DNA from: Phytopythium helicoides
Lineage: Eukaryota; Oomycota; Peronosporomycetes; Pythiales; Pythiaceae
Reading direction: 5' to 3'
DNA: 64,000 nucleotides
Assembly: GCA_024867545.1 (NCBI GenBank)
Contig: JANFNE010000006.1
Location: 1,324,001 to 1,388,000, forward strand
Made by a program: the position numbers and the translations under genes. Position 1 is the first letter of the stretch. The number at the start of each line of letters is the position of its first letter. Positions 1 through 64,000 of this stretch are shown here, piece after piece. A model generated the notes under the pieces. That model was not told where the DNA came from. It saw only the letters and a program-made list of their open reading frames with translations, and ran no database searches.

Positions 1-172
1 TATTTCCTATTGGCCTAGGAACAGCAACGACTAGCCTGACGATCACCACACATCCATGGCGATGCACTAAGACGCACGAATGAAATATGCACCATATGCA
101 ATAGAGGCACGCTCAGTGCTACCACGAGCGCGACTCCTAGCGTCCTCGCACATTGCTTCAAGCTGGACGCGC

Positions 173-3100
173 TTACGACGACCAGCACACATGCTCCACC
201 CAGTCGATGGCGCTAGTAAAGTGCTCCGAGGAGCCGTCATAGCCGAACTTCTCGGCTGCCTCCTCAATGCAGTCCAAGAGTGCCTGAGCCTTGTCCGTCG
301 ATGACTTCTCCAGTTCGGCGCGCACAGCAGCGTCCTTGAGGCTCTGGATCTGATCGGCGTAGTAGTTGGCAATGCTCTCCTTGAACTGCTCCTTTGTCAT
401 GTGCTCCGCCATCGGGGGAAGCTCAGCCGGCTCCGGCGTCACGACCACAGTAGCGAAGTCACCGTTGCCAGTAGGAATCTCGAGGATCTCATTTCCGTCC
501 GCAGTTGTCGTCGAGTCCACCAGAACAGTCTCAATTCCATCATCCGTCACAACCTGAACAACGTCCTGACCGTCCAAAGCAGGGACGTCAGGAATAATGA
601 TGGTGGTCTCACCCTCCGACGTGGACACCTCCGTGATGACAGGGGCTTCGGTTTCCAACTCAATTGGTGAGCTCGGAACTTCGATCGGGGTGAAGCCACC
701 CTCGCCGTCTGGGATTTGAAGGATGGCGCCGTCGCTGGTCGAGATCTCCTCGACTAGTTCGGGAACATACTCGCCCTCGTCGTTCTGGATTTCAATGACC
801 ACTGTGCCGTCAACAGCGGGGACTTCTGGAACGATCAAATCGACATTGTCGCCATCACTGGTCGGCACAGAGAGAATCGACTCGTCAGGAACCGTAGCGG
901 CGATCTCCGAGTTTGCAACAACTTCCGACACATCAGATCCACGAAGACCTTGGGACGATGCCTGGCTATCCGAAATCTTCACGGTGAATGCTCCCCCGTC
1001 AGAATCAGGAATCGAGACAACAGCGCTATCATCGGTCGACGAGACAATGTCAGCGACAACAGGAACGAAGTCGCCGTGACCATTCTTCACTTCAACAACT
1101 TCTTCATCGTTGATTTCAACAGATGACTTGCGAATGTATCCGGTAGACGAGTCAGATGGAATCTCCACAACAGTCTGAGCACCAGTGTCCGGGTCCGACA
1201 CAACAAGCACATCCTCGCCAGTAGGAGACTCCACCACATCAGCGATCACAGGAACGAAGTCACCATCGTCGTTCTGAACCTGGACAACAACGTCCTCGCC
1301 GCTAGCAGGCAGATCCTCAGGAACAATCACAGGAATCACATCGCCGTCGGTCGTCGTAGCAGCAACCACGTCCGTGTCATCGCTTGGGATTGAATCAGCG
1401 CCAATGTCGATCGAGGGCGTCGAGTCGTCCGACGGGACTTCCACAATCGTCTGAGCACCCGTGTCCGGGTCCGCAACAACAAGCACATCCTCGCCGGTAG
1501 GAGACTCCACCACATCAGCGATCACAGGAACGAAGTCACCATCGTCGTTCTGAACCTGGACAACAACGTCCTCGCCGCTAGCAGGCAGATCCTCAGGAAC
1601 AATCACAGGAATCACATCGCCGTCGGTCGTCGTAGCAGCAACCACGTCCGTGTCATCGCTTGGGATTGAATCAGCGCCAATGTCGATCAAGGGCGTCGAG
1701 TCGTCCGACGGGACTTCCACAATCGTCTGAGCACCCGTGTCCGGGTCCGCAACAACAAGCACATCCTCGCCAGTAGGAGACTCCACCACATCAGCGATCA
1801 CAGGAACGAAGTCACCATCGTCGTTCTGAACCTGGACAACAACGTCCTCGCCGCTAGCAGGCAGATCCTCAGGAACGATCACGGGAATCACATCGCCGTC
1901 GGTTGTCGTAGCAGCAATCACGTCCGTGTCATCGCTCGGGATAAAATCATCCTGATGCAGGTACGGAGTATCATCGACTTCTGTCTCGTCCGAGTCTTGC
2001 AAGTATGGAATGTCAACGATCATGCTGTCAGAGTCTGAATCGACAACGTCAGCCAGAACAGAGACAAAATCGCCATTTTCATCTTGCACTTGAACAACTT
2101 CCTGATTCGCAGATCCGCGGAGTGCAGGCGTCGAGTCCTCCGACGGAACCTCCACCACAGTCTGCGCACCCGTGTCCGGGTCCGACACAACAAGCACTTC
2201 ATCGCCAGAAGGAGTCTCCACCACGTCCGCGATCACAGTCACAAGATCACCATCGTCGTTCTGCACTTCCACAGGGATCGAGTCGACGCCAGCAGGCACC
2301 TCCTCCGGAGCGACCACAGTCAGAGCATCGCCCTCGCTCGTCTCAGCAACAACCACGGTCGTGTCCTCGTCCGAAGCAGAGATCGAAGGCGTCGAGTCCT
2401 CCGACGGAACCTCCACCACAGTCTGAGCACCCGTGTCCGGGTCCGACACAACAAGCACTTCATCGCCAGAAGGAGTCTCCACCACGTCCGCGATCACAGT
2501 CACAAGCTCACCATCGTCGTTCTGCACCTCCACAGGGATCGAGTCGACGCCAGCAGGCACCTCCTCCGGAGCGACCACAGTCAGAGCATCGCCCTCGCTC
2601 GTCTCAGCGACAACCACGGTCGTGTCCTCGTCCGAAGCAGAGATCGAAGGCGTCGAGTCCTCCGACGGAACCTCCACCACAGTCTGAGCACCCGTGTCCG
2701 GGTCCGACACAACAAGCACTTCATCGCCAGAAGGAGTCTCCACCACGTCCGCGATCACAGTCACAAGCTCACCATCGTCGTTCTGCACTTCCACAGGGAT
2801 CGAGTCGACGCCAGCAGGCACCTCCTCCGGAGCGACCACAGTCAGAGCATCGCCCTCGCTCGTCTCAGCAACAACCACGGTCGTGTCCTCGTCCGAAGCA
2901 GAGATCGAAGGCGTCGAGTCCTCCGACGGAACCTCCACCACAGTCTGCGCACCCGTGTCCGGGTCCGACACAACAAGCACTTCATCGCCAGAAGGAGTCT
3001 CCACCACGTCCGCGATCACAGTCACAAGCTCACCATCGTCGTTCTGCACTTCCACAGGGATCGAGTCGACGCCAGCAGGCACCTCCTCCGGAGCGACCAC

Positions 3101-5641
3101 AGTCAGAGCATCGCCCTCGCTCGTCTCAGCAACAACCACGGTCGTGTCCTCGTCCGAAGCAGAGATCGAAGGCGTCGAGTCCTCCGACGGAACCTCCACC
3201 ACAGTCTGCGCACCCGTGTCCGGGTCCGACACAACAAGCACTTCATCGCCAGAAGGAGTCTCCACCACGTCCGCGATCACAGTCACAAGCTCACCATCGT
3301 CGTTCTGCACTTCCACAGGGATCGAGTCGACGCCAGCAGGCACCTCCTCCGGAGCGACCACAGTCAGAGCATCGCCCTCGCTCGTCTCAGCAACAACCAC
3401 GGTCGTGTCCTCGTCCGAAGCAGAGATCGAAGACGTCGAGTCCTCCGACGGAACCTCCACCACAGTCTGCGCACCCGTGTCCGGGTCCGACACAACAAGC
3501 ACTTCATCGCCAGAAGGAGTCTCCACCACGTCCGCGATCACAGTCACAAGCTCACCATCGTCGTTCTGCACTTCCACAGGGATCGAGTCGACGCCAGCAG
3601 GCACCTCCTCCGGAGCGACCACAGTCAGAGCATCGCCCTCGCTCGTCTCAGCAACAACCACGGTCGTGTCCTCGTCCGAAGCAGAGATCGAAGGCGTCGA
3701 GTCCTCCGACGGAACCTCCACCACAGTCTGCGCACCCGTGTCCGGGTCCGACACAACAAGCACTTCATCGCCAGAAGGAGTCTCCACCACGTCCGCGATC
3801 ACAGTCACAAGCTCACCATCGTCGTTCTGCACTTCCACAGGGATCGAGTCGACGCCAGCAGGCACCTCCTCCGGAGCGACCACAGTCAGAGCATCGCCCT
3901 CGCTCGTCTCAGCAACAACCACGGTCGTGTCCTCGTCCGAAGCAGAGATCGAAGGCGTCGAGTCCTCCGACGGAACCTCCACCACAGTCTGCGCACCCGT
4001 GTCCGGGTCCGACACAACAAGCACTTCATCGCCAGAAGGAGTCTCCACCACGTCCGCGATCACAGTCACAAGCTCACCATCGTCGTTCTGCACTTCCACA
4101 GGGATCGAGTCGACGCCAGCAGGCACCTCCTCCGGAGCGACCACAGTCAGAGCATCGCCCTCGCTCGTCTCAGCAACAACCACGGTCGTGTCCTCGTCCG
4201 AAGCAGAGATCGAAGACGTCGAGTCCTCCGACGGAACCTCCACCACAGTCTGCGCACCCGTGTCCGGGTCCGACACAACAAGCACTTCATCGCCAGAAGG
4301 AGTCTCCACCACGTCCGCGATCACAGTCACAAGCTCACCATCGTCGTTCTGCACCTCCACAGGGATCGAGTCGACGCCAGCAGGCACCTCCTCCGGAGCG
4401 ACCACAGTCAGAGCATCGCCCTCGCTCGTCTCAGCAACAACCACGGTCGTGTCCTCGTCCGAAGCAGAGATCGAAGGCGTCGAGTCCTCCGACGGAACCT
4501 CCACCACAGTCTGCGCACCCGTGTCCGGGTCCGACACAACAAGCACTTCATCGCCAGAAGGAGTCTCCACCACGTCCGCGATCACAGTCACAAGCTCACC
4601 ATCGTCGTTCTGCACTTCCACAGGGATCGAGTCGACGCCAGCAGGCACCTCCTCCGGAGCGACCACAGTCAGAGCATCGCCCTCGCTCGTCTCAGCAACA
4701 ACCACGGTCGTGTCCTCGTCCGAAGCAGAGATCGAAGGCGTCGAGTCCTCCGACGGAACCTCCACCACAGTCTGAGCACCCGTGTCCGGGTCCGACACAA
4801 CGAGCACTTGGTCACCACCTGGAGCTGACACCACGTCTGCCACCACAGGAACCAGGTCACCATCGTTGTTCTGCACTTGGACGACAATGCTATCGGCGCC
4901 AGCAGGCACATCCTCTGGAACGACGACAGGAAGGACGTCGCCCTCGCTAGTCGTAGCAGCAACCACGGTGGTGTCTTCAGTCGAAACAGCAGCCGTCGTA
5001 TCCACCTCCGGAGTGTTGTACTTCTCGAGAAGGTAGTCCGGAATCGAGATCGTCGCACGGTCGCAGTCGTCGAGTTTCGAGTACAGCTTGTCCAAGGTAT
5101 CAGACGTCACCTTCACTTTTTCCGACTTGAGCGCCTTGAACGCTGACACAGCGCAAGCCGAGTCCGCGTCGTACAGGTCGTTCAGCTGGGACACCAGGTC
5201 GTCCTTGATGTCATCCGGCAGACTCGAACCCGACACTTGGTCGGAGCCATCGTCGTAGTGCGTGCTCAGCTTCGTCAGGTACTCGGTCTGCGTGACGACG
5301 CCGTTCTTGTTCATATCGATCTCCGAGAACGACGGGTAGTACGGGTCGTCCAGCTCCGACACGAACGACGGGATCGACAGCGACGACCTCGCCTGAGCAC
5401 TCAGCTGCTGGGTCTCCTCACTGGCACTAGCCGTCGTCGCCGTCTCCGTCGTCGCAGCGCTCCCGCTTCGCATCGAAGCGTAGCCTACAACTCCCGACGC
5501 AGCCACCAGGCCGACCGTCGCGGCCGCGATGGCCACGCGCTTCTTCTGGCGGCGCCGAGACGAGCGGCGGTCAGGGGCAGCCACGCGGCGGATGAACGTG
5601 GTCTCCTCATTCTCGCTCCCGTAGTTGGAGGGAGTCTTCAT
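173..5641 (-). CDS. Giant acidic tandem-repeat membrane-anchored protein, copy 1
   Basis: Uninterrupted 1,822-residue reading frame. The start at 5641 (MKTPSNYGSENEE) is shared by all three paralogs here. Residues 1-35 are basic (RRSSRRRQKKR). A hydrophobic stretch at about 36-57 looks like a signal anchor, so the rest is probably extracellular or vesicular. Residues near 105-125 hold a canonical EF-hand loop (D-M-N-K-N-G-V-V-T-Q-T-E). Then come about ten 87-residue units that are nearly identical at DNA level, followed by about three 92-residue units of a related type, diverged segments, and a C-terminal Lys/Glu-rich helical domain of about 75 residues ending in VEHVCWSS. The repeats are rich in Asp, Glu, Val, Thr and Ser and look beta-strand forming. 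I know no enzyme family with this layout. A surface, cell-wall or adhesive-vesicle protein is an inference, by analogy with other large repeat proteins of oomycete spores. Confidence 0.85.
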   Translation of the reverse strand: MKTPSNYGSENEETTFIRRVAAPDRRSSRRRQKKRVAIAAATVGLVAASGVVGYASMRSGSAATTETATTASASEETQQLSAQARSSLSIPSFVSELDDPYYPSFSEIDMNKNGVVTQTEYLTKLSTHYDDGSDQVSGSSLPDDIKDDLVSQLNDLYDADSACAVSAFKALKSEKVKVTSDTLDKLYSKLDDCDRATISIPDYLLEKYNTPEVDTTAAVSTEDTTVVAATTSEGDVLPVVVPEDVPAGADSIVVQVQNNDGDLVPVVADVVSAPGGDQVLVVSDPDTGAQTVVEVPSEDSTPSISASDEDTTVVVAETSEGDALTVVAPEEVPAGVDSIPVEVQNDDGELVTVIADVVETPSGDEVLVVSDPDTGAQTVVEVPSEDSTPSISASDEDTTVVVAETSEGDALTVVAPEEVPAGVDSIPVEVQNDDGELVTVIADVVETPSGDEVLVVSDPDTGAQTVVEVPSEDSTSSISASDEDTTVVVAETSEGDALTVVAPEEVPAGVDSIPVEVQNDDGELVTVIADVVETPSGDEVLVVSDPDTGAQTVVEVPSEDSTPSISASDEDTTVVVAETSEGDALTVVAPEEVPAGVDSIPVEVQNDDGELVTVIADVVETPSGDEVLVVSDPDTGAQTVVEVPSEDSTPSISASDEDTTVVVAETSEGDALTVVAPEEVPAGVDSIPVEVQNDDGELVTVIADVVETPSGDEVLVVSDPDTGAQTVVEVPSEDSTSSISASDEDTTVVVAETSEGDALTVVAPEEVPAGVDSIPVEVQNDDGELVTVIADVVETPSGDEVLVVSDPDTGAQTVVEVPSEDSTPSISASDEDTTVVVAETSEGDALTVVAPEEVPAGVDSIPVEVQNDDGELVTVIADVVETPSGDEVLVVSDPDTGAQTVVEVPSEDSTPSISASDEDTTVVVAETSEGDALTVVAPEEVPAGVDSIPVEVQNDDGELVTVIADVVETPSGDEVLVVSDPDTGAQTVVEVPSEDSTPSISASDEDTTVVVAETSEGDALTVVAPEEVPAGVDSIPVEVQNDDGELVTVIADVVETPSGDEVLVVSDPDTGAQTVVEVPSEDSTPSISASDEDTTVVVAETSEGDALTVVAPEEVPAGVDSIPVEVQNDDGDLVTVIADVVETPSGDEVLVVSDPDTGAQTVVEVPSEDSTPALRGSANQEVVQVQDENGDFVSVLADVVDSDSDSMIVDIPYLQDSDETEVDDTPYLHQDDFIPSDDTDVIAATTTDGDVIPVIVPEDLPASGEDVVVQVQNDDGDFVPVIADVVESPTGEDVLVVADPDTGAQTIVEVPSDDSTPLIDIGADSIPSDDTDVVAATTTDGDVIPVIVPEDLPASGEDVVVQVQNDDGDFVPVIADVVESPTGEDVLVVADPDTGAQTIVEVPSDDSTPSIDIGADSIPSDDTDVVAATTTDGDVIPVIVPEDLPASGEDVVVQVQNDDGDFVPVIADVVESPTGEDVLVVSDPDTGAQTVVEIPSDSSTGYIRKSSVEINDEEVVEVKNGHGDFVPVVADIVSSTDDSAVVSIPDSDGGAFTVKISDSQASSQGLRGSDVSEVVANSEIAATVPDESILSVPTSDGDNVDLIVPEVPAVDGTVVIEIQNDEGEYVPELVEEISTSDGAILQIPDGEGGFTPIEVPSSPIELETEAPVITEVSTSEGETTIIIPDVPALDGQDVVQVVTDDGIETVLVDSTTTADGNEILEIPTGNGDFATVVVTPEPAELPPMAEHMTKEQFKESIANYYADQIQSLKDAAVRAELEKSSTDKAQALLDCIEEAAEKFGYDGSSEHFTSAIDWVEHVCWSS
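1150..1960 (-). repeat. 276-bp coding tandem repeat, about 3 units
   Basis: A second repeat type with a 276-bp period (92 residues). Its unit contains DLPASGEDVVVQVQNDDGDF and VESPTGEDVLVVADPDTG. The TGTCGATC landmark recurs at 1405 and 1681. It is recognisably related to the 261-bp unit (shared VQNDDG, SDPDTGAQT and VEVPS phrases) and is the older-looking, less amplified form. Copy 2 of the gene carries about two such units near 7250-7640. Confidence 0.85.
2127..4792 (-). repeat. 261-bp coding tandem repeat array, about 10 units
   Basis: The same phrase recurs every 261 bp (for example GTGTCCGGGTCCGACACAAC at 2172, 2433, 2694 and onward to 4782). The period is a multiple of three, so each unit adds 87 residues in frame. 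Units differ by only a few scattered bases. One marker change (GAAGACGTCG in place of GAAGGCGTCG) occurs near 3430 and again near 4213, exactly 783 bp or three units apart, showing that units were copied in threes. Confidence 0.95.
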
Positions 5642-5749
5642 GGCTGGCCGCTGGCAGGCTGGTCCCTCGCTCGGGTCGAGAGGCGCAGCGGCTGGCTTGG
5701 CTCGGTGTTTCCTCGACGGCGCAAATCGAGTAGTGAGCCGCTCGGTCGG

Positions 5750-6661
5750 CCGCGACGCCCATCAGTTGACTGGCGCCACCCTCCTCGCTCCATCTCCGCG
5801 ATCCGCCGCCACGCGCGACCCGTCGCCGACGCTTTGACTCGTCGCGCGATCTTCGCGGACGGGCGGATCCCGTCGCCGGTTGCAGCTCAAGATCGCGGAT
5901 CTTGACACCCACTGGAGGCCGCAGACGCCTCGCGCTGACGCTGATGGACGAAACGCAGCCACGCGCAGCTGCCCGCGCGCGCTGCGCCTCTCGTTCGGCG
6001 CCGTCACCGCATGCCAGCGACAGGTCGGCGACCAGCTTGAGGTGATGTGAGGAAGTGCTGCTTGTCGAAAGTACCGAGTGAGAACCGGTAGAGGCTCGGT
6101 TGAGATGGGTGCACTTCGGCAACTTCAATGTGCGGTGACTCGGGTGGATGGATGGCTAGAACTCGAGGGGACGTGTGATCGCATTGCTGGACAATTCTCC
6201 GTACACCGTACACGATAGCGTGCCTCAGCAGTAATGACTTTGCTCTGTGCTGGCCCGGATGCGTGTGTCCTTGCCGCGTTTGTTCGTGTGCGATCTTCAT
6301 TTGGGAGATCTTCTAGCACAAGCGGGTTTATGAGCAGACCCCATGAACAAAGAGACCCACAGTTTCTTCCGCTTTTTCAAGATTGTTGACGTGCAGCTCA
6401 ACCTCGCCTTGGCACACAACAAAGAACGAAACGCAGACGCCTGTTCCTGTCAAACGCAAGAATAGCGCGGTGACAAGGGTTTTGGCCATGAGTGTGGAGC
6501 TTGTGTCGTCGCTGACCTTGAAGGCATTTGGAACAACAGGACCGACCATGGGCTGCACATAGAGTTGCAGTGATCGTCGCACTTCGAGTTGATCATCATC
6601 TCGTCAAAGCTGGGATTTTCCATTGTTAACCTTGTCCTCGCTTCCCCATACGTTCATATGG
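5750..6661. other. Intergenic region between repeat-gene copy 1 and the fragment at 6662
   Basis: The first part is the upstream region of copy 1. The block at 5642-5749 matches the upstream of copy 2, after which similarity stops abruptly. An inverted repeat (arms CGCGCGAC at 5812-5819 and GTCGCGCG at 5841-5848) lies about 200 bp upstream of the start. From about 6330 to 6590 there is a weak coding candidate on the minus strand, listed separately. I see no other gene. Confidence 0.5.
6328..6582 (-). CDS. Possible small hypothetical protein or exon
   Basis: An open stretch on the minus strand reads like ordinary protein. From the ATG at the residues MVGPVVPN it gives about 73 residues, including DDTSSTLMAKTLVTALFLRL and a C-terminal part ending HGVCS. 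The spacing of DTSST, an alternating hydrophobic strand and a final acidic helix recalls small proteasome-assembly chaperones of the PSMG4 kind, but the match is weak. No clean upstream exon was found: an in-frame stop lies just before the acidic DQLEVRR segment. It may be a real two-exon gene, a relic, or chance. Confidence 0.25.
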   Translation of the reverse strand: MRRSLQLYVQPMVGPVVPNAFKVSDDTSSTLMAKTLVTALFLRLTGTGVCVSFFVVCQGEVELHVNNLEKAEETVGLFVHGVCS

Positions 6662-6853
6662 ATGAGTAACATTCTCAACAAGCAAACATCAACTTATGAA
6701 ACGCTGCGCAAGACCAAGTATGTATCAAGATCGCGAGTGTTGAGTTCATAATGTTTCGTTGCTGTATTTTGCGTTAGGCTGAATATCATCAACGACTATC
6801 CTAGCTTGATCCGCGTCCATGTTGCGCCATGGAGGGACTTCGCGAAGACGCAG
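6662..6853 (+). pseudogene. Two-exon gene fragment cut off at the 3' end of repeat-gene copy 2
   Basis: Exon 1 (6662-6717) begins MSNILNKQ. A 60-bp intron with GTATGT and TTAG ends (6718-6777) is followed by an exon in matching phase reading LNIINDYPSLIRVHVAPWRD. The next donor-like site is at 6854 (GTATGC), but no plausible following exon appears before the tail of the repeat gene at 6969. The APWRDF phrase faintly recalls the N-terminus of PRA1-family Rab acceptors (xPWxEF), an uncertain assignment. It looks like the 5' remnant of a gene whose 3' half was displaced when the repeat gene arrived. Confidence 0.35.
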
Positions 6854-6968
6854 GTATGCAATGTGAAAACATGCAGCAGGATGCCGTGGTTCACGCACGC
6901 GAGAACGGCGCTCCCGATACTGGACACATCACCATCAATGCTCACTCAGCATTTAATGCCGAGAGCCT

Positions 6969-9900
6969 TCAAGCCGACCAGCAGACGCTGCCCACCCAGT
7001 CGATAGCGTCCGAGAAATGAGGAGCCTGCTCATACACACCGTACCAGCCGAACTTCTCCGCTGCCTCATTGATGCAGTCCTCGAGCGCCTGGAGCTTGGC
7101 TGGGATCGATGCAGCATCGACTTCAGCTTGCAGCGCAGTGGACTTCAGCTCTTGGAGCTGGTCAGCGAAGTGCTCCTCAATCTGCTCCTTGAATTGGTCC
7201 TTAGTCATGTACTCAGCAGCGTTGTTCTCTTCCGCTCCACGAAGAGCTGGCGTCGAGTCGTCCGACGGGACTTCCACAATCGTCTGAGCACCAGTGTCCG
7301 GGTCCGACACAACAAGCACATCCTCGCCAGTAGGAGATTCCACCACATCAGCGATCACAGGAACGAAGTCACCATCGTCGTTCTGAACCTGGACAACAAC
7401 GTCCTCACCGCTAGCAGGCAGATCCTCAGGAACGATCACAGGAATCACATCGCCGTCGGTCGTCGTAGCAGCAACCACGTCCGTGTCATCGCTCGGGATA
7501 GAATCAGCGCCAATGTCGATCGAGGGCGTCGAGTCGTCCGACGGGACTTCCACAATCGTCTGAGCACCAGTGTCCGGGTCCGCAACAACAAGCACATCCT
7601 CGCCAGTAGGAGACTCCACCACATCGGCAATAACTTTAACGAAATCACCATCGTCGTTCTGCACCTGGACAACAACGCTGTCACTGTTATCGACGATGGA
7701 ATCGGGAATATTGACCAGAAGTTCGTCGCCATCAGTCGTCGTACCAACAACAAGACTCGGGGTGTCGTCAGAAGCAGAGATTGTTTCGTCAGCAGAAGTT
7801 CCACCAGAGAACGGAACCTCAAGCAACTTGCTGTCGGAGGTGGTATCAACAACATCCGCGATCGTTGTCACAAAATTACCACTATCATCCAGAATCTGGA
7901 CAACTTCTTGGTCAGCAGACCCACGAAGACCCGGGGTTGGAATATCCGACGGAACCTCCACAATCGTCTGAGCACCCGTGTCCGGGTCCGACACAACAAG
8001 CACTTCATCGCCAGAAGGAGTCTCCACCACGTCCGCGATCACAGTCACAAGATCACCATCGTCGTTCTGCACTTCCACAGGGATCGAGTCGACGCCAACA
8101 GGCACCTCCTCCGGAGCGACCACAGTCAGAGCATCGCCCTCGCTCGTCTCAGCAACAACCACAGTCGTGTCCTCGTCCGAAGCAGAGATCGAAGGCGTCG
8201 AGTCCTCCGACGGAACCTCCACCACAGTCTGAGCACCCGTGTCCGGGTCCGACACAACAAGCACTTCATCGCCAGAAGGAGTCTCCACCACGTCCGCGAT
8301 CACAGTCACAAGATCACCATCGTCGTTCTGCACTTCCACAGGGATCGAGTCGACGCCAGCAGGCACCTCCTCCGGAGCGACCACAGTCAGAGCATCGCCC
8401 TCGCTCGTCTCAGCAACAACCACGGTCGTGTCCTCGTCCGAAGCAGAGATCGAAGGCGTCGAGTCCTCCGACGGAACCTCCACAATCGTCTGAGCACCCG
8501 TGTCCGGGTCCGACACAACAAGCACTTCATCGCCAGAAGGAGTCTCCACCACGTCCGCGATCACAGTCACTAGCTCACCATCGTCGTTCTGCACTTCCAC
8601 AGGGATCGAGTCGACGCCAGCAGGCACCTCCTCCGGAGCGACCACAGTCAGAGCATCGCCCTCGCTCGTCTCAGCAACAACCACGGTCGTGTCCTCGTCC
8701 GAAGCAGAGATCGAAGGCGTCGAGTCCTCCGACGGAACCTCCACCACAGTCTGAGCACCCGTGTCCGGGTCCGACACAACAAGCACTTCATCGCCAGAAG
8801 GAGTCTCCACCACGTCCGCGATCACAGTCACAAGCTCACCATCGTCGTTCTGCACCTCCACAGGGATCGAGTCGACGCCAGCAGGCACCTCCTCCGGAGC
8901 GACCACAGTCAGAGCATCGCCCTCGCTCGTCTCAGCAACAACCACAGTCGTGTCCTCGTCCGAAGCAGAGATCGAAGGCGTCGAGTCCTCCGACGGAACC
9001 TCCACCACAGTCTGAGCACCCGTGTCCGGGTCCGACACAACAAGCACTTCATCGCCAGAAGGAGTCTCCACCACGTCCGCGATCACAGTCACAAGCTCAC
9101 CATCGTCGTTCTGCACCTCCACAGGGATCGAGTCGACGCCAGCAGGCACCTCCTCCGGAGCGACCACAGTCAGAGCATCGCCCTCGCTCGTCTCAGCAAC
9201 AACCACAGTCGTGTCCTCGTCCGAAGCAGAGATCGAAGGCGTCGAGTCCTCCGACGGAACCTCCACCACAGTCTGAGCACCCGTGTCCGGGTCCGACACA
9301 ACAAGCACTTCATCGCCAGAAGGAGTCTCCACCACGTCCGCGATCACAGTCACAAGCTCACCATCGTCGTTCTGCACCTCCACAGGGATCGAGTCGACGC
9401 CAGCAGGCACCTCCTCCGGAGCGACCACAGTCAGAGCATCGCCCTCGCTCGTCTCAGCAACAACCACGGTCGTGTCCTCGTCCGAAGCAGAGATCGAAGG
9501 CGTCGAGTCCTCCGACGGAACCTCCACCACAGTCTGAGCACCCGTGTCCGGGTCCGACACAACAAGCACTTCATCGCCAGAAGGAGTCTCCACCACGTCC
9601 GCGATCACAGTCACAAGCTCACCATCGTCGTTCTGCACTTCCACAGGGATCGAGTCGACGCCAACAGGCACCTCCTCCGGAGCGACCACAGTCAGAGCAT
9701 CGCCCTCGCTCGTCTCAGCAACAACCACGGTCGTGTCCTCGTCCGAAGCAGAGATCGAAGGCGTCGAGTCCTCCGACGGAACCTCCACCACAGTCTGAGC
9801 ACCCGTGTCCGGGTCCGACACAACAAGCACTTCATCGCCAGAAGGAGTCTCCACCACGTCCGCGATCACAGTCACAAGCTCACCATCGTCGTTCTGCACT

Positions 9901-12900
9901 TCCACAGGGATCGAGTCGACGCCAACAGGCACCTCCTCCGGAGCGACCACAGTCAGAGCATCGCCCTCGCTCGTCTCAGCAACAACCACGGTCGTGTCCT
10001 CGTCCGAAGCAGAGATCGAAGGCGTCGAGTCCTCCGACGGAACCTCCACCACAGTCTGAGCACCCGTGTCCGGGTCCGACACAACAAGCACTTCATCGCC
10101 AGAAGGAGTCTCCACCACGTCCGCGATCACAGTCACAAGCTCACCATCGTCGTTCTGCACTTCCACAGGGATCGAGTCGACGCCAGCAGGCACCTCCTCC
10201 GGAGCGACCACAGTCAGAGCATCGCCCTCGCTCGTCTCAGCAACAACCACGGTCGTGTCCTCGTCCGAAGCAGAGATCGAAGGCGTCGAGTCCTCCGACG
10301 GAACCTCCACAATCGTCTGAGCACCCGTGTCCGGGTCCGACACAACAAGCACTTCATCGCCAGAAGGAGTCTCCACCACGTCCGCGATCACAGTCACTAG
10401 CTCACCATCGTCGTTCTGCACTTCCACAGGGATCGAGTCGACGCCAGCAGGCACCTCCTCCGGAGCGACCACAGTCAGAGCATCGCCCTCGCTCGTCTCA
10501 GCAACAACCACGGTCGTGTCCTCGTCCGAAGCAGAGATCGAAGGCGTCGAGTCCTCCGACGGAACCTCCACCACAGTCTGAGCACCCGTGTCCGGGTCCG
10601 ACACAACAAGCACTTCATCGCCAGAAGGAGTCTCCACCACGTCCGCGATCACAGTCACAAGCTCACCATCGTCGTTCTGCACCTCCACAGGGATCGAGTC
10701 GACGCCAGCAGGCACCTCCTCCGGAGCGACCACAGTCAGAGCATCGCCCTCGCTCGTCTCAGCAACAACCACGGTCGTGTCCTCGTCCGAAGCAGAGATC
10801 GAAGGCGTCGAGTCCTCCGACGGAACCTCCACCACAGTCTGAGCACCCGTGTCCGGGTCCGACACAACAAGCACTTCATCGCCAGAAGGAGTCTCCACCA
10901 CGTCCGCGATCACAGTCACAAGCTCACCATCGTCGTTCTGCACCTCCACAGGGATCGAGTCGACGCCAGCAGGCACCTCCTCCGGAGCGACCACAGTCAG
11001 AGCATCGCCCTCGCTCGTCTCAGCAACAACCACGGTCGTGTCCTCGTCCGAAGCAGAGATCGAAGGCGTCGAGTCCTCCGACGGAACCTCCACAATCGTC
11101 TGAGCACCCGTGTCCGGGTCCGACACAACAAGCACTTCATCGCCAGAAGGAGTCTCCACCACGTCCGCGATCACAGTCACTAGCTCACCATCGTCGTTCT
11201 GCACTTCCACAGGGATCGAGTCGACGCCAGCAGGCACCTCCTCCGGAGCGACCACAGTCAGAGCATCGCCCTCGCTCGTCTCAGCAACAACCACGGTCGT
11301 GTCCTCGTCCGAAGCAGAGATCGAAGGCGTCGAGTCCTCCGACGGAACCTCCACCACAGTCTGAGCACCCGTGTCCGGGTCCGACACAACAAGCACTTCA
11401 TCGCCAGAAGGAGTCTCCACCACGTCCGCGATCACAGTCACAAGCTCACCATCGTCGTTCTGCACCTCCACAGGGATCGAGTCGACGCCAGCAGGCACCT
11501 CCTCCGGAGCGACCACAGTCAGAGCATCGCCCTCGCTCGTCTCAGCAACAACCACGGTCGTGTCCTCGTCCGAAGCAGAGATCGAAGGCGTCGAGTCCTC
11601 CGACGGAACCTCCACCACAGTCTGAGCACCCGTGTCCGGGTCCGACACAACAAGCACTTCATCGCCAGAAGGAGTCTCCACCACGTCCGCGATCACAGTC
11701 ACAAGCTCACCATCGTCGTTCTGCACCTCCACAGGGATCGAGTCGACGCCAGCAGGCACCTCCTCCGGAGCGACCACAGTCAGAGCATCGCCCTCGCTCG
11801 TCTCAGCAACAACCACGGTCGTGTCCTCGTCCGAAGCAGAGATCGAAGGCGTCGAGTCCTCCGACGGAACCTCCACAATCGTCTGAGCACCCGTGTCCGG
11901 GTCCGACACAACAAGCACTTCATCGCCAGAAGGAGTCTCCACCACGTCCGCGATCACAGTCACAAGCTCACCATCGTCGTTCTGCACTTCCACAGGGATC
12001 GAGTCGACGCCAACAGGCACCTCCTCCGGAGCGACCACAGTCAGAGCATCGCCCTCGCTCGTCTCAGCAACAACCACGGTCGTGTCCTCGTCCGAAGCAG
12101 AGATCGAAGGCGTCGAGTCCTCCGACGGAACCTCCACCACAGTCTGAGCACCCGTGTCCGGGTCCGACACAACAAGCACTTCATCGCCAGAAGGAGTCTC
12201 CACCACGTCCGCGATCACAGTCACAAGCTCACCATCGTCGTTCTGCACTTCCACAGGGATCGAGTCGACGCCAACAGGCACCTCCTCCGGAGCGACCACA
12301 GTCAGAGCATCGCCCTCGCTCGTCTCAGCAACAACCACGGTCGTGTCCTCGTCCGAAGCAGAGATCGAAGGCGTCGAGTCCTCCGACGGAACCTCCACCA
12401 CAGTCTGAGCACCCGTGTCCGGGTCCGACACAACGAGCACTTGGTCACCACCTGGAGCTGACACCACGTCTGCCACCACAGGAACCAGGTCACCATCGTT
12501 GTTCTGCACTTGGACGACAATGCTATCGGCGCCAGCAGGCACATCCTCTGGAACGACGACAGGAAGGACGTCGCCCTCGCTAGTCGTAGCAGCAACCACG
12601 GTGGTGTCTTCAGTCGAAACAGCAGCCGTCGTATCCACCTCCGGAGTGTTGTACTTCTCGAGAAGGTAGTCCGGAATCGAGATCGTCGCACGGTCGCAGT
12701 CGTCGAGTTTCGAGTACAGCTTGTCCAAGGTATCAGACGTCACCTTCACTTTTTCCGACTTGAGCGCCTTGAACGCTGACACAGCGCAAGCCGAGTCCGC
12801 GTCGTACAGGTCGTTCAGCTGGGACACCAGGTCGTCCTTGATGTCATCCGGCAGACTCGAACCCGACACTTGGTCGGAGCCATCGTCGTAGTGCGTGCTC

Positions 12901-13274
12901 AGCTTCGTCAGGTACTCGGTCTGCGTGACGACGCCGTTCTTGTTCATATCGATCTCCGAGAACGACGGGTAGTACGGGTCGTCCAGCTCCGACACGAACG
13001 ACGGGATCGACAGCGACGACCTCGCCTGAGCACTCAGCTGCTGGGTCTCCTCACTGGCACTAGCCGTCGTCGCCGTCTCCGTCGTCGCAGCGCTCCCGCT
13101 CCGCATCGAAGCGTAGCCTACAACTCCCGACGCAGCCACCAGGCCGACCGTCGCGGCCGCGATGGCCACGCGCTTCTTCTGGCGGCGCCGAGACGAGCGG
13201 CGGTCGGGGGCAGCCACGCGGCGGATGAACGTGGTCTCCTCATTCTCGCTCCCGTAGTTGGAGGGAGTCTTCAT
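6969..13274 (-). CDS. Giant acidic tandem-repeat membrane-anchored protein, copy 2
   Basis: Single-exon gene of 2,101 residues when started at 13274, the same MKTPSNYGSENEE start as its paralogs. The frame stays open another 112 codons upstream, but those codons are GC-rich leader sequence. Layout matches copy 1: basic N-terminus, hydrophobic anchor at about 36-57, EF-hand loop, then seventeen 87-residue units, a few diverged units, two 92-residue units and the C-terminal helical domain. That domain (MTKDQFKEQIEEHFADQLQE ... VCWSA) is closer to copy 3 (shared FGWYGVYEQAPHF) than to copy 1. The first kilobase is nearly identical to copy 1, while the 3' part differs, so the gene looks like a mosaic. 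Function unknown; a surface or vesicle protein is inferred. Confidence 0.85.
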   Translation of the reverse strand: MKTPSNYGSENEETTFIRRVAAPDRRSSRRRQKKRVAIAAATVGLVAASGVVGYASMRSGSAATTETATTASASEETQQLSAQARSSLSIPSFVSELDDPYYPSFSEIDMNKNGVVTQTEYLTKLSTHYDDGSDQVSGSSLPDDIKDDLVSQLNDLYDADSACAVSAFKALKSEKVKVTSDTLDKLYSKLDDCDRATISIPDYLLEKYNTPEVDTTAAVSTEDTTVVAATTSEGDVLPVVVPEDVPAGADSIVVQVQNNDGDLVPVVADVVSAPGGDQVLVVSDPDTGAQTVVEVPSEDSTPSISASDEDTTVVVAETSEGDALTVVAPEEVPVGVDSIPVEVQNDDGELVTVIADVVETPSGDEVLVVSDPDTGAQTVVEVPSEDSTPSISASDEDTTVVVAETSEGDALTVVAPEEVPVGVDSIPVEVQNDDGELVTVIADVVETPSGDEVLVVSDPDTGAQTIVEVPSEDSTPSISASDEDTTVVVAETSEGDALTVVAPEEVPAGVDSIPVEVQNDDGELVTVIADVVETPSGDEVLVVSDPDTGAQTVVEVPSEDSTPSISASDEDTTVVVAETSEGDALTVVAPEEVPAGVDSIPVEVQNDDGELVTVIADVVETPSGDEVLVVSDPDTGAQTVVEVPSEDSTPSISASDEDTTVVVAETSEGDALTVVAPEEVPAGVDSIPVEVQNDDGELVTVIADVVETPSGDEVLVVSDPDTGAQTIVEVPSEDSTPSISASDEDTTVVVAETSEGDALTVVAPEEVPAGVDSIPVEVQNDDGELVTVIADVVETPSGDEVLVVSDPDTGAQTVVEVPSEDSTPSISASDEDTTVVVAETSEGDALTVVAPEEVPAGVDSIPVEVQNDDGELVTVIADVVETPSGDEVLVVSDPDTGAQTVVEVPSEDSTPSISASDEDTTVVVAETSEGDALTVVAPEEVPAGVDSIPVEVQNDDGELVTVIADVVETPSGDEVLVVSDPDTGAQTIVEVPSEDSTPSISASDEDTTVVVAETSEGDALTVVAPEEVPAGVDSIPVEVQNDDGELVTVIADVVETPSGDEVLVVSDPDTGAQTVVEVPSEDSTPSISASDEDTTVVVAETSEGDALTVVAPEEVPVGVDSIPVEVQNDDGELVTVIADVVETPSGDEVLVVSDPDTGAQTVVEVPSEDSTPSISASDEDTTVVVAETSEGDALTVVAPEEVPVGVDSIPVEVQNDDGELVTVIADVVETPSGDEVLVVSDPDTGAQTVVEVPSEDSTPSISASDEDTTVVVAETSEGDALTVVAPEEVPAGVDSIPVEVQNDDGELVTVIADVVETPSGDEVLVVSDPDTGAQTVVEVPSEDSTPSISASDEDTTVVVAETSEGDALTVVAPEEVPAGVDSIPVEVQNDDGELVTVIADVVETPSGDEVLVVSDPDTGAQTVVEVPSEDSTPSISASDEDTTVVVAETSEGDALTVVAPEEVPAGVDSIPVEVQNDDGELVTVIADVVETPSGDEVLVVSDPDTGAQTVVEVPSEDSTPSISASDEDTTVVVAETSEGDALTVVAPEEVPAGVDSIPVEVQNDDGELVTVIADVVETPSGDEVLVVSDPDTGAQTIVEVPSEDSTPSISASDEDTTVVVAETSEGDALTVVAPEEVPAGVDSIPVEVQNDDGDLVTVIADVVETPSGDEVLVVSDPDTGAQTVVEVPSEDSTPSISASDEDTTVVVAETSEGDALTVVAPEEVPVGVDSIPVEVQNDDGDLVTVIADVVETPSGDEVLVVSDPDTGAQTIVEVPSDIPTPGLRGSADQEVVQILDDSGNFVTTIADVVDTTSDSKLLEVPFSGGTSADETISASDDTPSLVVGTTTDGDELLVNIPDSIVDNSDSVVVQVQNDDGDFVKVIADVVESPTGEDVLVVADPDTGAQTIVEVPSDDSTPSIDIGADSIPSDDTDVVAATTTDGDVIPVIVPEDLPASGEDVVVQVQNDDGDFVPVIADVVESPTGEDVLVVSDPDTGAQTIVEVPSDDSTPALRGAEENNAAEYMTKDQFKEQIEEHFADQLQELKSTALQAEVDAASIPAKLQALEDCINEAAEKFGWYGVYEQAPHFSDAIDWVGSVCWSA
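7951..12423 (-). repeat. 261-bp coding tandem repeat array, about 17 units
   Basis: Same unit as in copy 1, with landmarks at 7978, 8239, 8500 and so on every 261 bp to 12415. Variant markers show a three-unit higher-order repeat: the CCACAATCGTC variant (giving TIVEVP) lies near 10310, 11093 and 11876, each 783 bp apart, and the CACCTCC/CACTTCC variant alternates in the same rhythm. A PVG-for-PAG change clusters in neighbouring units (near 9661 and 9922, and again near 12010 and 12270). Confidence 0.95.
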
Positions 13275-13382
13275 GGCTGGCCGCTGGCAGGCTGGTCCCT
13301 CGCTCGGGTCGAGAGGCGCAGCGGCTGGCTTGGCTCGGTGTTTCCTCGACGGCGCAAATCGAGTAGTGAGCCGCTCGGTCGG

Positions 13383-13928
13383 TCGCAGGCTGTCACGCTC
13401 GTCACGGCCCCATCGCTCGCGTTTCACGCTCGACAAGATCGGAGCCCCCTGCGCGCCCCCATGAGCCCCGAGCTGCCATCCGCCGCCACTCGTCGCCGCG
13501 ACCCTCTGACGAGTCGCGCGATCTTTCCACTGCCGCCGGAGGGTCGCGCGCTCAGCTGCGGATGCGCCGCTCGCCAAGATCGCGCGCCGCCCGCCCGCGT
13601 CCGTCCCCACCGCTCGCCAGGCTCGCGCTCGTCACCCGCGAGCGATCCGCGAGCTGACCGCGCCGCCGCCGCCATGCTCATTGGTTGCCCTTTTCGAGAA
13701 AGTGCAAATGCAAGGTTGTCCTTGTACCGGTAAAAAAAACTGGCGGAGTCGGTATACCGTACTGACCATACCGGTTCTACCGGTAGTATGTGAGACATGC
13801 GCCGTAGAGAAGTCAAGATGACTTGGGTATTGTATGTGGAATAGTGAAAGCGAGTGTAAACGCTCCCGCTGAGCGTGTCGCGACACGCTTCAGGCGCATT
13901 TGGCGACGCGACACCTTCGGAGGGCAGC
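13383..13928. promoter_or_regulatory. Divergent upstream region between repeat-gene copy 2 and ssSPT-like gene
   Basis: A 546-bp stretch between two divergently transcribed genes. It holds the motif GACGAGTCGCGCGATCTT at 13508-13525, part of a short inverted repeat (CGCGAC at 13497-13502, GTCGCG at 13513-13518), near-identical to sites upstream of the other two repeat genes. The half near 13730-13860 is AT-richer and contains several ACCGGT-type repeats (TACCGGT). No coding sequence seen. Confidence 0.4.
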
Positions 13929-14178
13929 ATGATCGGCTACGTGGCGCGCCAGTACCGCTGGTACAAGCTCGAGTTCGGGCTCACGATGCTGAGCTGGTGG
14001 GAGGTGGCCATCTTCAGTACGTGCGCGCGCTTCCGCGCTCCATTTTGAGCCCGCTAACGCCAAAATCCGCGCGATTTTCGCCTGCGCAGACTGCTTCCTG
14101 CTCGTCGTGCTCAGCGTCACGGGCTACTACCTGTACAACCTCGGCACGAGCGTCGCGGGGCTCATCAAGAGCGAGTAG
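13929..14178 (+). CDS. Serine palmitoyltransferase small-subunit-like protein (spliced, 58 aa)
   Basis: Two exons, 13929-14016 and 14090-14178, joined across a 73-bp intron (GTACGT ... GCGCAG). The join restores the codon in ...WEVAIF-N-CFLL. The product begins MIGYVARQYRWYKLEFGLTM and has the pattern of ssSPT proteins: a Tyr-rich N-terminal amphipathic part, the MLxxWExxIFN signature (here MLSWWEVAIFN) and one membrane segment (FLLVVLSVTGYYLY). In animals and fungi such subunits bind the catalytic serine palmitoyltransferase in the ER membrane and stimulate the first step of sphingolipid synthesis. Assignment rests on the motif and size only. Divergent from repeat-gene copy 2; the Rab23-like gene follows about 200 bp downstream. 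Confidence 0.75.
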
Positions 14179-14379
14179 ATGGTGTCCGCGGGCTCCAGCT
14201 CTGGGGCTGCGCGGCTTTCTGTAAATGCACGCGATTTTTTTTTTTTTTTTTTCATTCCTGCGATGGGAATACCCCCTTTGGGTCGAGCTATTTTCTGCTG
14301 TGGGGACCTGCTTGGTGCTTTGCTGTTTCCGTTTTCTCTGTTCATCCACTTGTCTAGTAGCCCACAGACACAGCTCGCC

Positions 14380-15578
14380 ATGGACGTCGACGACTTTGAG
14401 AGTGAGTTCCCACACGCTCGATTTCCGTTGGTTGGACCTGATGCTCACTGCCAGAGCCAGAGAGACTCAAGGTCGTCGTGGTGGGAAACGCTGGGGTGGG
14501 CAAGACCAGCCTCGCTACGCGCTTTGCCAAGCGCTCGTTCTCCAGCGAGTACCACAAGACACTGGGCGCCGAGTTCATGGAGCGCAGCGTGCGGCTGAAA
14601 GACCTAGATGAGACGATCACGCTCTTGATCTGGACCTTGACGAACCAAGAGCAGGCAGAGGGGATCGTTAACGAGTGCTTCCAGGGTGTGGTGACGAGCT
14701 ACTTTGTTGTAGTTGTTCGATCCGTTGACTTTGGTGGTATTACAGGTGCCGGTGTGGCAGTGTACGTATTCTCGACGGTGGACCGACAGTCATTCGACGA
14801 TCTGCCAAAATGGCAGCAGAAAGTCACGGCCGAGTGCGGGCCCATTCAGCAGGTACTTGTCCAGAGCAAGACTGACCTCATGGAACGAGCAGTCGTGACA
14901 CGTGAGGAAGTAGCGGCAATGGGCGAGCAGCTCGGGATGCGAGTATTTCGCGTGAGTGCAAAGCAGAGCGCCAATGTATCGGAAGGTATGGAAGGTCGGT
15001 AGATACATGGCAGTTCTAAGGTCTCACCATCTGGATCTATAGTGCTTGAGCACCTGTGTCGGCAACACCTCGACTGCCGTGCCCAATCCAACGTCGTGGA
15101 GCCAGAAGTACCGCAACCAACAGCGGCAGATATCCTTTCGACCGACAGTAACACGGACTCTACAACATCAAGAGACCTCCGTAACTCATCTCGACGATCT
15201 CGAGTTGGCAGCTCTCAAATTTCTGAGGTGAATATGGAGCGCCGTTCGAGCAAGTCACCGTCGTCTTCTCCAAGTCGCTCAAGGCTGCGGTCCCGATCGC
15301 CAACTGAAGTGTTCCCGTTTCCTTTTTCAGAACTACCACCATCTACTACCTCTCCAACATCTCAACAAGAATATGGAGCTGCAGTCACATGTGCATGGCA
15401 AAGCAATGCCACCGGAGGGGTAGAACTAGTGACAAAGCCAGCCGGAAATCGGGTAAGTACCATCCGAAAAATCGATGATGACCGCGGAGTTGAATTCGAC
15501 ACCATTGAGAGTTCACACCAATCGATTAAGAGTCGAGCCAGCGGCAAGAAGAAAAGAAGAGCTTGCATTGTATCGTAA
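14380..15578 (+). CDS. Rab23-like small GTPase with long tail and CaaX box
   Basis: Four exons: 14380-14401, 14455-14685, 14746-14985, 15043-15578, giving 342 residues (an acceptor 6 bp further on at exon 2 is also possible). P-loop GNAGVGKT is intact. Switch I has TLGAEFMER. The core AVYVFSTVDRQSFDDL and the NVSEVLEHL end of the G domain resemble Rab23, a ciliary-trafficking Rab. The expected switch II WDTAGQE reads WTLTNQE, losing the Asp and Gly of the DxxG motif, and NKxD reads SKTD. A Ser-rich tail of about 150 residues ends in a basic KKKRRACIVS, a likely prenylation site. A GTAAGT inside the last exon (near 15452) might be an unused or alternative donor. Confidence 0.8.
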
Positions 15579-15644
15579 AAGATTCGAATGAAATCTGTCA
15601 AACCACTTTTTTCACGGTTTGTCTAATTTTACCTTGAGGGAATT

Positions 15645-15665
15645 GCTGGTCATTTTTGCCATGTG
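15645..15665 (+). promoter_or_regulatory. Possible oomycete initiator element
   Basis: The sequence GGTCATTTTTGCC about 40 bp upstream of the ankyrin gene's ATG resembles the oomycete initiator core (TCATTY-type). Only the core matches; it is an inference from the known consensus. Confidence 0.3.
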
Positions 15666-15693
15666 CGCTTGAGGAATCAAGAGAGCCGTCAAC

Positions 15694-17988
15694 ATGGCGG
15701 ATGCACTGCGAGAAAGACTTCTACTGATGGAGACTAATCCGCGAAGGCGCAATCGGGGACAAGTGCCCAGTGAAATCGTAGCAGAGGCACTTCGGTTACA
15801 AAGCAACTTTGCGCCACGAGAGCTGTCGTTCAACACGGCTGCCATCTCAGACTGCGGTGAAAGCCTGGAGCAGATGCTTAGTGAAAAGCGCGAGATTCGC
15901 GAGTGCCGCGATATGATGTGGGAAGACCATTATGCGACGCACCTCAATGATGAGCTGGTGCGTTTGACAGCTGCGCGCAAGAAGAAACTCGCGCAGGAGA
16001 CAGCCACTCTATCCCAGCTCACATCGGACTGGGACAAGTGGAGTATGGCTATCGAGCTTCATATGTACGAGTTCCTCAGTGATTCACTTTCGAGAATTGA
16101 CATCGCTCGGCGAAAAGAGTTTTTCAACTCGCGTCACAAGTCTGGGCAGACACCACTGCATCGAGCGTGCAAGACGAATGATGTAGCGCTAGTACAGCTC
16201 TTGATTTCGCTTGGCGCGGAGCTGGTGGCAAAAGATGAGTCTGGAAAGGTGAGACTATATCTCTTTGGCACTGCTAAGATCGCCATTGGTTGTATCTAAA
16301 CTTCTGTCACCTGTGAGCAGACCATATTCCACACCATGGCAGAGAATCGGTTAGCGGCCTTGTTTTGTGTGTTGAACGACCAGCTGACAGATACCACACG
16401 ATCGATTCTAAGTCAAGTGGACAAAAGTGGTGGTTCTGTGCTGCACGCAGCGGCATTAAGTGGATGCAACGAAATCCTAGAGCTACTTCTCACCAACCCA
16501 GATTGTAGCAGTACCCGGGAATTGATTGATCTTCAGAAAGCGACGGACAACAGCACTCCTCTTCATTTTGCCGCTAGAAATGGGCATCTAGCGTGCATCA
16601 AGTGCTTGATGGAGATTGGAGGCGCAAATCCTGCGATCTTGAACCTGCGAGGTTCAAATGCCTTCCATCTCGCTCTCCAGCAGACTTTTGATGTTGAGAA
16701 GCTAGCTGGGGTATTTGTGAGCCAAACTCCACAAGATCTCAAAGATTCAACTTTCAATACAATCGACGACGTCACAGGACAAATGAGCCTTCATACAGCT
16801 ATCATCAAGGGTTTTATCGGTCTTAGCTTGGAACTCATCCAAGACAAAGTAGTTCAGGTGAATACAGCGACCAGAGATGGGGCGTGGAGTCCTTTACACC
16901 TAGCTGTGATGACTGGATCGCTGAAGTTAGTCAACGCACTCCTATCCGCTGGAGCTATTACAGATGTGGTGGATGCGGACGGACAGACACCGTTGCTGCT
17001 CGCATGTCTTGGAGGCAGGCTGGAGATCATTCGTGTCCTATTGGAAAATCACGCAAATCCGGCTCATCAAAACAAGCAGGCGCATTCTGCACTCCACTAC
17101 TTAGCTGCGTTTTGCCGAGATCGGCAGCTACTTGAGGATCTCATTGGTTCAGGCGCTGACGTGCACGCCAAGTCTCTTAAGCTCAACACACCACTCCACT
17201 TCGCGGCGATGAACGGAAACGAGGTGGCTACCCAGGTGTTGCTTGCGCGTGGTGCCAGCCCAAGTGTGATTAATGAAGATAAGCGTAGCGTCGTATATCT
17301 CGCTAAGAAATGGCGCCATCGAGGTGTTGAGGACCTCGTAAAGCCCCCAGAACCTGACATTGCTGGTAGTCCAGCTTCTGGGGTACCAGCTTCACGAGGG
17401 AATCAGCGTCCAGTCACTCCAGTTGCGTCATCGCATCATCGGCAGCTCGCTGGCAGCAGAGCTAAAGCTGTGTCTTCACAAGCAAATGCCTCTCGAATGC
17501 TTGGGCTTGAAACTGATGACTCGGATTCAGACTCTCTGTTCGCATTCGAAGACGACGAGCCGATCGCGCCGCCAACGTACCCTTGGCCAACGGGAGTCTC
17601 GTGGACAAGCCAAAACTTCTCCCAGCTTCGAGAGCGCTTCATGGATCGCAATAATGCAACAAGAGCACCACTTGGCCCAATAGTTGTCGCTCAGGATCGT
17701 CGACCGGCTTGGTCTCCACCGTCGTCACCAATAGCTACAACCAGCAGCACGAAGACCCTTGGAGCACTTCAGCTGACGCGGACAACAAACCGCTTCCTTC
17801 CAGGCCCTGTTCACGTTCCATGGGAGATGACAGTGCCCGTGACAAGCCTCGCAACAGCTCAACGCAAGCTCAAGCCCAGCATCCGGGCCAACATGGGGTT
17901 ACTCCGTGACCACCTGGCTCACGCCCAAGAGCTCCACTGGCCCGACCAAGCCACTCGACTCCCAGTGCGGACTCTGCTCTCCGGCTGA
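15694..17988 (+). CDS. Ankyrin-repeat protein
   Basis: Two exons, 15694-16248 and 16321-17988, with a 72-bp intron (GTGAGA ... GAGCAG) inside an ankyrin repeat; 740 residues. The first 140 residues are helical and charged. About eight ankyrin repeats follow, with the usual signatures: GQTPLHRACKTNDVALVQLL, NSTPLHFAARNGHLACIKCL, WSPLHLAVMTGSLKLVNALL, GQTPLLLACLGGRLEIIRVL and LNTPLHFAAMNGNEVATQVL. The last 180 residues are Pro/Ser/Thr-rich and look disordered. Ankyrin arrays mediate protein binding, so no specific role can be given. It lies 115 bp downstream of the Rab23-like gene on the same strand. Confidence 0.85.
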
Positions 17989-18540
17989 GACGAAGAGCGA
18001 GCATCAACATTAGGTGTTTCATCACTCGAGGATACGATTTCACGCGGATTTGATGCTCTTCCTCGTGACTGTACGACTGCAACCAAGTCAAGCGCGCTTC
18101 AACTTGGCGTGGACGGGGAACATGGCAGCACAAAAATCTCCTTTCCAAGGTCCCAAGCATTAACCATAAAATGTATCACACCATCATTTGACAATCGTTT
18201 ATATCGGGGTAACTCCTTATAGAGGCAAAGAGATCTTCAAGCGTCGTAGAGCCCTGGCCAGTCGATCTTTCGAGCTGCTATTGACCAGTCGCCGCCGCAA
18301 CCGCCACGCGCGACTCGCTGACGAGTCGCGCGATCTTGTAAAGGGTCGGGAGCGGATCCTCGCTGGCAGCTCATGGAGTGGCGCGATCGGTAGGTCAAAG
18401 AGGTGATGGCAACGGGATCTTTGGCTCCATGAGGCGCCTCCATGGTCACTACTCGATTTGCGCCGTCGAGGAAACACCGAGCCAAGCCAGCCGCTGCGCC
18501 TCTCGACTCGAGCGAGGGACCAGCCTGCCAGCGGCCAGCC
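17989..18540. promoter_or_regulatory. Upstream region of repeat-gene copy 3
   Basis: No gene seen. The last 100 bp before the start of copy 3 (from about 18442) match the leader of copies 1 and 2. A perfect inverted repeat lies at 18307-18332: arms CGCGCGACTCG and CGAGTCGCGCG around a 4-base loop. It is about 210 bp upstream of the ATG, at a position comparable to related sites upstream of the other two copies. Confidence 0.45.
18307..18332. repeat. Perfect 11-bp inverted repeat
   Basis: Arms 18307-18317 and 18322-18332 are exact reverse complements separated by CTGA. The right arm extends into GACGAGTCGCGCGATCTT (18320-18337), whose near-copies occur at 13508-13525 and 5836-5853. It could be a protein-binding palindrome, a hairpin or the end of a small dispersed repeat. 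Confidence 0.6.
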
Positions 18541-21500
18541 ATGAAGACTCCCTCCAACTACGGGAGCGAGAATGAGGAGACCACGTTCATCCGCCGTGTG
18601 GCTGCCCCTGACCGCCGCTCGTCTCGGCGCCGCCAGAAGAAGCGCGTGGCCATCGCGGCCGCGACGGTCGGCCTGGTGGCTGCGTCGGGAGTTGTAGGCT
18701 ACGCTTCGATGCGGAGCGGGAGCGCTGCGACGACGGAGACCGCGACGGCAGCTGGTTCCAACGAGGAGACCCAGCAGTTGAACACGCAAAACAAGGAGGC
18801 GCTGTCGATCCCGTCGTTCGTGTCGGAGCTGGACGACCCGTACTACCCGCCGTTCTCGGAGCTGGATGCAAACAACAATGGTGTCGTCTCACAGATGGAA
18901 TTTCTCGTCAAGCTGAGTGCTCATTATGAGGCCAGCACCGGTCAGGTAAACGACTCGGATCTGCCGGATGACATCAAGGAAAGTCTCGTTGACCAGCTTG
19001 GAGACAAGTACGACGTAGACTCACAATGCACGATCAACTCGTACAAGGCATTGAAGAGCTCTTCGACGGTGGTGAATCAAAACGGTCTCGCTAAGCTCTA
19101 TGAAAAGATGGACCTCTGTGATCATCCTACGATCTCGATCCCGGACTTCCTTGTTGACAAGTACAACCTGCCTCCATCTGAGGCAACTGCCGGGTCTACA
19201 ACATCAGGCGCTGGTACGGACACGACAACGACAGAAGTCACAACTCAGGTCGTGACAGTCACGACTGACAGTGGCGAGACTGTTCCTATCGTCGTGCCGC
19301 AGATTCCGGATGGCGTCGACCAGACCATTGTCCAAGTCCCGAATGCCAATGGTGACTACGTGTCTGTGATCGCTGATGTTGTTACGACATCGACGGGCGA
19401 TCAGGTTCTCCAGATTCCGAACGGTGAAGGTGGAGTGACCACGATCGGGGTACCATCAGGTTCGGCGTCTGGCGGTAGCTCAACTTCTACTGAGGACAAC
19501 ACTCAGGTCGTTACTGTTACGACCGGCAGCGGTGAGGCTGTCCCCGTTGTCGTGCCGCAGATTGAAGACGGAGCCGACACTGCCGTCGTTCAAGTGCAGA
19601 ATGCTGATGGCGACTTCGTGTCCGTGACCGCTGATGTCATTACGACGTCGACTGGTGAACAGGTTCTGCAGATTCCGGATGGTGAGGGTGGTGTGACGAC
19701 CGTCGAGGTACCATCGGGATCGGCATCCGCGAGCGGTTCAAAGCCCACCGACAGCACTCAAGTGTTGTCTGTCACGACCGATAGCGGCGAGAATGTCCCC
19801 ATCGTTGTGCCTCCGATCCCCGATGGAGCTGACCAGACCATTGTCCAAGTCCCGACTTCCGATGGCGACTTTGTTTCTGTGATCGCTGATATTGTCACGA
19901 CCTCGACTGGTGACCAGATTCTGCAGATTCCGGATGGTGAAGGTGGTGTGACTACCGTCGAGATACCATCGGGATCGGCATCCGCCAGTTCAGCGTCTAC
20001 CGAGGATAACACCCAAGTGTTGACGGTCACAACCGACAGCGGGGAGACTGTCCCTATCGTTGTGCCGGAGATCCCGGATGGCGCCGACACTGCCATCGTC
20101 CAAGTCCCGAATTCCGATGGCGACTTCGTCTCCGTGACCGCTGATGTCGTTACGACGTCGACAGGTGACCAGATTCTCCAGATTCCGGACGGTGAGGGTG
20201 GTGTGACGACCGTCGAGGTACCATCGGGATCGGCGTCCGCAGGTACCACAACCACCACTGAGGATACCGATGTTGATGATATCATCGAGTCTCTCGGTGG
20301 ATACGAGGACGATAATCTTGCAAGCCCGGATTCCACGGAGACTGTTGTGCAAGTGACGACTTCGGATGGCGAACAGATGAATGTCATTGTCCCGGATGCC
20401 CCCATTGTTGATGGCCAAGGAGTTGTTGAGATCCCGACGGACGACGGCTACCAGCCTATTGTTATCTCCGAAATCCCGACCAGTGACGGTGGTGCCATCC
20501 TCCAGATTCCGGATGGCGATGGTGGCTTCACTTCTGTTCAGGTCACCTCGGCTCCGATTGACGCAACGACCGACGACACTGCTGACACAGTTGTTCAGGT
20601 TGCGACTGATGATGGCGGTGAAATCTCTATTGTTGTACCGGATGTTCCGGCTGAGGATGGCAAGGATGTTGTTCAGATCCCGACTGCTGACGGATACGAG
20701 ACAATCACTGTGGACGCCATTGATACTGGTGATGGAAACGAGGTTCTGTTGATTCCAGATGGCGAGGGTGGCGTAACTCCGGTCCAAGTCACTGATAGCT
20801 CGGCCGATACGACAACGACTGATGACTCTACGCAGACAATCTCCGTCACGACTGCCGATGGAGTCGAGGTGCCAGTGATCATCCCCGACGTTCCTGCTGA
20901 GAACGGTCAGGACGTTGTCGAGATCAAGAACGCGGATGGCGACTACGTGCCGGTCACGGTTGATGTCATTGAGACCCAGGACGGCGGTGAGATCATGATG
21001 ATCCCCGACGGAGCCGGTGGTGTAACGCCTGTTGAGGTGACGCCGGAGCCAGATGTGTCTACGACGGACACGAACCCGGTGGTTTCCGTCACCACCGACG
21101 ACGGTGATGTCGTGCCTGTGATTATCCCCGATGTTCCAGCCGTTGATGGACAGGATGTTGTGGAGATCCAGAACTCGGAGGGAGAGTTTGTGCCAGTGAC
21201 GGTCGATGTCATTGAGACTGAGGACGGCGGACAAATTCTCCAGATCCCAGACGGGGAGGGTGGTGTGACCCCTGTCAAGGTTACCGCGACCCCGACCATT
21301 TCTGACACGACGGCAACCACGACCGGTGACGTCTTTGAGATTAAGGACAAGGAGATCATCGGTATCGCCAACGAAGATGGTCAGTACGTGCCGAACGTCG
21401 CAGATGTTATCATTACCAAGGACGGCAGCGAGATCCTTCAGATCCCGAGCCCAGACGGTGGTGTGATTTCTGTCACAGTCATGAATGGCGAGTCATCAGG

Positions 21501-22587
21501 CTCAAAGGGAGATAGCGGCCAAGTCATGACCGTGGCGACGGGTGGTGGCGATGTTGTGCCGGTGATCATTCCGGATGTGCCTGCTGTTGACGGCAAGGAC
21601 GTCGTTGAGGTCCAAGACTCGAACGGCCAGTTCGTTCCCATCACGGTCGATGTCATCGAGACGGCGGATGGCGGCGAGTTTATCCAAATCCCGGATGGCA
21701 GTGGTGGCGTCACGACGGTAGAGGTGACCTCAGCTCCAGACACGACGACAACCGGTTCATCCTCTGGGTCCACACCATCTCTTCGTGGCACTGACGTCGA
21801 CGATGTGATCAAAGACATTGGAGGAGCTACGCTTGACTCGGATATCGCAGACGCCATTCCTGATGACACGATTCTCACTGTTCCAACAACGGATGGCAAT
21901 GATGTTGCGGTGATCATCCCGGCGGCTCCAGCTGTTGACGGAAACGTAGTCATCGAGGTTCAAAAGGATGATGGCGAGTTTGTCTCGGAGCTTGTGACCG
22001 CGATTCCGACCGACAACGGGAACATTCTGCAGATCCCTGATGACAATGGAGGCTTCACTTCGATCCACGTGACTGATGCGCCAAGTGCGACAGAGCAGAC
22101 GACAGACGCCCCAGCGATTGTCCAGGTTCCGTCTGGCGAAGGTAGCGGCACGATCATCATCATCCCAGATGTCCCCCCTATCGGTGGACAAGATGTTGTT
22201 CAGATCCAGACCGATGACGGTATCAAGACGATCCTGGTCGACGAAACACCGACGGACGATGGTGGCCAGATTCTTCAGATCCCCGATGACAACGGCGGCT
22301 TCATTAGTGTTGAGGTGACCAAGGCGCCAGTCGATGTCCCGGATTACATGACAAAGGACCAGTTCAAGCAGCAACTCGCGGACTTTTATGCGGACAAGCT
22401 GCACGGATTCAAGGACTCTGCGGTCCAGGCAGAGCTCGAGAGTGACTCGATCGCTACCAAGATCCAGGCGCTCGACGACTGCATTGAGCAGGCCGCAAAC
22501 AAATTCGGCTGGTACGGCGTGTACGAGCAGGCTCCTCACTTCGAGAACGCCGTCGACTGGGTGCAGCACGTTTGCTGGGCTGCCTAG
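18541..22587 (+). CDS. Acidic repeat membrane-anchored protein, copy 3 (diverged repeats)
   Basis: Single-exon gene of 1,348 residues on the opposite strand from copies 1 and 2. The first 60 residues are almost the same as theirs (basic N-terminus, hydrophobic anchor). An EF-hand loop D-A-N-N-N-G-V-V-S-Q-M-E follows near residue 105. The rest has roughly a dozen repeats of 75-95 residues with a common skeleton (VTTxSGExVPIVVPxIPDG, then VQVxNxDGDFVSV, then VLQIPDGEGGVTTVEVPSGS), clearly related to but much more diverged than the 261-bp units. The C-terminal domain (YMTKDQFKQQLADFYADKL ... HVCWAA) is conserved. This copy probably shows the ancestral state before homogenisation. Function unknown; probably extracellular or vesicular. 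Confidence 0.85.
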   Translation: MKTPSNYGSENEETTFIRRVAAPDRRSSRRRQKKRVAIAAATVGLVAASGVVGYASMRSGSAATTETATAAGSNEETQQLNTQNKEALSIPSFVSELDDPYYPPFSELDANNNGVVSQMEFLVKLSAHYEASTGQVNDSDLPDDIKESLVDQLGDKYDVDSQCTINSYKALKSSSTVVNQNGLAKLYEKMDLCDHPTISIPDFLVDKYNLPPSEATAGSTTSGAGTDTTTTEVTTQVVTVTTDSGETVPIVVPQIPDGVDQTIVQVPNANGDYVSVIADVVTTSTGDQVLQIPNGEGGVTTIGVPSGSASGGSSTSTEDNTQVVTVTTGSGEAVPVVVPQIEDGADTAVVQVQNADGDFVSVTADVITTSTGEQVLQIPDGEGGVTTVEVPSGSASASGSKPTDSTQVLSVTTDSGENVPIVVPPIPDGADQTIVQVPTSDGDFVSVIADIVTTSTGDQILQIPDGEGGVTTVEIPSGSASASSASTEDNTQVLTVTTDSGETVPIVVPEIPDGADTAIVQVPNSDGDFVSVTADVVTTSTGDQILQIPDGEGGVTTVEVPSGSASAGTTTTTEDTDVDDIIESLGGYEDDNLASPDSTETVVQVTTSDGEQMNVIVPDAPIVDGQGVVEIPTDDGYQPIVISEIPTSDGGAILQIPDGDGGFTSVQVTSAPIDATTDDTADTVVQVATDDGGEISIVVPDVPAEDGKDVVQIPTADGYETITVDAIDTGDGNEVLLIPDGEGGVTPVQVTDSSADTTTTDDSTQTISVTTADGVEVPVIIPDVPAENGQDVVEIKNADGDYVPVTVDVIETQDGGEIMMIPDGAGGVTPVEVTPEPDVSTTDTNPVVSVTTDDGDVVPVIIPDVPAVDGQDVVEIQNSEGEFVPVTVDVIETEDGGQILQIPDGEGGVTPVKVTATPTISDTTATTTGDVFEIKDKEIIGIANEDGQYVPNVADVIITKDGSEILQIPSPDGGVISVTVMNGESSGSKGDSGQVMTVATGGGDVVPVIIPDVPAVDGKDVVEVQDSNGQFVPITVDVIETADGGEFIQIPDGSGGVTTVEVTSAPDTTTTGSSSGSTPSLRGTDVDDVIKDIGGATLDSDIADAIPDDTILTVPTTDGNDVAVIIPAAPAVDGNVVIEVQKDDGEFVSELVTAIPTDNGNILQIPDDNGGFTSIHVTDAPSATEQTTDAPAIVQVPSGEGSGTIIIIPDVPPIGGQDVVQIQTDDGIKTILVDETPTDDGGQILQIPDDNGGFISVEVTKAPVDVPDYMTKDQFKQQLADFYADKLHGFKDSAVQAELESDSIATKIQALDDCIEQAANKFGWYGVYEQAPHFENAVDWVQHVCWAA

Positions 22588-22755
22588 GCGCGGTTTGGCG
22601 TGTGAGGCATCACGTGTGTATGCGTGTGCATCTATCCACTCGTCTTTGCGGCTACTCGTTTCGTCCGCATCAATGCATGAACTATGAAAGCAAACCGCTT
22701 ACTTCTTCAGTTGACTCTCTTTACAACATCAAACATCTAAGTGGTTGTGCTCTAC

Positions 22756-23910
22756 TCAATCGTAGCGAGACTTGATGTTCTCGTAAACGCGGCGCAGCAT
22801 CCAGCCATCGCCAGGCGTGATGGTGGCGGATGCGCCGGCCTCCATGATACAAGCAGGGAAGTCGGACGCCGGCTTGTCCGTCGTCTCGTAGAAGTCGGGA
22901 AGACCAAAGCCGTGGCCGATCTCGTGAGAGACGATTTGCAGCTGGTCATTGTCGAGAGTGGCCAACATGTTCTCAGCGTCAACGCGCTGACCCCAGTCAC
23001 CACCAGCACCACCGCCCATACCGAGTGTGGGCCACAACGACATGTCGAACGGTTTGCCTTCGCATGCACTGGTGTCGGCACTCGCGACCTGTCCAAGGTG
23101 CTTGTAGCATGCGTCAGGGCACTGCGGGACCCCATCGGCGTCCACGACACCCTCGTAGATCTTGCCGAGCGAGTCGTCAGACCAGTCGAGTAGAGACTTG
23201 TCACGCACAGCGAAGCCCACGACGGTGACGTCAATCTGCTCGAATGGCCAGCAGTCGTAGCCGATGAGCCACTCGTTCCAAGCCTTGAACTGGCGGTTGA
23301 GCATGGCCTCAAACTTGGAGGCAACGTCCTTCGACAGCGACTCGGTGCTGTCCCAGCGGATGCAGTAGCTCAACGAGCCGTTGTTGTTGTGCAGCTGGTC
23401 GCTGATAAAGTTGTTGAACTGCGGCACGTACGTCGACATGCGCTTCTCCCACACCCAGTCAACGTACTCGGTGCTGATGTACTCGGCCGGGTTGCCCACC
23501 ACGCACTCGCCGTTTGCCGACGTGACGGTGCCGAACGTCGCGTGGTCGGCAGTTGTAGTCGATGACGACGTCGTTGTGCTCGAGCTGGAAGTGTCAGCTG
23601 ACGAAGCGCTGGTCGTCGAATCCGCCTCATCCTCGACGTCGTCCGCTTCTCCCTCCACTTCCTCGCCGTCGGCTTCGTTGGCGTCGCTGGCATCAGCGTA
23701 CTCGTCATCGGTCGACGCAGCAGGTGCAGCGGGCGTAACGGTAGGGAACGCCTCCGGAGTAGCGGACGTCGCAACAGGAGCAGCCGTGGTCTCAACTGGA
23801 GCAGAAGTCGTTGCGACTGGTGCTGTCGTCTTCTTCGGCGTGCAACTGGCAGCGTCAGCACCCGCGAGCACGCAGGCCGCACCGAGAGCAAGTAGCTGAA
23901 GTACACGCAT
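22756..23910 (-). CDS. Secreted zinc metalloprotease-like protein
   Basis: Single exon, 384 residues from the start at 23910. That ATG places a standard signal peptide first (MRVLQLLALGAACVLAGADA, cleavage near AASC); an in-frame ATG seven codons earlier is less likely. Residues about 25-125 are a Thr/Ser/Ala/Pro and acidic linker typical of O-glycosylated spacers. The C-terminal domain carries the zinc-binding signature HEIGHGFGLPDFY (HExxHxxGxxD, metzincin-like) followed by IMEAG, possibly the Met-turn. It contains several Cys (CYK, CEGK, CWPF, CIRW). A protease of extracellular proteins is the natural reading. It faces the 3' end of repeat-gene copy 3, separated by 168 bp. Confidence 0.8.
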   Translation of the reverse strand: MRVLQLLALGAACVLAGADAASCTPKKTTAPVATTSAPVETTAAPVATSATPEAFPTVTPAAPAASTDDEYADASDANEADGEEVEGEADDVEDEADSTTSASSADTSSSSTTTSSSTTTADHATFGTVTSANGECVVGNPAEYISTEYVDWVWEKRMSTYVPQFNNFISDQLHNNNGSLSYCIRWDSTESLSKDVASKFEAMLNRQFKAWNEWLIGYDCWPFEQIDVTVVGFAVRDKSLLDWSDDSLGKIYEGVVDADGVPQCPDACYKHLGQVASADTSACEGKPFDMSLWPTLGMGGGAGGDWGQRVDAENMLATLDNDQLQIVSHEIGHGFGLPDFYETTDKPASDFPACIMEAGASATITPGDGWMLRRVYENIKSRYD

Positions 23911-25849
23911 GGCGATTGTCCCGTTGATCACTTGGCGCTGGAATGGAGCTGGCAGATTAAGGAATGCCTGCCTGCGATTGGAAACTAACGGCTAGTCGCC
24001 CGTGCCCGTCGAGCTCCTACTGATGACCACGAGCAAGCCTTTACGGCGCTCATCAGCTCCGCGACAAGGGCCATGCGGTGCCAAGATAGACCCTAGGCTC
24101 GGCGATTCAAACTCTCGAACAGCACATCGCGATGAGATGATACTTTGGTGAGATTGCGGCGTACTGTAGAGGTCGAACAGCTCACGCCGTCATCGCCAGT
24201 CGCGCCGACTAGTTGAACAGCAACATAATCTACATGAGTACATCTTGCTTCAGAAAACAATTTATACTGATTTAAATGTATTAGAAAACCGACTATCCCC
24301 AGCCGCTTTCAGAGCACCCACGTGTCGAATTCGATGTGACGCGCGCACTTGGTGGCCGTGAAGGCGCTCGGGTCGGCTCGAATCAAAGACATGTGAATTT
24401 CAAGCATCTCTAAGAGATCTGTTGTCCGTGATTGCGCTGTGAATGCATTGCTACCTCACGTGGGCGATGTCATCAAAATCCTTCGAAGAACCACCATGTT
24501 GTTGCGGAGGTGCGGAACTCGACCCAAGACACGTCACAGGTCATGGTGTGCTCCGTAAGGGACCTCGGCATTATCCGGCGCTAGGTATTCCCCTGAGTGA
24601 CGCTCACGTGTCATTCGGTCGCTAGTAGTGAGAGGCCGGCATTATCGGGCTCCAAGTCCATAAAGAAAGGCATGCCGGTGAGGCATGACTGTTAACTTTC
24701 TGCAATTTTTTCTCATTGACAAATTTGCCAGCTTCGGTCAAGACCCGGGGTTCGCGACACATGCCAAGGGTGAGATTCTCACGTCCACAACAGCAATCAA
24801 TGTTCAAGAACTGCGCGCGATGAAAGTCTCTTTGACAGCAACGCATTGATAACCGAAGTTACATATAGCGAGTTGTAGGCGCGAGCTCTGTGGGGCAGTG
24901 CCCAATCAATGCAGTATGGCGACGGGCCGAGTCTTCGAAGGTATCTGTCGCCCGACGCCGACTGCTGAGATCGATGCTTGATGCAAATTCTGTAAATGGA
25001 GTGACCTGATTCGAATTGATTTCGCCACAAGATAGCTTCTGTGGACGATTACCACTGCTCATCATATCAACCACAGTGCGAATAAAAAATGACACCAATC
25101 AGGCAAGAGCGCATAGTCCCTCCTCAACATACCTGAGGTGTTACATCGGGTAGGACATGGCACACTATAGCACTATTCCCGCCTAACCTCAGCATAGATC
25201 TCACGCACTGGTCATGATGCTCGTGGGTAACTGCTACTATTCGACTTGGTCCGCAAGAATGAAAGTATAGAATTCAAAACGACTTGGGGTTTTCCCATTC
25301 CATCGTACGCAGATGCTGATGTCTGATATCAAGAGCTAGCCATTTGCGTGCCCAATGGCTCAGTCCTCAAGCGGTGTTTCGAGCTCTTCTTTGAGATAAT
25401 CCACATGGCGACAACAATAACAGAGTGGAGTAAATTTTCGCAGCAACAGACCATCGTCAGCATCAAGTCAACAGTGTCTTTGCTATCGTTCAGACTTCGA
25501 GGTCCCTCCCTTTTTTTTTTTTTTTTCAAACCGAGCCTGAGCTTTTCAGCTGCCGCCATCAATTTTTCTCCTCTCCATCGCGCACGCAGACAAACCAGTC
25601 CCCGAAACGAGTTTCCCAATGTTCGTCGTAGGGCTGGTGTGAGTGCTCATGCGAATGCTCACGTTCATGGTCATTCAAATTTCCGTGGTCTAGCTCGTCT
25701 TGGAGCTCGTGAAGTGCTTTTCGTTGCAATCGCAAGAAAGCCACTTCACACTTGACAGCCATGTTGAAGTGGCCACCCTCGGTATGATACCGGTTCCTCG
25801 TCGGTGGCCGCTCCTTCCCCATTATCCTGACGAACACCTCGGAAGCAGC
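23911..25849. other. Long intergenic region, no convincing gene
   Basis: About 1.9 kb. The part nearest 23911 serves as upstream region for the metalloprotease. Short open frames exist on both strands (up to about 80 codons) but have no recognisable motif, splice partners or sensible composition. A run of 17 T lies near 25509. The frame of the next gene is open from 25700, but its recognisable domain begins at 25850. Confidence 0.5.
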
Positions 25850-27679
25850 ATGACGACCGCCCCCTGCAAGCTCTTCGTCTTCGGGCTCGGCTACTCGGCC
25901 TCGCGCGCGGCGCTGGCCTTCCACAGGCGCTTGGGCTTCTCCGTCGCCGGCTCTGTGCGCTCCCGCGAGTCCGTGGCGCAGCTCACGGCCGCGCACCCGG
26001 CCGTCTTCTCGGCCGATAACGTGTTCGTGTTTGACGGAGAGACCCACGACGAGGCCCTGGACGCGGCGCTCGCGGACGCCACGCACTTGCTGATCTCGGT
26101 GCCGACAGGCAGGACGGACGAGACTGCGGACCCGGTGCTGGTGGCGTTCAGGGACAGGATCCTGGCGCGTGCAGGAGCGCTCCAGTGGGTCGCGTACCTC
26201 TCGACCATCGGCGTGTACGGCGAGACCAACGGGCTGGTGGTGGACGAGAGCGCGCCCGTGGGCTCCTCGGTGCGCAGGTCCCAGCTCAGGATCAGGGCCG
26301 AACAGCTCTGGCTGGAGCTCCCGGGCGTCCCTGTGCACGTCTTCCGCATCGCTGGCATCTACGGACCCGGACGAGGCACTGTCACCAAGGTGCGCAGCGG
26401 ATCCGCCACGCGGATCCACATCCCTGGAAGGGTGTTCAACCGCATCCACGTCGACGATATCGTCGAGATCTTGCTGGCCTCGGCGGCCAAGCCCAACCCT
26501 GGAGCCATCTACAATGTTTGTGACGACGAGCCCGCACCGGCGGAGGACGTGACGGCGTACGCGTGCGAGCTGCTGGGACTGCCCGTACCGCCCAGTATTT
26601 CATGGGAGGAGGCGGAGGCTACGATGAGTGCCATGGCAAAGTCCTTCTACGCCGAGAGCAAGGTCTGCAGCAACGCGCGTATTCGCAACGAACTTGGCGT
26701 GCAGCTCAGATACCCAACGTACCGCGAGGGTCTCCTTGCCCAAGTTATCGAAGAGGAGGCAGGAGCCGAGGCAACTGAGCTCGACCAGCACCCAGAGCAG
26801 CTCGTCGTCGTCGCCAACATCGGATCGCTGCGTGCGGAGCCGTACCTGGACCTCCGCCAGATCAGTTTCCGCCTGAGCCGCGCGCTCCGCCGCCCGGTCG
26901 TTCCCTGTAGCTTCCGATTCTCGAACCGTGTGGACGCTGCCCAACTGAACGGTATTCCTGCGAAGACTTTTGAGATGGTGCTGTCCGAGTACCTCAAGCA
27001 AAACTCGCCGTCGAACGCCGAAGTGATTGTTCTACCACTCTTCTTCGGCAAGAGCACGACGTTGACCGAGTTTCTGCCTCAGGTTGCGACCAAGTGCTGG
27101 CAGCAACTTGAGCACAGCGTGGGGTCAACTCTAAAGCTGCGTGTGGGTGATTGTGTCGTTGACAAGTCGACACCCGAGGACAATCGTGTAGCCCAAATCC
27201 TCCACGACCGCATCCGCGAGCAACTTGAGGGAGTCCCTGACTCGGAGGAGATCACAGTCATCGTGCTGGACCACGGGACGCCTAGCTTCGAAGTGCATGA
27301 GGCACGCGAGGTTGTCGCGGATCAGTTGCGTGCGATTCTCAAAGACAACAAGAGCGTGCTTCGGGTGCTAACGGCATGCATGGAGCGCCGCGAAGGTGCT
27401 GAGTTTGACTTCAATGACCCGCTTCTGGAGCATGCGCTGGACCATTACGACATCACATCCGGCACTGTGGTTGTTGCCAAGCTCTTTTTCTCCGGAGGTC
27501 GTCACGCTGGCGAGAGTGGAGATATCGAAGAGATCACGAACGCGGTCAAGCTTCGTCACCCTGGAGTTAGTGTGCGCGTCACTGAGCCTCTGGGAAGCCA
27601 CCTGTTGCTGACGGATATCCTCAAGGACCGCTTCCGCCGCGCAGTGAACCAGAAAGAAGTGGATCTCTCCTTGGAGTAG
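25850..27679 (+). CDS. Atypical SDR (YeeZ-like) fused to duplicated CbiX/SirB-type chelatase
   Basis: Single exon, 609 residues from the ATG at 25850, chosen because the Rossmann strand KLFVFGLGYSASRAAL follows at once. Residues 1-300 are an atypical short-chain dehydrogenase: GxGYSA nucleotide motif, STIGVYGE, FRIAGIYGPGR, NRIHVDDIV. Residues from about 320 hold two halves resembling CbiX sirohydrochlorin chelatase. The first half has lost its metal-binding His (NIGS in place of HGS; PLFFGKSTT in place of a GxH strand). The second keeps LDHGTP and FSGGRHAGESGDI, plus the terminal PLGSHLLLTDIL. Such enzymes insert Fe or Co into sirohydrochlorin, so a role in siroheme synthesis is inferred; the SDR substrate is unknown. 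An upstream in-frame ATG at 25700 would add 50 residues. Converges with the Sfi1-like gene 83 bp away. Confidence 0.75.
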   Translation: MTTAPCKLFVFGLGYSASRAALAFHRRLGFSVAGSVRSRESVAQLTAAHPAVFSADNVFVFDGETHDEALDAALADATHLLISVPTGRTDETADPVLVAFRDRILARAGALQWVAYLSTIGVYGETNGLVVDESAPVGSSVRRSQLRIRAEQLWLELPGVPVHVFRIAGIYGPGRGTVTKVRSGSATRIHIPGRVFNRIHVDDIVEILLASAAKPNPGAIYNVCDDEPAPAEDVTAYACELLGLPVPPSISWEEAEATMSAMAKSFYAESKVCSNARIRNELGVQLRYPTYREGLLAQVIEEEAGAEATELDQHPEQLVVVANIGSLRAEPYLDLRQISFRLSRALRRPVVPCSFRFSNRVDAAQLNGIPAKTFEMVLSEYLKQNSPSNAEVIVLPLFFGKSTTLTEFLPQVATKCWQQLEHSVGSTLKLRVGDCVVDKSTPEDNRVAQILHDRIREQLEGVPDSEEITVIVLDHGTPSFEVHEAREVVADQLRAILKDNKSVLRVLTACMERREGAEFDFNDPLLEHALDHYDITSGTVVVAKLFFSGGRHAGESGDIEEITNAVKLRHPGVSVRVTEPLGSHLLLTDILKDRFRRAVNQKEVDLSLE

Positions 27680-27762
27680 ATGAACAGACCACGATAGAGA
27701 GAACTCCATCACCATGCAACCCATCTTTTTGCCCCAACCACGTCGACTTCATAGGTAGTGTT

Positions 27763-30700
27763 CTAGCTGGCTACCCTCGTCTCTTTTGTAACACGGATAG
27801 CAATGCGACTCACCTCATGGGAAATTCCCGCTGGCAATTGTCCATCGTTTTGCCTCGCCATATCCAGTGCTCGCACAAGAAGCAAGTTGTCCGATTCTGC
27901 GCGTACTAGTTGATTCTTGACTGATATGAAGTCGGCACGTAGCATTGCAAGCTGACCCATATCGCTGGCTTCGCCTCCGTCCAGATTGATATGCTCTCTT
28001 CGTTGGCCGACCACTTCTTGTGGCGAACGAAGCATTGCATCCAACTCTTTCGCCCGTTGTTGTCTCCTGAATTGATTGAAATCGGTAGACATGGACTGCA
28101 GCTCCCTAGCCTTGAGTGCGATTACCGCCTCCTTCTCGTCCAACAGTGCCTTCATTTTGAGAAGTTTCTTCTTCCACAGCGCAACTTGTTTGGCATACTC
28201 TTTTTCATTTACTCGGCATGATTCAAGCTTCTCCTTCAGCGCTGAAAAGCTGCGACGAGCTTCGCTGCTTTCATCGGCAAGTGTCTGGTGTTGATTGGTC
28301 ACTGTTCGCAGTTGATCCTGTATGGCCACATACTTGCGTTCCATGGCCGCATAGTACTTGCGCCAATTCTTGTTTTGCTATGAATCGAAAGAGCACTAAG
28401 TCGGTGTCAAACCGAACGCAAAATGAATTGAACTTACCTTGAAAAGCTTGGCAAAGCGGTCCGGAATGCGTGAGCGTACTCGATCTCTGCTGTTCCGCAA
28501 TAGTTCTTCCATTAGCTGCTCAACTAAAGGAAATAGGACATTAGTAAAGCATTTACCGAAGACTGGCATCAACATTTGCCGTTAAAGGAAACCTACTGGA
28601 TGTGGCGCACATGCGTACAAAGAGCTGTGCCTGGATTTTGATGTCTTTGTTTGCTTTTGTGGCTGTGGAGGTCGTAGGAACTGCAACTTGCAATACGCCA
28701 TAGACTGCCCCTGGAATGATAAATGCGTTAGTCCGAAAGGAATTGTGTAGAGTGGATGGCCCACATATATCTCACCGTCGGCTGATAGCAGCGGTATCGA
28801 CAGCAAGCCAATTGGACCGGCATTCGAGTCCAAATGATGCTTCCTTTGTAGACTTGCTCTAGAGCCCATCACAGGGTTGGTGCAGAGATCTACGCCTCTA
28901 ACCTCTCCCAGAACGAGCTGATCAACCATCGGGTGGAAACGCGGGTCCTGAAGAATGTTGTCGACATCGATCATGGTGCCACTTGACAGTGTGCAACCAG
29001 TAATACCAATGGACACGGGCACTTGAATCGTTCGGTCGTGCTCACGCTGTGTCCATAGTTCGTTGCTGCTGGGATCGAGAAAAAACAAGATCGCTGAGAG
29101 AATGGCATCAAATGCAAGATAACTAGTGGTGAGCACATAAATGAATCTAATAAGGCCAGTCCGAGAACTTACCAGTGGTACCATGTATGAACTGTCCCAC
29201 AACACCAACACTTGCAAATAGATCGTGGATCGTCATCGCTTGGGATGCGCGCCGCAAAAATGCTTGTATGGCTCGGATCGAAGGCCCTGACACAATGCTC
29301 TCGCAGACACATGCGTCTTCGGTAGCTCTTTCTAATGACCTCTGCATTTCTTGAGCAGTCTTTTGACGGCAAACTTGTAAGTCACTCATATGCTTGTCAC
29401 TAAGGTCTCTTAAAACTCTTTGGTGTTCAGAAGTTAAGGAAATTGCAGAAATCGTTCGGCACCTTGTAATAAATGAGCGCATCTGGCTCAACCGATACGA
29501 ATATGCAGCCCAGCACCACTTGGACAGCAAGAGCTGCTGTCGAGTTTTTCGCAAACAATTTTGAGACAGCTGTATATCGTTTTGGAGATGCAAAACGTCC
29601 TCGTCAGTTTGCTGAAGACGTGTCAACAGCTTCCAAAAGCGAAAAGCGTCTCCAAGACGCTGAGTTCCGGCGAGGAACCGCAGAAGTCTTCGAGCTAGAA
29701 ATAACATAGCCGTGGCCCTTTTGCTTGGGATCTGCCTCCATGCTTGAATGCTTGCTCGAAGGAGTCTTTTGTGCCTTTCACCTCGTAAAATGTCAATTTG
29801 ATGTAATATAGCCACTCTCGTCTTCCATACTTTGAATCCCCGCTGACGCCGTAACCGATTCCATCGAGTCGCTAATATGGTTGCCCCTGTTTTATTGCGT
29901 TCGATTCGTGACACTATGTTCGTCCAGATTCGAAATGCTCTTCCAACCTTACGATCAACTAAATGATGCAATAAAATTTGGCAGAGTGCAGTTGACTGTT
30001 TGAATGCCGCTATGCTGCTCGATGCTTTGGACGCTGACAACAATAATACTTCTGAAAGACGAGCCTCTGCATCCTGCAAGTGTTGCTGCTGAGTCGAAAG
30101 ACTAGCTCTAAGCTGTTTTGTATTGTCTTTCAAAGTCTCTATTTCCGACATAGCCTGGTTGTTGTTGATAATTGCCTCAGCTTTCTCCGAGTTTATTCTT
30201 TCTACGATGCAGGCATGGGCAAAACGTTCCCACTTCCGAAAGACACCTCGATGCAAGAACTTCACGCGAATGCAAATTAGACGCCGTAGGAATTTGTGGC
30301 GATCACGCTGAAGGGCTATATCATTTACCCAACACCTGAACAATTTCCGCTTCAAATTTAGGCATATGAATTGATATTGCGCATATGCTTGGTCTCTTCT
30401 CTTACGCATTATCTTCGATATGCTTCTCCATTCATTGAGGACTTGAGCACAGCGGCGTGTACGAACTTGATCAATGAACTTATTTAAGTTTCTTTGTTTG
30501 GCTTTGGTCACTTGAGCAGAATTGCTAAGCTCTATAACATGCCTTCTCCATTGATATAAACTTGAACGCAGGATGATTATCCAAAGGAATCTATCCAGGA
30601 CCTTTCCTCCTTTGGAAACGTCTTGAAGCCAGCAAATTTGCTCCCGCCACATTTGAAGCACCTGTTTCTTGATCCTAATGCTTCTTTGGATCTTACGTTG

Positions 30701-33700
30701 GTATATTTTCAATCTAAAATCCTTTTTGATTGCTGCTCGCGCTCTCCAGATGATAAAACATTGAAATAGTAGACGTATTTGGCATTGTTTGACTCGGCTC
30801 TCGATCTCTCGGTGCCTATAAATCACAAAAGCCTCCCATTGACGAAACATAACTGCCAAGTTTCTACGACGCCTGAGCTTGGCAGCCATACAAACAACTC
30901 GCAACTGCTCTGAAACTTTGCGAGCCCATAGTTTCCATTCTCCAAAGTGTCTGTGCAACTGCACCTTTCTCTCTAACAGTTCCAATTCACAGTTAGTTTC
31001 TGTTTGCGAAGCTTGTGCTATTGCAAGCTGCTGATTCGATAAAGCCACAGAAGCCCTAAGTAGATTGACTTCTTCTCTATACCGCGAAACTTCGCCCTGC
31101 TGCGTTTCGCACAATAGTCGAAGCTCATGCACATCCTCCATCTGTGTACGAAGAACTTGTGACTTCCACACTCGAAAGGCCAAGTCCTGTTTTTGCAAAA
31201 CTGTTTTCTCCATCCATCGCCGCAGCCATGCCTTTAACATCACGTCTCTATCTATTCCCATCGCCCAGCTACTCAAGCATTGCTGAAGAATCCACCGGTG
31301 GTAGATGTCTCGAAGGCGGGTTTCAGCGATGCTAATTGATTTTCGTTGTACAACATGCGTTTTCCACGAAGAGAACGCTGTTCTAACCACAGATAACTTC
31401 CATGTAACACTAATTCGAGCTTGAATCACAGCGAGAATTTGATTGCGTCGCTCTCTTCGCTCGTTGTCTGCCGTCTCTTTGGCAGCTGTCAACCAAAACG
31501 TGAACGCCTCCTTGACATGTTGTACGGTTGACCTTAACATTACTCTTGATATTGATGTTCGTAGCAAGTAATTGATACGCGTAAGCTTTCGCCAACTGTT
31601 GAAAATAGCTACAACACAGGATTTGTTTAATTTCAACAAGTACTTTCGCGTAAAGGCTTTGATTTGCTTCTGGCGCTCTTTGTACTCGAAAAGCGCAGTA
31701 AACGTGACGCCTATAAGATAGACTTCATGGTGCTCTACAAGCTTTTTGGCTGTGATTTCAACTTGCTTTTTCTTCCGTGTTTGTTGTTTCCAAATTTCGA
31801 AAACAAGCTGTGTACGGCGCCACTGAAGCCTCGACAAGTGAGACTCAACTTTCCTCCGGCCAATAATCTTGCTGTAGCTTGCACTCCGCCAGCTCATTAG
31901 AGCTTGTTTCATTAGTGAGCGCTTTCTCTGATGAACAAACAATGTGTCGATCGCTCCAGCCATTCTCTTCTGTTGACGCTTTACAGAAAGTAATTTTTCA
32001 CGAGTAACCCTTTGAGAAATGTCATACTGTGACTTTTTCTGCTCTGCTCTCTGAAGTAATTCCTCGCGCATCATTGCAGCTTGAGCCAGTTGCTCACGAA
32101 TATTCTCCACAAAGAGGTCATGCTCGAATTGTAGCGCTGAATACGAAGTTGAGTGAACATGATTCACAATTTGATGCTTCCACTTCATCCACGCAGTTTG
32201 AAGCTGAGACGTATAGCTCCGATGTATCCATCGCCGAACAAGCTCCCTAGATCTGTTTCTGGTGTAACAAAATTCTGACCATGATCGCATCGCTCGAACC
32301 AAATTCGCATTCTGAACTCGCGCAGCGTACGTCTTTATGAGTATCATTCGCCTTTGCTTATCTCGAACACACTGGTGCCATTGATGGAAACTGCGTTGCA
32401 GCAGTATGAGATGTTGTTTTTGCTGGTAGTAGAAATTTTTGAGTTGAAGGTGGCTTGATTGGTATTGCTGTTGCGAATCCGCAAGTTGAAGTTGATGCAG
32501 TTTCTTTTTCCATTTCGTAAACCCCTGTGATAACTGACGTCTATCAACTAATTGAATGATCCGCTGCAAGCGCCAACGTGCTTCACTTTGGCATATCTGA
32601 TACTCTCGCCACTGCTGAAAGCAACGAGATGCTAATTGATTCCGGATTCTTGCAATCACGACTCTCAGCGCAGTCTTTCGGGATCTTTCATACCGAGCTC
32701 CTAGCTTCCATGAATTGAAGCATCGAGCAACAGCAAAGTTACGTAGTCGTTGAATCACTGAAGTGTAGTTCCTTTGCACTTGAATTGCTTGCCGCCATCT
32801 TACCACGCCACGCTGGAGACGGTGTATTTGAAATATCTTTTGGGAATTTGCAACTCGTCGCTTTAGATTCTTGGTTGCCATAGTCACAGTTTGCCATTGA
32901 CGTAGAACAGTAGAAAGCAATTGCCGATCTAATTGCCTACTCAGAAATCTTCCAACTTTCTCTTTGACGGTAAACTCCACTTCGTACCTCAATTGAACGA
33001 GCTCTTCTGTGCTTTTTTTATATAGAGAATGTGTTGCTTGAAGTTTTTCGTTCTCTTCTCGTAGACACCCGAGCTCACCACGCGTAACATCAAGTGCTGC
33101 CTTGAGCTCATTTACCATTGCTTGAAGCTGAGTATTTTCTCGTACAACTTGAGTGAAGGGTTGCTCTGCATGCGTTCGATGAAACCATTTCCTCAAACTT
33201 CTTCGAATTGTATGACGATACACGACAAAACAAATTTTCTCAATCCCATCTCGAGTATGGCAATGAATGCACGCGTATTTTTTCCAAGTTATCATGATCT
33301 TCTTCATTGTTGCTGCAAATCTCAATTCAGATATCGAATGGATATTTTGTCGATGTCTTCTTTGAAGAGCTGCATATTTTCGAAGGCGATCAAATGCCAA
33401 ACGAGTAGTCTTCGCAGCAGATTTTTCTTCCAGGTATTTTAACTGAGTTGTAAACAACCTCTTTGCATATTCTTGCTGCCGTGTCTGAACCTGTGATGCA
33501 TTTGATCGCTCATGCAATTGAATTCGTTGGATTCGAATTTGTGTCGTCCAGACCCTCCACGCTCGCTCTAAGTTAGAAGCTGACCATCTTGACAGCACCC
33601 CCACCACTCTCTGCATTCCTCGCTGCGCCTTCAACCTTGCAATGTTTTCTTGGAGGAGCTTCACAGTGGCTGCGTTCTCTTGTTGAAGGGTGGCATATAA

Positions 33701-34243
33701 ACAATTCAACTGCGAGTAGCGAATTGCAAGCTCCTCTTTTTCTTCGACGACTTTTTCGAGCGTGTCCCGCAGCGTTTGGACCGATAAGGCTGCTCTTTTC
33801 GCTGCATTTGGGTCCAAAGCATACTTTTCCTGGTACTTGGCAACCTGCTGCTGATAGGTCATCTCAGCTTCACGAAGCCGAGTTTCAAGTATTGAAAGTT
33901 GTTGTTCACTTGTCCGCTCAAGCTGAAGCTTCTCCTTTCTGAGGAGTCGAATCTCCTCTTCGTGCTGCTCGCAAACGCTAACACGCTCAGGTTCACGCAT
34001 TTGCTCCGCTTCGGCCGCCTTGGCGGCAATTATCTCGTGCGTCTGCTTGGCAACTCGAAGTTGCTCTCTTAGAGCCTCGTTCTCGTGCTGAAGCTGCGCC
34101 ATGGCATCGTAGACGGACGTGACGCAAAGAGCTGACTGCCAGTTGGCACCAAGCCTCTGCTCTTCGCTCTCCACTATATTGTTCCTGCCGTCATCTGTCG
34201 TTCTATTACGAATTGCTCGTGCTTCTCTTCCAAGCCCAGGCAT
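27763..34243 (-). CDS. Sfi1-repeat centriolar-type protein with GAF domain
   Basis: Five exons: 29173-34243, 28776-29093, 28597-28710, 28438-28523, 27763-28377. All phases agree; 2,067 residues. The start at 34243 (MPGLGREAR) is tentative: the frame is open to 34441, and a later ATG lies at 34102. A coiled coil (residues 50-170) is followed by some 30 Trp-centred repeats such as AFRVWKSQV, FNSWRKLTR and RCFQQWREY, the Sfi1 type that forms long helices binding centrins at spindle poles and basal bodies. The second and third exons encode a GAF-like domain (VPVSIGITGCTLSSGTMIDV, DNILQDPRFHP, then GAVYGVLQVAVP). The last 200 residues are coiled coil. A centriole or basal-body scaffold is inferred. 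Sfi1 repeats plus GAF is an uncommon pairing. Confidence 0.8.
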
Positions 34244-34631
34244 GAGTGAGTGCTGTCGCTTGCTCCGCTTGAGATCAATGTAGATCGGAGCAAAGCTGAA
34301 GAGTCGGCCGGCTTTTCCTGTCAGTCCCGGAACAAATCCCAATTTCAAATGTGCTCTTCCATCCAAAAACGCAGCGCCAAAATGAAGCCTTGAAGCTCGG
34401 TGACCACGTCTGCAAACGCCAAGGCGGCCATTTGTCCTCAACGACCACGCAGCGCCACCAGTTCAACATGCCACTTCAACTTGGCAAGTTGTCAACCATC
34501 AACCTATCGCTCTTGAAAGTTGCTTCAACGTTGCTCCAGGAGTGATGGTCTCTCCATTTCCCGCCGTTGAAAATCCGCCATTCCAAAGTATACTGAGCGC
34601 AAGTCAAACCGGGGAAGGAGCAGCGCTCGTC
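34244..34631. promoter_or_regulatory. Divergent upstream region
   Basis: A 388-bp stretch between the Sfi1-like gene (minus) and the coiled-coil gene (plus). The minus-strand frame stays open through 34441, so the upstream part could be coding if the longer start is used. No clear promoter motif recognised. Confidence 0.4.
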
Positions 34632-36169
34632 ATGAGCGCGCGGGCGGCGGCGCTGGAGCGCGAGCTGCAAGCCAACGGAGCTCCAGAGACGTCGCGGGGC
34701 CTGTGGAGCGTCGCCAGCGGTCCCCAGGCGCGCAACGGCGAGCTCCAGGGGCCCAACGGAGCCGAAATGGCGGCGGAAGATGCTCGAGACTTTGCGCAGT
34801 CGCACTTCCGGCGCAGGAACAGGCTCGAGTCGCGGCTCGAGGAGCTGCAGAAGGACGTGGCCAAGCTCACGATGAAGCTGCGCTCGGGGTCCACGCGCAG
34901 CGCGGCGGCGAGCTCCGTAGGGGACGTTTCCATCGACCGAACGCCGGAAGCAGCGCGGATTGTGGAGGCCAGAGAGAAGAATTCGACGCCAACTAGTGCG
35001 GCCAAGAAGGCAAGATTGAGCTTTGAGAGAGCAGGGGAGGGGTCTGGGCTGATGGAGTAGTGGGTGGTGGGCAGGCTGTGAAGAAGACGCCCGAGCCGCG
35101 GTGGAAGACGAGTGCGGTGTCGCGAGTAAAGGGGGCTTTCGTCATGAGGTTGCCTGACTTTCGGTTTATCGATATGCAGATGGAAGTGAGGTTGTCACTC
35201 CTACGGGCCGCATCAACCACGCTCAGTCGAACTCTGTGCGCACGCTGCGGGAGCTGCATCGAGTTACTACGGAGCGAGACCAGCTCCGGTTTGAACTTGA
35301 AAAGGTGCTTCGTCGATCTGCATTTTGCCAAGTCGGCGTTAAAAGTCTGACGCATCGTGCTCCACGTGCCTTGTCAGACCAAGCGAGCACTGGCAACCTT
35401 AGAGAAAAAGTACAGCGATGCAAAGAGAGTAAAGCAGGCGTACGAAAAGCTCAAAGCGCACTGCGATTCGCTACAAGAGTCCCTTGAGCTGTCGGAAAAG
35501 ATTCGCGCCAGGCAAAAGAAGCTGCTGCAGCAACTCCAACGCCAAGCCGAAGTATCTGCCACTCAACAGGCTGCACTGTCCACTAGAGCTACGAGACTCG
35601 GTACAACTAGAGCAAGCAATGCGACTACGGCAGCTCTTCGCCCTAAAAAGGCGCCAATCGATCCTTACCGTAATACTGGTGTGGCTCACCGCCGACAGCT
35701 TGGTGAGCACGATGGAGAGATTTTTCATGATCTCACCCCGCGCCACGAGAGGCAAGATGACTACGATTTTGAAAACTATGCAGCTTCCCCCTCGGTCAGG
35801 GAACCAGCGGAAGACGGGTTCGAATCTCGCGCCAAAAATTCATCTCGTCCAAGCACACCCCATCGTACGTATCGCTCGGAGTTTGACGATCTTCTCAAGA
35901 CAGAGCGCCCACTTCAGTCTCAGTATACCGTTCAACGACCACGGCAAATATCTACGCGCCAGAAAGTCCAAGAGCAGAATACCAGCATTTCAAAGCCATA
36001 CTCAGCAAGGTCGACAGCAACGCAGCAAGCGGCAGGTACCCGAACGAAAAAGAGAACGCCCGTCAATCGTCCAAAGAACAGCTTTCTCGCACCTACTCAA
36101 GCAAGCCTGAATCGCATGCACCAAGTTACAGGTCGGTATGGAGATCAGCGTCGGCCATTCATCCCGTGA
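34632..36169 (+). CDS. Coiled-coil protein, unknown function
   Basis: Proposed exons 34632-34995, 35075-35125, 35180-35304, 35378-36169; phases agree throughout and give 443 residues. The last junction (FELEK to TKRALATLEK) is firm because a coiled coil runs across it. The small second exon and the first donor (GTGCGG) are less sure, though GTGCG donors are common in this window. The N-terminal part has FAQSHFRRRNRLESRLEELQ, the middle is a heptad-rich helix (LEKKYSDAKRVKQAYEKLKA), and the C-terminal 250 residues are basic, Ser/Thr/Arg-rich and probably disordered. I do not recognise the family. Its position between an Sfi1-like and an IFT54-like gene is suggestive but not evidence of function. 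Confidence 0.65.
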
Positions 36170-36360
36170 GTGCTCACGCGCACGTGAAATTTGCAAGTGG
36201 ACGCGAAAGCTATATGCAAAGTACTAGAGGTCCAGGAATAGTTCTAGAGCATCGCTAAAGTAATTTTGACTCTCACACTGTGTTCAAAGGAGTGCTTCAT
36301 CACGAAATGAGCGTCGGGAAGCGTTTGCTCTCCCTGTAAGCTCCGCCATCTTCGCCGGTC

Positions 36361-39020
36361 ATGTCGGAATCAGTGATTGAGCAGACGTATCAGGCTCTGG
36401 TGAGCGTTGTGCAGACCACAGCCGTGACCCGTAAAGTGCTCCAGCGTCCGCCGTTTACATTCTTGCACAAGCTTCTGGTGGAAACACTAGCTGGCTATGA
36501 CCTCTTCACGCCAACTCAACTCGACTTCTCTGCCCTGGTCAGCAAAGAAGACAAGGTGCGTTTTCAAATTACTCTTGCAAGGCGATAGCATTTACTAATT
36601 AAGTCATTGTAGGCAGCATTCTTGACACGTGCTCTGGCATTTGTGACGTTCGCCATGGCTAATGCCAAGGAGCAATGCGTATCGTGCTTATTGCTTGTTA
36701 GTCCCGTGAAGGTTCTTGCTGGCGTGGCAGTGGAAGATACGCTAGAATTCTTGCTGCAGCTTTGCGTAGTGTGCAAGTCGGTCGATCGAGATGCAAAGGA
36801 AGCTGCAGCACAGGAAGTGGCTCAGAAGGGTGATGCTTTGCTCTACAAGTCAAGTGTCAGCTTTAGAAGGGGTCTCATTCTCATTCAAGCTGTTATTCGG
36901 ACGTTCATTCGAAGGCGAGTTGGAAAGAGACGAGCAATTGAAATCAGTGCGCGTAGCCAAACTGGTCGTCTGTCGATGTCTGTCGGCACTCGATTTCTCA
37001 AGGAGCTGCCACAAGGGAGAATCTATGACGGAGTCATTCGCAGCGTCCAAAACAATCGGTATATCCTGGTGTACGATCAAGATCCGGAGGCTGAGGATGA
37101 AGTTGGTACGTGTATCTGACGGTTTATTGTTGAGCACACTTTGCTTGTAGCTGACATGTCTCCTTTGTAGATGAAATCGAAATGAAGATTATCCTCGAGG
37201 AGTCCCAGCGACTTGCGATGTATCGAGATCGTATCTCTGAGTCGGGACGTCGAATATCGAAACGCAATAGCAAGCGGTCTGATGATGCAGACATATCACT
37301 AACTAGCTTGCCGGATCTCTCACAAGGTCTCAATGAAACCCCTGCTACGGTGCCAATTGCTACATTGGCAACCAGTTCACGACTGCTTAAGCGTGTATCA
37401 TCACGAGACTCTGGCATTGCGATACTTGCCCCAAAGCAGCAATCCCCAGTTCTTATGCGAGCGCTGTCGCAGCGACCTACGAAGTCAAACCCTGCTTCTT
37501 TAATCGTTGGCTCGTCAAAAGCTTTACCTAGCACCACAAAGCTCTCTGGAAGTCGCTCTGGGTCGCTGGGAACAAAATCGCCCGACACTGAGAATCCTGG
37601 CGCTTCGACAAATTGTGGACTTATACCTCCAATAGAGAAGTTCACCCCAGAGGAAGATCATCAACCAGTCGAAAGTATCGATGGGTTGCCTTCAGATAGC
37701 AAGACTTGGCAATCGTCGTTGAAAAAGATTTTGGACGATGGTCGACAAGGAGAGGTAGCACCATCCTCTAAATTCATTCGTGGCAATAACGACACTGCGC
37801 CTGAATCGCACCAAAAAGAGGTTCATCGAAAAAACAAGGTATCTCGAACAGTTAGGGAAGCAAGGTAAGGCTACAATTTACAAACAGCACATCAGTGCGC
37901 AAATCCATCTCGACTAAGTGTACTGATGTCCAGGAGCTCTGAAACGCATTTGCCATCCTTTCCGAAGCTCAGTATCCCAGGAACAAAGCCATTGGTAACA
38001 TCCTCTTTGAAGCGTCGATCAAACGATACAGTACAATTTGGTGCTTCAACTGGGGCCATCAGTTCGAGCTTAACGAATGCAGTTCATTCATCTGCTCCAG
38101 AAACAAAGGCAAAGTCTACAGCAACAACAGTTGTGCGCACCAGCGGTAGTGAAGCAGTGCAGCCGTCAACGTCAACCCCTGAGGGTAGTGTGACCAACAC
38201 GGCTCGTTACCGGTCGAATAGTACAGTATCACTTCGGGGATCCAACTCTGAGCAGCCAGTCGATGCAGTTTTTACAGGCACCTACCAGTCGACAGATCAG
38301 AAAACCCAGGAAAAACTTGCCTTCTTTCGCGAGATCGTAATGCATATCGACAGCTACATGAAGCGTAAGCGACTGCGCGTCATTGACCTTTTCCGCTTTT
38401 GTGATGCCGACGGGAATGGCAGCATCTCACCTCAAGAGATGATTGATACGCTTTCGCAGATGGAGATCCAGCTCACACCTGAGCAAGGCCACGAATTCAT
38501 CAACTTCATCGACAAGGACGGTAACGGATCCATTGACATTGATGAGTTCGAAGAGCTTGTGCGCGTTGCCCGCAGGTCCGAGGCGCAGCGAGAGATGCTT
38601 CGTAAAGAGATTCACACTACAAAGCGAGCTGTGGGCGAGGGTAAGGTGCCTGGCAGATTTGCAGCTCTAGCTAGGGCAAAGAACCGTATCCTGGACGAAT
38701 TCAAGTCAAAACAGGTCGCAGATGGAGAGTCCATGAGCGTTGCGCATGTTCGTGCTGTCATCTCCGGGCTCGGGCTCCCGAACGTCGACGAAGCCAGCAT
38801 CGATACTCTGATAGACCGCGCAGTTACTGTCAAGCCACCAGGTATTGCACATAGCAAGAACAGCGGCGCAAACAACGCAACGGTAACGCTCCAGCAGCTC
38901 ACAAAAGCACTGGATGACCTCGAGTGGGCCAAAAAGACCAACAGGTTCCTGAACCAAGCCTGGCTTTCGCAATTTGACGCACAAATGGAGCGCGCAGCGC
39001 GGGATTTTGAGCTCCTATGA
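36361..39020 (+). CDS. IFT54/TRAF3IP1-like N-domain protein with IQ motif and two EF-hands
   Basis: Four exons: 36361-36555, 36613-37105, 37171-37864, 37934-39020, with introns of 57-69 bp and consistent phases; 822 residues. The first 140 residues (VIEQTYQALVSVVQ, LQRPPFTFLHKLLVE, VSPVKVLAGVAVEDTLEFLL) follow the calponin-homology-like N-domain of IFT54/TRAF3IP1, which binds tubulin and works in intraflagellar transport. An IQ-like helix follows (IQAVIRTFIRRRVGKRR, about 165-180), then a long Ser/Thr-rich linker. Two canonical EF-hands near residues 617 and 654 (DADGNGSISPQE, DKDGNGSIDIDE) and a helical tail complete it. True IFT54 ends in a coiled coil, not EF-hands, so this is a related protein or a lineage-specific fusion. 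Calcium-responsive ciliary function is inferred. Confidence 0.75.
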
Positions 39021-39092
39021 GTAACGTGACCAAAATGCAAGCTGTCTCTGTTTTCATAAATCACGCGACAAGGCTTCTATCGACGAGGCTCG

Positions 39093-42000
39093 CTAGTTGT
39101 TGCGGCGGCGCGAGCGGTGGCGTGAACAGTATGCGCGCAGCTGCCCGCTCTCGTTCATGTACATGTCGAACAACCCGCGCGTCTCCCGGCCACATAGAGG
39201 ATGGAAGTGCGTCTGGCACGAGGCACGTGAGCACTTGATGCACCCATCACCCGTCTTGCAGAGTGAGCAATCGTGCCCTCGCATCTCTTCGACGGCCGCG
39301 GCAACGTTTTTGACCCCGCTCATGTGCTCTACGTCCTCGAACTGCACACCAGGAGCCCAAAGCGAGCACACAACGTGTGCCCACTGCCCTTCGACCGTCT
39401 TCTTGAAAGCGCTTGGATTGCGCTGGAGGGAGCAAAGCTCACATTTCTACTCATTTTGAAATATCATGGCGTTAGTAAACCTATTGATCAGCAAGTAGGA
39501 TGGATTAGGTGCAGCAAATAACGCACCTGCTCGGTGGGTGGCGATTGCTTTTCGGCACAGTAGTCGCAGTACCAAGGTGTATCCCCCTCTGGAACCTCCT
39601 CGATACCGTAGCAGTACTACGACAAAGTCACACATTAGTCAAACATCCATACTCGGGTTTGGGCGGCAGTTGCTATATACCTGGTGGACAGCAACGCGGC
39701 ATTTCTCGCACTGCACAATCGGGTCGTCCACGAAGCCCTGATCGCTAAAGCACACGCGGCACCACATCTCAGAGTCTTCTTGCGGATCGACCGCGCCTGC
39801 TTGATGCTTGCTCTTTGGTGGACGGTTCCGCTTTCGTGCAGGACGCGGAGGCGTCTCGGCCTCCTCGTCTTCTTCTTCCTCCTCCTCCTCCTCGGCCTCT
39901 TCCTCCTCTTCTTCTTCGCTTTCTTCCTCCTCTTCCTCATCGCTATCGTTGTTCTGCCGGCGAGAACGTTTCTTTTCGTCACCAGAATCGCTAAGAGCCT
40001 CCTCACCATCTGCCTCCTTTCGGTTCCCGGCAACTGGCGTCAGCGCTTGCGATACCGTTGCAAGCTCCAACTGCTTCTGGACCTTGCGATTCGAACTCTC
40101 GATCTTCTCAACGGCCCAATCACTCGCTCCGTCGGTGCGCTTGAGCACAATGCGAACACCACTGAGTTCACCTGAGCCATTTGCACGACCGCCAGATGAT
40201 TGACGCTTGGCCTTTCGCCGCTTGATGACCATCTCAACCTCGGCATCCTCACGGTCAAGCTCAGCCTCCTCATCACTGCGATACAGCTTCTTAGCTCGGC
40301 TCCGATTACGTCCGGCACCTCCCTTCGCTTGCTTCTTGCGCGCACCTCCCTTTCGCGCCGCCACGGGAGACTCTTCTTTCCGACCATCGATGAATTCGAG
40401 ATACATGAGCTCACTTTCGGCCTCTTGGTTACGACGGCGCTTGGGGCGCTCAATAACCTCCAGCCACTCACTTGCCACATCACGGACGTTGACAACACCT
40501 TTATGGATCGGCCCCGTCACCTTCAGCTCAATAAGGATCGACAACACCTGGTCCGCGTCTGCAAGCGAGCCACCGCGCTGTCGCTCTTTCACAACAGCGC
40601 GCGCCAACTCGCGGAGCTCCGACAAGAACGTCTTGAGATCTTCCGGTGACGCTGTCCGAAGCCAACCTTCCTGGACCTTTGTCATCAGCACTTGCACAGG
40701 CTTTGGGCCAAGCACTTTCTCCCAAAACTGTTCGTCGTTAAAGTCGATTGTCGTGTCTGAGGATTCGGCAGTAAACGTTGCCTTAGAGAATGAAAGAGCA
40801 GTGCTCTGCGATGCCGTTGGCTTTTTAGCTGAGCTGCTTTCGCCGGAATCACCGTCGCCTTCAGCGCTATCACCATCCTCCGCATTGCCCTCCCCGCCTG
40901 TCGGGTCATAGCGCACCGTACGACTCGTGGACAAAAGGTGGTCGATGTCCAGCTCGTTAATCGCACGATTTTCAGGGTCCTCCTCGTCTTCGCCCATGAT
41001 AGCGTACGCGCCGTATCGAATCATCATCTCGACCTTCTCGCGGTCCAGCGACATGAGGGACATCATGTTGCCCGAGTCATCATCCTCGCCATCGAATTCG
41101 TTACGAACACCGCCTGTCTCAAACACAGCGTGATGCATGCCAAGCTTTTTTGACGCAATGTCAAACATTTGCGCTTCGTACGTTTTCTTGGTCACCAGAC
41201 GGTAGATGTTCACAGATTGCGTTTGCCCAATGCGATGGCAACGCGCGACAGCCTGTAGATCGTTTTGCGGATTCCAGTCACTGTCAAACAGGATCACAAC
41301 CGAGGCAGCAATCAAGTTGATACCAACGCCACCCGCTCGAGTACTGAGCAGGAACGCGAACAAATCCGAGTCTGGGTTATTGAAGCGGTCAATGGCGGCT
41401 TGTCGCGAGTTTCCACGTACTGAGCCATCCAACCGTTCAAGATTATACCCGCGCAGCTGGCACATGTCTTCAATAATGTCGAGCATGATCTTGAATTGCG
41501 AGAAGATCAGAACCTTCTTCTTCTCAGCTCGGAACTTAGACAGCAGCTTGTCAAGTAGCACAGTCTTACCACTAGCTTGAATCAAGATCTTGGTGCGCTG
41601 TTGCTCATCAAGATGAAGCGTCTCCTTCTCCTCAACACCGCGAATCAAAAATGGGTGATTGCAGCACTTGCGGAGCTCCATCTCGACGTTCACGAGGTTT
41701 GCGACGGTTCCAGAGGACCCCATGTTCAAGAATGATCGGTTACGCTCAAAGATGGCACGGTAGTACTTCTTCTGCATCGTCGTGAGCTCGACGTCCACGA
41801 TCGTCTCTTCCTTCGGGGGAATACTCTTTTCCACGTCTTCCTTCACTCGTCGAAGCATGTACGGTCGCAGCTGCTCATGCAACCGCGCAACCTGTTCAGC
41901 TGTGTTCAGGTCCCCGAACTCGTCGTAGAACTCTTGCTGGCTCGGGAACTTTTCAGGCTCGATGAAGTTGAGCAAACACCACAACTCGAACACACCGTTC

Positions 42001-45000
42001 TGAAGTGGTGTGCCCGTCATGAGAAGACAAGAATCCCATTCGAAATTCTGGAGAGACTGCAGCAGCTTGGCCTCGCGGTTCTTGAGCTTGTGTGCCTCGT
42101 CAATAACAATGTACCGCCAATGAATGCAGTCCAAAAACTCGGCATCTGTCATAAGCGTCTGATACGATGTCACCAGTACATTGAACTTGTACACGCCGCG
42201 TTTCCGGTGCATGTCACTCGCGTAGTAAAACTCCTGCTCACGGATAAACGCGCGAATGTCGGCACCACCCTCCGAGTCGTGGTAAACGACACAGTTCATG
42301 GTAGTCCACGTCTCAATCTCGCGTTTCCAGTTGCCTAGAGTAGCAAGAGGTGCAACCACGAGGAACGGACCGCGGATGTGCTCACGTTGGCGTAGGTGCT
42401 CCAGAATCGACGTCGCTTGGACAGTCTTACCCAGTCCCATTTCGTCGGCAAGAATACAGTTGCGACGATTGTACCAACAGAAAACCATCCAGTTGAGACC
42501 CTCCAGCTGATAGGATCGCAGCACATTTTGGTTGTTGTATGTCGGAGACTCCTGGTACTTAGCCCACGAGCTCGGATCGGGTCGAATATCGCTGAACATC
42601 GCCGGGTGTGCGCCATTGAGGATTGGCGGATGATTGTACCGGTGATACGCTGCAATCTTTCGATCGTCGGTCAGCTGATCCTCCCATTCCCATGTGCAGT
42701 CGATATAGCTCAGGTCACGCCACTTCACCAAATACTTTTTTCCACGCTTCATCACTGGCTTGAAATCCGGGTCATCTTGCTCGGCGAGATGCACAATGTA
42801 CGGGTTCGGTTCTTCTGGCTCTTCAACCACCTTCTCATTCAAGATGCGATCGACTTCCAGGAAGGAGTCGCTGAAATAAGCACTCAAATCTCGCTCTTCT
42901 GTTGTCACGACGTTCTCACGAGCCTGTTCGACTTGTCGAGCGTTCTTCTGCAAGTAGCGGCGCATCCTCTGGACTGAATGGCGTCCAAACTCTTCGATTT
43001 CGCGGACCTGCAACCAGCTCACATGCAGGTACGAGACTTCTTTCCACTTGATCAGAAATTCCATCTCGACGTCGCCAGGCTTATCGCTCTGTTTTCGGAA
43101 GCGGATGCCAATGATTTTGTCGATTTGGGGGCCCTTGGGCTCCTCTTTGACCTCTTCCTCTTGCTGTGGCTTCTGTTCCTCGTCGCTGAACTCGAAGTCA
43201 GAGTCATTTTCCTTCTCTACGTAGCTCTTCTTGGCCTTTCCGACGTTTCGTCCTGATCGTCGCGCTGGTTGCTCTTCTTTCAGAGCAAACTTGGGCTTAA
43301 AGTCATCGTCGTCATCGTCGCTTTCGTCATCTTCATCCGAATACTTCTTTTTCTTTCCACGACCACGTTTTGCCTTCTTCTTCGCTGGCTTCGGAACTGG
43401 TACCTGCGCGAAGGTCTTACGTTTCTTACGGTCATTTTGAGCTTGAACCAAGTGGCTGTACTCTGTTGTACGCAGGGCTCGTGCCAGAAGTTCGCTCGGA
43501 ATAGTACCTCCAGTGGAGGTGAACTTGAACACCATGATCTGTGAGCGAAGCTGATCCTTCTGCTCGGGCGTAAAAGCCGCTTTCAAACGTGGGCGTCGAA
43601 CTGGCTGCTGCATGCTTTGGACATTGGCTGCCGCGTTCGCAGGCATGTCTGGTTGGCGAGCAGGCATTCCGTTTGCTCCTACGGGATTTACAGTTCCCGC
43701 TGGATTCATAAACTGGACGGCGCCGTTGCCGTACGTTTGGATAATGAATCTGTTGTACGCGACGGCTGCTTCGCGTTCCGTCGCAAAAGTCCCTAGTCTG
43801 CGAATTCCCCCTCCATCCACGTGAAGCTCTGCTGCCCACTGATTCGGCGAAATGTACCGCACGCCCATGTGCCACATGCCTGCGGTGAACAGTTCGGAGT
43901 TGTCAAGACCGGTCATTGAAGAGCGCATACCATTGCGGTACCCAAACGTGTCGTAGTCTGGGCTACGGACCAGCCCAGCTCCACCTGGACGGCGGAAACG
44001 AAGGAGAACAGGCCGCAGCGACTTGAGTCGCGACACAACACGCGCAAAGTCCTCTTGGCTCTGAACACGGTACCCGTCCACGGCTACGAGATCGTCACCA
44101 ATACGAATAACTCCGCTTGCTTCAGCAGGACCCACGATTCCACCCTCTGGGCGGCGGAAGCTTGTGACAGTTACCGACCCAGACCGCACGCTCATATTCA
44201 TGCACAAACCGATGGATCCCTTCTGCAGCAGCACCTCGTACTCGTCCGCCTGAAATGGCACTTTCCACCCCAGTGCTCGTGTGGCATGTCGACCTGCAGT
44301 GCCACGAAGCACATCGACGGCCAGTGCACTCGCCTGGGCAGGACTATTCAGATTCTTCGCGTAGGCAGCTAGTCGCACAAGCTCAGGTCGACCCAGAACG
44401 TAGGAGTTTTCTCCTAGCCGTTGAGGAATAAGGGAGTTAGCGAAGAATGGCGGTGGGGTAAGGCCGGGGTCAACTTGTCCCTGTGTTGTCACAGTCGTTC
44501 GTGTCATGTCAGTTGGACCATATCTTTTCGGCTATGCACCGTCGCGAGCTTACCTTTGGCCGCATACCCGCTGCATCCATTTGTTGCTGGTTACTTGGCG
44601 ACACCGACTGTGGCTGCCACCCTGCGTTTGGCATCCCTTGGACGGGAGTAGCCGTCTGCTGGTTGGCATTCCATGCATTCTCCATTGGCGGATTTGCCAT
44701 GTTCGGACCCACTGGCGGGCCATCTTGAGGCGTTGCATAGAAGGAAGGTGCACTTGCCGGATTGTCGAACATCTTTGATGTCGGCACTGCAAATCCCGCA
44801 GCAGCATCAACCGCGCCATTTCCGATCGCAGTACCACCCGCGGTATCCTGTGGTGTCTCCCCTTGAGTGGCTACTGCACGAGGATCGCCATCCAGCGGGC
44901 GAATCGGGGTTGGTGACGGCTTTACAAAGTCCCCTCCTGCTGGATTCAAAAAGGCTGGGCTTGATGTGGGGGCGTCACTGCTCGTTGGCTCTGTAGTGGT

Positions 45001-46116
45001 AGGTTGAGTAGGCGCCTCGGTGGTAGCCTCGGCAGCAGCCTCTTGTGGCTGGAGCTGCGCCTCGACAGCTTCTGTCTCGTGTGACTGGGATGTGTCATCA
45101 GTTGCAACAACATGTGACTGGACCAGAGTCTGTTCGTCGCTGCTATCACCCAGTCCGGCTGCAAGGGGAGCCGGCGTTTCCTCGTTGGCACTAGTCGCCG
45201 TATCGGGTTGCGCTGGATCCGCATTGCTCTCGGGCTCCTCGCTTTTCACATCAGCGGGCTCTACTTTTGTGCATTCCTCGACGGCGCTGGACTGGTTGTG
45301 CTGGGGTGCCGACAGCGCTTCCGATGTAGCAAAGGGCTTGAGCTCGTCTTCTTTGATGTCGCCTTCATTCGTGGACGCCTTCTTTTCACCAGTTGCGCTG
45401 GTGTCTTCATGCTGTTCCTCGACCTTTGGTGCTTGCAGTTTGGTATCCTTGTCGACGTCAGGTCCCTGTGCAGGCTTTGCCAGCTCAACTGGGTCTTCTT
45501 CCTTGACCGGCGTTTCTACAATCGCTGTGTGCCTTTGCTCTGTCAGTACAGGATCTGAGCTCTCTTCCTTGGTCTCCACCTTTGGCTCCTGCTCTCCCTC
45601 CCCAGTCGGCTCGGCGTTCGCAGGTCCATCCGAAACCTCCTCCGTCTTGACACTCTCAGCTTTCGGCTCCAGCTCTTCCACAGCTGCCTCAACGGCCGCA
45701 GGTGCGGACTGCTGCTCCGCAACCTCCTCCGTCTGCGCGTCTTCTGCTTTGCCAACTTCAGTCTCGATGACTTCAGTCTCGACGACTTCAGTCTCGATGA
45801 CTGTTGTCTCGACGACTGTTGTCTCGACGACTGTTGTCTCGGACACCTCCACCTCTGCAGTGGCGACTGCCGTCGTGGCGGCCTCCATCTCGGCGTCTCC
45901 GGACGTCTGCACCCCCGAGACCGTCGTCACCTCCTCCGAGCCCGTCGTCGCCTCCTCCGTGACCGTCTCCTCCGCCGGCTGCTCGCTCTCGGGCGCCTCT
46001 GCCACCGCCGCCTCCTCCTTCAGCTGCGGGCGCTCCTCTCGCTGCTCCTGCTCCTGCTCCATCTGCCGCGCGCCGCCCCCCGTCAGCCCCGGATCCGCCC
46101 CGCTTTCATGCGCCAA
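39093..46116 (-). CDS. CHD-type chromatin remodeller with PDZ, AP2-like and PHD-ePHD modules
   Basis: Four exons: 44554-46116, 39681-44480, 39527-39616, 39093-39446, all phase 0; 2,268 residues (an ATG at 46062 is an alternative start). Residues 1-520 are acidic Glu/Thr/Val-rich low complexity. A PDZ-like domain lies at about 610-680 (GVIRIGDDLVAVDGYRVQS). An AP2/ERF-like domain follows at 720-775 (WHMGVRYISPNQWAAELHV ... LGTFATEREAAVAYNRF). Two chromodomains are at about 980-1150 (FLIKWKEVSYLHVSW, KKYLVKWRDLSYIDCTWEWE). The SNF2 ATPase has DEMGLGKT (about 1199), DEAH (about 1315) and the helicase-C block ARCHRIGQTQSVNIYRL. A polyacidic run precedes a PHD finger (MWCRVCFSDQGF) and an extended PHD across the last two exons. 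It would slide nucleosomes in the nucleus and read histone tails. Confidence 0.88.
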
Positions 46117-47339
46117 ACCCGCGCGAAACGCACCTGCGGGCCGCCGAGCCTCGCGCTGCCGCGGGCCCCGGGGCGCTGCGCCTCTCTGTCGTCTGCCGCG
46201 GCCGCTGGGCGCCCGTCACGTCGCCGCTCGCTCGCGTCGAGCCGCTGTACGCCCGCCGACCGACTGCCTGCCGCTGGTTGCCGCCGCCTTTCTCGAGGCT
46301 CCAGGGCATTCCCCGCTTTGCCGAGCGTGGGAAATTCCCCGCGCAAAGCGGTGGTGTTTAAAACCGTTTAAAACAGCGTTTCTAATAGAGACGTTTGTAA
46401 TGCGATTGCCTCTACAATTTTGTGGAGTGGTTGGAGGAGTGGTAGACCTCTTATATGTGATGGATTACCCTGTTAAAACAATAAAAATGGATGTAGACCA
46501 ATCGAAGCCTGCGAATGATAAGGTGATGGCCAATCGTATCGTGATATGAACCAACACGCCTGCAAGCGCAGATTGCCTCTATGAAAGCATTTTACCTGTA
46601 AAATACAATGCATACGCATTCAAGCGTCAGCTCTGCATTTCTAAGTTTTTCAATTTTAGAAACGACCATATGCTGAGGTGGACCACTCAAACGGGAGGCG
46701 CCCTTTCCCATGGTTCATGGATCGCGTCGAACAGTCCGCCCTCCAAATAGGAAACACCCATCGGAGAGGTGGCAGCAGGATGGACGACCGCCCGACCCGA
46801 CTTGGTGTTGCATTCTGCGGGCAGACAACGACCATGGGTCGATTGACAAGAGCCATGTAGTCTTGATATGTGTGCACAGTTGGTTGCTGCAAAGAGTATT
46901 GCACTAGCATTCCAGTGGTGGACGTGATATCCGCCACTGTTGAACTCGGCGAGACGATTTGAAGCGCATCAAGCGAGATTGACAAAGGGACAAAGGAGGA
47001 TGGCGCCCCATCCTCTTTGACACCGTCGATCACCGCAGAGACCGCCGCTTGGAACAGAGGGTGGGCGTCGCGATGACGTCTCGTCACGGTGCAGAGGAGA
47101 CCACTCGCTGACCAACGGACCGAGCAGGTCGCGGGAAGAAACGCCTCGCGTGAATGCGGCTCCATGCATGTGACACGACTGTACACCGCTCACATCTCAT
47201 GCAAAGAGTGTGCAGCGGCCATCATCGACGGCACCAAAAGTCAAGGAATGTACGAGTGTCATTATGAAGGCGAGTCAAACGTGACCCACTTGGCGAAAAA
47301 AGTGCGACTTGAGAAGCGAGCACATCCCGACCGCGGCAT
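46117..47339. other. Intergenic region upstream of the CHD-type gene
   Basis: About 1.2 kb. The first 250 bp are very GC-rich and probably the promoter and leader of the chromatin remodeller. The rest is AT-richer. Between 46656 and 47186 the minus strand has a 176-codon open frame, listed separately with low confidence. Confidence 0.4.
46656..47186 (-). CDS. Uncertain hypothetical protein
   Basis: A 176-codon open frame from an ATG at 47186. The middle part (FQAAVSAVIDGVKEDGAPSS, VADITSTTGMLVQYSLQQ) has ordinary protein composition, but the ends do not. No domain, signal peptide or splice partner was recognised. It lies between the 3' end of the TFIIF beta gene and the start of the CHD-type gene. 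It may be a degraded gene or a chance frame. Confidence 0.2.
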   Translation of the reverse strand: MYSRVTCMEPHSREAFLPATCSVRWSASGLLCTVTRRHRDAHPLFQAAVSAVIDGVKEDGAPSSFVPLSISLDALQIVSPSSTVADITSTTGMLVQYSLQQPTVHTYQDYMALVNRPMVVVCPQNATPSRVGRSSILLPPLRWVFPIWRADCSTRSMNHGKGRLPFEWSTSAYGRF

Positions 47340-48598
47340 TTACGCCTTGGACGACACGCTGTCCTTGTACTGCGCCTTGAGCTCGTAGCAGCTCTTGTTG
47401 GGGCCCTTGCGGTGGTACACGCAGATCTCCTTGAGCACCTCCTTGAGGAACGACTGCGAGCAGCACAGGCGAGGTCCACTAAGTCAGCTACGGTGCAAAG
47501 CGATGCACCCAGTTCGAACGCACCTCCGGCTGGCGGCAGTGGTAGTTGAGCTCCTTGAGCGGCCAGAACTCGCGCTCTTCAAAGTGGTGGAAGACCAGGT
47601 TCTTGAGCTCGTCCTGCGCGCGCAACGTCCGTAAGATTTCATGCGTCGAAGGCGATTGCGCATGCGAGAAAGTCGACGTACTTTGCTCATCTTGATCTTC
47701 TTGTCGTTCTTGTCGAGCAGCTTGGAATCCGTCTCGTCCTGCATCGCACGAATAAAAGTACGGATTAGCCACCTCGCCAAATTCCACCACTCCAGGCTTG
47801 GTGAACCGACCTCTTCAGCCTCCGCGTCGGGCTTCTCGATGGTAAACTGGATCTTGGCGCGCTTAACCCGCGGCAAGTCCTCCAGCGGCTGTACAATCCT
47901 GGGTCACAGCAGAGCACCAGATCGATCCATAGTCAGAGCAGAACGTGCCGCAATCTCCAACGAACAGCACTTTGGCGCACCGAGTCTTGACCATGGACTT
48001 GATCAGGCGCTGCTTGCACAGACGGCTATACTGGTCATTGCGCTGCGCCATGATGGTGCAGCTGTTCTTGACGGTTCCCTCGATGGCCATGCGGCCCGAG
48101 CCGTCGAGCGAGAACACCTTAAGCTTCAGCGGCGTCTCGCTGATCTCGATGCGGTACTCGGTCGGGATGTCCTCCTCCAGCGTGCTCGGGTTCACCGTCA
48201 GCACGCCCTGCGCCACGATCGACATCATTGTGAGCTGCTGGGCAATGAGGAAGGACGTCATTCACAACTTCTGCACCTTTCGCCGGCCCAACTGGCTGCC
48301 TTTCTCCAGCTTGATCGACCCGAGCATGAGCTCGCTCTCTGTTACAGCGGCAGATCATCAGCGCTAAGGCTCTTCCTGCGTCGAGAAGCAGCCAAACGCG
48401 CACCCTGCACGTTCTTCCAGGCCGTGCCGAGCGCCGTCTGTAGCCAGTCGCAACGCCGTCAGTTCTGCTCAGAAAAGCCCCGCGGAGGGCTAGAAACGGC
48501 CGCAAGGAGCGCGCGCGCACCGGGATCTTGGCCAGGTACACCTCCCGGTCCTCGAACTCGAGGTGCAGCGGCTCCACGACCTCCTCGTTGTCCGCCAT
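47340..48598 (-). CDS. GTF2F2: Transcription initiation factor TFIIF beta subunit (RAP30-like)
   Basis: Eight exons: 48521-48598, 48404-48437, 48277-48338, 47981-48237, 47811-47898, 47682-47738, 47524-47613, 47340-47453, in consistent phase; 259 residues, close to human RAP30 (249). The N-terminal part gives the dimerisation domain (VYLAKIP, TALGTAWKNVQ, LMLGSIKLEKGSQLGRRK, then SLDGSGRMAIEGTVKNSCTI). The C-terminal winged helix (LKNLVFHHFEEREFWPLKEL, then SFLKEVLKEICVYHRKGPNK, then CYELKAQYKD) is the clearest match. TFIIF accompanies RNA polymerase II in preinitiation complexes in the nucleus. One intron (48238-48276) is only 39 bp; an AG three bases on would make it 42. The gene is divergent from UROS with 185 bp between starts, likely a shared promoter. 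Confidence 0.88.
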
Positions 48599-48783
48599 CT
48601 CGCTCGCTCGCCGCTTCCGCCCGATAAAGTGCCCCAAAAAAGCCCCACAGGCAACCTACTTCCCTCTTTCATCCCATACCCTCCTTTTCCAGATCTCTCT
48701 TGTCTCACGAAACAGACCGGATTCCCCCCTGCATCCTTTTATATCCACTGTCGTGACGCCACTTCCGCTCCTATTTTCCCAGC
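48599..48783. promoter_or_regulatory. Shared bidirectional promoter region (TFIIF beta / UROS)
   Basis: Only 185 bp separate the two ATGs. The region is pyrimidine-rich on the plus strand (CTTCCCTCTTTC, CTCCTTTTCC). No TATA box seen. Confidence 0.5.
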
Positions 48784-49584
48784 ATGCCCGCCGTGCTGCT
48801 GCTCAAGGCCGCCGACGAGCGCTACAAGCGCGCGCTCGAGGCGGCGCCGGGCGTGTCGGCGCACTTCGCGGACGTGCTGAGCTTCCGCTACGTGAACGCG
48901 GAGGCGCTGAGCCGGGCGCTGGCGCAGCTGGAGCGCTTCGGCGCGCTGCTGCTGACGAGTCCGCGCGCGGCCATCGCCGTGGCGCGCGCGGTGGCGGCGC
49001 TGGCGGACGCGGCCGCGAGGCAGCGCGTGGCCGAGCAGCTGCGCGCCATGACGGTGCTGTCGGTGGGCGCGGCGACGTCGAGGGAGCTGGAGCCGCTGGG
49101 CGTCGCGTGCGTCGGGGACGACGCCGGCTCGGCCGAGGTGCTGGCTGAAAAGCTGCACGGGGAGGGAGGGCTGCTGCCGGACGAGTGCAGGAGCAAGCCC
49201 GTGCTGTTCCTCTGCGGCGAGAAGCGCAGGGACACGCTGCCAGACAGCTTCCGCGAGCGCGGACTGCCGCTGGAGCAGCTCGTCGTGTACGAGACCTGCG
49301 CCGTGGACGCGCTCGAGGTGCCCGAGGCGTGCGGAGAGCCCGCGTGGGTCGTCTTCTTCAGCCCCAGCGGGCTCAAGGTGGCCAAGGACCTGGCGCTGCC
49401 CTGGGAGCGCATCAAGAAGGCGGCCATCGGCAAGACCACGGCCGGCGCCATGCAGCAGCACGCCGAGCAGACCGGCGCGGCCTTCTGGGCGCCCGACGTC
49501 GTGGCGCCCAAGCCCACGCCCGAGTCGCTGGCCGCCGCCATCTTGGCCTGCGACCAGCAGCAGCCTGCACCAACGCCCGCATAG
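48784..49584 (+). CDS. UROS: Uroporphyrinogen-III synthase
   Basis: Single exon, 266 residues. It begins MPAVLLLKAADERYKRAL and shows the two-lobed HemD pattern: GALLLTSPRAAIAVARAV (the LxxTSxxA signature of lobe 1), TVLSVGAATSRELEPLGV, then lobe 2 with VLFLCGEKRRDTLPDSF, LVVYETC, VFFSPSGLKVAKDL and AIGKTTAGAM ... PTPESLAAAI. The enzyme cyclises hydroxymethylbilane with inversion of ring D to give uroporphyrinogen III, the branch-point for heme and siroheme. No transit peptide is visible, so the cytosol is likely. The gene is very GC-rich. It converges with the small membrane-protein gene downstream. Confidence 0.88.
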   Translation: MPAVLLLKAADERYKRALEAAPGVSAHFADVLSFRYVNAEALSRALAQLERFGALLLTSPRAAIAVARAVAALADAAARQRVAEQLRAMTVLSVGAATSRELEPLGVACVGDDAGSAEVLAEKLHGEGGLLPDECRSKPVLFLCGEKRRDTLPDSFRERGLPLEQLVVYETCAVDALEVPEACGEPAWVVFFSPSGLKVAKDLALPWERIKKAAIGKTTAGAMQQHAEQTGAAFWAPDVVAPKPTPESLAAAILACDQQQPAPTPA

Positions 49585-49720
49585 CTGTAATCCCCAAGTC
49601 CAGAGTCTCTCTGTCCGACCGTCGTGTACGTGTGTATGTGTGTGTATTACTCGGTTGGATCTGTCGCCTCGACGCCGGCAGCCTCGGACGACGCTCCAGC
49701 CCGTCGCTCCCCACAGACGC

Positions 49721-49980
49721 TTAGTGCTCCTCGGCCTTGGCGCTGAGCTGCGCGGCGCGCTTGAGCTCCTGCAGCAGGCGGATCCCAAAAAAAAAAAACA
49801 CGCATGTGCGTCAGTCAACAGGCCGTAACTCCGCCAATATTGCGCCGATTCGGGCGCAACTTGCGCGCGCACCTCGGCCGCGTCCCGCCGCGCGTTCCAG
49901 TCGGCCAGCGGGCCCGCGATGAGCTGCGCCGTGGCCACGATGACGCCGCCCGAGAGCACGAAGCGCGCGATGCCGTTCAT
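49721..49980 (-). CDS. 51-residue membrane protein (spliced)
   Basis: Two exons, 49873-49980 and 49721-49768, with a 104-bp intron containing a T-run (A-run on the plus strand near 49788) and a CTGCAG acceptor. The product begins MNGIARFVLSGGVIVATAQ, has one hydrophobic segment (about residues 6-26) and a charged helical C-terminus ending SAKAEEH. Size and charge layout resemble small mitochondrial inner-membrane or ER subunits, but I recognise no family. The frame is open upstream to an ATG at 50064, so a start 28 codons earlier is possible. Confidence 0.6.
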
Positions 49981-50184
49981 GATGCCGAAGAGTGCGTTGT
50001 TTGCTCCCTTTTGTGCGGCTCTCGCCGGTCCTTCGGGCAGCGCGCCGGTCCGGTTCACTTCCAAACCGGTTCAGTATACCTAATCGAGCAAAACGTCAAC
50101 GTAGAGCACTTTAACGAAGGATTGACGTACTCGTTTAGGTGCCTTCATGATACCTTCCGAGGTGGCCATTCCAGACCGACCCAC

Positions 50185-51241
50185 ATGGCGACTGGAGGCG
50201 CCGAGTCCGCGGCGCGCCAGGCGCTCCGCGAGCGCCTGCTGGCCGCCAACGTCGTCATGCGCTACGACTACGCGTGGTGCGCGCCTCGCTGCCCGCTTTT
50301 CCGGCCTTCGCGCGCGCTGTGGCCGCCCCTAACGACCTTTTTTTTTGCTTCATGGGCTGCACAGGAAGGAGCTCGAGTTCCGCGGCGCCGAGAGCCGCCT
50401 CGTGGGCGTCGCCAGCCGCCTGCTGTACCTGCACGCGACGTGGCTGCTGTCCCACGACGCAGCGTCTGCTCGCGCGCGCGCGTTCGTCCGCGACAACGGC
50501 TTCTCGGAGTTCTCGGCCGGCGTCAAGCGCGCGTGCGAGTTGATGGGCTACGAGCTGGCGCCGGACGCGGTGAGCGCCGACGTCGTCTTCCTGTACGTCG
50601 CGCCGCCGAGCGAAGCGCGAGTTGAGAGCTCGCAGTTCGAGCTGGTGGAGGAGATCAGCAAGCACTTCAAGGCTCAGGACGACCGGCAGGTGAACGCGGA
50701 GCCACTGGTCTGCGCGCTGCTGGGCGACGCAGAGTTTTTGGAGCGCCCACACACGGACGAAGCCGACCGACTGCGCGGACTGAGCGACTTTGCCATCTCG
50801 CAGCAGATGCGCCCGCTCATGGAGGCCGCGGGGTACGACACGGTCGCGCAGTTTGCGGTCGAGTTCGTGCCCGCGCACATGGAGAACCTGAGCGACGAGT
50901 TCAAGGCCGAGAAGGACGAGCGCCTGAGCGGACTCATGAACCGCTTCGGCGTGCTCGACAAGAACATGATGCACCACACCGAGAAGTGGGAGCTACTCGC
51001 GCCCGTCGGATCGGTCTTTGCCCACGCGCAGGAGGACGCGGATGGGATCACCCACGTTGGCGACGAGGAGGCCACGTACTGGGCCACCGTCGCGCGCAAA
51101 CACGCGTGCGACCAGTGCCTGCTGTTCACGAGCAAGCTTTCGTTCTGCGCGCGCTGCCACGAAGCTGTCTACTGCTCTCGTGAATGCCAGAAGGCCGCCT
51201 GGAAGTTGCACAAGCAGGTTTGCGCCAAGCCGAACGCGTGA
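50185..51241 (+). CDS. MYND zinc-finger protein
   Basis: Two exons, 50185-50276 and 50365-51241 (88-bp intron, GTGCGC ... CTGCACAG), 322 residues. The first 280 residues are mostly helical and unfamiliar (AARQALRERLLAANVVMRYD, then DFAISQQMRPLMEAAGYDTV). The C-terminus is a MYND finger: C-x2-C in CDQCLLF, C-x2-C in FCARCHEAVYC, then SRECQKAAWKLHKQVC. MYND fingers bind proline-rich peptides and occur in chromatin and signalling proteins. No SET domain is present, so methyltransferase activity is not supported. Confidence 0.8.
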
Positions 51242-51419
51242 GGCGAGTCAACGCGTACAAAAGCAAAAGTACCCGTGCACATCACAAAATCAATGAACCG
51301 CGGGTTTGACAGATTAGACGTCGAAAACGCTTTGATCTCGGGACTTGGTTTAGATCCAAAAGGTTTTCCTGTTGACTAGCGTCAGAAGACGACCTCACCA
51401 CCAAAATGCTCTACCAAAG

Positions 51420-54400
51420 TTACGATGACGTGCGCGCTTTCTCGGTCACATGTAGAGCTAAGCTGAGACTCCAATTCTCGTTCTTGACGCGGTTGAGTTC
51501 CTGAAGCAGTTCCTCGAGCTTGGCCGCGTCTTGAGCGTGAGCTCGAGCAATTTGTTCAGCACGAGTCTTTGCCAGTGTCTCCTCTTCGTTGGCAGTCGCA
51601 AGCGCTGTCAGCAGCTGTTGCGTGCGCATTTGAAGCTCGTCCACTTCACGCTGTTTCCTATTCAGAGCCTTCTTGTAGTGTCTCGCCGCATCTCCGCCAC
51701 CCTCGGACTTTGCTGGAGATGGAGAGCTCGAGGGTTGACCCACCAATTCGCGCGACTTGACAGGAGTTTGTCTCGCCTTCGTCTCATAGCGGCGCTCCTT
51801 CGCATCAATCAGTGCATCCAGGTCCCGAATGCTCTGCTGACGTGGAGTTGTTGGTCTTCCGTTTTTCAGAGGGGATGGCAGTGGGGTGGGAGAAGAAGTT
51901 GAGGAGGATCGAGACGAGGAGGAGGAGGAGGACAACGATGCTGTCTGTGTTGATGACAGTTGTCGTTGTAGTGACACCGTGTCGTTGTGGTGCCGATGAC
52001 GGCGACGACTTGAAGCGATGGATTCGTGGCCATTTGCAGCAATATCCTCAGCTTCCACTTGCTTCTTACTGTGTTGCAACTCCAACACTTCGGCACTGTG
52101 GCGCTCCATCAACTCTCGAACATGGTCATCGTGCTCCTTCTGCAGTTGCGTCTCGCGGACAACGAGGCGCCGGCTGTAAGCCTGCTCCAACTCATACACT
52201 TGCTGCTCGAAATTATGCGTAAGCTCTCGCTTCTGATCATCCAGAGCGCTCGCTAGAGAACTTTCGGCTGTTTGTCTGTGATCGTCGTGTGATCGGGTAA
52301 GCTGTTCCTGGCAGTTGCGCAACTTCGCGTCAAGAGACTGAATCGCTGCACAGTCGTCACGATGGAGGGCTTCAAGAGAATCAACTTGATCGCCTTTCGC
52401 TATTAGCTCCTGCTTCAAGTCGTCTATATTGCGCCGGTAATCTTCACACTTGCCTTCACATGCTGAAAGCTGGCGAGTCAACTCCTCCATTCGAGCATTT
52501 GCGAGCGCAAGCAACTTTTTTCGGTCAGATAGCAATCCTCTCGCCCGATCAAGTTTAGCTTTTCGCTTGGTTAGCTTGCGCACGAGACTGTGGATCTCAA
52601 TGTCGTGCTTCTGGCCACTCAGCTGAACCTCCTGGCGATGAATCGTTGCCTCAGCTGCTGCATGAGCCGCCAGTAGCGCAACATACTTTCGCTTCACCTC
52701 ATCGCTGCATATAGTCAAAGTTTCAAGCTGCTCCGTTACCCTTTTCAATGCGAGCGCAGCCTGCTTTCCCTCTGCTTCCATCTTTAACAGATTAGCTTTG
52801 AGTGCTTCCTCGCTCTCTATCCATTGCTTGCGCTGAGTCTCGACGTCAAGAGTCAGCTGTGCCATCTTTACCATCAAATCTGCCTGATCTTGCTGTGTTC
52901 GAAACGTTTCATCACGGATGAGCTCGTCCTTGGCCAAGAGTTGCATTCGAAGTTGGTCGACTGTCCCGCGTAGCACTGCATGTTCGCTCGATAGGCGGGT
53001 CTTTTCACGCTCGAAACTGGCGTTGCTCTCTCTGTATCGGTTCTCTGCATCACGCAAACGAGACTCTAAGTCTCGAATAATGCCATTTTTGAACTCGACG
53101 ACTCCCTTGGCATCTTGCATGGCCTGCTCCAATTTCGCGGCAAATCCCTGAACCATTGCGCGTTCTTCGTTTTTGCAGTTGCAAGTCGTTGGGGGCGACG
53201 GCAGGTCAGAGACTTCCTGTGCTCCGCTAGTCAACGTAGATGCCGCACTCATGGCATTCGCCGCTGCCATTTTCATTGCCGCAACTTGTTGCTGCAGTGA
53301 TGAGATTTCCCCAGCTACACTAGTGAACTTCGCTTCCATCTCACGTGTCTTTACCTCTGCAGCCTGCTTCGCGGCGATTGCATTTGCCATATTCTTTTCG
53401 TGCTCAGCAACTTGCACTCCCATGGTTTGCGTGAGTTTGGAGATCCGATCGACGCACTTCTCTTTCACGGACAACTCGTGAGCCAACGCGCGCTCGAGTT
53501 CATCGTGCTTCAGTCGGATGAGCTCTAACTTTTGGAGCAAACTCATTTCACTTGAGCGAGGAGATCGTACAGATGATGCAAGTATCGTATCAGCTACATG
53601 ATGAAGCGCGAGAGTTCGGGAAGAAATCACACGGTCGGATGAGCAATCCGATTCGTAGACATCCTGGTTTGACCTCGGAGTTAGCGGTGGCACGCTTGCA
53701 TTCTCATCGCTTGCCAGAGACTTGCTCGCAGTCGCTGCCTTTGCTATCTCGTATGCCTTCCGAAGCCTGACTGAAACAGCCGCTCGTTTTTGGGCAAGCG
53801 CCGCAACATGGCTGATCGCTGTAGGTGACGACGGTGCCGAACCAGGCGCGGAGAACAGTCGATTTGAGATCAGCGTCGCCTCGGCGACTTCTGTGTTAAT
53901 CACTGTGTTCATGGATGGTCTGCATGGATCGAGTGTCCGTTAGATGCAATATAGGTGTATCCGCCAAAACGCTTGAGTACTTACATCTCAGGCGCTGGGG
54001 GTATCTGAAGAGCTAAGCGATGGCGTATATCCGCCTTCGCTACGGAGTTCGTCTGCGGAAAACCTGATTGCTCTTGGTTTGCTGAACTGACGGGGCTATC
54101 GCTTCTGTGGCCTTTGTCTGCATGGATGATGTCGCTCCTACTGGTACTATTGTTTCTAGTGGTACTGGTACTGCTTGTAGCGACGGTGAACCCGGATAAA
54201 TAGGATATGGTACAGATGCTCCGGATATCTTTTGCCTTGCAAGCAAATAGCAATGACTGGATAGCCTGCGTTTCATAAAGGCAGCAACGCAAGATCAGTA
54301 TCAAGCGCACGGGCGGCACAGTCCCCCGAAGGCAACGAACCTGTTGCTGGTACTGCGTCGCTTTCTTAATTGCGACGATAACGTAAGTCGCGTTGTCGTT

Positions 54401-55505
54401 GCCCAAGAATGAGCCAAACGCCTCGCTAAGAGGACGGTTGATGGGGAAATGGGTGTCGTCAAAGCATGGCGTTTGACGTTTAGACGTTGGGAGTGCCGGA
54501 TCCACGACTTTCCCTCCTTCAGGATCCATGATCGAGCTGAGCCCCACGCAAACCACGTCAGTGGTAGGTCTGCAACTTACGCCAGAGGACTAAAAGACTG
54601 ACTTACCTTCCGTGAATATCGATGCACACGAACCGCCCTTGTCGGACTCGCGCGTCTGCGAGCATTTCAATGTGCAGAGCTAGCACAAAATCCCGCTCCC
54701 CGCTCGCTCTCCGCGCTTGCGAGTACATGTGCACTCCTTCTTCCGAGCTTTTAACTCGCACCGAGCACTCGAGGAGACACGAAGCCATCGAATTCCTCCA
54801 GTTGCTTGGCGGGATAACACTGGGCTGGGCACCTTCTCTCGCCAGGGTAAAGTCGAGCACGTCTCCTTCATCCCCCACGCCGACACAAGTCAGCAGAACC
54901 TGGCACTCGCTATCTGCTCACCGTGAGCACAGCAATTAGCACGTTCACACCTCACCCCATAGCATCAGGTCTCCTCGAACCAACCTTTGAGCCCCTCAAG
55001 CTGGCGGAATACATGTCGAATAGCGAGCGTCGCGACGCCTGATCCACCAACAGCCACTCCATCAGCCCTCTACCCCATCCACAGCTGCAGCTTTCTCCCT
55101 CGCGACTCCACCTGGCACCCTGCAGTCCGCGTCTCCGTGGCACAGGAACGACTTGCCTGCCCCCTCAGCGCCTGCAAACACCGCCGTGGCCGCTCGACCG
55201 CCCACCGCCGCGTCCACTGCAGGCGCCAAACTCTCTCGGAACAGCTCGGCCGGCGGCTGCTGCGCGTCGAACACGCGCTCGAACGAGATGCTGGCGACGC
55301 CAGGCGACATGTCGCTGTGCTCGAGGCGCACGCTCGCGGCGCTCGTGCGGCTGATCCCGGGCCGCTGCGGAGCTGAAACTTGGCCCACGAGGTCCTGAGA
55401 CGGTGCAGCGCCGTCCCCCAGGCGCACGAGCACGTGCGCGCGCTCCATGACGCGCGGCGGCGGCGAAGGCGAAGGCGGCGGCTCCAAGGGTCGGCGCATT
55501 GGCAT
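51420..55505 (-). CDS. Kinesin-like protein with degenerate motor and long coiled coil
   Basis: Six exons: 55112-55505, 54985-55038, 54607-54913, 54341-54536, 53985-54265, 51420-53919; introns 65-75 bp, phases consistent; 1,243 residues. The motor-like region spans residues 20-335. SFERVFDAQQPPAELF matches the kinesin FDxVF block, GAEGAGKS (112-119) is the P-loop, GVATLAIRHVF the following helix, IDIHGSS stands where DLAGSE is expected, and INRPLSEAFGSFLGNDNATY and LFACKAKDI match the terminal kinesin blocks. The SSRSH switch I motif is not found and the domain is short, so motility is doubtful. From about residue 410 the protein is a coiled coil of 800 residues with Ser-rich breaks. The start at 55505 is favoured by a nearby TATA-like ACTATAAAG; 55447 is the alternative. 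Confidence 0.75.
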
Positions 55506-55962
55506 GCGCGTTGTGCGGCGGAGGCGCCAATGCCGAAGAGCTCCCTCTTTATAGTGACTTATACTGGGGGAGGGGTAGTTGGATGAGTGACTAGTCTGTG
55601 ATGGCGCGCAAAAAGAGTAGCCATCCAATGTCGCCAATCTCGTGGTCATGTGAAGGTAGCAATCGCAACGAGGTGCGTGGAAGCTGGCAGGAGAAGTCAA
55701 GCACACACAGCCACGCTAGAATGCTTTGTGCAGACACTAGGGGGAGACAATCGTGAAAGCGATATGATGCTCCAGGTCGGCCATTGAGTGTTCTTGTGAG
55801 GCCATCGATCAGGCAGGTTGTTGGCTCTAACCATTTGCTCGTTCGCCACATCCTGAAGTCTGAACATGGATTGCAGAACAGTGGCTACGCCAACTCAGCG
55901 CAAAACAGCTCCACTGCCGATCTATTTCGACGAAGAGCATTTCGGTCGGACCTGCGATCTGC
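55506..55962. other. Intergenic region
   Basis: 457 bp between the kinesin-like gene and the 3' end of transporter copy 1, both on the minus strand. A TATA-like sequence (TTTATAGT on the plus strand near 55549) sits about 45 bp upstream of the kinesin-like start. Nothing else seen. Confidence 0.4.
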
Positions 55963-57115
55963 TCACTGACGGACTCTGCGTAGTGCAATCACTGCTGCGC
56001 TCGCGCAAATGATGGCCGCGCCGACCACGCTCCAGTAATTGATCACCTCACCCAGAAGCAGATCGTCCCAGATGAACACGCACACAACATCCAGGTAGCG
56101 CATAACGGACGCGACACCAGCCTTCTCCAGCTGGAATCCCTTCGTGAGGAGCATCTGACCGGTGAAGGTGAACACCCCCGAGAACACAACGGCCGTCCAC
56201 AGCGTCCACGTGCTGGGGATCACGAACGGTTGCTGGAAGACGGCAATGAGCACCAGCGACCCGATAATACTCGAGATCATGAAGTAGTGCACGATGACGA
56301 GGAAGTGGATGTTCTTGAGCTTGCGCACCGTGACGAACACAAACGCCTGGCCAATGGCACCGAGTAGTGCCGAGCAAATGGACAGCCAGGAGCCGTCCGT
56401 GGCTGCCGTCTCGTGGTCGTAGCCAAAGATGAAGCCCGGACGCACGACGCAGATGAGGCCGCCGAAGGACAGGATGGCGCACGCGAAGCTCGGGATGTCA
56501 ATGTGCTCGTGCAGCAGGCACGCACCCTGTTGACAGACACCAAACAGAGTCAGCACGAAGACGAGGAGAGAAAAGAAAACACACACAACGGAAAACAACG
56601 ACAATGCGAGACGCACAAGGAAGAAGGTGAACACGGGACTCGTGAACACAATGACGCTCGCGTCGGCCAGCACCATCTGCGAGACGGCGTAGAAGGCGAA
56701 CGAGATGGACGAGAAGCCCGCGAGGCAGCGGTAGAAGAGCATGGCGCGCTCCTCGGGGGCCACGTACGTACTCATGCCATTGTACCAAATCGCAGACTGC
56801 ATCAAAATCAACAAGCAGGCATCAATCGCTGTCAGCACCCGCTTTACATCCCAACCATGCAGAACTTGAGGCGAGCACACGCACGTAGTTGAGCAGCAGT
56901 GCGAAGATGGATCGCCAGAAGATCGCTTCGATCGAAGACATGGAGTAGGTGTCGAATTTGATCGCTGTAGACATGAGACTGAAGCAAACTGATGCTAGAG
57001 CCACGCACGCCATGCCGAGGAGCGCGTGTGGTTGGCGCTCGCTTTTTGTGGGCATGTGACTCGTCGGCAGTAGAGGCTCGAGCTTCTCCTGGTCCTCCAC
57101 GGTCGTGGCAGACAT
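55963..57115 (-). CDS. EamA/DMT-family transporter, copy 1
   Basis: Three exons: 56885-57115, 56617-56796, 55963-56526; introns of 88 and 90 bp. The second intron is open in frame, but copy 3 and the family pattern (TSPVFTFFL joined to GACLLHEHIDI) show it is spliced. The product is 324 residues with about ten membrane segments in two EamA halves (MACVALASVCFSLMSTAIKF, GVFTFTGQMLLTKGFQLEKA, RYLDVVCVFIWDDLLLGE). The family exports or exchanges small metabolites at membranes, with some members resembling SLC35G. An N-terminal PLLPT motif suggests acidic-dileucine sorting. First of three tandem paralogs. Confidence 0.82.
55984..56931. repeat. 948-bp block identical to 58933-59880 (first copy)
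   Basis: Read base by base, this block shows no difference from 58933-59880, including both introns, and stops abruptly at each end (G/A difference at 55983, T/G at 56932). The flanking parts of the same two genes are clearly diverged. Confidence 0.9.
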
Positions 57116-58911
57116 GGTGCCACGTCCTCTGATGTCCTGCGAGGTCTTCCGAGGTCTTCTGTAGCCCCGCAGTGTCCTGGCGAAGCTGATGGATCGCTGG
57201 TCACTTTCCTCCGACGGCGCCTAATGCGAAATGCAGCAAGTTCGATATCACGGGTGTGGTGGTCAGCAAACGCTAACAACTTTCAGTTGTTGAAGTCTAC
57301 CGCTTAGGTGGTGTTCTCCGTCGCCGCAAACGCATGGGTTTCGTCGCTGATCCCAATCCCAACACAGGATATCAACAGAGTTGCTCTAGCAGTGACGCTC
57401 CGGTGGTTCGCTGCATCCCGCGACAACGTTTACACTGGGGATGTCGCTCCATTAGGTCGGAAGCTTTCAAGCAGAGCAACGATAATGACAGTGAGTAGAC
57501 TCGTGAATCTCCTCAGTGCTCTGCCGTGAGTACCGGCTCAGCGGTGACGTTCTATAGTCCTATCCTGGAGAGAGTCCAACGCTCGACATGGGTACGCTCC
57601 GACACGATTTCCGTGCATTCCTATCCCCCATCGTTGGTCCTTTTTGCGCAAGTCATCACTCGCGTCGAGGAGAAGACAGGCTGACGTCACCAATACGACA
57701 GCATCGCAGTAGGCAACAGCTCCCTAGTTCAGATTGTTGATCCCACGACTGGGTATTCGATTAAGTGTGAGCAGAGAGCGACCATTTATAATGATTAGAG
57801 CATCTGCTTCGTCGGCGTGGCTGCCTTCCACGATGCAAGCTGAGTTGCTTTGAGGACTGCTTGCCTCGGGGTATCATGGAACGGCAATTTCTTGTTTGTC
57901 TTCGTTGAGAGCGCAGAGCCGCCATGAACGGGCGAATCTTGTACACATGATAACATGACAATTTGCGCCATATGCACTGCATATACTGGCTGTACAACTC
58001 GAACAGCAAAATTATCAGTGTGAATTACCGCACCTGTAGCGCCTTGTCGACACCTTCTCATGATTTCTTCCTTGTGCTCGAAGAACATTTTCGAAGCAAG
58101 TCCCGGATGCTCGGCGGTTGCTGCTAAGGCTTTCAGCTGTGTCGTAGCCCGAATACCAACTCGTGTCTAGAGTCAAACCCAGCAAGCGGCAGCATTTTGC
58201 CAAGCAAAATTGTTTGCCTCCCAATTATCGAGATATATCGCCGGTTGAGACTCCCATCAACAGTACACTAGCTAGCAGCAATTCCTTGTAGGCGACATAT
58301 GTCCGCGTTATTCAGCCCTGTGAGCTTCAGTCGCTGATGGGCTTGACTTTGGTTTCTGTGAAGGTTGCTTTTGTTTTGTGATGACACTTCAAACAGTATA
58401 AGTTAAATTATGCATGAACGCCTCCTGTTGCAACTTTACACACTTGACATTTGCATTAAAGCTCGTAACTCGCTTTCATCCTCGATGGATATTGCAGCGA
58501 GTATCGCTTAAAATCCCTATCGCGATTTTGTCGATGTTACTTTGGTTTTACTTCTTTACAGCACTCTCGATACGCTTTGATTGGAGCAAAGCATGCATCT
58601 AACCAAATACTGTCGGAAGTAATGCTCAAATATCGACGTTCAAGCGGAGGAGCTTGGTAGTTTAATCTGCTTCAATCCAGTTGCTTTGTTTTGATCGATG
58701 GGAACAACTGACAACTCCACATCAGAGTGGTCAAACTGGTTTGCGTGAGGATTGCTTGCTCAAATCGCCTACAAAAAGATCATTCACGTATCAGTTTCAC
58801 ACACAACTCCGCTCATCAACTCAGCAATGACCGAACAAATGCTCTATTACCGCGAGAAAGCCATAAACTAAATCCGATATAGCAGCAACGGAGTTCAAAA
58901 CACACACCAAC
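57116..58911. other. Intergenic region between transporter copies 1 and 2
   Basis: About 1.8 kb. The first 125 bp (57116-57240) resemble the region upstream of copy 2 (60065-60200), sharing GATGTCCTGC, AGGTCTTCCGAGGTC and GATGGATCGCTGGTCACTT, so the promoters are duplicated too. The rest has only short open frames with no recognisable content, the longest 97 codons on the minus strand at 57795-58088. Confidence 0.5.
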
Positions 58912-60064
58912 TTACTGGTGTGCTTTCCGTAATGCAATCACTGCTGCGCTCGCGCAAATGATGGCCGCGCCGACCACGCTCCAGTAATTGATCACCTCAC
59001 CCAGAAGCAGATCGTCCCAGATGAACACGCACACAACATCCAGGTAGCGCATAACGGACGCGACACCAGCCTTCTCCAGCTGGAATCCCTTCGTGAGGAG
59101 CATCTGACCGGTGAAGGTGAACACCCCCGAGAACACAACGGCCGTCCACAGCGTCCACGTGCTGGGGATCACGAACGGTTGCTGGAAGACGGCAATGAGC
59201 ACCAGCGACCCGATAATACTCGAGATCATGAAGTAGTGCACGATGACGAGGAAGTGGATGTTCTTGAGCTTGCGCACCGTGACGAACACAAACGCCTGGC
59301 CAATGGCACCGAGTAGTGCCGAGCAAATGGACAGCCAGGAGCCGTCCGTGGCTGCCGTCTCGTGGTCGTAGCCAAAGATGAAGCCCGGACGCACGACGCA
59401 GATGAGGCCGCCGAAGGACAGGATGGCGCACGCGAAGCTCGGGATGTCAATGTGCTCGTGCAGCAGGCACGCACCCTGTTGACAGACACCAAACAGAGTC
59501 AGCACGAAGACGAGGAGAGAAAAGAAAACACACACAACGGAAAACAACGACAATGCGAGACGCACAAGGAAGAAGGTGAACACGGGACTCGTGAACACAA
59601 TGACGCTCGCGTCGGCCAGCACCATCTGCGAGACGGCGTAGAAGGCGAACGAGATGGACGAGAAGCCCGCGAGGCAGCGGTAGAAGAGCATGGCGCGCTC
59701 CTCGGGGGCCACGTACGTACTCATGCCATTGTACCAAATCGCAGACTGCATCAAAATCAACAAGCAGGCATCAATCGCTGTCAGCACCCGCTTTACATCC
59801 CAACCATGCAGAACTTGAGGCGAGCACACGCACGTAGTTGAGCAGCAGTGCGAAGATGGATCGCCAGAAGATCGCTTCGAGCGAGGTCATGGAGTAAGTG
59901 TTGTACTTGAGCAGCGTCGACATGAGGCTGAAGCAGACGGCCGACAGCGCCACGCACGCCATGCCGAGCAGCGCGTGCGGCTGGCGCTCGCTCTTGGTGG
60001 CGTCCACCGCCGTCGTGGGCAGCAGCGCGCGCTTCTCCTGGTCCTCCGCGGTCGTGATGGACAT
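58912..60064 (-). CDS. EamA/DMT-family transporter, copy 2
   Basis: Same structure as copy 1, shifted by 2,949 bp: exons 59834-60064, 59566-59745, 58912-59475; 324 residues. Residues 16-45 and the cytoplasmic N-terminus differ (ALLPTTAVDATK in place of EPLLPTSHMPTK), and the last residues are RKAHQ rather than RRVRQ. Everything between is identical to copy 1, introns included, because of the shared 948-bp block. Function as for copy 1. Confidence 0.82.
58933..59880. repeat. 948-bp block identical to 55984-56931 (second copy)
   Basis: Partner of the block at 55984-56931, direct orientation, 2,949 bp apart. See that entry and the finding on gene conversion. Confidence 0.9.
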
Positions 60065-60537
60065 TGTGTAGCGTCCTCCAGCGTCCTCCGATGTCCTGCA
60101 AGGTCTTCCGAGGTCTCCTGCGGTCCTCTAACGCTCTGGCGACGCCCGATGGATCGCTGGTCACTTCCCTCCGACGGCGCCAATTGCGAAATGACCCCAT
60201 GAAGAGGCACAGGAGGTCGATCATTATCCTCATCTGCGTTCTGATTGGTGGGTTCTCTCTAGGGTTAGGACTACACGCATTTCCCAGCCAATCAGCGCAG
60301 TCCGTAGTGGTCGCTAAAAATAGCGTCGACGGCGTCGCATACGTCGAACAATCCTGTGGCCACGACCTCCTCATGGAGCTCATCCAGCGAACATGGCCGT
60401 CGCTTGCCGCTCTCCTGCGCAGCCCCCGCTAGCGTCCTAGCCGCCGCACGAGCGCCTGTACATGATCCAGCGCCTGCGCGGCTCTCCCGCGGTCCGAGCG
60501 CGACCTCCGCGGCGCTCTGGCGCGCTCTGTGGCCGCC
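60065..60537. other. Intergenic region between transporter copies 2 and 3
   Basis: 473 bp. The first 135 bp resemble the upstream of copy 1 and are probably the promoter and leader of copy 2. No gene seen. Confidence 0.45.
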
Positions 60538-61745
60538 TCAAGCGCGCGCTTTGCGCAGCGCAATGACCACGGCGCTGAGCGTGATGATGAGCGCGCCGAG
60601 CACGCTCCAGTGGCTGATGCGCTCGTGCAGCAGCAGCGCGTCCCACACGAACACGAAGACCACGTCCAGATAGCGCATGGCGGACGCGATGCCGGCTTTC
60701 TCGAGCTGCAGGCCCTTGGTGAGGAACAGCTGCCCGGCGAAGGTGGTGGCGCCGCACGCTGCGATCACGGCCCATAGCTGCGGCGTCGAGGGGACCACGA
60801 ACTCGCTCTGCAGGCACAGGGGGAGGCGTTAGAGCTGCATGGAGACGCGGCAGTGTGTGTGTGGGGAAGCGCTGCACGTACCCGCTCGAAGAGCGCGAGG
60901 ATGGTGAACGAGACGATCGAGACGAAGAGCAGGAAGTAGTGCACGACCACGAGCACGTCCAGCCCCTTGAGCTGGCGCACTGTGATGAACACGAACGACT
61001 GCGAGACGGCGCCGAGTAGCGCCACAACCACGGGCAGCCAGGAGCCGCCGGTCGACGCCACGACCGAGTTGCCATCGCCGAAGAGGAAGCCCGGACGCAC
61101 CACGCACATGAGCCCGACGAACGACAGGCACGCGCACGCGAGGCTCGGCACGTCGATGCGCTCGTGCAGGATGCAGGCGCCCTGGGAAGACATGGCACAC
61201 GTGAGTGTGTTAGCGAGGTTGGCGCATTGGGATTGTTGCCACGGCAGCATCGTACGAAGAAGAAGGTCAGGATGGGGCTCGTGAACTTGATGGCGCTGGC
61301 GTCGGCCATGACCATCTGCGAGACGGCGTAGAAGCCGAACGCCGTCGAGCAGAAGCCCGCGAAGCACCGGAACAGCAGCATCTTGCGCTGGTGGACGTCC
61401 ACGTGCAGACTCTGTCCGCGGTACAGGATGGTGACCTAGCATCGTTAAGCACCAACCAAGTCAGCCGCAGCCCATACCACCGCAGCACCAATGCGAACGC
61501 ACGTAGTTGAGTAGGAAGGCCGCGAAAGAGCGCCAGAACACTGCCTCCATGGAGGTCATGTAGTACGTGTTGAACTTGATGCACGCCGTCATGAGGCTGA
61601 AGGACAGCGCCGACGCCGCCACGAATGAGATGCCGAGCAGCGCTGGCGGCCGACGCTGCTGCTCATCGCTCGGCTTGTGCTCGCCCGCTGTCACTGGCAG
61701 CTGCAGTAGCGGCGACTGCTCGCCCTTGTCGTCCAGCACGCTCAT
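60538..61745 (-). CDS. EamA/DMT-family transporter, copy 3
   Basis: Four exons: 61503-61745, 61256-61435, 61181-60882 (listed high to low), 60538-60807; introns 67-74 bp; 330 residues. It has the same fold as copies 1 and 2: MTACIKFNTYYMTSMEAVFW, FYAVSQMVMADASAIKFTSP, GACILHERIDVPSLACACLS, LFLTKGLQLEKAGIASAMRY. It is clearly diverged from them and carries an extra intron after ALFER. The first two intron positions match those of the other copies, which supports the splicing given there. The oldest branch of the local array; substrate unknown. Confidence 0.82.
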
Positions 61746-62021
61746 AGCTAGAGGTAGAGAGATCCGCAACTGAGGCGGGCCGAGGCCAATGCGGGGGACA
61801 TGATGTGACAGCCAAAGTGAAGGGGTACGTGTCCACTCAACCGCTTGACAACCTGTGACATGTGACGCATCGATCGACGTCACTCCAGGGTTGAAACGTA
61901 CGTGGCTAGGTTTGGAATGCGCAAACGATGACTGAAGTGAATGGAGTTCCCCGCACCTCTACTAGATAGATCGTCCTCTCTTAACGTTACCTGTGGCGAA
62001 TGGTAGCATGCGAGCTCAAGC

Positions 62022-64000
62022 TCAGTGAAGGGACGGCAGCTCGGTGGTACTTTTGCGGCGACGCATGGCGCGCAGCTCCTGTGGCGAGTGCAGGGCCTTC
62101 TTGGGTGGGCTAGGTGGCGGTGAAGTTGTCGACGGTGCTGCGGTCGTGTATTCCTGAACCCTTGTAGTTGTGGACGAGTTTGATAGAGCTGTAGTTTCCA
62201 CGTCTGTGGCCACGAGCAACGCGGAAACTCTGTCAGAGACGGTTGAGAGCTTCTCGGATGAGAGTGCTGCTGACACGACTGAGGACCGGGAAGACGACGC
62301 TAGTGGAAAGAATTTGCGCACATCCAGCCGGCGGCGGATCATACGTGCGAAGCCCTGGCGAGTCCTTACGCTCTGGTTTTTGGTGATCAAACCGGACTCG
62401 AAGTATGTTTCTGGTAGTAGGTAGATCTCGCCATTAGCGCGCAGCTCGAAATCGAGTTGGCTCCGCACCAGCGCACTGGCTCGGATCGGCTCACCAGCGA
62501 GTTCCTCGAGAGGTAGGCGGTGGTAGGGCTTGGTGTCAGATTCATCGACTGTGTCCAATACATCGCTGCTTGATGACAAGAGCACTTGCGAGTCGTCGTC
62601 ATCTGCTGTGGTGACGAGGACGGGATTGACCGCCTCGCTGTTGCTTCCACCATTGCGGCGAGAGCAGTTGGAAAAGTACTTCACTAGCAAATAGATTATT
62701 GCCAGCGCGGTAGTCTCTGCAACGACTTTGAATAGAGGCGAGAAGATCGCTTTCAGTATCGCCAGTGGAGTGGTGCCAAATCCATCCAAGTCTTCGTTGT
62801 ACGAGTTTGAAAATGCCGTCCTGCCAACAAATGAAGTCGAGTCAAGTACGCGCTGTCCATCGATTGCGTACTTGGCGGCGGATAACGAGAATATGCACTC
62901 TCGGTCAACGGAGATGACGAAAAGGGTAATGACCATGATCTCGGTCAGGCTAACAAACGACCGCTTCGCAAATGCGTATGCTCGAGCCTCTGCAAAATTC
63001 GCAAATATCCCCCATAACACGTTGATGCAGCAAACCACAAGCATCCAAACACGCATCGTGGTCAACAATGCGTACGGTTTGCCGAGAGTCGCATCACTCC
63101 ACTTCCATACAACTGAGTGAGGAAGAATCAGCAGCCACGAGAGCACACCCGATACTGCAGTGAGCATCATGACAGGAGAACTTCGGAGCAGTGATCTATA
63201 CAGCAGCATCCAGCACCCGAACGGTTGGTCATTTCTAGTGCGGCTCCTTGGATCCCCGAGCAAGCACCACATGCCGAAAGCGTGGTGAGTCTCTAGTGCC
63301 GCGCGCACATGAAGCCAAAACAGCATGAGGTCTGATATCACGATCAGCACGTAGAAGTGACCAAAACTGGAGAAATTGGCTGCGCTGGTTTCGACGATCA
63401 TCATCTCTGTAGAGTCCTCCGCATCGATGTTTTCGTTATCGGAAACCTTCTGTGAGTACATGGTCCGAACGTTTTGCCGAGTAACGAGCTCTAGCCCAAG
63501 GATGTTTACTCGGTCGACAGTCAGCCAGCTCAGATCTCGGTGTGCAGAACCAAATCCTGGCGTGTGAAATCCGATCACCGCACTCTTGAACATACTTGGA
63601 CTCGCGCACACGACAAGATCCGGGGCAAAGGTGCCGACGCCACTGCTTGACTGGAAACCTTGACCACATACCACTCCAGAGAGAGGATAACTGTGGCTGA
63701 TGAGCTCTAGCATGTTATGCAGCTCCTTCTCAGCGTCCGAATGCACAGCGACGACCTGGTTTCGAGTCACAGGGGGCTCTTCAAGCCTGTATCGATGGGC
63801 AAACTGCGTCACGAGGTTTTCTTGACAAACTTGCGGTCGTCGATTGAACTGTAGCAAGCGACAGCTCGCCCACGCAACAGAGTCTACTCGCAGGCTGGCT
63901 GTGAATACGATTTCCTGCGCTCGGTATGGCTTAATGGACAACCCAAGCTGGCAGTTTGTCGCTCGAACTGTGTGAAAGAATCCCTTCGCAGAGCTTCGGA
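62022..64000 (-). CDS. Multi-pass membrane protein, 5' end outside window
   Basis: The frame is open from the window edge down to a stop at 62022, at least 659 residues, with no ATG near the edge, so the start lies beyond 64000. The N-terminal 250 residues visible are soluble-looking with VVCASPSMFKSAVIGFHTPG and EDSTEMMIVET. About six hydrophobic segments follow (FYVLIVISDLMLFWLHVRAA, MMLTAVSGVLSWLLIL, VWMLVVCCINVLWGIF, EIMVITLFVISV, VVAETTALAIIYLLVKYF). The C-terminal 200 residues are Ser/Thr-rich and cytoplasmic-looking, with TSPPPSPPKKAL near the end. I do not recognise the family; it resembles the uncharacterised large membrane proteins abundant in oomycetes. Confidence 0.75.
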   Translation of the reverse strand, partial: RSSAKGFFHTVRATNCQLGLSIKPYRAQEIVFTASLRVDSVAWASCRLLQFNRRPQVCQENLVTQFAHRYRLEEPPVTRNQVVAVHSDAEKELHNMLELISHSYPLSGVVCGQGFQSSSGVGTFAPDLVVCASPSMFKSAVIGFHTPGFGSAHRDLSWLTVDRVNILGLELVTRQNVRTMYSQKVSDNENIDAEDSTEMMIVETSAANFSSFGHFYVLIVISDLMLFWLHVRAALETHHAFGMWCLLGDPRSRTRNDQPFGCWMLLYRSLLRSSPVMMLTAVSGVLSWLLILPHSVVWKWSDATLGKPYALLTTMRVWMLVVCCINVLWGIFANFAEARAYAFAKRSFVSLTEIMVITLFVISVDRECIFSLSAAKYAIDGQRVLDSTSFVGRTAFSNSYNEDLDGFGTTPLAILKAIFSPLFKVVAETTALAIIYLLVKYFSNCSRRNGGSNSEAVNPVLVTTADDDDSQVLLSSSSDVLDTVDESDTKPYHRLPLEELAGEPIRASALVRSQLDFELRANGEIYLLPETYFESGLITKNQSVRTRQGFARMIRRRLDVRKFFPLASSSRSSVVSAALSSEKLSTVSDRVSALLVATDVETTALSNSSTTTRVQEYTTAAPSTTSPPPSPPKKALHSPQELRAMRRRKSTTELPSLH

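Follow-up and report, generated by a model that had tools for sequence, protein, structure and literature searches.

Results

The window, a 64,000-nucleotide stretch of a Phytopythium helicoides contig (here C57), contains three genes that, judged by their sequences, are homologues of the storage-protein family of large peripheral vesicles (LPV). Gene 1 (173..5641, minus strand) is an intronless open frame of 1822 amino acids (about 187 kDa). Gene 2 (6969..13274, minus strand) encodes 2101 amino acids counted from an MKTPS start (about 215 kDa), and gene 3 (18541..22587, plus strand) encodes 1348 amino acids. The reading frames of all three are open throughout. Genes 1 and 2 point the same way, and gene 3 lies 5 kb from the pair in the opposite orientation. 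An ankyrin gene sits between genes 2 and 3. All three genes are preceded by a sequence resembling the INR+FPR core-promoter element (PMC3599244): at 5721..5736 (minus strand) for gene 1, where TCACTACTCGATTTGC agrees at 11 of the 13 specified positions, at 13354..13369 (minus strand) for gene 2, and at 18446..18461 (plus strand) for gene 3, where it marks the start of a block common to all three genes.

The main array of gene 1 (2126..4735, minus strand) consists of 10 perfect units of 261 bp, corresponding to 87 amino acids, and that of gene 2 (7932..12368, minus strand) of 17 such units; TRF places the arrays at 2126-4975 and 7945-12608. In both genes the array is preceded by a diverged unit, unit 0 (4736..4996 and 12369..12629, both minus strand). 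A smaller second array in gene 1 (1164..1949, minus strand) has three units of 276 bp, and repeats of the same type were located by TRF in gene 2 (7249..7751, minus strand). The search for 261-bp units in gene 3 found none. Its diverged repeats have a TRF period of 255, with 3.9 copies and 78% matches, in agreement with the original prediction that the third paralog 5 kb away keeps diverged units.

The predicted near identity of the 10 and 17 units was borne out: the mean difference between units is 0.56% within gene 1, 1.56% within gene 2 and 1.43% between the two genes. The similarity takes in the 5' half of both genes besides the arrays, a part that the original prediction did not mention. 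An ungapped match joins positions 2126-5753 to 9759-13386 at 99.04% identity (35 of 3628 positions differ) and stops 17 bases upstream of the gene 1 core promoter. Within it, genes 1 and 2 have 100% identical codons 72-193 and show no differences over the 330 positions of the linker with unit 0.

The same assembly contains a second copy of the locus on another contig (C90), about 92% identical to the window and collinear with it. The main blocks shared by the contigs are 91.5-94.0% identical, the three genes are intact and their arrangement is unchanged. The arrays of genes 1 and 2 have 10 and 17 units on C57 and 9 and 21 on C90, all in frame, although these lengths and the homogeneity of the arrays rest on one assembly, and polishing can smooth paralogs. 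The second array of gene 1 has two 276-bp units on C90, against three on C57. Array lengths vary between the contigs, where the original prediction spoke of variation between strains. We considered that the two contigs might be part of a whole-genome doubling. In searches for MCM, proteasome and CCT genes, four gene pairs look doubled by eye, with 94.4-97.4% identity over the stretches fetched, and many other members look single. The contigs are more likely to be retained haplotypes of a heterozygous genome; less probably they come from a partial hybrid.

The second copy allowed a site-pattern test on the four copies of genes 1 and 2, in which we counted sites that split the copies by contig against sites that split them by gene. 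Between the core promoter and the array there are 53 contig-splits and no gene-splits (2:0 in the last 95 nt before the ATG, 7:0 in codons 1-71, 20:0 in codons 72-193 and 24:0 in the linker and unit 0). The pattern is reversed in the C-terminal domain and 3' flank, with 134 gene-splits and no contig-splits (64 in the C-terminal domain and 70 in the 250 bp downstream). Beyond about -110 bp upstream, genes 1 and 2 of the same contig are only 42-51% identical, whereas the same gene is 89-93% identical across contigs. The homogenised tract is therefore bounded on both sides, and within it a gene resembles its paralog on the same contig more closely than its counterpart on the other contig. Homogenisation of the 5' part is weaker on C90, where genes 1 and 2 differ at 11 of 366 positions over codons 72-193, and at 6 of 110 upstream positions, a similarity no better than that of one gene between contigs. 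That both contigs have the same gene-specific C-termini and 3' flanks indicates that genes 1 and 2 predate the separation of the contigs. Taken with the contig-splits in front, this identifies the genes as old duplicates whose front parts and arrays became homogenised on each contig independently.

Gene 3 takes part in the exchange over codons 1 to about 71 (18541..18753, plus strand). When all six genes are compared over codons 1-71, five sites separate the three genes of C57 from the three of C90. The 95 nt ahead of the gene 3 ATG are probably homogenised as well, on weaker evidence than that for codons 1-71: the leader has two contig-splits, no sites separating gene 3 and six sites at which one gene-3 copy differs alone. 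In the 110 bp that precede its ATG, gene 3 matches its C90 counterpart more closely (92.7%) than gene 1 (89.1%). The original prediction of homogenisation for the repeat holds for the repeats themselves, but the process is not confined to them: it begins at the core promoter and, in gene 3, affects the opening stretch of codons.

The units also differ by contig. Comparison of 13 types of unit DNA on C57 with 6 on C90 found no type common to the two contigs, and four unit codons have no state common to both. Genes 1 and 2 share one type on C57 and two on C90. The 57 units of the four arrays encode only 12 protein types, and unit types vary along the arrays in ordered patterns. Units had been expected to mix between the two genes in a tree, and they do so in part. 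Besides the shared types, a tree constrained to place the gene-1 units of C57 and C90 together in a single clade was rejected (p-AU 0.02, with three sets of identical rows left free). However, 7 of the 10 gene-1 units of C57 form a group of their own (support 85), and the test does not reject (p-AU 0.43) a clade uniting every gene-1 unit of C57. The last unit groups across contigs in three of the four arrays, as expected at array edges.

The assignment to the LPV family rests on several matches, and the homology to proteins of that name takes in the N-terminal region as well as the repeats. Gene 3 aligns with a P. megakarya protein annotated as 'Storage protein LPV, partial' (E 1e-64, with 32% identity in 558 aligned columns), and for a P. 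cinnamomi protein annotated as 'putative storage protein LPV' the match (E 5e-11) covers the repeats only. The published qPCR primers for PnLpv translate to EEARAK and QPPHFQ, and both words occur in this order at 683 and 714 of the P. nicotianae homologue PPTG_22853. Among eight homologues the exact words are found in one and six, respectively. The window genes lack both exact words and have the homologous C-terminal domain, with EQAPHF in genes 2 and 3. A long array of near-identical repeats, an LPV trait, is present in genes 1 (10 units) and 2 (17 units) and not in gene 3. In Phytophthora the LPV repeats appear as eight anchors at 167-aa spacing (P. infestans) or five at 173 aa (P. cactorum), with only one anchor in each of two shorter records. 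In a protein tree the six proteins of C57 and C90 join a second Phytophthora subfamily rather than that of PnLpv (SH-aLRT 99; long branches meet in this tree). We therefore treat them as LPV-family homologues and not as PnLpv orthologues.

Searches for known domains and folds yielded little. Pfam matches of genes 1 and 2 (Ribosomal_S6e, APEH_N, OAF_N and others) were rejected; no single stretch passes alone, and they look like summed weak matches of the repeats. The only match in a PDB sequence search (E 0.36) was taken as chance. The N-terminal domain is modelled as confidently helical (pLDDT about 87-95, residues 21-130), the repeats as six-strand beta units with pLDDT mostly only about 40-70, and the C-terminal domain poorly (mean pLDDT 51). 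Foldseek found no matches in the PDB at E 0.001 or better. Three P. boehmeriae homologues are labelled 'Ankyrin repeat domain-containing protein 60'; no ankyrin repeats were seen by eye in the two that were read, and the label is likely an annotation slip.

Discussion

The observations are probably best explained by concerted evolution of a three-paralog LPV-family cluster through gene conversion and array slippage, an explanation in which we have good confidence as a whole. We infer that non-crossover conversion would copy a block between genes 1 and 2 that begins at the core promoter and comprises the 5' leader, a membrane-anchor segment, an EF-hand-like domain and the repeat array. A shorter block, to about codon 71, would also pass to and from gene 3 despite its inversion. 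Within the arrays, slippage or unequal exchange would multiply single unit types and alter the number of units. Neither the C-terminal domain and 3' flank nor any sequence upstream of the core promoter takes part. The original prediction of exchange between loci together with recent amplification is thereby supported, and the second copy adds that homogenisation is contig-specific.

Complete identity of codons 72-193 and of the linker with unit 0 on C57 is what a fresh duplicate would look like, and genes 1 and 2 might be a recent tandem duplication whose 3' ends then diverged or were replaced, without exchange between loci. This history is contradicted by the C90 copy and we consider it extremely improbable: the C-termini and 3' flanks are gene-specific on both contigs while the 5' halves group by contig, and the upstream regions of the paralogs are unrelated on C57 and on C90. 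Unequal crossing over between the tandem genes, in place of gene conversion, would suit their direct orientation and the differing array lengths, and a change of copy number does require exchanges inside the array. As the main agent, however, it would delete or duplicate the intergenic stretch and join the upstream region of one gene to the 3' end of the other; instead, gene order, upstream regions and 3' ends stay gene-specific on both contigs. A tract bounded on both sides is not what a single crossover gives, and a crossover with gene 3, which is inverted yet participates, would rearrange the locus. We therefore regard this agent as unlikely. An error of assembly or polishing, in which reads of one paralog served to correct its neighbour or units were lost from or added to the arrays, seems very unlikely. 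Arrays of near-identical units that exceed short-read length are prone to such errors, and a P. nicotianae homologue is annotated with 748 amino acids, against two PnLpv forms of >400 kDa on immunoblots (PMC3869178), which suggests collapsed LPV arrays in that assembly. Against an artefact here, the four arrays differ in length and are each in frame, their unit types follow ordered patterns, and the contig-diagnostic sites are clean in both genes of each contig, whereas cross-mapping would be expected to mix haplotypes too.

The function of the proteins is open to a different reading. Long serine/threonine-rich repeats are common in adhesins, and a single hydrophobic segment (residues 36-54), which follows a basic stretch, might give a type II membrane protein, so that repeat number might tune the reach of a surface adhesin or its escape from recognition. 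We find this doubtful: two homologues are named storage protein LPV, only 12 protein types occur among the 57 units, and PnLpv is expressed in sporulation and stays inside the large peripheral vesicles through encystment while other cargo is secreted (PMC3869178). Given this retention of PnLpv, the original prediction of an exposed protein is not supported. The cluster would more plausibly encode storage proteins kept inside zoospore vesicles; its genes group nearer an LPV subfamily that no source consulted has studied. The length of the arrays would then be under relaxed constraint because the repeat is bulk cargo.

The window proteins share with the Phytophthora LPV glycoproteins PcLpv and PnLpv the same N-terminus, the EF-hand-like domain, the C-terminal domain and long tandem repeats whose units hardly differ within a gene. 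They differ in the unit, which is about 166-173 aa in Phytophthora and 87 aa here, and in predicted mass, 138-251 kDa here against the >400 kDa immunoblot forms of PnLpv. Among the literature matches listed, no title or opening of an abstract deals with concerted evolution of LPV genes, which does not exclude that it is in print; a 2001 paper reportedly deals with the structure of the P. cinnamomi LPV genes and may already treat their repeats and number. Outside the family, the hnwd genes of Podospora anserina likewise have units homogenised within and between members and a variable repeat number (PMC2873952). The hnwd repeats are also under diversifying selection for recognition, whereas the window arrays show few amino-acid changes, and at this locus the block that is exchanged also takes in the 5' leader and the unique N-terminal domain.

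A broader reading, which we offer tentatively, is that exchange between paralogs on one chromosome is far faster than between homologous chromosomes, be they haplotypes or parental subgenomes, with each gene's own upstream control protected and the transcribed front half shared even with an inverted neighbour. In genes 1 and 2 the homogenised parts have a high GC3, 0.67-0.86, compared with 0.57-0.61 after the array, and on this reading GC-biased conversion would have left that trace. We keep GC bias within this tentative reading, since GC3 also reaches 0.70 in the final 197-198 codons of gene 3, a part outside the homogenised block.

The cluster is a clear and unusually well resolved new example of a known process, not a new kind of system. 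Array lengths of the LPV family may be unreliable in some assemblies. The locus links an oomycete gene cluster with a class of zoospore storage proteins already known, and it offers a compact natural experiment: the three genes are present in two copies of the cluster, each with homogenised parts next to parts that are not, so that the rate of exchange among paralogs can be compared directly with that between haplotypes.

Results

The source assembly comprises 49.06 Mb in 100 contigs. The window, on contig C57, carries three genes that by sequence resemble LPV, the large peripheral vesicle storage proteins of Phytophthora zoospores: genes 1 (173-5641) and 2 (6969-13274) on the minus strand and gene 3 (18541-22587) on the plus strand. 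Arrays of 10 and 17 perfect 261-bp units occupy 2126-4735 in gene 1 and 7932-12368 in gene 2 (both minus strand), each preceded by one diverged unit (unit 0); these lengths come from one assembly. The original prediction had counted the units correctly, with coordinates covering both arrays. Ankyrin-repeat ORFs (15694-17988) sit between genes 2 and 3, and a tandem duplicate including an EamA-type transporter gene lies at 55979-57233 and 58928-60193 (94.3% identity, 1271 columns). The best named match of the helicase part (residues 560-1160) of the CHD gene at 39639-44507 is Globisporangium ultimum (90%), with one further entry at 97%; from sequence, we would call the host a Globisporangium-like oomycete.

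A search of the same genome with gene 3 returned 30 matches from 21 scored candidates, every one on C57 or a second contig, C90. Read in reverse, C90:385001-455000 aligns collinearly with the window region, the main blocks being 91.5-94.0% identical, and it has intact copies of all three genes. The C90 arrays have 9 units in gene 1 and 21 in gene 2, as given by one assembly, and a 276-bp array in gene 1 has 2 units on C90 versus 3 on C57. The two contigs are most likely two haplotypes, because four other genes look doubled at 94.4-97.4% identity while many others from those searches look single; a partial hybrid is a possible origin. Some regions or genes have a second copy, diverged by about 3-9%, as seen for C57/C90, C5/C52, C36/C21, C42/C1 and C68/C23, and many others look single; these doublings reflect either retained haplotypes or a partial hybrid. 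Four tandem proteasome-subunit matches, spaced about 8-9 kb apart, lie at C14:1182197-1208123.

Similarity between genes 1 and 2 is wider than the arrays. Positions 2126-5753 align without gaps to 9759-13386 at 99.04% identity over 3628 bp, covering the array and the unique N-terminal half and reaching 112 bp upstream of the ATG. On C57 the two genes differ at none of 366 sites in codons 72-193 and none of 330 in the linker plus unit 0. The inverted gene 3 shares 92.7% identity with a 450-bp piece of this block (5287-5736).

For genes 1 and 2 on the two contigs, we counted sites separating C57 from C90 (contig-splits) and sites separating gene 1 from gene 2 (gene-splits) in six segments. The ratio of contig-splits to gene-splits is 2:0 in the last 95 nt before the ATG, 7:0 in codons 1-71, 20:0 in codons 72-193 and 24:0 in the linker plus unit 0. 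The pattern is reversed in the C-terminal domain (0:64) and in the 250 bp downstream (0:70). Of these two, the C-terminal domain gives the more reliable signal, since the downstream segment has 117 gapped columns and the paralogs are hardly alignable there. Cross-splits are absent from all six segments. Further upstream than about -110 bp, identity drops to 42-51% between the two genes on one contig, against 89-93% for the same gene across contigs. Gene-specific C-termini and flanks combined with contig-specific fronts thus show that the gene 1/gene 2 duplication predates the contig split, and that the front halves were homogenised later, independently on each contig. Homogenisation is less complete on C90, where 11 of 366 sites in codons 72-193 differ between genes 1 and 2, than on C57.

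With gene 3 included, the three genes of C57 are parted from the three of C90 at five sites in codons 1-71, and no site there sets gene 3 apart; in codons 72-193, gene 3 is set apart at 86 sites. The 95-nt leader provides thin evidence: contig-splits number 2, and 6 sites are peculiar to a single gene-3 copy.

The 57 units comprise 19 DNA types (13 on C57, 6 on C90, none common to both) and 12 protein types. Genes 1 and 2 have one DNA type in common on C57 and two on C90. Mean unit difference between the genes is 1.43% on C57 and 0.78% on C90; across contigs it is 3.28% for gene 1 and 3.04% for gene 2. Among 53 units (the last of each array left out), nine variable codons are silent only, seven involve an amino-acid change, and four have no state common to both contigs. 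The unit tree needs 2 changes for the contig label and 7 for the gene label. The AU test rejects a tree that places the gene-1 units of both contigs in one clade (p-AU 0.0205; three groups of identical rows were unconstrained). It rejects neither a clade of all C57 units (p 0.54) nor one confined to the gene-1 units of C57 (p 0.43). Units thus do mix between genes, though on C57 not completely. Final units from three of the four arrays cluster across contigs, as expected of array edges escaping homogenisation.

The homogenised block starts near TCACTACTCGATTTGC, which lies 94-95 nt upstream of the ATG in all six genes. With the customary 2-nt gap between the two, the oomycete INR and FPR core-promoter motifs (PMC3599244) specify 13 positions, of which this element matches 11; its score is equalled at 46 of 127,985 positions on both window strands. 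Codons 1-70 have a GC3 of 0.81-0.86 in every one of the six genes. Genes 1 and 2 then have 0.67-0.76 between codon 71 and the array end, and 0.57-0.61 past it. In gene 3 GC3 is 0.64-0.68 in codons 71-300, 0.59-0.60 in codons 300-1150 and 0.70 in the last part, though this is not homogenised. None of six other window ORFs has a comparable 5'-end rise; one is high (0.79) throughout. The pattern fits GC-biased conversion without proving it.

Homologues were sought with gene 3 residues 1-500 and a P. cactorum homologue, scoring the candidates sharing most words. The queries recovered 8 and 23, respectively, all Phytophthora or Nothophytophthora by given names among scored candidates. Two are named LPV: P. 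megakarya 'Storage protein LPV, partial' and P. cinnamomi 'putative storage protein LPV'. A separate line of evidence comes from two qPCR primers for PnLpv, the studied P. nicotianae member, given in PMC3869178, which translate to EEARAK and QPPHFQ; both words occur in the P. nicotianae homologue, 31 residues apart, and in none of 120 control proteins (chromodomain helicases and relatives, not a broad control). The P. cinnamomi primer LPV3 F (PMC3919710) gives VQTVDV, present in 5 of the 8 gene-3-query homologues and 0 of 120 controls. From LPV3 R comes a word of just five residues, which gene 3 has on both contigs but all 8 homologues lack; it adds little.

In a tree of N-terminal domains, the six C57/C90 proteins cluster with a second Phytophthora subfamily, apart from PnLpv, where long branches meet. 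The proteins have one hydrophobic segment (36-54), four cysteines and, in genes 1 and 2, 23% acidic residues. We read a putative EF-hand-like domain from a partial, weak match (E 0.037), a visible loop and the homologue name 'EF-hand domain-containing'.

Discussion

The pattern points to non-crossover gene conversion, which would have copied the block between genes, because the tract is bounded on both sides, gene order and both flanks are kept on both contigs, and one partner is inverted. For copy number to change inside the arrays, slippage or unequal sister exchange is required in addition.

PnLpv is described in PMC3869178 as a >400-kDa glycoprotein that stays in large peripheral vesicles at encystment while other cargo is secreted. 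Because of this retention, our best guess, by analogy, is that the window proteins would be a stored reserve. The P. nicotianae homologue P0132 (PPTG_22853) is annotated at 748 aa, against >400 kDa for PnLpv on blots; its array has probably collapsed in that assembly, an indication of how poor the assembly of such arrays may be. The P. cactorum members (P0006, P0009, P0146, P0147, P0151) differ widely, with lengths of 1510 and 818 aa (one subfamily) and of 756, 931 and 1359 aa (the other), a spread due to either strain array variation or assembly collapse.

LPV-family genes of P. infestans and P. cactorum also carry near-identical within-gene tandem repeats, though with different unit lengths. 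That repeats evolve in concert, both inside a locus and across loci, is already known, for instance from the hnwd family of Podospora (PMC2873952). The addition made here is resolution: one cluster can be seen on two diverged contigs with its homogenised and its untouched parts, the block begins at the core promoter, and an inverted paralog takes part in a short exchange.
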